Below are positions 1 to 37,337 of a DNA stretch of 37,337 nt, piece after piece. The translations under genes were made by a program, and so were the position numbers. How positions within the stretch are numbered: the first letter of the stretch is position 1; each line of letters opens with the position of its first letter. Under the pieces are notes generated by a model, which saw nothing but the letters and a program-made list of their open reading frames with translations, ran no database searches and was not told the origin of the DNA. This stretch comes from Spirochaetota bacterium (GTDB lineage: Bacteria > Spirochaetota > Spirochaetia > DTKZ01): assembly GCA_026418195.1 (NCBI GenBank), contig JAOABU010000083.1, positions 1-37,337 on the forward strand. The letters run 5' to 3'.

Positions 1-1
1 A

Positions 2-688
2 AAAGAGCTTCTACTCCGAGAAACCCATCACCGGATTCTGAACAACCTTAGCGTGATTCGGAGTCTCCTATCCTTGCAGGCGAATGAGGTTACATCGCCT
101 GAGGCTGTTCAGACCCTTAGGGAAGCACAGGGTAGGATCGACGCCATGCGTATTTTGTATGAACGACTCTTTCGATCGAAGGTCCAGAAGTTCGTTTCTG
201 CCCGGTTCTATATTGAAGATCTGGTGAAGGATATACGGGAGATTTTCCCTTTAGGAAACAGGGTGGGGATTGTGGTAGAAGGTGAAGATTTTTCCCTTTC
301 ACCCCGACAGGCAGTCTCTGTAGGAATCATTGTGAACGAACTCATTTCCAATGCCCTCAAGTATGCGTTTCCTAAAAAACGAAAGGGAACCATTCGTGTG
401 GGACTGCGGGAACAGGACGGTACGCTTCAGATCGAATTATGGGATGATGGGGTGGGCTTCCCTGAGGCTCAACAGTCTTCCGATGGCGTGTATCGATTGG
501 CCTGTGGAACTCAGGGTGGAAGCACTCCTATTCCTGAGACAATGGAGCGGAAAGGGTTTGGTCTAGAACTCGTATCTGTCTTAATCGAACAATTGAATGG
601 ATCTTGTACCATGGAGAGTCGAGCAGGGAAAGGTACAAGGTACTTTCTACAGTTTCCCCGAGAGCTTATTCCCGGTTCAGGATCCTAA
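2..688 (+). CDS. Sensor histidine kinase, HisKA_2/HATPase type (5' truncated)
   Basis: The reading frame is open from base 2, so the gene enters the window already coding and its N-terminal sensor part is missing. The first codons read ELLLRETHHRILNNLSVI, the dimerisation and phospho-acceptor helix of the HisKA_2 family. A GHKL ATPase follows with an N-box (VNELISNALKYAF), a G1 box (DDGVGF) and a G2 box (GFGLELV). Family knowledge gives ATP-dependent histidine autophosphorylation followed by transfer to a response regulator, which is not visible here. The GTG at base 53 lies inside the phospho-acceptor helix and is not a start. The last 23 bases overlap the end of the convergent methyltransferase gene. 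The signal sensed cannot be read from this fragment. Confidence 0.9.
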   Translation, partial: KELLLRETHHRILNNLSVIRSLLSLQANEVTSPEAVQTLREAQGRIDAMRILYERLFRSKVQKFVSARFYIEDLVKDIREIFPLGNRVGIVVEGEDFSLSPRQAVSVGIIVNELISNALKYAFPKKRKGTIRVGLREQDGTLQIELWDDGVGFPEAQQSSDGVYRLACGTQGGSTPIPETMERKGFGLELVSVLIEQLNGSCTMESRAGKGTRYFLQFPRELIPGSGS

Positions 689-1856
689 GCTTACTCCCTT
701 CCCGTATTCCATACCCTGTTTCCCTTTTTTCAACCCCTTGGAATACCACCACATCCCCCCGTTTCAAGGAAAAGAATACCGTGTATGGATCTAGGGAAAG
801 GCACCCTCCTCTACGTGGAGGAATGAGACTTCCCGGCTTTCTTTCGGATAGGTTCTGGATCTTCTTTTTTTCTGCGGAAAGGGGAAACCGACCACATGGA
901 CCACAAACGAGGTACCTCACCCTACCGCTCTTTGAGGTGAGGGGATCGGAAACTACCCGGTGAGGCAACCCTTCTGGACCGTTCGATAAGGACAGGGGAG
1001 TAGAGGTATTGGAAAGGGATCCAGAGGGTCTTAGGATCAAATAGGAAAATTTCACCGACCTACGATCAGAAACCCTAGCTCTACGGCCGATTTCCCGTAC
1101 TAGCGAAGGAGGTTCCCAGGGAACTTCTACATGACAGGTTCCCTCAGGTAAAGCTGGACAGTTCTCTTGCCGGAAACAGGGAGCTTCAATGAATAGCGTT
1201 CCATCGGAAGTCAACAGGTCTCGTACTTGAAGGAGTTCTTTGGAGGTGCTGGAGAGAGCAGGTTCAAGGATCACGATTCTACCCTCTGGTTCCAAGGAGG
1301 AAAGGAGTGATTTCACAAATAGGAACCGGCGCCTAATTCGGTCAGGGTCATCCTTCCAGAGTTCATTCAGCAGATTCCCTAAGGTAATGATCGGAAAGAG
1401 CCCTTTAGGCAGAGCACTCCCTTTTTCCAGGTCTATCAAGTAGGTGGAGATAGAAACATTCCTCCGATAGGCTATTCGTTTCAATAGGTTTAATGTTTTC
1501 GCATTTCGATCGCAAGCTACTACGGTTTTAACCCCATGATCGATCAGGGCAAGGGTAAATGGACCCGCTCCTGCTCCTATATCCAAGGCAGTATAGCTCT
1601 TTTTTAATCGGGGAAGTATGGAGGATAGGATGAACGAAGCGGCTCGATAGGAAATGGGCCAGTAATACAAAAGGTACGCTCCCAAGGATATAGGATCCTC
1701 TAAATAGAAAGATCCAGCAAGTTGACGGACGCCGGTTAATCCCCGGGAAATCTGCCGAACCCTTTGACTAATCCGGAACAGATCCTCTTTCTGAAGGGGG
1801 GACGAGTTTCCCTGCCAGGCCTCTAAAAGGATCGAAAGATACGCACGGTCTATCAT
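666..1856 (-). CDS. Rsm22-family (METTL17-like) SAM-dependent methyltransferase
   Basis: This 396-residue protein belongs to the small-ribosomal-subunit Rsm22 family. It shows a Rossmann SAM-binding motif (ALDIGAGAGPFTLAL, about residue 90), an acidic loop (VVACDRN) and a family-typical cysteine segment (ENCPALPEGTCHVEVPWEP). A further CGPCG motif lies near residue 320. In characterised Rsm22/METTL17 proteins such cysteines hold a 4Fe-4S cluster and the protein binds the small ribosomal subunit. Whether the bacterial members methylate rRNA is unsettled. The segment between the cysteine motifs (about 275-310) is low in recognisable homology. There is no Shine-Dalgarno sequence before the ATG, and a -10-like TATACT ends six bases upstream. 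The 3' end overlaps the histidine kinase gene on the other strand. Confidence 0.82.
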   Translation of the reverse strand: MIDRAYLSILLEAWQGNSSPLQKEDLFRISQRVRQISRGLTGVRQLAGSFYLEDPISLGAYLLYYWPISYRAASFILSSILPRLKKSYTALDIGAGAGPFTLALIDHGVKTVVACDRNAKTLNLLKRIAYRRNVSISTYLIDLEKGSALPKGLFPIITLGNLLNELWKDDPDRIRRRFLFVKSLLSSLEPEGRIVILEPALSSTSKELLQVRDLLTSDGTLFIEAPCFRQENCPALPEGTCHVEVPWEPPSLVREIGRRARVSDRRSVKFSYLILRPSGSLSNTSTPLSLSNGPEGLPHRVVSDPLTSKSGRVRYLVCGPCGRFPLSAEKKKIQNLSERKPGSLIPPRRGGCLSLDPYTVFFSLKRGDVVVFQGVEKRETGYGIREGSKLRILNRE

Positions 1857-1862
1857 GGGTTT

Positions 1863-1868
1863 AGTATA
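1863..1868 (-). promoter_or_regulatory. Candidate -10 element placing the Rsm22-type ATG near +1
   Basis: On the minus strand TATACT is followed by six bases (AAACCC) and then the ATG at 1856. Transcription would therefore start at or next to the start codon. No good -35 hexamer is seen at the usual distance. Confidence 0.35.
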
Positions 1869-1963
1869 TAACAGAATTCTAACAATAAAAAATGTATGAT
1901 TGACCTTGCGGATGTCCTCGAGCCGTAGTATGTTTTACAGTAGATCCTAGTAGGGAGGTAGGT

Positions 1964-2629
1964 ATGAAACGAGATCTTTTATATCCTTTGCTGAGCGTCG
2001 TTCTGATGGTATTAGCTGGGGCCTGTGCTTCCCCACCTCCTCCGAAAGAGGTAGCACCCCCCCCTCCACCTGCACCAGCCGTGGTAACTGTGCCAGCACC
2101 CGATGCGGAATTGAAAAATGCAGAATCCTTGAAAGAGACGATCGATCGGTACAACCTTTCCTTTGCGAAACCAGATGAGTACGCGAAAGCTAACGAAGAG
2201 CTGGCTGCTGGCAAAGAGGCTATGGGCAAGGATAATGCAAAAGCGAAAGATCTGCTGGTTAGCGCAGCCAAACGTTACAATATAGTGCTGGAAGCAGGTC
2301 TTGAAAAAACAGCCGAAATACGGGCAGTGGAAATGCAAACCGCACAGAAGAGGGCAGATGAAGTAAAAGCTTTCCGGGCAGCAGCTACCGAGTACTCCTT
2401 GGCAGAAAGCAAGAGAGCAGAAGCTATTCGCCTCTACGGAGAGAAAAAGTACCTGGAGGCTTACCAAGCTTCAGAGGAAGCGATAGCTGCGTATAATAAG
2501 AGCTTTGAAGTGGCCAGACAGAAACGAACTGCGGCAGAGCAGAAGCTGGAGACAATCTCTAAAGAGGAAGCAACCACCACTGAAGAATTGCAGAAAGTTA
2601 CGAAAGAAATCAGCGGAGGCCAGCCATGA
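1964..2629 (+). CDS. Helical repeat lipoprotein, proline-rich N-terminus
   Basis: The 221-residue product starts with a lipoprotein signal peptide ending in LAGAC (lipid-modified Cys21), so it is probably anchored to a membrane facing the periplasm. A proline-rich stretch (residues 23-42) follows, then charged Ala/Glu/Lys-rich helices resembling tetratricopeptide or coiled-coil segments to the end. The start is set by a strong Shine-Dalgarno, AGGGAGG at 1952-1958, five bases before ATG. The stop overlaps the start of the next gene (ATGA). The body from about residue 50 to 190 is clearly similar to the middle of that downstream protein, with shared patterns such as 'YNLSFAKPDEYAKA' against 'YDLASAKPQEFQRA'. 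The pair therefore arose by duplication. Function is unknown; a structural role in the envelope is an inference. Confidence 0.85.
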   Translation: MKRDLLYPLLSVVLMVLAGACASPPPPKEVAPPPPPAPAVVTVPAPDAELKNAESLKETIDRYNLSFAKPDEYAKANEELAAGKEAMGKDNAKAKDLLVSAAKRYNIVLEAGLEKTAEIRAVEMQTAQKRADEVKAFRAAATEYSLAESKRAEAIRLYGEKKYLEAYQASEEAIAAYNKSFEVARQKRTAAEQKLETISKEEATTTEELQKVTKEISGGQP

Positions 2630-3765
2630 AAACCAAAGGCAAAATGATGATTATGTTTTTCCTGTTGGGCATTGCCGTGGGAGTCATCTCCTTATCTGCT
2701 CAGAACCTTCTGGACAATCCCGACTATCGGAAGGGGCTGGAACTCCAGGCGCAGGCAAAGCAAGCTTTTGAAGAAGGAGACTATGATCGGTCCATCCAGC
2801 TAGCCGCTCAGGCGCAGGAACAGTTCCGTAAAGCGAGGGAATATGCCGAATACCTCAGGTTACGGTACGTAGCGTACAACCTAAAAAATCGAGCGACGGA
2901 TCGTCTGCGGTATGCGGACTTTATCAACGCTGCTAAGAACTATCCCAAAGAGTACACCGAGGCAAGAGCTGCCTTCCAGGTCGCTGAAACCGCCTTCAAT
3001 GCTGAACGGTACCAGGAGAGTGTGGATGGGTATCGAAAGGTGCTGGATGTCCTGAAAGATATTCAGCCCCTCACCCCCTCCCCAACTGAAGAATTAGTAA
3101 AGGTGGAAAACCTCAGAAACCTCATCCTAAAGTACGATCTCGCTTCTGCCAAGCCACAGGAGTTCCAACGAGCTGAAGAAGCGTACCAAAAGGGAAAGTC
3201 TCTGATGGACAAGGACAATGCACAAGCAAAGTATCAATTGGATGCGGCCTTGAAGGATTACCAAACCGTATTCGACACAGGTATGGGCGCTATTGCAGCT
3301 AAACGAAGAGCAGAACTCCAAGCGGCCAAATCAAAGGCGGATGAAGCTCAGGCACCCAAATTCGCTACAGAGCTTTATATGAGCGCCCAGAAATTACAGA
3401 GCGATGCAGAGATGCAGTACGCATCCAAGGCGTACGAGGGAGCATGGGAAAGTTCGGGCTCGGCTATTGAACTGTACCTGAAGAGTGCGGAGCAGGCTCG
3501 TGCGCGAGCAGCTATGCCAGCTATTCCAACTTTACCGGAGTTCTATACGGTCCGACTCATTCCAGATCGCAGGGATTGTTTCTGGAGGATTGCAGAGTAC
3601 GATTTTGTCTATGGCGATCCCTGGAAATGGAAGATCCTCTACGAAGCAAACAAGCAACTTCTGCCAGATCCGAACAACCCTGATCTGATACTTCCTGGAA
3701 CTCGTTTGCGGATTCCCAGCATCAAGGGGGAAACACGAAGCGGCGAATGGCAGGGAGGTAAGTAA
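2626..3765 (+). CDS. Secreted TPR-like protein with C-terminal LysM domain
   Basis: The 379-residue product has an N-terminal hydrophobic signal segment (about residues 6-25, ending near LSAQ), then helical repeats rich in Ala, Gln, Tyr and Glu. The C-terminus is a LysM-type module (about residues 305-368): YTVRLIPDRRDCFWRIAEY, then WKILYEANK and LILPGTRLRIP, the usual beta-alpha-alpha-beta order. LysM binds peptidoglycan glycan chains, so the protein probably sits in the periplasm on the cell wall. The ATG overlaps the stop of the lipoprotein gene by four bases, implying translational coupling. The middle section is paralogous to the upstream lipoprotein. A stem-loop lies just after the stop codon. 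Confidence 0.88.
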   Translation: MKTKGKMMIMFFLLGIAVGVISLSAQNLLDNPDYRKGLELQAQAKQAFEEGDYDRSIQLAAQAQEQFRKAREYAEYLRLRYVAYNLKNRATDRLRYADFINAAKNYPKEYTEARAAFQVAETAFNAERYQESVDGYRKVLDVLKDIQPLTPSPTEELVKVENLRNLILKYDLASAKPQEFQRAEEAYQKGKSLMDKDNAQAKYQLDAALKDYQTVFDTGMGAIAAKRRAELQAAKSKADEAQAPKFATELYMSAQKLQSDAEMQYASKAYEGAWESSGSAIELYLKSAEQARARAAMPAIPTLPEFYTVRLIPDRRDCFWRIAEYDFVYGDPWKWKILYEANKQLLPDPNNPDLILPGTRLRIPSIKGETRSGEWQGGK

Positions 3766-3781
3766 CCATCTATGGCGATAG

Positions 3782-3813
3782 GCCCCACTCATGGAGGATG
3801 TATGGAGTGGGGC
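3782..3813 (+). terminator. Stem-loop downstream of the LysM gene
   Basis: GCCCCACTC (3782-3790) pairs perfectly with GAGTGGGGC (3805-3813) around a 14-base loop. A pyrimidine-rich TCTTCCTCCT follows instead of a pure T run. It begins 16 bases after the stop codon. It is probably a Rho-independent-type terminator, though the weak T tract lowers certainty. Confidence 0.6.
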
Positions 3814-3912
3814 TCTTCCTCCTACCACGCGGAGATTTCTTCAAAATACATGGGGTAGATTCTACCAGTTGCCGGATCTTCGAGAATTGAACCAGTGAAC
3901 GGGATCGAAGTA

Positions 3913-4137
3913 TTAAATATCGATATCGAAATAGGAAGGGGTAGACTCGATGTAACTCAAGGGAGAGGACTTAGAGCGTATACTAGTCATACGACCTCTA
4001 AGTTGATTCAATTGGGTTCTGAGAAGGGCACAGTTGCATCGGGCAGCCTCTAGAGCCCTTAATCGTGCTTGGGCTACCCGTGTATCGATGTCCGTGTCGG
4101 CTATCGACGGTGACTCATGGATAGCATTTGTGGACAT
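3913..4137 (-). CDS. Small hypothetical protein downstream of fliS
   Basis: This 74-codon ORF starts 15 bases after the stop of the 55-residue ORF and reads in the same direction as fliS. Residues about 20-50 form a plausible charged helix (RVAQARLRALEAARCNCALL), while the tail is serine-rich and polar. No Shine-Dalgarno is evident upstream of the ATG and I recognise no family. It could be the last gene of the fliS unit or a chance ORF; codon use resembles its neighbours. No other gene fits the stretch between the terminator at 3813 and base 4137. Confidence 0.42.
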   Translation of the reverse strand: MSTNAIHESPSIADTDIDTRVAQARLRALEAARCNCALLRTQLNQLRGRMTSIRSKSSPLSYIESTPSYFDIDI

Positions 4138-4152
4138 AGCAGCGATACAGTT

Positions 4153-4320
4153 TTACAGACTGACCAGACTCCTAAGGGTTTCTTGTTCCAACCCCCGGTA
4201 GTATTCGACTCGTTCGACATCTTCCTCTTCGATGCTTTTCTTAAGACGTTCCATTAACGTTTCATAGAAGGAAAGTCGTTCTTCAAGGGTAGTTTTCAAT
4301 TGTCGACTGTACATAGACAT
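4153..4320 (-). CDS. Small helical protein after fliS (FlgN/FliT-like chaperone candidate)
   Basis: A 55-codon ORF begins with ATG at 4320, 18 bases after the fliS stop, with an AGGA Shine-Dalgarno seven bases upstream. The product is almost entirely a charged heptad-like helix (QLKTTLEERLSFYETLMERL). A short helical protein directly after fliS fits the usual place and style of flagellar export chaperones of the FliT/FlgN kind. That assignment rests on position and helical character only, because no diagnostic motif can be read. At 55 residues it is shorter than typical FliT (about 120). Confidence 0.6.
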   Translation of the reverse strand: MSMYSRQLKTTLEERLSFYETLMERLKKSIEEEDVERVEYYRGLEQETLRSLVSL

Positions 4321-4338
4321 AACATAGTCCTGCTTAGA

Positions 4339-4758
4339 TTAGCCCGCTATGTTGATTCCAGGTTTTGGTTCTTCTACCTGCACATGAGCAATTTGAGCCC
4401 ACGCATCCTTTAGTTCCTGAAGGAGCTTCCGCACATCCCGTAACATAGAGGCATCTTTCCGTACGTTAGCTTCCAACAATTGTCGGTTGAAGAATAGGTA
4501 CAATCCCAGAAGGTTTTTTGCAATTTCTCCCCCTTTTTCGAAATCGAGGGATACCATCAGTTCCGTGACAATGTCCTGGGCTTTCACAATAGCATTGTGT
4601 ACGGTATCTAGTTGACGGCTCTTTTTTTCTAGCTCTTGAATGGCTAGATCTAATTGTCGTATGGCTTCCTCGTACAGCATCACAATTAGTTTGCCTTGAC
4701 TAGCTGTACGAATATTGGTTTCTTTGTATGCTTTCAATGGATTGGTATACGGTTTCAA
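4339..4758 (-). CDS. fliS: Flagellar export chaperone FliS
   Basis: The product (139 residues) has the FliS family signature near its start, with NPLKAYKETNIRTASQGKLI followed by VMLYEEAIRQLDLA. FliS binds the flagellin C-terminus in the cytoplasm and prevents premature polymerisation before export. I chose the TTG at 4758: GGAGG lies eight bases upstream and homologues begin just before the 'AYKET' motif. The longer frame to 4893 would run back through the end of the deacetylase-like gene with no family similarity. The gene follows that gene by 26 bases, and a small helical ORF follows it, so the three are probably cotranscribed. Confidence 0.92.
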   Translation of the reverse strand: MKPYTNPLKAYKETNIRTASQGKLIVMLYEEAIRQLDLAIQELEKKSRQLDTVHNAIVKAQDIVTELMVSLDFEKGGEIAKNLLGLYLFFNRQLLEANVRKDASMLRDVRKLLQELKDAWAQIAHVQVEEPKPGINIAG

Positions 4759-4784
4759 GACTTTTCCCTCCCCTCTATAGTACT

Positions 4785-7067
4785 TTATCTGGACAAGTCC
4801 ATCAAGACCGAAACAGGCACAATTCGGTATCCCTTCTCCAACAAGCGATTGATTAAAAGATCCAGCCGTTGGAACAGGTAATCTTCCCGCCAATTACCCT
4901 TTTGTCCATTCTCCGGTTTTCCTACCTGGAACGAGATGATAGAACCTGGCTTTTTCAACTCTAAGATCCGTTCAATCAAGTCTGAAGCAGGAAGGTAAAG
5001 AGGATGCAATCCAGTTTCTGTGAGTTTCACTACCCAATCAAGGCTATCCACATCTCTTCCTACGAAGGTATAGTTCATTTCCCGGGCAGCCTGGAGAAAG
5101 TCATCCCGAAGAATATAGTAGGGTGTATGCCAGAGCAAGGTTAACTCCTTTCCTGTAGCTTGGAAATACTCATCTTCGTTCCTTGCCAACCCCTGTTTGA
5201 TAAACTCGGGAGTCACCTTGTACTGAGGATCCGTCATATTGAAATAGGTATTGAAAAGGGACCCTACTTCGTGGCCGGAATAGGCAATCTCCTTTACTGC
5301 TCCCGGGTTTCGGCGGATGAACTCTCCGTTTACGAAGAAGGTGGCCTTGATGTTATAGTCTGACAAGGTGCGTAGGATCTCGGTAAGTCCTTCCACTGAA
5401 TCAACTGCATTGAAGACGAAGGAAATAGTCCTGCCCCTGATGCGGGACCCATGGGTGAAATTGAAGAAATCTACAGGTTCATCCTTTGTAGGAAGCGGAT
5501 CGTAAGGTTCGGAGACTGGTTGAAAGAGAGGGTAGGTGCCCGGCTTTTTCAGGCTCCGAATCATCACGAGGTTCTTGAAGGGACCAGAGGGAAGAGGTTC
5601 TAGGAAGACCCGAAAGTCTGTGGACTGGATCGATGGAGGTTCCGGTTGAAATGTGGTCAGGAGTGACCACTGTTTTGTGGATGGATCGTACAAAGCCTTC
5701 GTATCTCTGGCCCGCACGGCGACCTTGCCATCCTGGAACCCAAACTCCTCAGGTTGGGAAAGACAGATCACCTTTTTCGTTCCTTCCGGTAGCTGGATCA
5801 GAGCGGTCTCCCAGTTTCCAGCTACAATCAGTGCTTGAGGCTGAATCCAATAGACATGGATAGGGGATTCAAACGGGAATACCCGCTCTTCCTTCCATGT
5901 GGTATAGTTCCGTATTTGGATTCCCTTTCGGGTATACAAGGCGATCCTTGCTTGGTCAGGGGAAAGACTCATTCCCAATGCTTCTGGATCCTCCGTTCCT
6001 GTGAAGGAGGTAGATTCGGTTTTCAAGTCAATCCGATAGATTTTGCTTATCGCTTTGCCTTCAGCGATCCCTTGAGTTAACAAGGTAACAATATCGTCCT
6101 TTGACCATGCGATGGTCTTTATATAGGCATTCCTCGATAGAAGAAGGTATGGCAGATGTGAAGAGGAACTCTGAAAGTCGTCTAGCCTGAGAGGGTACAC
6201 GAAGATGTTCTGTCCACCTATACAGAGAAGTATTTTATCTCCTTGCGGAGAGATCCAGAATCGATCGAAGTTAGGATCAAAACTGAAGGGTATTTTCCCA
6301 ATGATACGGCCGATACGAAGAATGGGTGAATATAGGGATCGAGCAAACAGTTCGGCTGCTAGAATTCTATACACAAGGGAGCCTTCTATGAAGTAAAGGT
6401 CTCCCCTCTCGCCCCATTGCACACTTTCAACGGTTCCTGCACCCAGCTGACGAATCGATTCCGCAGGTAGAGCATCTCGTTGATATTGCTCGATAGAGAA
6501 ATAGTAAAGCTTTCCTCCCTTCCCATAGATAAAGTACTTCGAATCAGGACTCCATCGTACAGGTGGAGTAGAAAGCGAAAGTTCCTGTTTAGAGGAGACT
6601 ACTTCGTATCGTTCGTTTTGAAGGTCGAAAAGCATCAGTTTCCCATAGGCAGGGGAAGTTGGTTCAAGATAGAGGAGGAACCGTCCATCCGGCGAGGGTT
6701 GGAGGGGTGGCAATTTCCCTATGGAAACCTTTGATTGGGAAATAAAGGAAGGGAACTTCTTCACCCTTACGGGAGGATCGAAGGCACGGTTCGTTCGAAA
6801 TACTCCAAACCGGTTCTGGATTTGTAATTCCCCTGTTTGAGCTAAATACTGTACAGCTTCGGGGAAAAAGGTAAGTTGTTCCATGGTTCCTGCAGGGATA
6901 TCGCCTAGAAATAGAGTAGAGAAATCATCTTGCCCAGGGCGTTCTGCCGTAGCCCGAAAGAGGAGTAGATGGTTTTTTGAAAGGTTAAGGGTAGAGAAGG
7001 TAACTTCTCCCCACAGGTACCAACCTCCAATCCAGAGGAGAACACCTAACACCAGTGGCTTCTTCAA
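4785..7067 (-). CDS. Secreted beta-propeller protein with degenerate NodB (polysaccharide deacetylase) domain
   Basis: The 760-residue product has an N-terminal hydrophobic signal (VLGVLLWIGGWYLWG). About 500 residues of TolB/WD40-like beta-propeller follow, with repeats such as 'SPDGRFLLYLEP', 'SPDSKYFIYGKGG' and 'SPDQARIALYTRKG'. A NodB-like domain occupies about residues 547-757. The CE4 fold is recognisable (IKATFFVNGEFIRRNPG, SGHEVGS, DSLDW at 674-678), but key residues are absent. TFDD reads FNAVD (552-556), the H-S/T-x-x-H metal site reads LFNTYFN, RxPY reads WHTPY, and the final LxH reads ISFQV. Classical deacetylase activity is therefore unlikely; a binding role or altered chemistry is possible. 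The start is TTG with GAGGG seven bases upstream. Linkage to fliS may hint at a periplasmic or flagellar-envelope role. Confidence 0.85.
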   Translation of the reverse strand: MKKPLVLGVLLWIGGWYLWGEVTFSTLNLSKNHLLLFRATAERPGQDDFSTLFLGDIPAGTMEQLTFFPEAVQYLAQTGELQIQNRFGVFRTNRAFDPPVRVKKFPSFISQSKVSIGKLPPLQPSPDGRFLLYLEPTSPAYGKLMLFDLQNERYEVVSSKQELSLSTPPVRWSPDSKYFIYGKGGKLYYFSIEQYQRDALPAESIRQLGAGTVESVQWGERGDLYFIEGSLVYRILAAELFARSLYSPILRIGRIIGKIPFSFDPNFDRFWISPQGDKILLCIGGQNIFVYPLRLDDFQSSSSHLPYLLLSRNAYIKTIAWSKDDIVTLLTQGIAEGKAISKIYRIDLKTESTSFTGTEDPEALGMSLSPDQARIALYTRKGIQIRNYTTWKEERVFPFESPIHVYWIQPQALIVAGNWETALIQLPEGTKKVICLSQPEEFGFQDGKVAVRARDTKALYDPSTKQWSLLTTFQPEPPSIQSTDFRVFLEPLPSGPFKNLVMIRSLKKPGTYPLFQPVSEPYDPLPTKDEPVDFFNFTHGSRIRGRTISFVFNAVDSVEGLTEILRTLSDYNIKATFFVNGEFIRRNPGAVKEIAYSGHEVGSLFNTYFNMTDPQYKVTPEFIKQGLARNEDEYFQATGKELTLLWHTPYYILRDDFLQAAREMNYTFVGRDVDSLDWVVKLTETGLHPLYLPASDLIERILELKKPGSIISFQVGKPENGQKGNWREDYLFQRLDLLINRLLEKGYRIVPVSVLMDLSR

Positions 7068-7127
7068 TACCTTACCCTCATTCCCTACATATTTCGGCGA
7101 AAAGGGCAGGAATCTATAGGTGCTTCG

Positions 7128-7157
7128 TTGAGGTTCCTATATTTCCTGTAGTATCTT
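7128..7157 (+). promoter_or_regulatory. Candidate promoter for the aminotransferase gene
   Basis: TTGAGG (7128-7133) and TATCTT (7152-7157) are separated by 18 bases. Predicted transcription would start near 7164, leaving a short leader with a strong Shine-Dalgarno. The match to the consensus is moderate. Confidence 0.35.
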
Positions 7158-7180
7158 TAGAGGGAGTAAGGAGGTGAAGG

Positions 7181-8374
7181 ATGAAATTAGCTGCAAGGAT
7201 TGAAAAACTAGGTACGGAAACAGCTTTTGCAGTTTCGGCAGAAGCCCGTGCGTTTCAAAACGAAGGGCACACAGTGTATCCGTTCCATTTAGGGGATATC
7301 AACTTGCCTACTCCCCCCAATATCATTGAAGCTGCATACCGGGCGATGAGAGAGGGGAAAACGGGGTACGCTCCCAACGCAGGGATACCGGAACTTCGGG
7401 AAGCCTTGGCAGAAGACGTCAACAAGAGCCATAGAACCCACTACACCTATAAGAATGTAGCCATTCAGCCAGGAGGTAAGCCGGTGATCTCTAAGTTCAT
7501 CCAGGCCTTGATGGATCCCGGGACTGAGGTCCTGTACCCGAATCCCGGTTATCCCATCTATGAGTCGCAGATTGAGTTCCATGGTGGAGTGGCAGTTCCC
7601 TATGGGTTTCAACAAGGAGTATCGAACTTCCAGATAGATCTGGACGCAATGGAGAAAAAGATCACTCCACGTACAAAGCTTCTGATACTGAATGATCTTC
7701 ACAACCCAACGGGAGCAGAAGCTAATCTAACGGAATTAGAGAGGATTGCGACAATTGTTCGAGAGCATGATCTTTCCGTACTATGCGATGAAGCGTACTT
7801 TGATATCCGGTATGAAGGGACCTCCCGATCCCTGGTCAGTTTGCCCGGAATGGAAGAGCGGTGTGTCCTTTTGTATACTTTTTCGAAAAAGTATGCCATG
7901 ACAGGATGGCGGTTGGGAGCAGCCATTGGGCCAGAGAAAGTAATCGATACGATTTCCAAACTGAGTTTGAACGATGAATCCTGCACCAATCACTTTGTGC
8001 AAATCGCAGGAATCGAAGCATTACGAGGGGATCAAAGCGGCTCAAAGCAGATTCTTTCCATTTTAAAGGAGAGGAGGGATGTGGCTGTCTCCCTTTTAAA
8101 GCAGATTCCAGGGGTTTCCTGTTATACCCCACAGGCAACTTTTTACCTCTATCCCGATGTGACCGAACTCATGGAGAGGAAGGGATTTACAGAGTATGAA
8201 TCCTTTCGAAGGGATGTGCTGCACAAGACGGGAGTGAGTTTTTGTACCCGCCTTCATTTTGGACGGGCGTTACCCGGGGAGGAGCGAAAGTACCTTCGTC
8301 TTGCCTATTCAGGAATTGATGTAGGGAAGATCAGGGAGGCTTTGGAGCGGTTCAAACAGTATGCCCTTGATTAG
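7181..8374 (+). CDS. PLP-dependent class I/II aminotransferase
   Basis: The 397-residue product is a fold-type I aminotransferase of the aspartate-aminotransferase superfamily. Visible motifs are GYAPNAGIPELREAL at the cofactor-domain start, NPGYPIY, the substrate/cofactor loop NDLHNPTGA and CDEAYFDIRY (Asp contacting the pyridine nitrogen). TFSKKYAMTGWRLG holds the Schiff-base lysine, and RLAYSG carries the C-terminal carboxylate-binding arginine. It transfers an amino group from an amino acid to a 2-oxo acid in the cytoplasm; the substrate cannot be told from sequence. A near-ideal AAGGAGGTGA precedes the ATG. The gene stands alone between two minus-strand units and ends 29 bases from the convergent ftsK. 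Confidence 0.92.
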   Translation: MKLAARIEKLGTETAFAVSAEARAFQNEGHTVYPFHLGDINLPTPPNIIEAAYRAMREGKTGYAPNAGIPELREALAEDVNKSHRTHYTYKNVAIQPGGKPVISKFIQALMDPGTEVLYPNPGYPIYESQIEFHGGVAVPYGFQQGVSNFQIDLDAMEKKITPRTKLLILNDLHNPTGAEANLTELERIATIVREHDLSVLCDEAYFDIRYEGTSRSLVSLPGMEERCVLLYTFSKKYAMTGWRLGAAIGPEKVIDTISKLSLNDESCTNHFVQIAGIEALRGDQSGSKQILSILKERRDVAVSLLKQIPGVSCYTPQATFYLYPDVTELMERKGFTEYESFRRDVLHKTGVSFCTRLHFGRALPGEERKYLRLAYSGIDVGKIREALERFKQYALD

Positions 8375-8403
8375 TGGAAAGAAATATCTCCTTTCGCTGG
8401 TCT

Positions 8404-10542
8404 TTAGAGAACCTTTCTAGGTTTACTGCCATCTGCAGGACCTACGATGCCCCGACGTTCCATGATCTCGATCATTCGGGCGGCCCGGTTGTATCCAACC
8501 TTGAGCCTTCTCTGTAAATAACTAGCCGATGCCTTGCCCGCAGTGGTGACGATTTCGATCGCTTTATCTAACAGGGGATCTTCCTCTCCATCGGCAAGGT
8601 AATCCTCCCCTTCCTCTTCATCAATGAAAATTTCCTCGTCGATATAGTCTGGTTCCCCGTACTTACGTACCTCTTCTACGATCCGCTCTATCTCTTCCTC
8701 GGATACGTAAGCTCCCTGCATCCGGAGTGGGAAGGGGTCCCATGCAGAAGTGAAAAGCATGTCACCTCGACCCAGCAATTTTTCTGCCCCTACCGCGTCT
8801 ATGATGATTCGAGAGTCAAACTTGCTAGCCACCATGAAGGCGATCCGGCTAGGGATATTAGCTTTAATCAAGCCGGTGATCACGTCGATAGAAGGACGTT
8901 GCGTGGCCAACACGAGGTGGATTCCTACCGCTCGGCTCATGGCAGCTAATCGTGCAAGGGTGGATTCCAGCTCTTTTCCTGTTGTGGCCATCAAGTCTGC
9001 AAACTCGTCAATGATGATCACTAAATACGGAAGGGGGAGAGTTGCGATATGTTTACTCTTGATCTTCCGATTGTAACTTCGAATGTCCCTCACTCCCATT
9101 CCGTCCAGGAGGGAGTATCGCCGTTCCATCTCATAGATGGCATACTGCAAAGCTTGAAAGGCACGTTTGGGTTCCGTGATAACAGGGGTTAACAGGTGAG
9201 GAATGTCATTGTATAGCTTCAGTTCCACGATCTTGGGATCGATCAGGAGAAGGCGGACTTCGGAGGGAGAACGCTTGTAGAGGATAGAACAAATGATGGA
9301 GTTCACGCAGACGGATTTCCCCGATCCCGTGGCTCCCGCAATCAAAAGGTGGGGAGTGTTCACCAGGTCTATAATTTGAGCCTCCCCTGCGATATCCTTC
9401 CCCAGAGCAATAGGAATCTCCATCTTTGCAGAAAGGAAGCGTTCTTCGGTGATCATTTCTCCAAACGTGACGATTGCTCGGTTCCTATTGGGCACCTCGA
9501 TTCCCACTGCATGTTTCCCAGGAATGGGAGCTACGATCCGTACACTCGAAGCAGCTAAACGGAGGGCAATGTTGTCCGCTAAGTTTACAATTCGGGACAG
9601 TTTCACCCCAGGAGCAGGTAGGATCTCGAACATGGTGATTACCGGCCCTTTTCGTATACCTACCACTTCTGCTTGGATTTTGAACTCTTCTAAGGTTGCC
9701 CGCAACACTTCGGAGGCCCGTTGGGTTTCCTCATCGATCTCCCAGTATCCTCCCCGTTCCTGTCGCGTGAGAACTCCTTCCACAGGGATCGAATAGGACG
9801 ATGGAGATACATGGGGAAGGGGCTCATCCTCTTCATTCTCGCCATTCTCTCCTTCTTCTTGGACAGGGGGCAGGGATTTTTCCATAACTGTTTCTGATGG
9901 AGAGGTTTCTGTTTCCTCTAGCGCAGGCATGGATTGAAGCTGACTCTCTGCTTGATATTCACCTTCTGTGAGCTGTCTGGTCAAGGTAGGCATCTCCGCC
10001 TGAGGTTCTACCGGAACAGATGGTTCGGTGTCCGGCCTTTCGGGAGGTGCCAAGCGAAGCGGTTCTTCCGGCTCGCGGGGGGGGCGGGTCACCTTGTTCG
10101 AGATCCAATGATACACCTCGGGAAGGAAAGCGAGTTCAACCACAAAGAGGAAGAGAGCCACCAACCCTCCCCCAAGGGAGGTGAAGGATCGTTGGAAAAG
10201 AGCGGGTAAGGGTGAAAATGAGACAGTATCACTGAATAAAAGCCGGAGAGATAGGGATAGAGTAAAGAAGGGAACGAGTAGAAGATTCAATAGGACCAGC
10301 CAATCGAACCGAAAGGGATGGTGAAGGAGAAGGAACCCGCAACAAGCAAAGTACAAGGGGATGAAAAAGGATGCATAATGGAAACTTTCAAACAGGATTC
10401 TGCCTATCCCAATTCCATAGGAAAGTATTCCAGATTCATCAGGTGAAGAAAGAAGAAGGTAGAGGATTAGGGTCCCCCCTGTAAGAAAGGAAAGGAGGAA
10501 ACAAACAATCAAGGCTCCTCGGCGGTAGAACAGGTGGATCAT
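8404..10542 (-). CDS. ftsK: DNA translocase FtsK/SpoIIIE
   Basis: The 712-residue product is a membrane-anchored double-stranded DNA pump that clears chromosome termini at the division septum. About four N-terminal transmembrane segments (to about residue 150) are followed by an acidic, proline-rich linker (about 160-250). The alpha/beta motor has Walker A GATGSGKSVCVN, Walker B LVIIIDEFADLM and the ATQRPSIDVITG block. The C-terminal winged-helix gamma domain (ASYLQRRLKVGYNRAARMIE) recognises orienting KOPS-like sites. I chose ATG 10542 because it overlaps the uppP stop as ATGA; the upstream in-frame extension lies inside uppP. The linker is much shorter than in E. coli FtsK and closer to SpoIIIE. 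It is the third gene of a probable three-gene operon. Confidence 0.96.
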   Translation of the reverse strand: MIHLFYRRGALIVCFLLSFLTGGTLILYLLLSSPDESGILSYGIGIGRILFESFHYASFFIPLYFACCGFLLLHHPFRFDWLVLLNLLLVPFFTLSLSLRLLFSDTVSFSPLPALFQRSFTSLGGGLVALFLFVVELAFLPEVYHWISNKVTRPPREPEEPLRLAPPERPDTEPSVPVEPQAEMPTLTRQLTEGEYQAESQLQSMPALEETETSPSETVMEKSLPPVQEEGENGENEEDEPLPHVSPSSYSIPVEGVLTRQERGGYWEIDEETQRASEVLRATLEEFKIQAEVVGIRKGPVITMFEILPAPGVKLSRIVNLADNIALRLAASSVRIVAPIPGKHAVGIEVPNRNRAIVTFGEMITEERFLSAKMEIPIALGKDIAGEAQIIDLVNTPHLLIAGATGSGKSVCVNSIICSILYKRSPSEVRLLLIDPKIVELKLYNDIPHLLTPVITEPKRAFQALQYAIYEMERRYSLLDGMGVRDIRSYNRKIKSKHIATLPLPYLVIIIDEFADLMATTGKELESTLARLAAMSRAVGIHLVLATQRPSIDVITGLIKANIPSRIAFMVASKFDSRIIIDAVGAEKLLGRGDMLFTSAWDPFPLRMQGAYVSEEEIERIVEEVRKYGEPDYIDEEIFIDEEEGEDYLADGEEDPLLDKAIEIVTTAGKASASYLQRRLKVGYNRAARMIEIMERRGIVGPADGSKPRKVL

Positions 10543-11333
10543 AGGAACAAGATTCCAATGATTCCCAGAGGGATTAGATATAGGGCAAACCACCCTAGTT
10601 GTCCGTTGCGGATCAGCTTCAGCAGGAAAGTCAATGCAAAGTACCCGGACAGGAAAGCTGCACCCATTCCGGCGATAAGTGCTGCTGGGGAAATATGGAG
10701 CTCCAATACCGATATATCTTTTATCGTTAGGATTAGGGCACCTAGTATGGCAGGTATGGAAAGAAGAAAGCTGTATTCCCCCGCAATAGAACGATTGAGT
10801 CTTCTAAGGAGGCCTGCTGAGATAGTGATGCCGGATCGGGAGATGCCTGGGAATACACCAATCCCTTGAGCGAGCCCTATGACGATTCCATCTGTAATGG
10901 AGAGTTCCTTATAGGTTTTGCCCCCCTTGCTCGTCCCAGCAACCAGTAGAAGAAAGGCTGTGAATATGAAAAATAGGGAGATGAGTTTTGGGTTGGCCTG
11001 TTCAGCCCAATGCTTTAGAGGAAGCCCAAGAAGACCTGTACAGAGGGTTGAAACGATCAAGGCTAGAATAAGCCGTTTCATTTCTTCCTGCTCGGCAAAG
11101 GATTCCCTACGCAGGATTCTGTACCCCCCCCAGATTAGTTGTAGGATCTTCTCTCGGAACACGATTCCCACCACCCCCAGCGTTGCCACATGGAGGAGCA
11201 CATCGAACAATAAGGGTACCTCTCGAACACCTAGTAGGTCCTGCAATAATGCCAGATGCCCAGAGCTCGATACAGGAAGGAATTCGGTTAGGCCCTGAAG
11301 AGCTCCCAAGAGGATGGCTTGTAAGTACGTCAT
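10539..11333 (-). CDS. uppP: Undecaprenyl-diphosphate phosphatase UppP/BacA
   Basis: The 264-residue polytopic membrane protein carries both family signatures: LQGLTEFLPVSSSGHL near the N-terminus and FPGISRSGITISAGLLRR in the middle. These hold the catalytic Glu/Ser/Arg cluster. It dephosphorylates undecaprenyl pyrophosphate, recycling the lipid carrier for peptidoglycan synthesis, and in other bacteria confers bacitracin tolerance. A GAGGG Shine-Dalgarno precedes the ATG. It starts 13 bases after the upstream DnaK-substrate-domain-like gene and overlaps ftsK by four bases, coupling lipid-carrier recycling with a division-associated motor. Confidence 0.96.
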   Translation of the reverse strand: MTYLQAILLGALQGLTEFLPVSSSGHLALLQDLLGVREVPLLFDVLLHVATLGVVGIVFREKILQLIWGGYRILRRESFAEQEEMKRLILALIVSTLCTGLLGLPLKHWAEQANPKLISLFFIFTAFLLLVAGTSKGGKTYKELSITDGIVIGLAQGIGVFPGISRSGITISAGLLRRLNRSIAGEYSFLLSIPAILGALILTIKDISVLELHISPAALIAGMGAAFLSGYFALTFLLKLIRNGQLGWFALYLIPLGIIGILFL

Positions 11334-11346
11334 GAGTTCCCTCGGT

Positions 11347-11961
11347 TCAAATAAGGAGTTGATACAAAGCAGTATCGAACGGATACCCTACTAGGGATGG
11401 GGGAGGATTCCCTCTGGTTGCAGAAAAAATGAAATACACAAGGATACCCAAGATAAGGAGACAAAGAAACACAAAGGCAATCAGCGCCGGGTACAGGAAC
11501 GGGCGTCTTGGGGCGGGTACGGCTTGCATCCCCTCTGTAGCTTCATTTCCTAGAAGGGCGCCTTGATCCAACGATGGGCTGAGTAGAGATCCTTCTATAG
11601 GGGGTTCAAACTCTGGAAGGGAAAAATCTCCATATTCCAGGCTTTCTATATCGATTCGTAGACTCTGGTATTCCCCTGAACCTTCATCCTGAATCCGAGC
11701 ATCTAAGGTGCTGGTATCGGTCAATCGAAGGATTAGCTCTAATTCTGGCATGCCATTCGAAGTAGGCTGAATGTGTTCTAGCACGAGGCTAGCGATGTAT
11801 TCCCACGAATTGGGATCGCTTTCCACATCTCCTCTATACAGGTCAACTTTTACCTGGGTTTGGTCTTTTTGGACTGTAGTAAGGATGACACGTTTCGCAA
11901 TCCGTTCCGTTTCCTCCAGAATCGGGAAGAATCGGCCATTTGCCAGTTTCAGGCCGATCAT
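11347..11961 (-). CDS. Membrane-anchored DnaK substrate-binding-domain-like protein
   Basis: The 204-residue product begins directly with a sheet-rich module (about residues 1-105). It resembles the beta-sandwich substrate-binding domain of Hsp70/DnaK: 'IGLKLANGRFFPILEE' parallels the DnaK 'LGIETMGG..LI' start, 'VDLYRGD' parallels 'VLQGER', 'MPELELILRLTDTSTLDARI' parallels 'PQIEVTFDIDANGIL', and 'GSGEYQSLRI' parallels 'GKEQ..I'. There is no ATPase domain. A proline-rich linker leads to a single transmembrane helix (about residues 155-180) and a short tail. This predicts a cytoplasmic peptide-binding module tethered to the inner membrane. ATG 11961 was chosen because GGAGG lies upstream and the predicted transcript starts near 11990. 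Similarity was judged by eye. Confidence 0.72.
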   Translation of the reverse strand: MIGLKLANGRFFPILEETERIAKRVILTTVQKDQTQVKVDLYRGDVESDPNSWEYIASLVLEHIQPTSNGMPELELILRLTDTSTLDARIQDEGSGEYQSLRIDIESLEYGDFSLPEFEPPIEGSLLSPSLDQGALLGNEATEGMQAVPAPRRPFLYPALIAFVFLCLLILGILVYFIFSATRGNPPPSLVGYPFDTALYQLLI

Positions 11962-11996
11962 ACCTTTCGCACCTCCCTCCATATGAATCGTATTCA

Positions 11997-12025
11997 AGCC
12001 TATAAGGGGAAAGCCCCTTTGTCAA
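11997..12025 (-). promoter_or_regulatory. Promoter of the SBD-like/uppP/ftsK operon with inverted repeat in the spacer
   Basis: On the minus strand a perfect TTGACA (12020-12025) is 17 bases from TAGGCT (11997-12002). The spacer is filled by the inverted repeat AAGGGG-cttt-CCCCTT (12004-12019), which could be an operator. Confidence 0.5.
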
Positions 12026-12040
12026 CCTTACTTTAGTTCA

Positions 12041-12069
12041 TTGACAGGGATACGTGCCTCTATCATAAT
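12041..12069 (+). promoter_or_regulatory. Sigma-70-type promoter of the TPR gene
   Basis: TTGACA (12041-12046), a 17-base spacer and CATAAT (12064-12069) form a near-consensus promoter. The ATG at 12076 lies six bases after the -10 hexamer, so the transcript would be essentially leaderless. It is back to back with the minus-strand promoter of the uppP operon. Confidence 0.6.
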
Positions 12070-12075
12070 GCATCC

Positions 12076-13425
12076 ATGCTGGACATGTTGCCTCTCCTGG
12101 CAGCCGCATTGGTGGTGATTGTTGGAATTGCAGTGTTTTCGGTTGTCACAGGAAAGAAGAAAAATCCCTCAGAAAAAAAGACCAAGAAATTAAAGGATCG
12201 AAACAGTATTTTGAAAGAGGCAAACAAACGTCTAGCCCAAAACCCGAAGGATTCGGAAGCCCTCCTCATGTTGGGTGAACTGTACTACAACGAAGAATCC
12301 TGGGACAAGGCAATGCACACCTACGGGTTGCTGATGGATCTATGCGGCGTCGATATGAGTTTGAACGAGTACGAAATCAGTTTAAAATACGCGATCTCTT
12401 CGTTGAAGACTGGAAAATACGAGGAAGCGTATAAAGGATTTTTAATTGCTAGAACAAAGGATATGGAATCCTTCGAAGTGAATTATCATTTGGGAATCCT
12501 GGAGTTCAAACGGAAGAGTTACGAGAAAGCAGTGCCCCTCCTGAAACACGCTGCCTCCAAACAGCCGGATCATTTAGAAACCTTGAAGTATCTTGGCTAT
12601 GCCCTATATAAGACGGGAAAGGCAAAGGAAGCTCTTCCCTACCTTCGAAGGGTTTTCGAGCACCAACCGGATGACAAAGAGACCATCTATGCTATGGGGC
12701 AATGCTACTATGAACTCGGAGCAAATGATCAAGCGATCCGGGTTTTTACTCACCTTCGGCCGGATCCTACCTATGGGCCTCAGGCAGCTCTGCTCTGTGG
12801 AATGACAAACCTACGGATTCGTCAAGTAGACCGGGCAATCATGGATTTTGAAATAGGCCTCAGACATAAGGAGATCCAACCGGAGGTTCTCCTAGAATTA
12901 AAGTATCGACTATCCTCTGCCTATGCGCAGAAGCAGGAACTAGGGAAGGCGTTGACCCTTCTCATGGAAATTTACAATGTCCAGCCATCTTACCGGGATG
13001 TGGAGGCCTTAATTTTGAAGTTTCGGGAGTTGAACAGCAACAAAAACCTTCAGACATACCTCATTGCTCCCCCCGCAGATTTCATCACCCTTTGTAGAAA
13101 GATCGTTGCCACCTTTATCCCTCAGGCGCAGGTGAAGATCCTCAATATTGCAGTCCAGAAAAACGAATACGCCGATATCCTAACCGAGGTGGAAACAGCT
13201 AAATGGCAAGACCTCATCATGTATCGCTTCATCCGCACCACCGGTGTAGTGGGAGAACTGATGTTGCGAGACTTCCATGCCCGCATTAAGGAAGCGAAGG
13301 CGGGAAGGGGTTACTGTTTTACAGCAGGAGAGTTCAGCGAGGAAGCCCAAAAATTCGTAGAAGCTCGACTGATCGATCTGGTGGATAAAAGCGGTTTGAA
13401 CAAGATCCTGATGACTACCAACTGA
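12076..13425 (+). CDS. Membrane-anchored TPR protein with C-terminal Mrr-like domain
   Basis: The 449-residue product starts with a transmembrane helix (about residues 3-25) and a lysine-rich stop-transfer stretch. Six or more tetratricopeptide repeats follow (about 45-310), for example 'DSEALLMLGELYYNEESWDKA' and 'ETLKYLGYALYKTGKAKEALPYL'. The last ~110 residues resemble the Mrr/restriction-endonuclease-like fold: the pattern GYCFTAGEFSEEAQKFVEA followed by LIDLVDKSGLNKIL matches the C-terminal half of that family. The lysine normally found in its QxK motif is not seen (QDLIMYRF), so nuclease activity is doubtful. The protein is probably a cytoplasm-facing scaffold. No Shine-Dalgarno precedes ATG 12076 or the in-frame ATG 12085. 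Its end overlaps rsmG by 11 bases on the opposite strand. Confidence 0.85.
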   Translation: MLDMLPLLAAALVVIVGIAVFSVVTGKKKNPSEKKTKKLKDRNSILKEANKRLAQNPKDSEALLMLGELYYNEESWDKAMHTYGLLMDLCGVDMSLNEYEISLKYAISSLKTGKYEEAYKGFLIARTKDMESFEVNYHLGILEFKRKSYEKAVPLLKHAASKQPDHLETLKYLGYALYKTGKAKEALPYLRRVFEHQPDDKETIYAMGQCYYELGANDQAIRVFTHLRPDPTYGPQAALLCGMTNLRIRQVDRAIMDFEIGLRHKEIQPEVLLELKYRLSSAYAQKQELGKALTLLMEIYNVQPSYRDVEALILKFRELNSNKNLQTYLIAPPADFITLCRKIVATFIPQAQVKILNIAVQKNEYADILTEVETAKWQDLIMYRFIRTTGVVGELMLRDFHARIKEAKAGRGYCFTAGEFSEEAQKFVEARLIDLVDKSGLNKILMTTN

Positions 13426-14065
13426 TCCAGAGCAGATTCCGCTCTTCTTCTAAATAAGGAACAGAGACCTTCACGATCTGGGCACTCAACCCTAGGCTTT
13501 TCGCGACGGAAGCTTCCTGTTCGGTGTGCTCCCGTTTCCCTTTGTACGCCACAATACTTCCTCCCTCCTGAAGAATGTTGAGCATCTGTTTTAATCCTTT
13601 CAGGGTTAGGGGTTGGAACGCCCTGAAGGTTATACAGGGAAAAAGATCGTTCTTCGATAGATGCCGGACTAAGTACCCCAAGTCCTTGTCACAGATCTGG
13701 AGGTTTTTTAATTGCAGTATGCTCTGTACCGTCCTTAAAAAGGTGGCTCGCTTTTGAGAGGGTTCGATAAGGGTGAAATGAACATGGGGTAACGCGAGGG
13801 CTAAGGGAATCCCTGGGAATCCCGCTCCCGAACCTAAATCTCCCACTCTAGAAGGAGCCAGGGAACGGAAAAAGGATGCTCCTGAAAGACTATCCAGCAC
13901 ATGCTTCAAGATGAGCTCTTTACCCGAGGCATGAACGAACCCAAATTGGGGATTCCATCGTTCCAATTCGTAGAGAAATCGTTCAAGGTTCGTCTGTAAC
14001 TGTGCACTGTTAAGCCCAAGCTGTTCCAGACCTTTTTCCAAAAGGATCAGTTCTGTTAAATCCAT
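13415..14065 (-). CDS. rsmG: 16S rRNA (guanine-N7) methyltransferase RsmG
   Basis: The 216-residue product matches RsmG/GidB along its length. It has LERWNPQFGFVHA near the N-terminus, the SAM-binding motif GDLGSGAGFPGIPLALALP, the acidic LIEPSQKRATFL motif and TFRAFQPL. It methylates N7 of G527 in 16S rRNA. The gene begins six bases after the mnmG stop and is the last gene of a conserved mnmE-mnmG-rsmG order, which supports the call. No strong Shine-Dalgarno is visible, so translation may be coupled to mnmG. Confidence 0.95.
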   Translation of the reverse strand: MDLTELILLEKGLEQLGLNSAQLQTNLERFLYELERWNPQFGFVHASGKELILKHVLDSLSGASFFRSLAPSRVGDLGSGAGFPGIPLALALPHVHFTLIEPSQKRATFLRTVQSILQLKNLQICDKDLGYLVRHLSKNDLFPCITFRAFQPLTLKGLKQMLNILQEGGSIVAYKGKREHTEQEASVAKSLGLSAQIVKVSVPYLEEERNLLWISW

Positions 14066-14071
14066 CGAGGA

Positions 14072-15925
14072 CTACCGCTGTTTCGAGGGCCTTCGATCTA
14101 AATATAGGGTTAGAAGGGCGATATCCGAGACTCGGATACCAGAGATGCGGGATGCTTGGCCAACCGACAGGGGTTTAATTGCTTTCAGCTTCTGTCTGGC
14201 TTCATTGGAAAGCCCTTCTATCGTGTCATAGTCGAAATCGGCTGGGATTCGTCGGTTCTCTAATTTATGAAATCGTTCAACCTCCTGGTTCTGTCGTTGG
14301 ATGTATCCTTCGTACTTGATATCTAATTCTACCACAGAAAGCCAGTCGGAACGCACTTCTTCGAGGGAAGGGACGTAGGGTTTCAGATCCGATAGAGTAA
14401 TATCTGGGTCTTTCAAGGCCTGGTAAAAGGATTTTCCCACATGTCGGAGTAGGACAGGTGATGGAATATCTTTTGGAGAAACCTTCCGTTCCCGTAACAG
14501 ATGTTTCACTTGTTCGCAGGTTTCGAGTTTCTTTTGGAACAATTCCTCCCTTTCTTGTGAATGGAGCCCCCGGCTCCGTCCTTTTGGGAAAAGTCGAAAA
14601 TCGGCTGTGTCATGTCTAAGGTTCAACCGATACTCTGCCCTAGAGGTGAACATTCGGTAGGGTTCTTTCGTACCCAACGTTACCAAGTCATCGATCAGAA
14701 CCCCGATATACGCCTCTGCACGACTTAAGACCAGCGGGGGAAGTCCTTTCACCTGGGATGCTGCATTGATCCCTGCCACAATTCCCTGGCCCGCTGCTTC
14801 CTCGTACCCTGAGGTTCCGTTCGTCTGCCCTGCTACGAAGAGTCCCTGGATTCTCTTTGTTTCCAGGGTTGGGTACAGTTCTGTAGGATTGATATAATCA
14901 TATTCCACCGCATATCCAGGCCGAAGAATCTGAACATGTTCCAGCCCTGGGATGGTTCGCAGGAATCGTTCCTGCACGTCTTCGGGAAGGGAAGAGGAGA
15001 TTCCATTCAGGTACATCTCCTCTGTTCCTAGCCCTTCTGGTTCCACGAAGATCTGATGACGAGTTCGATCCGCAAATCGCACGACCTTATCCTCGATGGA
15101 GGGACAGTAACGGGGACCGATCCCTACGATTTTGCCCCCATACAGAGGAGAGCGATGGATGTTTTCTCGAATGATTCGGTGAGTTTCTTCAGTCGTATAA
15201 GTGATCCAGCAGGGTACATTCGGTCGATTTACTTTTTCGGTAAAAAATGAAAAGGGTAACACTTCTGGGTCGCCAGGTTGAGGTTCCATCTTGCTGAAAT
15301 CTAAGGATGCCCGATGTACTCGAGCTGGTGTTCCTGTTTTGAGTCTTCCGACTTCGAAGCCCATCGTTCGAAGATTTTTTCCTAGGCCTTGTGCAGCGGG
15401 TTCTCCCAGCCTTCCAGAAGGGGCAGTATACTCTCCTATGAATATGGTCCCTTCCATAAACGTACCTGTGGTAAGTACTACTGCGAATGAAGTAAATTGC
15501 CGTCCTCGCTCCGTCACTACACCTTGCACACGGCTTCCTTCAGCGTTCAGGAGAAAGTTCACCACCGTGTCCTGGAATAATGTCAACCCCTGTTGGAGTT
15601 CGAGGGTGTGTTTAGCTAATGCCGCGTATAAGGCTTTGTCCGCTTGGGCTCTAGGTGCCTGTACAGCGGGCCCCCGACTCTTGTTTAGGACTCGAAACTG
15701 GATCATGGAAGCATCGATCAATCGACCCATCTCTCCCCCTAATGCATCTACTTCCCGTACGAGATTCCCTTTGGATAATCCGCCGATCGCAGGGTTACAG
15801 GACATTTTCCCAATACAGTCTAGGTTTTGAGTGATAAGGAGGGTAGCACATCCCATTCGAGCAGAGGCTAAAGCTGCTTCAATCCCGGCATGTCCTCCTC
15901 CAATGACGATTACATCAAAATCCAT
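14072..15925 (-). CDS. mnmG: tRNA uridine-5-carboxymethylaminomethyl modification enzyme MnmG
   Basis: The protein (617 residues) has the FAD dinucleotide motif [28 protein letters not shown], the [13 protein letters not shown] block, [14 protein letters not shown] and the second signature [21 protein letters not shown]. The C-terminal helical domain ([13 protein letters not shown]) binds MnmE. With MnmE it installs cmnm5U34 in tRNAs using FAD, methylene-tetrahydrofolate and glycine. I prefer ATG 15925 ([11 protein letters not shown]) to the in-frame ATGs at 15934 and 15943. Homologues begin there, and a perfect TATAAT ends seven bases before it. No Shine-Dalgarno precedes any of the three. 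Confidence 0.95.
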
Positions 15926-15932
15926 AGGGGTC

Positions 15933-15938
15933 ATTATA
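15933..15938 (-). promoter_or_regulatory. Candidate -10 element upstream of mnmG
   Basis: Minus-strand TATAAT is followed by seven bases (GACCCCT) and ATG 15925, so a transcript from here would begin at or near the start codon. No convincing -35 element is present. Confidence 0.35.
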
Positions 15939-15988
15939 CGCATCCGAGGTGTGTATTGCTATAATCGAACGAATTGTTGTCCTTGCGC

Positions 15989-17368
15989 TTATTTCCCTAC
16001 ACAGAAGCGGGAGAACATCCTCGTGAGCATCTCTTCAGTGGTAATCTCACCGGTCAATTCGCCTATCGCTTGCAAAGAATCCTGAATATCCATCGCCACT
16101 ACATCTAAGGGGAGACGTTTTTCGATGCCTTCTTGGAACCCAATCAAAGCATTCCTACAACGCTCTATTAGCTCCTTCTGACGATCCGATTCGATTAGTA
16201 CTTCCTCGGTCCCTCCCTGTAAGCCTTCTTTCAACCTCGTTTCTATCTCTTTCAACAGACGATCGAAGCCTTCCCCTGTTAGAGCACTCACACCGATCTG
16301 TGCTTGAGTATTCAACTGAGAATACCAATCCTTCCGTAAATCGATCTTGGTGTATACTCGAAGCACACGGTTCCCTTGACGAGCGATGAACCGTTCCTCT
16401 TCGTCGGTCAAATACGGATCTGTGCAATCGATCAGGAACAGCACCAACGCACAGGAGTCAATGAGGGAAAGGCTTCGTTTTACTCCTTCTGCCTCTATGG
16501 GGTCCAGAGAGGTCCGAATTCCTGCCGTATCGTAGAGCCTCACTGGAATTCCTCCGATAGAAACGGTAGCCTCTATGTAGTCGCGGGTAGTTCCGTGGAT
16601 TTCCGATACAATGGAACGTTCTTCCCGAAGAAAGCGATTGAACAGACTTGATTTCCCAACATTGGTTCTACCTGCCAACGCTATCTGCACTCCTTCCTGA
16701 TAGAGTTTCCCTTCTTGATAAGTTTGAAGAAGACGATCTAGGGAGACAATGCAGTTCTGGATGGAATCTTTGGGAATCGGAATGGTAGGGGCATCCTCTT
16801 CAGGGTAATCGAGTTGGATTTCAATCGAAGTCTGGAGGTCTAGAAGGACAGATCGGATACCCTGAAGGGTTTTCTCCAAAGCTCCCCCAAGGCGATGAAG
16901 GGCTAGTAGGTGAGCTTTCTGGGTTTTGGCTGTAACGATTTCATGCACTGCTTCTGCACGGGTTAGATCCATTTTTCCGTGCATGAAAGCCCTATATGTG
17001 AACTCTCCAGGCTCTGCAGGCCTAAAGCCCATATTCCGTAAAGTCTCCAGGATAGATCGTATTCCTGGTAGGCTACCGTGACAGTATATTTCTGCGCTAT
17101 CTTCTCCCGTATAACTATGGGGGCATCGGAATATAGCAATCATCACCTCATCAATAGGCTTCCCGGTGTCTTTTGAAATGAGGAACCCGTGATGGAGACG
17201 TCCCCCTTTACTATTTTTCAGTGCCTCCGGCCTTGAAAAGATCTTCGATACCAGTTCTATAGATCCTTCTCCGGAAGTTCGAATGACTGCTATCGCACTG
17301 GTTCCCCAGGGTGTAGCTAAGGCACAGATTGGGTCACCTAAGTCGTAAGAAAGGATCCTCTTTTGCAT
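15989..17368 (-). CDS. mnmE: tRNA modification GTPase MnmE
   Basis: The 459-residue protein has the three MnmE parts. The N-terminal folate-binding domain includes PWGTSAIAVIRTSG and PAEPGEFTYRAFMHGKMDL. The helical middle carries an inserted G domain with P-loop AGRTNVGKSSLFN, switch GTTRDY, DTAGI and TKID. The C-terminus ends in the catalytic CVGK. It partners MnmG in making cmnm5U34 in tRNA. It starts the mnmE-mnmG-rsmG group, 63 bases upstream of mnmG. A -10-like TATATT lies eight bases before the ATG and no Shine-Dalgarno is present. Confidence 0.96.
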   Translation of the reverse strand: MQKRILSYDLGDPICALATPWGTSAIAVIRTSGEGSIELVSKIFSRPEALKNSKGGRLHHGFLISKDTGKPIDEVMIAIFRCPHSYTGEDSAEIYCHGSLPGIRSILETLRNMGFRPAEPGEFTYRAFMHGKMDLTRAEAVHEIVTAKTQKAHLLALHRLGGALEKTLQGIRSVLLDLQTSIEIQLDYPEEDAPTIPIPKDSIQNCIVSLDRLLQTYQEGKLYQEGVQIALAGRTNVGKSSLFNRFLREERSIVSEIHGTTRDYIEATVSIGGIPVRLYDTAGIRTSLDPIEAEGVKRSLSLIDSCALVLFLIDCTDPYLTDEEERFIARQGNRVLRVYTKIDLRKDWYSQLNTQAQIGVSALTGEGFDRLLKEIETRLKEGLQGGTEEVLIESDRQKELIERCRNALIGFQEGIEKRLPLDVVAMDIQDSLQAIGELTGEITTEEMLTRMFSRFCVGK

Positions 17369-17376
17369 GGAAGAAG

Positions 17377-17382
17377 AATATA
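17377..17382 (-). promoter_or_regulatory. Candidate -10 element upstream of mnmE
   Basis: Minus-strand TATATT is separated from ATG 17368 by eight bases (CTTCTTCC). The leader would be absent or one to two bases long. The upstream stretch is AT-rich with no clear -35 element. Confidence 0.3.
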
Positions 17383-17468
17383 CAATTTTACAAAATTTTT
17401 ACACCTCGGGCATGAATTTTTAACCCCATTTTATACCCTTTTCGATACATTGTACTCGGAATTGTTGG

Positions 17469-17491
17469 GAAGCAGGAAAAGAAACTGCTTC
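17469..17491 (+). other. Leader hairpin before the two small membrane-protein genes
   Basis: GAAGCAG (17469-17475) pairs with CTGCTTC (17485-17491) around a nine-base purine loop. It sits in the 158-base gap between mnmE and the first small ORF, 35 bases before the ATG. It may stabilise the mRNA or regulate it, but the stem is short. Nothing else clear is seen in this gap. Confidence 0.35.
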
Positions 17492-17526
17492 ATCGTAGAA
17501 CGAAATATCGTAACTAGGAGGTTACT

Positions 17527-17682
17527 ATGATCGGTGCATTCACAGCAAGGCTAATCGTTGCGGCTTCGGCCATTGTGATTACAGCAACCTTGGTGGGGAT
17601 CTTCAAATTGGTGGAGCACATCCTTGCAGCCAGCCGAAAGCCGAAGATCGGACAGGAACCGGCACTTACTCACGTGGAGTAG
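17527..17682 (+). CDS. Small single-span membrane protein (51 aa)
   Basis: A 51-residue ORF starts at ATG 17527 behind a full Shine-Dalgarno (AGGAGG, five bases upstream). Residues about 8-30 form one hydrophobic helix (LIVAASAIVITATLVGIFKL), followed by a basic, soluble tail containing RKPK. I recognise no family. The strong ribosome site and tight coupling to a second small membrane ORF make it likely to be real. It could be a membrane-regulatory peptide, a partner of the next protein, or a toxin-like peptide; none of these is shown by the sequence. Confidence 0.68.
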   Translation: MIGAFTARLIVAASAIVITATLVGIFKLVEHILAASRKPKIGQEPALTHVE

Positions 17683-17691
17683 GAGGGATCT

Positions 17692-17844
17692 ATGAATGTT
17701 GCTGCAATCCTTGAGTGGATTCTCGCCTTGGCCGGTGGGATTCTTCTGGCTAGATGGATCGTGAAAGTTGTCCAGATAGCCGAAGAAGCTCGGGAGTTCT
17801 ACAAGAAACAGAATCCTGATTCCTTTGCGGGGATAACAGAATAG
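17692..17844 (+). CDS. Small single-span membrane protein (50 aa)
   Basis: A 50-residue ORF begins nine bases after the previous stop, with AGGAGG overlapping that stop codon region. Residues about 5-25 are a hydrophobic helix (ILEWILALAGGILLARWIV). An amphipathic charged helix (IAEEAREFYKKQ) and a short polar tail follow. It resembles its upstream neighbour in size and layout but not obviously in sequence. A strong terminator 40 bases downstream closes the two-gene unit. No family is recognised. Confidence 0.68.
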   Translation: MNVAAILEWILALAGGILLARWIVKVVQIAEEAREFYKKQNPDSFAGITE

Positions 17845-17884
17845 AATCATTCCTGCTCCCCGCATCCGGCTAGCCCCTAACGAA

Positions 17885-17922
17885 AAGATCTGGGTTTATG
17901 AAAGCCCAGATCTTTTTTTTTT
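17885..17922 (+). terminator. Strong Rho-independent terminator
   Basis: AAGATCTGGG (17885-17894) pairs perfectly with CCCAGATCTT (17905-17914) around a 10-base loop and runs into ten consecutive T residues (17913-17922). It ends the unit of two small membrane-protein genes. The 140 bases between it and dctP hold the dctP ribosome site, but I could not fix a promoter there. Confidence 0.92.
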
Positions 17923-18062
17923 CTACCCATTCCCAAGACATCCTATTGTCACGTTGTTCAGACCGTAAATCTTCGAAGAAAAATAGCAACAATTCGAATG
18001 CAGATTTTTCCTATTAGCCTTTAACTGGAAAGAGAAAATTCACTATTTCAGGAGGTAGAACG

Positions 18063-19073
18063 ATGAAAGTAAAGAACAAACTTTTCTCTTGGGCAGTACT
18101 CTTTCTAGTAGGGATTGCTATGACGTTTGGGGGTGGAACCACGGAAGCAAAGAAAGAGGGAGGGCCATCCTTTAAGCTACTCGTGGGAATGGTGGTAACT
18201 GAGAATGACCCCATGTTCAAAGGTGCAATGGAACTGAAGAAGAACGTGGAGGCCAGGACGGGAGGGAAGATTCAAATAGAAGTGTACCCGAGTTCTCAGT
18301 TAGGGGACACGAAGGATATGCAGGAACAGGTCAAAGCAGGGGCCAATATTGCAGTAATAACCGATGCAGCACGTCTAGCGGAGAGTGTGCCGGCTATAGG
18401 TATCCTTGGGGCTCCCTATATCGTGGACAATTTTGAGCAAGGACGAAAGTTGGTGACATCGCCATTGTTTAAAGGATGGACTGATGAACTCGCTGTGAAA
18501 CACGGGTATCGTGTCCTATCTTTCAACTGGTACCAGGGTGCTCGACATTTCTTGACGAATAAACCCATACGGACACCAGAAGATCTGAAAGGTCTCCGGA
18601 TTCGTACTCCGGGTGCCACCGTATGGCAAGAAACGATCCGAGCTATGGGTGCTAGCCCTACCGCTCTAGCCTGGGCAGAAGTGTACCCCGGTATCCAACA
18701 GAAAGTTATAGATGGAGCCGAAGCCCAATTCCCTGCAGTGGTTGGGGCCCGCCTCTATGAGGTGATTAAGTTTATTACAAAGACAGGCCATTTCCAGCTC
18801 ATCACTCCGCTGGTATGTAGTGAGACATGGTTCAAGAAATTACCCAAGGAGTATCAGGACATTCTTTTCGAAGAAGCATTGAAAGCAGGGGATTTTGCTT
18901 CGAAACTCACCATTGATGGACTATCGGAAAATGAACGGTTCATGAAGTCTCAGGGAGTAACCATCAGCGAAGTAGATATCGCACCCTTTAAGAAGGCTTG
19001 CGACACAGTCTACGACAAGATCCAGGGGTACCGAGCGTTGAAACAACAAGTTGAACAAGTGCTAGCAAACTGA
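18063..19073 (+). CDS. dctP: TRAP transporter substrate-binding protein, DctP family
   Basis: The 336-residue product has an N-terminal signal sequence (LFSWAVLFLVGIAMTFGGG) and the DctP fold. Recognisable segments are IQIEVYPSSQLGDTKDMQEQV, the substrate-arginine segment GLRIRTPGATVWQET, and the AWAEVYPGIQQKVIDGAE motif. It would capture a small organic acid, typically a carboxylate held by that arginine, in the periplasm for the DctQM permease. The ligand cannot be assigned. The ATG follows CAGGAGG. A stem-loop between this gene and dctQ probably allows higher expression of the binding protein. Confidence 0.94.
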   Translation: MKVKNKLFSWAVLFLVGIAMTFGGGTTEAKKEGGPSFKLLVGMVVTENDPMFKGAMELKKNVEARTGGKIQIEVYPSSQLGDTKDMQEQVKAGANIAVITDAARLAESVPAIGILGAPYIVDNFEQGRKLVTSPLFKGWTDELAVKHGYRVLSFNWYQGARHFLTNKPIRTPEDLKGLRIRTPGATVWQETIRAMGASPTALAWAEVYPGIQQKVIDGAEAQFPAVVGARLYEVIKFITKTGHFQLITPLVCSETWFKKLPKEYQDILFEEALKAGDFASKLTIDGLSENERFMKSQGVTISEVDIAPFKKACDTVYDKIQGYRALKQQVEQVLAN

Positions 19074-19092
19074 TTTTCCAAGGAATCCCACT

Positions 19093-19113
19093 GGGAGCCC
19101 ACACTGGGCTCCC
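19093..19113 (+). other. Intra-operon stem-loop between dctP and dctQ
   Basis: GGGAGCCCA (19093-19101) and TGGGCTCCC (19105-19113) form a perfect nine-base stem with a three-base loop, beginning 20 bases after the dctP stop. No T run follows, so partial termination or 3'-end stabilisation of dctP mRNA is more likely than full termination. Confidence 0.7.
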
Positions 19114-19141
19114 TATTGTTCTATACATTCAGAGGAGTTCT

Positions 19142-19600
19142 ATGAAGAATTTTGATCCCCTTATTACCAATCTGGAAAAAAAAATCTGCCAGGTCTTTCT
19201 CATCTTCATCATCCTGTTCGTTTTTTGTGCTGCATTGCTACGCTGGTTTGGGTATCCCCTTGTATGGTCGATCGATCTATCTCAACTACTATTCGTGTGG
19301 GTCTGTTTTCTAGGGGCAGATCTTGCGTTGCAACAAGATAAACATATTGGTGTAGATATTTTAGTGCGAATGTTTCCCCAACGGGTTCAAAAGACTCTCG
19401 CCTTGCCCTTGATAGGAGCGATTATTTTGTTTCTTGCCATTGTTGGAGGGTATGGTGCGTATCTGGCCATCATCAATTATCGACGACAGTTCAGTGGCCT
19501 GGAATTAAGCTACTCTTGGGCAACGGCTAGTGTTCCCGTGGGTTCCCTATTGATGATTCGCACACTGGTAAAGAAATTCGTGAAACAAATCAGGAGATGA
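19142..19600 (+). CDS. dctQ: TRAP transporter small permease subunit DctQ
   Basis: The 152-residue protein has four predicted membrane helices and the DctQ-like motif FVWVCFLGADLALQQDKHIGVD. It is the small subunit that pairs with DctM in sodium-driven TRAP uptake. GAGGAG lies five bases before the ATG. Its stop overlaps the dctM start as ATGA. Confidence 0.92.
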   Translation: MKNFDPLITNLEKKICQVFLIFIILFVFCAALLRWFGYPLVWSIDLSQLLFVWVCFLGADLALQQDKHIGVDILVRMFPQRVQKTLALPLIGAIILFLAIVGGYGAYLAIINYRRQFSGLELSYSWATASVPVGSLLMIRTLVKKFVKQIRR

Positions 19601-20886
19601 GTATGGTATTGGTAAGCATCGTTTTTTTTGTTCTTCTCCTTCTAAATATGCCCCTGGCATTTACCATTGGCATTTCCAGCATCCTCTTTTTCGTGGGGAA
19701 TCCTGATTTGCCCCTCACCATTCCAGTGACTAATATGGTGGCTAGCACACAGTCATTTCCCCTACTTGCGGTCCCGTTCTTCGTGATGGCTGGGAATTTA
19801 ATGAATGTATGCGGGATTACCGAGAGATTGATGCAGTATGCCAGTGTATTATCCGGACACATGAAGGGGGGGCTGGCCCATGTTAGCATTGTGCTTAGTA
19901 CCCTGATGGGAGGAATTTCAGGTTCTGCAGCTTCCGATGCAGCTATGGAGTCAAGAATCTTAGGTCCTACAATGATAAAAAAGAACTACTCCAAAGGATA
20001 TACCGCTGCAGTGATTGGATTGAGTTCCTTGATCGTTGCAACGATTCCGCCCGGTATCGGATTGATTCTGTTTGGGTATGTGGGGGAAGTGTCCATCGGA
20101 AAGCTATTCGTAGCGGGTATTATTCCCGGTTTACTGATGGCGGTCTTCATGATGATCGTAGCCTCCATCATCGCATATCGAAGGGACTATCAACCGGAAC
20201 GGGAGAAACGAGCTACAGTAAAAGAGATCCTTCAGAGTACAAAAGATAACATCTATGCCTTGATTTTCCCTGTTATCCTAATCGTAGGGATTCGATTTGG
20301 AGTGTTCACCCCGTCCGAAGCGGGTGCGTTTGCCGTAGTGTATGCTTTTGTGATCGGTAAGTTCGTATATAGAGAGCTGACATGGGAGAAGTTCTTCGAA
20401 GCTCTCTATCAAACGGCGATCGATAATGGAATCATCATGTTGATCATCATTTGCTCCTCGATTTTCGGGTATGTGATCATTGTGAATCGGGCCCCCCAAG
20501 CTATTGCCCTGTTCTTAGCAAAAATCACCACAAATCCAACTCTTCTGCTTCTCATCATTCTTGGGTTTCTATTCATCGCGGGCATGTTTATGGAACCTAC
20601 GGTCAACACACTGCTGTTGACGCCTATCTTCCTCCCTATTGCAAAAGCTGCTGGAGTGGATCCTGTGCATTTTGGGATCCTGATGATGACCATGATCACT
20701 ATGGGAAGTATGACGCCGCCTGTAGGGGTAGTCCTCTATACCGTATGCTCTCTATTAGAATGTCCAACAGACGAATATATAAAGGAGTCTATCCCGTTTG
20801 TGCTGTCCGTCATTTTCCTGCTGATCCTATTGACCTTTGTACCGCAATTAGTTCTTTTTCTGCCGAATCTTGTGTTCGGGACTTGA
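19597..20886 (+). CDS. dctM: TRAP transporter large permease subunit DctM
   Basis: The 429-residue polytopic protein is the ion-coupled transport subunit. Typical DctM segments are FFVMAGNLMNVCGIT, a GGISGSAASDAA ligand/ion loop, IPPGIGLILFGYVG and MGSMTPPVGVVLYT. It starts within the dctQ stop, so translation is coupled. The regulator gene follows 37 bases later on the same strand. Confidence 0.95.
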   Translation: MSMVLVSIVFFVLLLLNMPLAFTIGISSILFFVGNPDLPLTIPVTNMVASTQSFPLLAVPFFVMAGNLMNVCGITERLMQYASVLSGHMKGGLAHVSIVLSTLMGGISGSAASDAAMESRILGPTMIKKNYSKGYTAAVIGLSSLIVATIPPGIGLILFGYVGEVSIGKLFVAGIIPGLLMAVFMMIVASIIAYRRDYQPEREKRATVKEILQSTKDNIYALIFPVILIVGIRFGVFTPSEAGAFAVVYAFVIGKFVYRELTWEKFFEALYQTAIDNGIIMLIIICSSIFGYVIIVNRAPQAIALFLAKITTNPTLLLLIILGFLFIAGMFMEPTVNTLLLTPIFLPIAKAAGVDPVHFGILMMTMITMGSMTPPVGVVLYTVCSLLECPTDEYIKESIPFVLSVIFLLILLTFVPQLVLFLPNLVFGT

Positions 20887-20923
20887 TAAGGTTCAGGGGT
20901 CATGAAAGAATAGTGAGAGAATT

Positions 20924-22864
20924 GTGTCGCCGATACTGATTTTTTTTACGAATATTATTGTACCCTGCCTGTCTAGCCTTTTCCTAGTGGTATACATTTT
21001 CTATTTCTCAGTATCATCGTATGTCAAATCGTCCAGTTTACGGTTGTTTCAACTCTTTCTTGTATTTTTTACTATCTTTCTAATAGGAAGACCTCTTCAA
21101 CTGCTGACAGGCCCATACCCATGGCCCCTGGTTATTGTGAATATTCGAGTCTTTTTACTCTGTGCTGTGGTAGCTCCTTTGATCATCCTTGCGTCCCAAG
21201 TTCTGGACAATGAAACACAGAGAACGAATAGATGGGTGATACTCTTCTGTATTCTGTTAGGAGTTCTCTACGTAGTGTTCAACACCTTAGGAACGAAGGA
21301 TAGCTATACTCTCTTCGAACTGTATGGATTGACAGCCTACGACAATCTAACTCCCTCACGAATCCCACCATTTTATGGAAGGGAAGTTACCCTGATCGCG
21401 CAAACTTCGATCGGAGTCGTCCTACTCGTGTTTTCTTTAGTGCGATTGCGCAAGTTGACGAAACAGAGATCAGAACATTATTTCTTTTTCAAGAAAAACT
21501 TATTTATCAATTCAGGTATACTAGTATTCGCTCTTTCTTTTATTGTTGGATCTGTCCTAAAACAATGGTGGATCTACTATGTGACATCCATTGTGATCTC
21601 GATGCTATTTGGGGGTAGCGTACTCTACGATATAAAAGAATTGAATATTTTTCATGAGAAGACCCTTCCTTTGCTAAAGCATGAAATTGTGAATCGTTTA
21701 TTTTCCAACGATGGTGGGGAAAAAGAAATCGTAGAACTCATGACTTGTATTGGGAAAAATACCGAACTAAATTGCGCTGCTGTGATTCAAATAAACCCTA
21801 TACCAAGTGATCGTGTAGTATCTATGTTTGATGGGAAGTTCGAAGAAATGGTAATAAAACAGTTGTCGAAATACTATCCCGAAGAGTGCCTTCTCACTCT
21901 CCCCATATTTGGGAATACGTTAGGCGTTTTATTTAAAGTAGACAAGCTTCATGAGGAATACAAGAATATAGAACTATTTGAACGGGTCGGTGAGCGTATA
22001 AAAGAGATGGGTAAAGAATCGATCGTGATAGGCATTGGGAGCATAAAGAGTGGAATCGGGTTCCTAGGGGAGTCTTTCTATGAAGCCATGTTAGCAAAAA
22101 AGTACGCTTTGAACAATCAAATCGAAGGGGTTGTGTATTATCGAAACATAAAACAGAGCGAGAATGATCAACGCCCTTATCCTTATCGGGAAAAACAACT
22201 TTTGGTAGAAAAGCTGAGAGTTGGGGATGTCCATCAAATCGAACGGTTGATAGAAGAGGTTATTAGCAAGCTGAAACTTTGGGCTATGGAAAACGTTTCT
22301 TCAATGAAGCTTAAAGCGTATGAAATGATCGGATCTTTGGTAACCATCATAGACGCTAAGAGTGGAGAGCGGGACAAATTGAACGAATTAATAGAAAAAA
22401 GCTTTAAAAACATCAGCAATGCAAAGGAAATAGGAGAAATCGAGAGAGTGTTACGGGAGGTGACCTATTCTGTAGTAACTGCCATAAGGAATCAATACCA
22501 AAAACGAACAAACCTATACATTTCGAAAGCAAGGGAGTTTATAGAAAAGAAATATAAATACCCGATCACTTTCAAAAAGGTAGCAGAGTACATCGGAGTA
22601 AGTCCATCGTATTTCTTGCATCTGTTCAAGAAAGAGATGGGCATCACCTTCAGTGAATATGTAACGAATATAAGGATTCAGATGGCTAAAAAATTTTTAC
22701 TTGAAGGCAAGCTAACTATTACTGAAATAGCCTATGAAGTGGGTTTTAGGAATCCAAATTATTTCAGTTACGTATTCAAGAAGACTGTAGGAATCTCTGC
22801 AAAGGAGTTCAAGCGAAGCATTGGGAAAGGGGAGGATCCCTACCCACATCCTTTTTCTACTTGA
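20924..22864 (+). CDS. Membrane-bound AraC-family regulator with GGDEF-like middle domain
   Basis: The 646-residue product begins with about seven hydrophobic helices (residues 5-235). A degenerate GGDEF-like region of the kind found in YesN/CdaR regulators follows (VIGIGSIKSGIGFLGES then YEAMLAKKYAL), then helical linkers. A C-terminal AraC DNA-binding domain (about 535-640) has two helix-turn-helix units: FKKVAEYIGVSPSYFLHLFK and ITEIAYEVGFRNPNYFSYVF. A GTG start with a weak GAGAG site is used. The gene directly follows the TRAP operon, so it probably controls it in response to a membrane or periplasmic signal. The gene reads as visibly more AT-rich (ATA, AAA codons) than its neighbours, which may point to transfer. 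Confidence 0.88.
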   Translation: MSPILIFFTNIIVPCLSSLFLVVYIFYFSVSSYVKSSSLRLFQLFLVFFTIFLIGRPLQLLTGPYPWPLVIVNIRVFLLCAVVAPLIILASQVLDNETQRTNRWVILFCILLGVLYVVFNTLGTKDSYTLFELYGLTAYDNLTPSRIPPFYGREVTLIAQTSIGVVLLVFSLVRLRKLTKQRSEHYFFFKKNLFINSGILVFALSFIVGSVLKQWWIYYVTSIVISMLFGGSVLYDIKELNIFHEKTLPLLKHEIVNRLFSNDGGEKEIVELMTCIGKNTELNCAAVIQINPIPSDRVVSMFDGKFEEMVIKQLSKYYPEECLLTLPIFGNTLGVLFKVDKLHEEYKNIELFERVGERIKEMGKESIVIGIGSIKSGIGFLGESFYEAMLAKKYALNNQIEGVVYYRNIKQSENDQRPYPYREKQLLVEKLRVGDVHQIERLIEEVISKLKLWAMENVSSMKLKAYEMIGSLVTIIDAKSGERDKLNELIEKSFKNISNAKEIGEIERVLREVTYSVVTAIRNQYQKRTNLYISKAREFIEKKYKYPITFKKVAEYIGVSPSYFLHLFKKEMGITFSEYVTNIRIQMAKKFLLEGKLTITEIAYEVGFRNPNYFSYVFKKTVGISAKEFKRSIGKGEDPYPHPFST

Positions 22865-22899
22865 ATCGAAGTAGCATCGACATGAAGTTGACCTAACTA

Positions 22900-22929
22900 C
22901 ATAGGGGCCGTTTCATTGCGGCCCCTATG
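22900..22929. terminator. Inverted repeat between convergent regulator and hydA genes
   Basis: CATAGGGGCCG (22900-22910) and CGGCCCCTATG (22919-22929) form a perfect 11-base stem with an eight-base loop in the gap between convergent genes. It could act as a bidirectional terminator, but neither side has a T run. Confidence 0.6.
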
Positions 22930-22946
22930 CAAACTGTAAACCCTAG

Positions 22947-24704
22947 TTACCTCGTATAGAGCGGCCTTGGAGTATACTTGGTATGCAAGAGTTCGTGGGA
23001 TTTGTGGCTCAGGGGTTTCCCCAAGAACTCGGCATAGAGCTGTTTGATGGCAGGGTTCTGATGGGAACAGCGGATCTTGCGGGTAGAATCATCTTTATAG
23101 ATTCCCGCAAGGCGTTTTTTCCGAATTTCATCTGTAGCTCCATAGGGTTGTCCACCACCCCCAATGCATCCACCTCGACAAGCCATCACTTCGATGAAGT
23201 GCCAGGGCAATTCTTTCCCCTTAACCTTGGCCTCACGAACCATGTCCAGGACCTGTTCGATGTTCCCCATCTGGTGAGCTACGGCTACCCGGACCTCTTT
23301 GCCCGCCATTCGGATCCGAGCTTCCTTAATTCCTTCGATTCCTCGTACGTCCTCTAAATCTACATTTTTCAGTTCTTGGCCTGTGACAAGGAAGTAAGCG
23401 GTTCTGAGGGCTGCCTCCATGACACCACCGGTGGCTCCAAAGATCGTACCTGCGCCTGTGTAAATCCCCAGCGGAGCATCCGCGTCTTCATCCGGCAAAT
23501 TGAGAAAGTCGATTCCTGCGGATTTGATCATACGTGAAAGTTCCCTTGTAGTGATCGATACATCGATATCCTGACAACCGGAGGAATACATGGATTCACT
23601 TCGAACGATTTCGTACTTCTTCGCGGTGCAAGGCATGATGGATACCATGAAGATGTTTCGGCAATCGATCCCGCTTTTATCCGCATAGTAGGTCTTGCTC
23701 AGAGCTCCGACCATGGCTTGGGGTGATTTTGCGGTGGAAAAGAGGGGGATGAGATCGTGGTAGTACTTTTCTAGGTAATCTACCCATGCAGGACAGCAGG
23801 AGGTAATCAAGGGTAAATCCCCTTTCCCATGGACAAAGCGTTCCACGAACTCAGAGCCTTCTTCCATGATGGTGAGATCTGCTCCAAAGTTTGTATCAAA
23901 TACCCCTTTAAATCCCAACCTCCTGAGAGCAGCGTATGCTTTGTTTGTTACCAGAGTGCCTGGTTCTAAGCCAAACGCCTCTCCTAGAGCGACACGGACT
24001 GCAGGAGCGATCTGGACCACACAATGCTTGGTAGGATCCTGGAGAGCCTTCCATACCTTCTGAGTTTCATCCTTCTCGTAGATAGCTCCTACCGGACAAT
24101 GGGCGGAACACTGCCCACATTTGATGCAGGGGCTTTCTGCTAGTAGTACATCCCCTGCAGGTGCAATTCGGGTAGAGTCTCCTCTTCCGAGGAATTCGAT
24201 GGCCCAGACGTTCTGCATTCCCTGACAAACCTTCACGCATCGACCACACTTTACGCATTTTTCAGGGTTGAGGATGAGGGATGTAGTGGAATCGTCAACA
24301 GCAATCTGGTTGATATTGTACTCGAAGGGCATCTCCCGTATCCCGAACTCGGCAGCTAACCTCTGTAGCTCGCAGTTCTGGTTTCGAAGACATTGGAGAC
24401 AGTCGTTCGGATGGGTAGAGAGGATTAGTTCAATCACGGTTCTCCGTACTTCCACGATCTCTGGATCGTGGGTGATAATACTCATCCCATCTTCCACAGG
24501 GGTGGAGCAAGCCCGGAACATCTTTGGAGAGCCTTCCACCTTTACAACGCAGATTCCACAGGCAGCCCATGCGGGAAGATCGGGATGGTAGCAAAGGGTA
24601 GGAATCTTCACGTTTACTAGTTTCGCAGCCTCTAGCACTGTTGTGCCTTCATGGACAAAGAACGGCATCCCGTTCACTTTTATACTAACTGTTTTCGCGT
24701 TCAC
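22947..24704 (-). CDS. hydA: [FeFe]-hydrogenase catalytic subunit HydA
   Basis: The 585-residue protein has the modular order of trimeric group A hydrogenases. A plant-type [2Fe-2S] domain (CYHPDLPAWAACGICVV) comes first, then a His/Cys-ligated cluster (HPNDCLQCLRNQNC) and two 4Fe-4S motifs (CVKCGRCVKVC, CIKCGQCSAHCPVG). All three H-cluster signatures follow: L1 TSCCPAW, L2 MPCTAKKYE and L3 EVMACRGGCIGGGGQP. It makes or oxidises H2 in the cytoplasm. With HydB and HydC it probably couples NADH and reduced ferredoxin (electron bifurcation, by family knowledge). The start is GTG with GGAGG nine bases upstream, 20 bases after hydB. The maturases HydE/F/G are not in the window. Confidence 0.97.
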   Translation of the reverse strand: MNAKTVSIKVNGMPFFVHEGTTVLEAAKLVNVKIPTLCYHPDLPAWAACGICVVKVEGSPKMFRACSTPVEDGMSIITHDPEIVEVRRTVIELILSTHPNDCLQCLRNQNCELQRLAAEFGIREMPFEYNINQIAVDDSTTSLILNPEKCVKCGRCVKVCQGMQNVWAIEFLGRGDSTRIAPAGDVLLAESPCIKCGQCSAHCPVGAIYEKDETQKVWKALQDPTKHCVVQIAPAVRVALGEAFGLEPGTLVTNKAYAALRRLGFKGVFDTNFGADLTIMEEGSEFVERFVHGKGDLPLITSCCPAWVDYLEKYYHDLIPLFSTAKSPQAMVGALSKTYYADKSGIDCRNIFMVSIMPCTAKKYEIVRSESMYSSGCQDIDVSITTRELSRMIKSAGIDFLNLPDEDADAPLGIYTGAGTIFGATGGVMEAALRTAYFLVTGQELKNVDLEDVRGIEGIKEARIRMAGKEVRVAVAHQMGNIEQVLDMVREAKVKGKELPWHFIEVMACRGGCIGGGGQPYGATDEIRKKRLAGIYKDDSTRKIRCSHQNPAIKQLYAEFLGKPLSHKSHELLHTKYTPRPLYTR

Positions 24705-24724
24705 AGGATCTATCCTCCATTGTG

Positions 24725-26512
24725 TTATTTGCGCACTACCGCGCCAAACTTACATACCGAGTAACACTCTCCACACTTGATACAGGCAGATCGATCGATC
24801 ACATGGGGTTGACGCTTTTCACCCGTGATGCAATTTACCGGGCACCTACGAGCGCAAAGTCCACACCCAATACATTTTTCTGGCAGGATCGAGTAGGTGA
24901 TGAGATCCTTACACTTTCCCGCCGGACAGGTTCGGTCATCGATGTGAGCTAGATACTCCTTCTCGAAGTAGGTGAGGGTAGAAAGCACTGGGTTCGGTGC
25001 GGTTTGCCCGAGACCACAGAGAGATGCTCGTTTCATGGCATTTCCTATCTGCCTCATTTTCGTAATATCGTCCCGGGTCGCTTTGCCTTTTGAAATCTTG
25101 TCTAAGTAATTCAGAAGCTGTCTCCCCCCTACCCGACAGGGAGCGCACTTTCCACAGGATTCATCCACCGTGAACCCCAGGTAGAACTTTGCGATATCTA
25201 CCATACAATCGTCTTCGTCCATTACGATCATCCCACCAGAGCCCATGATAGAACCGAGTTTCTGCAAGTTTTCGTAGTCAATGGGGGTATCGAGATACTC
25301 TGCGGTGATCACCCCACCAGAGGGCCCACCAGTCTGAACAGCTTTGAACTTCTTACCGTTAATGATCCCTCCCCCAATGTCGTAGATAATTTCTCTCAGA
25401 GTGGTACCCATCGGAACTTCCACTAGGCCGGAATTCCGTATCTTCCCTGTAAGAGCAAAGACTTTGGTGCCTTTGGATTTTTCTGTACCGATGTTGGCAA
25501 ACCAGGCTCCACCCCGAAGGATGATCACGGGTATATTGGCCCAGGTTTCCACATTGTTGATAACCGTAGGTTTTTGCCAGAGCCCCTTTACCGCTGGGAA
25601 AGGGGGGCGTGGTTTCGGCATTCCACGCTCACCTTCGATGGAAGCCAACAGGGCTGTTTCTTCCCCGCATACGAAGGCTCCTGCACCAAGGCGTAACTCA
25701 ATATCAAAGTCGAATCCACTCCCTAGGATATCTTTTCCAAGTAACCCGAGTTCTTTTGCTTGTTTAATGGCAATGTCGAGACGATGAATGGCCAAGGGGT
25801 ATTCCGCACGGATATAGATGTATCCCTTGTTCGAACCTATTGTCTTCCCTGCAATTATCATGGCTTCCAAGATGCTATGGGGGTCACCCTCAATCGTGGA
25901 ACGATCCATGTATGCTCCGGGGTCTCCCTCGTCCGCGTTGCAGACAATGTACTTGGGGGAATCGTTTACCTGTTTGGTGAAGTTCCACTTGAGCCAAGTA
26001 GGGAACCCTGCGCCTCCTCGACCTCGTAAACCCGATATTTTTAGTTCATTGATTACTTGGTCTGGAGTCATTTCGAAAAGAACCTTTTCCAGTGCTGCGT
26101 ATCCATCCCGAGCAATGTATTCATTGATATCTTCTGGGTTAATGACTCCGCAGTTCCGTAGAACGATACGAAACTGTTTCTGGTAGAAGGCAATATCCTC
26201 TACTTTGGCGTGTTTCTTTGTTTCTTCCCCTTGATAGAGGAGCCGCTTGACTTGTCTTCCCTTTACCAGGTGTTCTGCTACGATTTCCTTTGCATCGGTA
26301 GGGTTCACTTCTACATAGAAGGATTCATCGGGCAGTACTTTTACGATGGGTCCTTTTTCACAGAATCCAAAACATCCCGTTTTTACTACTTGAACATCCT
26401 CTTTGATGCCCGCGGCCTCTAGTTCGGTGATGAAATTCTTGTATATTTCGTCCGATTTCGAGGATTGGCATGCAGTTCCACCGCAGACTAGGACATAACT
26501 CTTAAATGCCAT
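24725..26512 (-). CDS. hydB: NADH/FMN subunit HydB of the [FeFe]-hydrogenase (NuoF-like)
   Basis: The 595-residue subunit starts with a thioredoxin-like [2Fe-2S] domain (Cys10, Cys15, Cys47, Cys51). The NuoF core has the FMN/NAD glycine-rich loops GLRGRGGAGFPTWLKW and ICNADEGDPGAYMDR-type sequence (written VCNADEGDPGAYMDR here). An SLBB region and the N3-type cluster motif CGKCAPCRVGG come next, then two C-terminal 4Fe-4S motifs (CIGCGLCARRCPVNC, CIKCGECYSVC). It is the NAD(H)- and FMN-binding electron hub. It starts 34 bases after the small [2Fe-2S]-fold gene. Its length and domain order match HydB of Thermotoga-type enzymes rather than complex I NuoF. Confidence 0.96.
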   Translation of the reverse strand: MAFKSYVLVCGGTACQSSKSDEIYKNFITELEAAGIKEDVQVVKTGCFGFCEKGPIVKVLPDESFYVEVNPTDAKEIVAEHLVKGRQVKRLLYQGEETKKHAKVEDIAFYQKQFRIVLRNCGVINPEDINEYIARDGYAALEKVLFEMTPDQVINELKISGLRGRGGAGFPTWLKWNFTKQVNDSPKYIVCNADEGDPGAYMDRSTIEGDPHSILEAMIIAGKTIGSNKGYIYIRAEYPLAIHRLDIAIKQAKELGLLGKDILGSGFDFDIELRLGAGAFVCGEETALLASIEGERGMPKPRPPFPAVKGLWQKPTVINNVETWANIPVIILRGGAWFANIGTEKSKGTKVFALTGKIRNSGLVEVPMGTTLREIIYDIGGGIINGKKFKAVQTGGPSGGVITAEYLDTPIDYENLQKLGSIMGSGGMIVMDEDDCMVDIAKFYLGFTVDESCGKCAPCRVGGRQLLNYLDKISKGKATRDDITKMRQIGNAMKRASLCGLGQTAPNPVLSTLTYFEKEYLAHIDDRTCPAGKCKDLITYSILPEKCIGCGLCARRCPVNCITGEKRQPHVIDRSACIKCGECYSVCKFGAVVRK

Positions 26513-26546
26513 TGTATTCCTCCATTCCTCTGGCTTTTTCTGCTGT

Positions 26547-26939
26547 CTATTTTTTCATGATATCTGCAGCGGGTTTATCCAAAATGTGATCGTTGATCAG
26601 CACTTTTCCAAGAATATGCTTTCGAACGATCTTTACCGCCGTTTCTGGATCTACCTTGCCGTAGATAATATCGGGCATACCGGGCATGCGGATTTCTACG
26701 GTAGGTTCCGCATAGCAATATCCCATACACCCCGTTTGTCGAACCAGTACGTTGCTAAGATTTTGTGCTTCTAGCTCGTTGAGGAAGGCGCTTAAGGTTT
26801 GTTTTGCTCCTGCAGCGATTCCACAAGTCGCCATCCCTACGATGATTTCAATGTCTTTACCGGTTATTTCCCTCTTTTCTAGTTCCCGCTTTTTCGATTC
26901 GCGGAGCTTCTTTAGCTCTTCCAGGGTCATCTTTGCCAT
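26547..26939 (-). CDS. Small [2Fe-2S] thioredoxin-fold protein of the hydrogenase locus
   Basis: The 130-residue protein has a charged N-terminal helix (LEELKKLRESKKRELEKRE) and a thioredoxin-like ferredoxin fold with Cys39, Cys71 and Cys75 (TCGIAAGAK, TGCMGYCYAEP). The usual second cysteine of the first C-x4-C pair is replaced by Gly44, so a standard four-cysteine [2Fe-2S] site is incomplete. Small proteins of this type accompany hydABC loci in thermophilic anaerobes; the role is not established. It lies between the GHKL ATPase gene (12 bases) and hydB. Confidence 0.85.
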   Translation of the reverse strand: MAKMTLEELKKLRESKKRELEKREITGKDIEIIVGMATCGIAAGAKQTLSAFLNELEAQNLSNVLVRQTGCMGYCYAEPTVEIRMPGMPDIIYGKVDPETAVKIVRKHILGKVLINDHILDKPAADIMKK

Positions 26940-26951
26940 AGCCTTCTCCTT

Positions 26952-27509
26952 CTATTGAGGAACTCCCTCTGTTATGAGGGCGCTTTCCTGCGATTCTAAG
27001 TATTCTTTCAAGAGAGCCTGAGAACCTACGGATTCTAGGTCTCCCAATGCTTCCCACAATTCAGACCTGAGCAAGGTATAGGAATCCTTGTCCCGACTGC
27101 GCCGAATACGGATTTCATGGGTGCCCGGATAGGTGAGTATCTGCCGGAAGGTTTCCGCTAGATTTCCGATAGGTGGAGCATCGATGTGTGTCAAGGGAAC
27201 TCGAAAATAAACGGAAGTGCCCTTCCCGGGTTCGGAATGAATATGGAACTCTCCCTTTAAGGATTCAATGCATTGCACAAGAAAGGGTAACCCCAGTCCG
27301 ACCTTTCGGTTGGGATGTTTGGATTCAGAGGTTCCATAGGGATCGAGGGCTTTGGTAACCTCTTCGGGACTCATTCCTTTGCCGGTATCGGCGACTCGTA
27401 CCGTAAGGAAACCGTCCTGCTCTTGTATCTCCACAGTTGTATAGACAGAACCGGCTTCTAGAGCATTTTCCACGATATCTTGTATGTAATCGCTGATGGT
27501 GTAATGCAC
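26952..27509 (-). CDS. Kinase-less GHKL ATPase of the hydrogenase locus
   Basis: The 185-residue protein is an HATPase_c domain (about residues 1-105) with N-box YIQDIVENALEAGS, G1 VADTGKGMS and G2 VGLGLPFLVQC. It has no histidine phospho-acceptor helix and no sensor. A C-terminal ~80 residues have no recognised domain. It may act as an anti-sigma-like protein kinase or an ATP-dependent switch. The GTG start shares one base with the hydC stop (TAGTG), so the two are translationally coupled. Its constant place beside hydC in other anaerobes suggests a hydrogenase-related job. Confidence 0.85.
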   Translation of the reverse strand: MHYTISDYIQDIVENALEAGSVYTTVEIQEQDGFLTVRVADTGKGMSPEEVTKALDPYGTSESKHPNRKVGLGLPFLVQCIESLKGEFHIHSEPGKGTSVYFRVPLTHIDAPPIGNLAETFRQILTYPGTHEIRIRRSRDKDSYTLLRSELWEALGDLESVGSQALLKEYLESQESALITEGVPQ

Positions 27510-27991
27510 TAGGACTCCCTGTGTTTGGCAAGTATATCAGCCAGTTGGTCTTTCTTTACTTTTCCGTATACTTCATGATTGACCATCAGTACGGGTGCAA
27601 GGCCACAACAACCAACACACCGTACCGCTTCGATGGAGAAAATCCCATCGTCTGTAGTCGAGTTTACGCCTGTACCTAGGAGAGTTTCCAGTTCATGGAG
27701 TAGATCCTCGCCTCCCTTCAAGTAGCAAGCAGTGCCGAGACAAACGGAGATTTTGTTCTTTCCAGGTTTACGGAGTTTGAAAAAGTGGTAAAAGGTGATT
27801 ACCCCATAGATCTTTGCCAGGGGTACATCCAATTCTTTGCTAAGCTGAATGGCTACGGGTCGAGGTACATACCCATACTCTTCTTGGACTTTATGGAGAA
27901 TCATAATGAGGTTCCCAGGTCGGTCCTTCCATTCCGCAATGAACTGTTGGAGTCCTGCGGTGAGTTTTACAGGTTCTGTTGCAGTCGTCAT
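27509..27991 (-). CDS. hydC: Hydrogenase subunit HydC (NuoE-like [2Fe-2S])
   Basis: The 160-residue protein matches NuoE/HydC. A helical N-terminal half (ILHKVQEEYGYVPRPVAIQL) is followed by a thioredoxin fold with [2Fe-2S] ligands in CLGTACYLKGG and CVGCCGLAPV. It is the third subunit of the NAD-linked hydrogenase. ATG 27991 is chosen because GGAGGAGG lies upstream at good spacing; the longer frame to 28042 covers the leader. It is the first gene of the minus-strand operon, downstream of a clear promoter. Confidence 0.95.
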   Translation of the reverse strand: MTTATEPVKLTAGLQQFIAEWKDRPGNLIMILHKVQEEYGYVPRPVAIQLSKELDVPLAKIYGVITFYHFFKLRKPGKNKISVCLGTACYLKGGEDLLHELETLLGTGVNSTTDDGIFSIEAVRCVGCCGLAPVLMVNHEVYGKVKKDQLADILAKHRES

Positions 27992-28029
27992 GAAAATTCC
28001 TCCTCCCATATTGGGAATAGTATGGCGCG

Positions 28030-28058
28030 ATTTTATAAACAATCGATAAAAAAATCAA
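28030..28058 (-). promoter_or_regulatory. Promoter of the hydrogenase operon with overlapping dyad (possible Rex site)
   Basis: On the minus strand TTGATT (28053-28058) is 17 bases from TAAAAT (28030-28035). The predicted leader to ATG 27991 is about 32 bases. An 18-base imperfect palindrome (14 of 18 positions symmetrical, beginning CGATTG and ending AAATCG) covers the -10. It contains TTGTTTA, reminiscent of a Rex half-site, but it does not match the full Rex consensus. Confidence 0.55.
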
Positions 28059-28074
28059 CAGTGGGAACTACATA

Positions 28075-28103
28075 TTGCAAAAGATCTCAGTTAGGATTAT
28101 TAT
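28075..28103 (+). promoter_or_regulatory. Promoter of the rex-led signalling operon
   Basis: TTGCAA (28075-28080), 17 bases and TATTAT (28098-28103) precede rex. The leader contains TTGTGAA (28114-28120), a perfect Rex half-site, but the second half is absent. Autoregulation is possible but not demonstrated. Confidence 0.45.
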
Positions 28104-28135
28104 ATTCTGGATATTGTGAATTAAGGTGCATAAGT

Positions 28136-28789
28136 ATGATAAAGAATTTAAATAAAAGCACAATATTGAGGTTGGCTCGGTATCTTAGAGTTCTGCAAAA
28201 ATTGAAATCTCTCGGATTCGTCAAGGTGTTCTCTAACAACCTAGGGGATGCCATTGGTGTTACCCCCGCGGTGGTTCGGAAGGATTTTTCCATCATCAAC
28301 ATACCAGGAAACAAACGGGGGGGGTACAACATCGATACTCTTATTGAACTATTGAGCAATGTCCTGGGAAAAAATCAGCCTCATGAAATCATCATTGTGG
28401 GTTGTGGGCGGATCGGTTCTGCGTTGATGGAGTACAAGGAGTTTGCCAAAGAGGGGATCCATATTGCGGCAGGGTTTGATGTAGATCCAAGCAAGGTGGA
28501 ACCGAAAGCAGGTATTCCTATCCTGGACGTAAAAGAGATGCCTGCGTTTATCAAAGAATACAAGATAACCGTAGGGGTCATCGCTGTGCCCGACACTGCC
28601 GCTGCTCAAGTGATGGAACAGATGGTTAATGCAGGGATACAGGGAATTCTCAATTTTGCACCCGTAGAATTAAAGTGCAATCATAAAGGGTGCCTCATTC
28701 ACAATGTGAACCTGAGCTTGGAGATCGAGAACCTTTTCTACCTGGTCAAATTGGCAGATCGCCTAGCAGAACCTTTCGAACTGGTATAA
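28136..28789 (+). CDS. rex: Redox-sensing transcriptional repressor Rex
   Basis: The 217-residue protein has the Rex winged-helix N-terminus (TILRLARYLRVLQKL, NNLGDAIGVTPAVVRKDFS) and a Rossmann NAD(H) domain (IIIVGCGRIGSALMEY). A C-terminal swap helix follows. Rex senses the NADH/NAD+ ratio and represses fermentation and hydrogenase genes when NAD+ is high. The start is ATG 28136 with AAGGTG upstream. The long frame upstream is antisense to hydC and not coding. It is divergent from the hydrogenase operon, so that operon is its likely target, and it heads a five-gene operon of signalling proteins. Confidence 0.95.
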   Translation: MIKNLNKSTILRLARYLRVLQKLKSLGFVKVFSNNLGDAIGVTPAVVRKDFSIINIPGNKRGGYNIDTLIELLSNVLGKNQPHEIIIVGCGRIGSALMEYKEFAKEGIHIAAGFDVDPSKVEPKAGIPILDVKEMPAFIKEYKITVGVIAVPDTAAAQVMEQMVNAGIQGILNFAPVELKCNHKGCLIHNVNLSLEIENLFYLVKLADRLAEPFELV

Positions 28790-28823
28790 CTTGTCTGTGA
28801 GAATCAAACAGAAAGGAATGAGT

Positions 28824-29165
28824 ATGAAACTAGAAACAATCCTACAAAGGATCCCCTGCACAGTAGTAGTAAAAGGAAAGGGATTCGAGGAGTTAGATCT
28901 TCGCTCTATAGTGGCCTCTGACTTAATGAGTGATGTACTTACTACTGTAGATGATCGTTTCCTCATTGTAACCTCGTTAAACTCTGAACAGGTGATCCGA
29001 ACAGCCGATATCGTTGGGGCACCTGTTGTGCTCCTCGTGAATGGGAAGCAACCTCAGAATGGGATGGTTCGGTTGGCAGAGGAGTTCGGCATCACCCTTC
29101 TGTCTACCCCCTTGTCTATGTACAAAGTTTGTTATCTTCTAGGCTGTCTACTGGAATCGAAATGA
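28824..29165 (+). CDS. DRTGG-domain protein (first copy)
   Basis: The 113-residue protein looks like a stand-alone DRTGG domain, a small ligand-binding fold also found next to phosphotransacetylases and CBS proteins: DDRFLIVTSLNSEQVIRTAD, then GAPVVLLVNGKQP, then a GITLLSTPLSMY ending. ATG 28824 has AAGGA six bases upstream. Its stop overlaps the next start as ATGA. The molecular function is unknown; it is probably a ligand-sensing accessory of the hydrogenase locus. Confidence 0.78.
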   Translation: MKLETILQRIPCTVVVKGKGFEELDLRSIVASDLMSDVLTTVDDRFLIVTSLNSEQVIRTADIVGAPVVLLVNGKQPQNGMVRLAEEFGITLLSTPLSMYKVCYLLGCLLESK

Positions 29166-30079
29166 GTACTATTCCCATCAATACACAGGAATCTCCGCCC
29201 TTTCTACTGGATTTAATCTATCGCCTCAAAGTAAAGGATGTCATGACCCATGAGGTGATCACTGCCCGAAGGGAAACCCCCCTACGACAAATCCAGTATA
29301 TCATGAAAGAGAAAGGAATAACTGGAGTTCCCATTACGGACGATGAGGGAAAACGGCTCTTTGGAATCGTTTCGATGGACGATATCATTAGAGCGTTGGA
29401 TGGGGGGTATATCCAAGATCCTGCTGAACGATGGATGAGTCGGAACCTAATTGTACTGGAAGATGACATGCCCCTTCAGTTTGCCATTTCGTACTTGGAT
29501 AAGTTCCGATATGGGAGGTTCCCGGTTCTGAATAAGGATCGTGAACTAGTAGGTATAATCACTAGCAGGGATATCATCATCGCTTTACTGGTGGAAGTGA
29601 ATAAGGAGGTTGAAAAATTAGAGCAGCGGATCGTTCAGCCTCCTTCCAGACCCGGAGAGGAAGCCCGACTCTTATACCATGTACGGAAGTACGATTTCGA
29701 GAATGCAGGGAAGGCTTCTGCAGGGATCAAAAAACTGTTATTGGAACGGAATCTGGATCCTAAGACCCTTCGGCGTATTTCCGTGGCTGCCTATGAACTA
29801 GAAATGAATCTCGTCGTTCATTCCGAGGGAGGCACCCTCTCCTTTCGAATGGAAAAAGATCGGGTGGAAATCGAAGCGAAGGATAGAGGACCGGGGATTC
29901 CGGATGTAGAGCAGGCAATGGAGGAAGGGTTCTCCACTGCCAATGAATGGATTCGTTCCCTAGGGTTCGGAGCCGGGATGGGATTGCCCAATGCAAAGCG
30001 GGTATCGGATGAGTTCACAATAGATTCTAGGGTGGGAGAGGGGACAACGGTACGGGCAGTTATCTACCTGCCCAAGTAG
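29162..30079 (+). CDS. CBS-pair protein with C-terminal GHKL ATPase (anti-sigma-like)
   Basis: The 305-residue protein has two CBS domains (about residues 20-150: VKDVMTHEVITARRETPLRQI, GIVSMDDIIRAL, VGIITSRDIIIALL). An RsbW-like HATPase follows (about 190-303) with N-box AAYELEMNLVVHS, G1 KDRGPGIPD and G2 GFGAGMGLPNAKRVSDEF. CBS pairs usually bind adenine nucleotides, so the ATPase may be tuned by energy charge. No sigma factor or anti-anti-sigma partner lies nearby. It starts inside the preceding stop codon (ATGA). Confidence 0.88.
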   Translation: MSTIPINTQESPPFLLDLIYRLKVKDVMTHEVITARRETPLRQIQYIMKEKGITGVPITDDEGKRLFGIVSMDDIIRALDGGYIQDPAERWMSRNLIVLEDDMPLQFAISYLDKFRYGRFPVLNKDRELVGIITSRDIIIALLVEVNKEVEKLEQRIVQPPSRPGEEARLLYHVRKYDFENAGKASAGIKKLLLERNLDPKTLRRISVAAYELEMNLVVHSEGGTLSFRMEKDRVEIEAKDRGPGIPDVEQAMEEGFSTANEWIRSLGFGAGMGLPNAKRVSDEFTIDSRVGEGTTVRAVIYLPK

Positions 30080-30105
30080 TCTATCATTAAAAAGAAAAAG
30101 GGGAT

Positions 30106-30130
30106 CTACAGTACGATAGCTATACTGTAG
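30106..30130. other. 25-base dyad-symmetric element between signalling genes
   Basis: CTACAGTA (30106-30113) pairs exactly with TACTGTAG (30123-30130) around nine bases. It ends 24 bases before the second DRTGG gene. It may be an operator for an internal promoter or an mRNA hairpin; there is no T run. Confidence 0.55.
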
Positions 30131-30154
30131 GGGAAGGTGAATGAGGAGGTCTAC

Positions 30155-30493
30155 ATGAGGGTAAGGGATCTTTCTGAAGCCTTAGGGATAGAATTGATAC
30201 AGCCAGAGTTCGAGGATACAGAGATTTTAGATGGATATACGGGAGACCTTCTTTCGGATGTAATGGCTCACGCATCTTCTGGTTCCGTTCTTATTACCAT
30301 TCAAGCCCACAAGAATACCATTGCCGTAGCAGGGCTTGTGGGAATCCTCGCCATTATTGTAGCCAACGAAAGGCCTATACCGGAAGATATGGTAGAGGCC
30401 GCTCGGAAGGAAAAGATCGCAATTTTTCGCTCAAAGGAGTCTCAGTTTGTCCTTTCGGGTAAATTATACGCTCAATTGAGTTCCTCTCGATAA
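30155..30493 (+). CDS. DRTGG-domain protein (second copy)
   Basis: The 112-residue protein is a second stand-alone DRTGG-like domain. It has GYTGDLLSDVMAHASSGSVL, ITIQAHKNTIAVAGLVGI and a SKESQFVLSGKLYAQL end. The 'GDLLSDVMA' motif parallels 'ASDLMSDVLT' in the first copy, so the two probably form a related pair. ATG 30155 is chosen because GAGGAGG lies five bases upstream; the frame extends six codons to a GTG at 30137. It sits six bases before the PHP gene. Confidence 0.8.
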   Translation: MRVRDLSEALGIELIQPEFEDTEILDGYTGDLLSDVMAHASSGSVLITIQAHKNTIAVAGLVGILAIIVANERPIPEDMVEAARKEKIAIFRSKESQFVLSGKLYAQLSSSR

Positions 30494-30499
30494 AAGATC

Positions 30500-31225
30500 A
30501 TGCGATGCATTGCTGACCTCCACATCCATTCCTGCTTGAGCCCGTGTGGAGATTTATCTATGTCTCCTAGTCGTATTGCAAAAGAGGCCGCTAGAATTGG
30601 ACTTTCCCTTATTGCATTAACGGACCACAATAGTGCATTGAATTGTCCTGCCTTCGCAGAGGCTTGTCGGAAAGAAGGGATCGTGGCCCTGTTTGGGATA
30701 GAGGTCACCACAATTGAAGAGATTCATGTTCTCGCCTTATTCCCTACGGTGGAACAAGCACTGGAGTTGGGTACCCAGATCGCTCGATCCTTGCCAAAGG
30801 TGCCGTATGATCCTGAACGTCACGGGGATCAAGTGTATGTAAACGAAAGCGAAGAAATTCTTGGAGAAGTTGATACGTATCTGGGAGTAGGCACCCATTT
30901 CTCTTTAGATGGACTTTTATCTGTCGTCCAATCGATGGGTGGACTTTTCATTCCTTCCCATATCGATCGACCTGTCAACAGCTTGTTGAGTCAGTTAGGA
31001 CGGATCCCTGAATTACCGTATTCTGCCCTTGAGGTGACTCGCTGGCCTCCACCTGTAGACATGAAAAGCCAAGTATTTGTTACAAACTCAGATGCCCATA
31101 TTCCCGAACTCATTGGAACTCGATATACAATCTTTGAGGGAGATAGCCCATCCTTTGAGTCCTTGCGTAACGCGTTGCAAGAGGGTATGGTAATACCATC
31201 CTTGTCAGCTATTGACGCGGGATAA
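30500..31225 (+). CDS. PHP-domain metal-dependent phosphoesterase
   Basis: The 241-residue protein carries the four PHP metal motifs in order: DLHIHSCLSPCGD, ALTDHNS, GIEVTT with SHIDRP, and TNSDAH near the end. These hold two or three divalent metals for phosphate-ester hydrolysis. The substrate is unknown. PHP proteins occur beside hydABC genes in Thermotoga-like organisms, so its position as last gene of the rex operon fits. It starts six bases after the DRTGG stop. Confidence 0.88.
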   Translation: MRCIADLHIHSCLSPCGDLSMSPSRIAKEAARIGLSLIALTDHNSALNCPAFAEACRKEGIVALFGIEVTTIEEIHVLALFPTVEQALELGTQIARSLPKVPYDPERHGDQVYVNESEEILGEVDTYLGVGTHFSLDGLLSVVQSMGGLFIPSHIDRPVNSLLSQLGRIPELPYSALEVTRWPPPVDMKSQVFVTNSDAHIPELIGTRYTIFEGDSPSFESLRNALQEGMVIPSLSAIDAG

Positions 31226-31292
31226 CCCTTCATGCATAATGTGCCCCTATCGATCTAGAAATCAGGAATCTATCTTGTAGGAGCGTTCAACC

Positions 31293-31388
31293 GTGCCTTG
31301 CGGAAGAAAACGAAAGCGGAAAAAAATCGCTACACACAAAAGAAAGAAAAAGCTTCGGAAGAACCGTCACAAAAAGAAGAACAAATAG
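31293..31388 (+). CDS. Tiny basic AURKAIP1/COX24-type protein (31 aa)
   Basis: A 31-codon ORF begins with GTG at 31293 (TAGGAG nine bases upstream) and ends 12 bases before dxs. It reads MPCGRKRKRKKIATHKRKKK and continues with arginine, lysine and histidine. The 'KIATHKRKKKLRKNRHKKK' pattern is characteristic of the AURKAIP1/COX24 (mS38-like) domain, small ribosome-associated basic peptides known in several bacterial groups including spirochaetes. A role in the small ribosomal subunit is inferred from the family. Despite its size the match is specific. Confidence 0.85.
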   Translation: MPCGRKRKRKKIATHKRKKKLRKNRHKKKNK

Positions 31389-31400
31389 CGCGGAGATCCT

Positions 31401-33323
31401 ATGGAACGTCAGGGCAGAATTCTGCCTACCCTTCGGGACCCCATGGATCTGAGATCCCTTCCTTCAGAAGCATTCCCAAGACTAGCCGAAGAGATTCGGA
31501 GTGAGATCATTCGGGTAGTGAGTAAGAATGGAGGGCATCTAGCGTCGAATCTCGGAATCGTAGAACTTACCCTTGCCCTTCATGCTGAGTTCGAGAGCCC
31601 TAAGGATGTGATTATTTGGGATGTAGGGCATCAATGCTACCCTCATAAGCTGCTTACGGGAAGGTATACAGCGTTCGAAACTCTCCGGAAAAAGGGAGGT
31701 ATAAGTGGATTCCCAAAACGCTCGGAGAGCCCCCATGATGCGGTAGAAACAGGGCATGCTTCTACCTCTATCTCAGAAGCGTTAGGGATCCGGGTAGGCA
31801 GAGATCTGCAGAAGCTTCCGGGAAAGGTGATTGCGGTGATAGGGGATGGTGCCCTGAGTGGTGGAATTGCTCTGGAGGGCCTAAACCATGCGGGGCATTT
31901 AGGGAAGGATCTTATTGTCATTCTTAACGACAATAAGATGTCGATCTCTGAAAATGTTGGCGCTTTGTCCTCTTACCTATCCCGTATCACAGGAACCAAA
32001 CTATACCAGGATATCCGGGATCGGATCGATCAGACAGTGAAGCGGGTCCCAAAGTATGGTTCTCAGCTCATGGATCTCATTGATCGAGCAAAAAAGGGTG
32101 TGAAAGCCGCAATACTGCAGGAGAACCTTTTCTCCGATCTGGGATTCGAATACATAGGACCATTGGATGGTCACAATGTTGCCCTTCTTCGGGAAGTGTT
32201 CCGAAACATAAAGACACTTTCCAAACCGATCGTGGTTCACGTTTTCACCCAAAAAGGGAAGGGCTATGTACATGCGGAGAATAACCCTTCGAAGTTCCAT
32301 GGTGTAGCTCCCTTTTCCATAGAAGATGGAATAGTAGAAAAGTCACCTTCGATTAGTTTTACCGAACGATTTTCCCAAAGTCTGGTACGATTAGCAGAAC
32401 AGGACAAACGGATAGTGGCGATTACGGCTGCCATGGCCAAGGGAACAGGGCTTTCCCTGTTTCAGGAACGATTCCCTGACCGGTTCTTCGATGTAGGGAT
32501 CACGGAGCAACACGCAGTAACCTTTGCAGCGGGATTGGCTCATGCAGGGATGCGTCCCGTAGTTGCCATCTATGCAACGTTTATGCAGAGAGCGGTGGAT
32601 CAGGTGATTCACGATATCGCCCTGCCAAAACTACCTGTGGTACTTGCCTTGGACCGATCGGGATTCGTGGGAGAAGATGGGGAAACGCACCAGGGGTTGT
32701 ACGATGTGGCTCTGTTTCGTTCAGTTCCCAACCTAACGATCCTATCTCCTGCGTCGGGGGTTGAGTTGGATCGAATGTTGGAGTATGCCCTGTTACAGGA
32801 TCACCCGGTTCTGATTCGGTACCCCAAAGCAGAGTGTGGACAGGATTACGCGGGATTGGGAGATCCTCTGGTTCCGGGGAGAGGGGTCTTTGTCCAACAA
32901 CGAGGCGCTTCGATTCTAATTCTGTCGGTAGGAGGACTTCTTCCTCAAGCCGTGGAAGCTTCGTCCTTACTCACTCAACAAGGGATTGATACGGACTTAT
33001 ACAACCTGCGTTTCTTGAAACCTTTGGATGAAGAACACTTTAAATACCTAATAGCCCCCTATAAAGCGATTCTTTTGGTGGAAGAAGCGACTCGACAGGG
33101 AGGTATGGGTGAGCGGATCGGTACCCTCCTCCATGAATGGAAGGGAGTCTACAAGCACCTGGGATCTCCTGATTCCTTTATTCCCCATGCTAGTAGGGAA
33201 GAACTGCTGGAACAGTATGGGTTGGATGGAAAGGGCATTGCATCGGCTGTGTTAAGTCTCGTGGAGGAAGGGCACCTATTCCATCGCCGTATCCTATCCG
33301 TTCGAAGATCAATGGCTCGATGA
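31401..33323 (+). CDS. dxs: 1-deoxy-D-xylulose-5-phosphate synthase
   Basis: The 640-residue enzyme condenses pyruvate and glyceraldehyde 3-phosphate using thiamine diphosphate, the first step of the MEP isoprenoid pathway. Visible are GGHLASNLGIVELTLALH, the thiamine-binding GDGALSGGIALEGLNHAG with NDNKMSISENVGA, and DVGITEQHAVTFAAGLA with the catalytic glutamate. A Pyr-domain motif ALDRSGFVGEDGETHQG and a transketolase C-terminal domain follow. ATG 31401 follows a GGAG site. It may be cotranscribed with the tiny basic gene. Its last 15 bases overlap the convergent carboxypeptidase gene. Confidence 0.96.
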   Translation: MERQGRILPTLRDPMDLRSLPSEAFPRLAEEIRSEIIRVVSKNGGHLASNLGIVELTLALHAEFESPKDVIIWDVGHQCYPHKLLTGRYTAFETLRKKGGISGFPKRSESPHDAVETGHASTSISEALGIRVGRDLQKLPGKVIAVIGDGALSGGIALEGLNHAGHLGKDLIVILNDNKMSISENVGALSSYLSRITGTKLYQDIRDRIDQTVKRVPKYGSQLMDLIDRAKKGVKAAILQENLFSDLGFEYIGPLDGHNVALLREVFRNIKTLSKPIVVHVFTQKGKGYVHAENNPSKFHGVAPFSIEDGIVEKSPSISFTERFSQSLVRLAEQDKRIVAITAAMAKGTGLSLFQERFPDRFFDVGITEQHAVTFAAGLAHAGMRPVVAIYATFMQRAVDQVIHDIALPKLPVVLALDRSGFVGEDGETHQGLYDVALFRSVPNLTILSPASGVELDRMLEYALLQDHPVLIRYPKAECGQDYAGLGDPLVPGRGVFVQQRGASILILSVGGLLPQAVEASSLLTQQGIDTDLYNLRFLKPLDEEHFKYLIAPYKAILLVEEATRQGGMGERIGTLLHEWKGVYKHLGSPDSFIPHASREELLEQYGLDGKGIASAVLSLVEEGHLFHRRILSVRRSMAR

Positions 33324-34145
33324 GGAAAATCTATGGACCTTCTGTAGAGTTTCCCAATGAATATGCAGAAACTCTAGCATCCGTTGCTGATTTCCAAAGA
33401 AGAACTCTCTCTCCAACTGGGTAGCATCCTTTCCAAGGAAACGATAGTGCCAACTCTCGTGCCGGTAGCCTGTTTCCGCTTCCTTCCCTTCAGGATAGGA
33501 TAGAGAGAAACCAAATTCCCATGCTCGTGTACGCAACCACCGCTCCATTGGGGTTCCCGTGAATGAATCCGAAATAGATCCGAAATCCACAGCTGTTCCA
33601 AGCTGGTGTTGAGAATGCCCAGGTTTCGCAGATTCCCGGTCAGCTACCTCTTGTCCCAATTCCTGTACTACCCGTTTGTAAACCGTAGATTGGTACTGGA
33701 AAGATCGGTACGCAGAGGAAACAAGAAGTTCAATTCCTTCTTTCTTAGCTTCCTTCGCCATTTGGGACAGTGCTTGAGCAGCCTTTTTCCTGAGTAGAAG
33801 CGCGGGTCTAGAAGTTCTGATTTCGTAGGAATCGAGAGAAACGAGGTCCTTGGGTTCATACTCTTTGGGGAGGGGATGTCGCTTATCCACGAGGAGTACT
33901 AGTTCCCTATCCGAGTGTAGGATTCCATCGAGGAGTTCCAGAAACTGTTGGGGATTATCTTTGATTTTCACACCTGTTTCTCTGGGAGTATTTTGGATCA
34001 AATCCAAGAGTTGATTCATCGAGAGAGTAAAATGAGGGTGCAGGGGCGCAGGGTTCCCCTTCTGGGTACATGCACATAGGAGAGCTAGAATCCCTCCTAG
34101 AATATAGGGGAGTGTAGCATTGGATACACTGTTCCTATATTTCAT
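33309..34145 (-). CDS. VanY-like D-alanyl-D-alanine carboxypeptidase lipoprotein
   Basis: The 278-residue product has a signal peptide ending in LALLCAC (predicted lipid-modified Cys26). Its C-terminal half is an M15B peptidase domain. The zinc and catalytic motifs are present: SAYRSFQYQ, HSQHQLGTAVDF (His and Asp ligands) and HESWHYRF (catalytic Glu and His ligand). It would trim the terminal D-Ala of peptidoglycan stem peptides from the membrane surface. AAAGGA lies seven bases before the ATG. The mature N-terminal ~70 residues are not recognised. Confidence 0.9.
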   Translation of the reverse strand: MKYRNSVSNATLPYILGGILALLCACTQKGNPAPLHPHFTLSMNQLLDLIQNTPRETGVKIKDNPQQFLELLDGILHSDRELVLLVDKRHPLPKEYEPKDLVSLDSYEIRTSRPALLLRKKAAQALSQMAKEAKKEGIELLVSSAYRSFQYQSTVYKRVVQELGQEVADRESAKPGHSQHQLGTAVDFGSISDSFTGTPMERWLRTRAWEFGFSLSYPEGKEAETGYRHESWHYRFLGKDATQLEREFFFGNQQRMLEFLHIHWETLQKVHRFSSSSH

Positions 34146-34244
34146 TTCGTTTTCCTTTGTACTCCTGCGGTGATTTTTTGTCCAGCTTGCGATTCTTTCT
34201 CTCTATTCTTCCCTTACGAATCGGTTGGAGGTATAGTGATACAT

Positions 34245-34961
34245 ATGGAGTTTCGGTTTATTCTCGTAGAGCCCTCGGTCCCAGAAAATGTAGGATCGGT
34301 AGCTCGGGCAATGAAAACTCTTGGATTCCATTCTCTTGCGTTGGTACATAGTGAGATTCACAGAGAAGAAAAAGCGAAATGGGTGGCTCATGGTGCAGGG
34401 GAGATCCTGGAACATGCGAAGGTGTATCCTTCGTTAAACGAAGCAATCCGGGATCTAGATTTTGTAGTGGCTACTACTGCTCGTAAACGTTCCTTGAACC
34501 ACGATTATCATACCCCGAAAGAATTATGCAAACTGTTAAAGGAAAAGGAGGGGATAGTCCACAAGGTAGGGCTTCTCTTTGGCCGAGAAGAATCCGGTCT
34601 TACCAACGCAGAATTAGCCTTAGCTCACTGTGTTTCCTCGATTCCTTTGGTAGGAACGTATCCTTCCCTCAACCTTGCGCAGGCAGTGTTAGTGTATGCG
34701 TATGAACTATCCCCCATTCAGTTTACTCACTCAAAGCATTCCGATCGTTTCGATCAACCTTCGGATGAGTTTGTTTACCATGCATTGAAGATCAGGGTCC
34801 AACGGATTCTAGAAGGTATCGGTTTGGGCAAAGAGAATCTTGTAGGGAAACGGTTGTTGGAACGACTGGCTTTGCTTTCTGCTTCGGACCTACGATTGGT
34901 GCATTCGCTCTGTGCACGGTTGGAAAAAGCATTGATTTTCCAGGAGGAAAGAAACGGATGA
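34245..34961 (+). CDS. TrmJ-like tRNA/rRNA 2'-O-methyltransferase (SPOUT)
   Basis: The protein (about 238 residues) is a SPOUT methyltransferase of the TrmH/TrmJ group. It has ILVEPSVPENVGSVARAMKT at the N-terminus, VATTARKRS, GLLFGREESGLTNAEL and the knot motif YPSLNLAQAVLVYAYE. The C-terminal helical extension is typical of TrmJ, which 2'-O-methylates position 32 of tRNA. ATG 34245 is my choice, though GTG 34236 with GGAGG four bases upstream is also possible. The stretch upstream to 34170 is open but has no family similarity. The stop overlaps pcm as ATGA. Confidence 0.88.
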   Translation: MEFRFILVEPSVPENVGSVARAMKTLGFHSLALVHSEIHREEKAKWVAHGAGEILEHAKVYPSLNEAIRDLDFVVATTARKRSLNHDYHTPKELCKLLKEKEGIVHKVGLLFGREESGLTNAELALAHCVSSIPLVGTYPSLNLAQAVLVYAYELSPIQFTHSKHSDRFDQPSDEFVYHALKIRVQRILEGIGLGKENLVGKRLLERLALLSASDLRLVHSLCARLEKALIFQEERNG

Positions 34962-35596
34962 AGGACTGGACAGAGGAAGCGGACCGGATGGTGAAGGACC
35001 AGATTATCCGACGAGGGGTGACAAATGCTAGGGTGTTAGAAGCGATGCGCCGGGTTCCTAGGCATCGTTTCGTACCTTCGCACCTTCGGTACGCGGCCTA
35101 CACAGATCAACCCTTGCCCATTGGCCAAGGACAAACTATTTCTCAACCGTACATTGTGGCATACATGACTGAGTGCTTAAACCCCAAGGTTGGGGATAGG
35201 ATTCTCGAGGTGGGAACCGGAAGCGGGTATCAGGCTGCAGTATTGGCTGAACTAGGGTGTGAAGTCTATTCGATAGAAATTCGGGAGCATCATGCTAGAT
35301 TCGCAGAGGCCCGATTGAAAGAATTGGGATACCCATCGGTGCATATACGGGTTGGAAATGGGGCTTTGGGATGGGAAGAGGAGGCTCCTTTCGATGGTAT
35401 CATTGTCACGGCTGCCGCAGAGAAGGTTCCCAAAAAACTGGTCGAACAATTGAAACCTGGGGGGAGAATGATCATTCCTGTCGGGGATTCTTTCTTTTCC
35501 CAGGATCTCGTACTGATAGAGAAGGAGGAATCAGGGAACGTAGTATCCCGTACCCTAATGGGTGTGCGATTCGTTCCTTTGGTAGATAAAATTTAG
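34958..35596 (+). CDS. pcm: Protein-L-isoaspartate O-methyltransferase
   Basis: The 212-residue product matches Pcm throughout. It has MVKDQIIRRGVTNARVLEAM, the active-site loop PIGQGQTISQPYIVAYM, SAM-binding ILEVGTGSGYQAAVLAEL, the acidic YSIEIREHH motif and FDGIIVTAAAEKVP. It methylates isoaspartyl residues so that aged proteins can be repaired in the cytoplasm. Its ATG overlaps the methyltransferase stop, so the two are coupled. Confidence 0.96.
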   Translation: MKDWTEEADRMVKDQIIRRGVTNARVLEAMRRVPRHRFVPSHLRYAAYTDQPLPIGQGQTISQPYIVAYMTECLNPKVGDRILEVGTGSGYQAAVLAELGCEVYSIEIREHHARFAEARLKELGYPSVHIRVGNGALGWEEEAPFDGIIVTAAAEKVPKKLVEQLKPGGRMIIPVGDSFFSQDLVLIEKEESGNVVSRTLMGVRFVPLVDKI

Positions 35597-35600
35597 ATTG

Positions 35601-35628
35601 CTAAGTTTATGAAAAATCGTGCTATACT
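35601..35628 (+). promoter_or_regulatory. Candidate promoter of the chemoreceptor gene
   Basis: TATACT (35623-35628) resembles a -10 element about 36 bases before the ATG. CTAAGTTT (35601-35608) recalls the -35 of sigma-28 flagellar promoters, but the sigma-28 -10 is not matched. The sigma factor remains open. Confidence 0.3.
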
Positions 35629-35664
35629 GTCATTACCTCTAATTTCTCGGAAGGAGTGGTACAC

Positions 35665-37337
35665 ATGTGGAAGGTTTGGAGGTTCCCTATTACTCTCTAT
35701 ATGTTCTTGCTGGGGATGGTAATCGTTCTCATCACCTCCTTGTTGAAGACATATCTATTACAACCTGTTTGGGGCTTTGGAATCGTTATCCTCATAGGAG
35801 GAGGATTCGCCTGGATATTTACAGTTCCCTTGGGGAAGACCCTGCTTCGTTTACAGCAAGGAATGAAAGATGTGGCACGGGGAGATCTCACATTTCGGAT
35901 AGATTTGTCTTCTCCGATCCGGGAACTGGAAAGGGTAGTCCATCAGTTCGATAACCAGTTGGTAGGGAACCTGCAGATCCTGCTCCTTGGGATGAAGGAT
36001 ATTTTGGAAGATCATAGGGTGTTGGTGCGGGAGTTCCAACGGTCTGCAGAAACTTCCCAGACGAATACCCAGAAAATGGTGGAAGGGGTAGAAGGCCTGC
36101 AACGACGGTACATGGACCTCAACTATCGCATCGAAGAGATGACAGGGATCGTTTCCAGCTTGCATCAAAGCATTCAGCAAGTTGCCAATCAGATTGCTGA
36201 ACAGTCTGGAGCTATCCAGCAAACGTCTGCATCTGTAGAACAAATGACAGCTTCCATCGAATCTGTTGCGAAAATCGCTTTATCCAAACAGGAAACTACC
36301 CAAACCCTCATACGAACTTCTGAAGAGGGAGGAAAAAAGGTCTCCGCTGCCATGTCTGCGATGAATCAAATGGCCCAGGGTATAGAAGAGATCCGCACTA
36401 TTGTGGAACTTATCAATGATGTGGCAGCTAGGACGAATCTGTTAGCCATGAACGCAGCGATAGAAGCTACCCATGCGGGACAGTATGGGAGGGGTTTCGC
36501 GGTTGTCGCAGCGGAGATCAGAAAACTAGCAGAATCCACCGCTTCCCATACCAAGAAAGTAAGCAACACCTTATCGGACTTTACAGAAAAGATGCGATAT
36601 TTGAAGGAGGCAGCGGAAGTCGCATTTTCTACTATCACTCAGTTGAACGAGGAAATCATGAAGTTTGTAGATGCTTTCAGCGAGATCGTTCGTGGAACCC
36701 AGGAGGCCGCATCAGGAGGGAAACAGATGCTCGTTGGGGTAACAGCCCTTCGTACCAGCGCCGAATCTCTTCGAACTGCCTCCGAATCGATGCGAGGAAG
36801 TGTTGGGGAAATACATTCCTCCATCCAGAGTCTGCGAGAATTCGCCCGGGAATCCTACTCCCAGTTGTTGTCCATTGGGAAAGAACTTAAAACGATTGAA
36901 GCTCTGGAAAATGACATTTCCAGAATCGGTGCAGAAAGCTTAGATCATATCAATACCCTTTCCACTGAATTGAAATACTTCCGACTGGAGAAAAACGGCT
37001 TATTGGAAGGAAATGAGTATTCTTTCACCTTGAAAGAGATCATATTGAATCATAAGCGCATGGTATATTGCACAAAAGCCTTTCTTCAAGGACGACTGGA
37101 AAAGAAACATTTTCCCCATCCTCGGGAGACCTGTCCTCTGGATGGATGGATTCATACATTAAAACAGGATCATAGCTTCGGAGAAGATCTTTCGCTGTTG
37201 GAGAAGAAACACCAGGAGTTTCACCATCTGTACGAAACTCTCTTTAGTCGAGCGGATGCAACTCGTAAAGAGGAGAATAAAGGGGAATGGCAGCAGCTCT
37301 ACGCCCAGTTGGAATCTCGATGGAAGGAACTAATCGT
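35665..37337 (+). CDS. Methyl-accepting chemotaxis protein with C-terminal CZB-like zinc domain (3' truncated)
   Basis: The frame is open from ATG 35665 (AAGGAG eight bases upstream) to the window end, 557 codons. Two closely spaced transmembrane helices (about 7-28 and 36-55) leave almost no periplasmic part. A HAMP-like segment ([15 protein letters not shown]) and coiled coils follow, then the signalling tip [20 protein letters not shown] with [18 protein letters not shown]. From about residue 457 a chemoreceptor zinc-binding (CZB) domain is recognisable: [16 protein letters not shown] and [10 protein letters not shown] supply the His/Cys/His pattern. The receptor would sense a cytoplasmic signal, by family knowledge zinc or an oxidant such as hypochlorite, and control CheA. 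Confidence 0.92.

Follow-up and report, generated by a model that had tools for sequence, protein, structure and literature searches.

A probable regulatory module with an exchangeable sensory input beside HydABC and other NADH/ferredoxin-coupled enzymes

The seven non-catalytic genes that surround hydABC in this spirochaete probably form a regulatory module for an NADH/ferredoxin-coupled enzyme, in which a fixed core is combined with an exchangeable input, adenylates here and H2 in Clostridia, and with a kinase/PHP scheme. In the loci compared, the slot beside the kinase domain of the module is taken either by a fused CBS pair or by a group D-type sensory [FeFe] hydrogenase (HydS), and the two are mutually exclusive. 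This exclusion is new here, as are the position of the module beside [NiFe]-HydABCSL, formate dehydrogenase and Rnf and the presence of a HydABC without the module in the same genome. The linkage of kinase, HydS and HydABC and the protein HydE were already known. No paper was found that describes the module as a unit, and the initial annotation was correct in stating that no function is known for the gene set.

The window, which is the whole stretch of 37,337 nucleotides that was analysed, holds the seven genes at 26547–31225 in two divergent operons, as had been annotated: gene calls and Pfam/NCBIfam profiles place rex, two DRTGG-fold proteins, two GHKL ATPases, a PHP phosphoesterase and an HndB-like protein around hydABC. 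The minus-strand operon has the order hydC-GHKL1-hndB-hydB-hydA. The NuoE-like hydC (27509..28042; PF01257, 3e-46) probably starts, judging from the sequence, at the ATG at 27991, downstream of a GGAGGAGG site, and its stop is overlapped by the start of GHKL1 (26952..27509). The small thioredoxin-fold protein that follows (26547..26939) is HndB/HydD-like by a weak PF01257 match and by the kept gene order; its cysteines show low conservation. The gene hydB (24725..26512; nuoF_fam, 1e-145) encodes a NuoF-like diaphorase with extra Fe-S domains, and hydA (22947..24704; NF040763, 822 bits with a cut-off of 765) encodes the catalytic subunit of a group A6 NADH-dependent [FeFe] hydrogenase. An A-x-M near the NADH site is the published criterion for an electron-bifurcating HydB (PMC7311640); it is present here as DPGAYMDR and in 108 of the 109 HydB sequences of the compared set. 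The plus-strand operon runs rex-DRTGG1-CBS/GHKL-DRTGG2-PHP.

The second GHKL protein (29162..30079, plus strand) joins a CBS pair and a SpoIIAB-like GHKL domain in one chain (CBS, 7e-29; HATPase_c, 2e-10). The CBS pair had been listed as a separate item, but it is the N-terminal half of this protein and has no gene of its own. Both repeats carry the ligand motif G-h-h-S/T-x-x-D (GIVSMDD and GIITSRD), with the Gly kept in 85/85 sequences and the Asp in 80–81 of 85. The E-x-E-x-N N-box and the GFGAGMGL motif are invariant or nearly so in the same number of sequences, and the catalytic Glu at N-4 is invariant in the 85 CBS forms and in 15 diverse forms. Among solved structures, SpoIIAB (1til, E = 3e-10) comes closest to the kinase domain. 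The nucleotide-sensing and kinase-like signatures suggested by the initial annotation are present, and the ATP-site and phosphoesterase motifs of the module are intact. Phosphorylation or partner switching by the GHKL ATPases is plausible; phosphorylation itself, and what it acts on, we infer.

The likeness to the anti-sigma serine kinases SpoIIAB/RsbW lies in the GHKL domain with its catalytic Glu at N-4. In contrast to those systems, the module comes without a STAS antagonist, a PP2C or a sigma factor, and its kinase has an extra CBS pair and the G2 motif GFGAGMGL. No STAS antagonist lies beside the kinase in the window, and the only three STAS domains of the genome are at C75 and C113. Among the neighbours in spirochaete loci, no STAS protein, PP2C phosphatase, sigma factor or response regulator is recurrent. 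Nor does either GHKL protein have the DHp domain of two-component systems, since Pfam finds ATP-binding and CBS domains only.

HydS adjoins the kinase gene in none of the 85 CBS-GHKL loci versus 93 of the 101 CBS-less loci (0/63 versus 71/78 after dereplication), and the tree requires the CBS label to have changed at least three times on branches with good support. A few loci have neither CBS nor HydS, namely L121, L123, L145 and L206, which lie beside rnf, and L079 and L087; L071 and L105 also lack both, but these loci are broken or cut. In group D (M2e) HydS clusters, such as those of TamHydS and of Cthe_0335 by Cthe_0340-0342, an HK-like ATPase flanks HydS upstream of a bifurcating hydrogenase (PMC8163306; PMC3561251). 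Relatives of these clusters read DRTGG-GHKL-HydS-DRTGG-PHP and so share with the present locus both the DRTGG-GHKL...DRTGG-PHP core and the bifurcating enzyme. They differ from the window in that its slot holds no HydS and its GHKL protein bears the CBS pair; the best HydS-like match in the genome is 28% identical and lies on a different contig.

The other members of the plus-strand operon are small proteins of recognisable fold and a phosphoesterase. DRTGG1 (28824..29165) is a single DRTGG-fold protein that scores slightly below the gathering threshold of PF07085 (23.3 versus 25.2 bits), but its model (pLDDT 96) fits the solved DRTGG domains 3l2b, 3l31 and 2ioj. Its stop overlaps the start of CBS-GHKL in an ATGA. 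The invariant Ser of its D-L-x-S motif was considered as a phosphosite and was lowered to a possibility: it aligns with a Ser of AF_1212, a DRTGG protein outside the module, and may therefore be structural. DRTGG2 (30137..30493, probably starting at the ATG at 30155) scores as an HPr-kinase N-terminus (PF02603, 24.7 bits with a cut-off of 24), and a D, an S, a T and an N are invariant in 116 sequences. DRTGG and CBS domains also meet in the regulatory region of CBS-DRTGG-CBS family II pyrophosphatases (3l2b, 3l31), which DRTGG1 fits in fold, whereas here the two domain types are on separate proteins and there is no pyrophosphatase domain. A search for literature linking DRTGG with hydrogenase found no relevant paper. 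The PHP-family metallo-phosphoesterase (30500..31225; PF02811, 1.5e-11) has the complete set of canonical metal ligands, and all nine (H,H,D,H,E,H,H,D,H) are kept in 108–110 of 108–110 sequences. It shares this set with the PHP phosphoesterases RNase AM/RNM, CehA and PolC PHP, but its similarity to solved members is weak, 1e-4 at best.

Among 296 Spirochaetota genomes, CBS-GHKL was found in 56, GHKL1 in 57 and both in 50, and all 21 families of the phylum that have CBS-GHKL also have GHKL1. By a GTDB scan, the kinase domain of CBS-GHKL has at least 575 relatives, spread over many phyla. The gene order of the module is kept in more than 180 loci and is retained in Clostridia, Kiritimatiellota, Atribacterota, Acidobacteriota, Planctomycetota, Chloroflexota and others. 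This conservation is far above chance. The initial annotation would have been refuted by a lack of co-occurrence outside close relatives, but the set recurs beside operons of the hydABC or hydBC type in at least eight phyla. Its reading of these genes as a coherent set of signalling type that belongs with hydABC is supported. The gene-neighbourhood comparison revealed that the module also adjoins [NiFe]-HydABCSL, NAD-linked formate dehydrogenase and Rnf, and it is therefore tied to NADH/ferredoxin enzymes and not to hydrogenase as such. The earlier label "hydrogenase-linked" holds for the tie to hydABC, but it is too narrow and should read "NADH/ferredoxin-enzyme-linked".

In the proposed mechanism, the fixed core would comprise DRTGG1, the SpoIIAB-like GHKL domain, DRTGG2, PHP and the HydE-type GHKL1. 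The CBS pair of this spirochaete would sense adenylates and thereby switch the GHKL kinase, which in Clostridia would be switched by H2 sensing through HydS. The kinase may phosphorylate or bind a protein partner, the likeliest being DRTGG1, its translationally coupled neighbour, and PHP would take the mark off again. DRTGG2 and GHKL1 would relay the state to the enzyme encoded alongside, so that enzyme activity or synthesis would be fitted to energy charge, while Rex would separately couple transcription to NADH/NAD+. Several points weigh against this reading: in many spirochaetes the DRTGG/CBS-GHKL/PHP set is located apart from hydABC, some loci carry neither of the two inputs, none of the expected output partners recurs among the neighbours, and the candidate Ser of DRTGG1 may be structural. 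More tentatively, the module may be a widespread post-translational GHKL-kinase switch for [FeFe]- and [NiFe]-HydABC, bifurcating formate dehydrogenase and Rnf, in which a hydrogen-sensing HydS and an adenylate-sensing CBS pair have been swapped as sensors during evolution, DRTGG proteins replace STAS antagonists and PHP replaces PP2C.

The genomic linkage fits control of activity and control of expression alike. There is some chance, well short of even, that the module works on transcription, its GHKL kinases and DRTGG proteins controlling a factor (Rex, or an AraC- or sigma-type regulator) on which the level of the hyd operon depends. In several phyla the module operon begins with the gene for the redox (NADH/NAD+) sensing repressor Rex (here 28136..28789, plus strand; NF003996, 242 bits with a cut-off of 138), the literature on HydS-linked clusters leans to expression control, and an AraC regulator adjoins TamHydS (PMC8163306). 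However, in most loci rex does not adjoin the module, no DNA-binding gene is constant across the loci, and a search of the window for a Rex operator gave nothing convincing: the best matches in the hydC-rex divergent promoter agree at 9–10 of 14 positions, the same as background.

The remaining alternatives turn on GHKL1 (HATPase_c, 1e-17; KinB 3d36, 6e-18; AF2 pLDDT 92.6), a histidine-kinase-type ATP-binding domain that has no DHp domain and carries a kept C-terminal extension of about 75 aa. Its N-box Asp/Asn and the G1 and G2 glycines are invariant in 43 aligned sequences. It is the counterpart of HydE (Awo_c27000) of Acetobacterium woodii, where hydCEDBA has the same order as here with HydE and HydD in place of GHKL1 and HndB; the published account differs in dealing with HydE only, without CBS-GHKL, DRTGG and PHP partners (PMC3315566). 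The initial annotation had missed this identity, as well as the replacement of a group D-type sensory hydrogenase by the CBS pair. It is unlikely that GHKL1 phosphorylates the enzyme directly, in the manner of the mitochondrial pyruvate or branched-chain dehydrogenase kinase (BCKDK), with the rest of the module controlling it. This would suit its place within the structural operon, a HydE transcript level in A. woodii resembling that of the hydrogenase subunits (PMC10472528), and a profile and fold that match BCKDK as well as histidine kinases. Yet KinB and MutL are closer than BCKDK, most members have Asp at the N-box position where Glu is usual, and HydABC is without any known phosphosite.

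It is decidedly unlikely that the GHKL and PHP proteins serve in assembly or maturation, as chaperone-like ATPases acting on the multi-cluster enzyme. In most loci GHKL1 is encoded amid the structural genes, and its fold also fits MutL; HydE was found outside the active purified enzyme of A. woodii, and a role in "assembly or signalling" was put forward as a possibility (PMC3315566). However, GHKL1 also occurs with Rnf, [NiFe] and formate dehydrogenase operons and is therefore not H-cluster specific. The second HydABC of the same genome, which has no module, speaks against an essential assembly role, and HydA is above cut-off in 113 Spirochaetota genomes versus the 57 with GHKL1. Assembly as the role of the module, and H-cluster maturation in particular, are disfavoured by these other partner operons and the module-less HydABC, and the exchange of CBS and HydS fits sensing rather than assembly. 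As to mere co-inheritance, in which the genes would travel with horizontally transferred hydABC clusters and share no function, hyd clusters are known as mobile (PMC11406978), but this is very improbable, as in many spirochaetes the DRTGG/CBS-GHKL/PHP set remains together away from hydABC, members also stay together beside Rnf, and the catalytic residues are conserved.

A regulatory module with an exchangeable input bears on two questions. The signal output of group D sensory-type hydrogenases has been posed as a question in print (PMC8163306), and since 2012 no explanation has been given for HydE. Likely partners are indicated by the common core together with the exchange of CBS and HydS, namely the adjacent GHKL kinase, the two DRTGG proteins, PHP and HydE. 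The control of bifurcating hydrogenases and Rnf is relevant to fermentative H2 production, acetogenesis and syntrophy.

The minus strand of the window carries hydA, hydB, an HndB-like gene, a GHKL ATPase gene (ghkl1) and hydC, and divergent to this group lie rex and the genes for DRTGG1, a CBS-GHKL fusion, DRTGG2 and a PHP phosphoesterase. The last four, together with GHKL1 (HydE of A. woodii), are referred to here as the module. The initial annotation had proposed a hydrogenase-linked signalling cassette at 26547-31225; its gene list and coordinates are correct, except that the CBS pair, which it listed separately, belongs to the second GHKL protein. A one-base overlap joins hydC to ghkl1, and the DRTGG1 stop and the CBS-GHKL start share the sequence ATGA. 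HydA belongs to group A6, with a score above the cut-off, and HydB contains the A-x-M signature, a feature proposed for bifurcating enzymes. An operator search at the divergent promoter gave no match in support of Rex control.

Three neighbouring features were also recorded. Convergent with hydA is the gene (20924-22864) of a large membrane protein whose C-terminus forms an AraC-type DNA-binding domain; an AraC regulator has been recorded next to TamHydS (PMC8163306). A tiny and highly basic ORF (31294-31389, MPCGRKRKRKK...), situated between the gene for PHP and dxs, has the look of a THX/AURKAIP1-type small ribosomal protein. In the HndB-like protein (26547-26939), the expected 2Fe-2S-binding cysteines are less than 90% conserved among spirochaete relatives, in agreement with A. 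woodii HydD, which has no cofactor site.

Full-length CBS-GHKL was found in 56 of 296 Spirochaetota genomes and GHKL1 in 57, with 50 encoding both (Fisher p 5e-42, with no correction for shared ancestry), and GHKL1 is present in all 21 families that have CBS-GHKL. Since HydA scored above the A6 cut-off in 113 of the Spirochaetota genomes, the module accompanies HydABC optionally and is no requirement. The window's genome (G000), which has a single GHKL1 copy, contains a second hydCBA cluster, located on a different contig (L231, G000:C6:5000-24000; locus positions 7483-13082) with zero module genes, and its extended HydB (1070 aa ORF) also bears the bifurcating signature (DPGAYMNR). In many spirochaetes, the DRTGG1/CBS-GHKL/DRTGG2/PHP set is kept together though distant from hydABC. 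Elsewhere in G000, a separate group of RsbW-like GHKL proteins with STAS domains (L232, G000:C113:6500-14500) is likely its conventional partner-switching system, and two hydrogenase-like ORFs of 580 and 505 aa with distant similarity to HydS (G000:C22:28498-32742) may be a pair of group C sensory hydrogenases.

HydS denotes relatives of the hydrogenase-like ORFs first met beside CBS-less kinases in spirochaetes. The reference ORFs match [FeFe] hydrogenases in NCBIfam, but below every family cut-off, and their group D-type label follows from context and length, by the published description of M2e enzymes (PMC8163306, PMC3561251), not from a tree. ORF calling was mechanical, the labels came from profiles made for the analysis, and many of the surveyed loci come from metagenome bins. 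Across all loci, HydS adjoins 93 of 101 CBS-less kinases and none of 85 CBS-fused ones (71/78 versus 0/63 after dereplication), and this exchange of inputs is a genomic fact. The exclusion might have reflected one single split by descent, and the CBS label is indeed clustered on the kinase-domain tree; this is not the explanation, because that tree, with its few columns and many open forks, needs about seven label changes, at least three of them forced by well-supported branches. Some spirochaetes have both kinds of kinase in separate loci.

Relatives of the kinase domain occur in at least 575 loci GTDB-wide, of which the best 80, picked by similarity to the window, were read. The clostridial order is DRTGG - GHKL - HydS - DRTGG - PHP - hydC - GHKL1 - hndB - hydB - hydA, with variants in which the hyd operon is divergent. 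An independent survey of Clostridia, the class of locus L123, covered 196 genomes, 106 of them with GHKL1. The 60 loci read there included no CBS-form kinase; 45 had the CBS-less form, accompanied in 44 by HydS.

The nearest solved structure to the kinase domain of CBS-GHKL is SpoIIAB, and the Glu that serves SpoIIAB as catalytic base is invariant. Both CBS repeats keep a nucleotide-type motif, and PHP keeps all metal ligands. The structural model of DRTGG1 matches the regulatory CBS-DRTGG region of a pyrophosphatase, an enzyme controlled by adenine nucleotides. GHKL1 consists of an ATP-binding domain of the histidine-kinase type with an N-box Asp, lacks DHp and carries a conserved C-terminal extension. 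From these features we infer each biochemical step of a scheme in which the CBS pair or HydS would provide the input to the kinase, the kinase would act on its DRTGG partner, PHP would reverse that step and GHKL1 would act as the enzyme-side arm.

HydE of A. woodii was described as lying outside the enzyme, with a possible role in assembly or signalling (PMC3315566), and kinases adjoining sensory and bifurcating hydrogenases were noted in Clostridium thermocellum and Thermoanaerobacter (PMC3561251, PMC3492117, PMC3608648). One paper left open how M2e/group D hydrogenases transmit their signal (PMC8163306). In the open-licence literature, no account was found of the DRTGG/GHKL/PHP module or of its CBS variant, nor of an association with Rnf or formate dehydrogenase; subscription papers, including clostridial hydrogenase reviews, may hold more.

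The list of enzymes beside the module is likewise a matter of genomic observation. The module adjoins [NiFe] hydrogenase genes that have HydABC-type partners (L151 with HydS input, L165 with CBS input) and molybdopterin formate dehydrogenase-type subunits that have HydB/C-type ones (L148, which has no GHKL1, and L152, both CBS). Immediately upstream of rnfCDGEAB, the DRTGG/GHKL/PHP/GHKL1 set occurs in L121, L123 (9606-17506), L145 and L206, with neither CBS nor HydS, and in L227, where HydS is present and HydABC does not adjoin it; a sensor-kinase-like gene upstream of rnf is known from Clostridium aceticum (PMC7911925). In L196 (2270-12144) and L219, the module stands with hydC, GHKL1, hndB and hydB, without hydA, followed by rnf genes, which is a HydBC-type NADH unit without the hydrogenase subunit. 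NADH/ferredoxin coupling is the property common to the enzymes beside the module, namely [FeFe] HydABC, the [NiFe] and formate dehydrogenase forms and Rnf.
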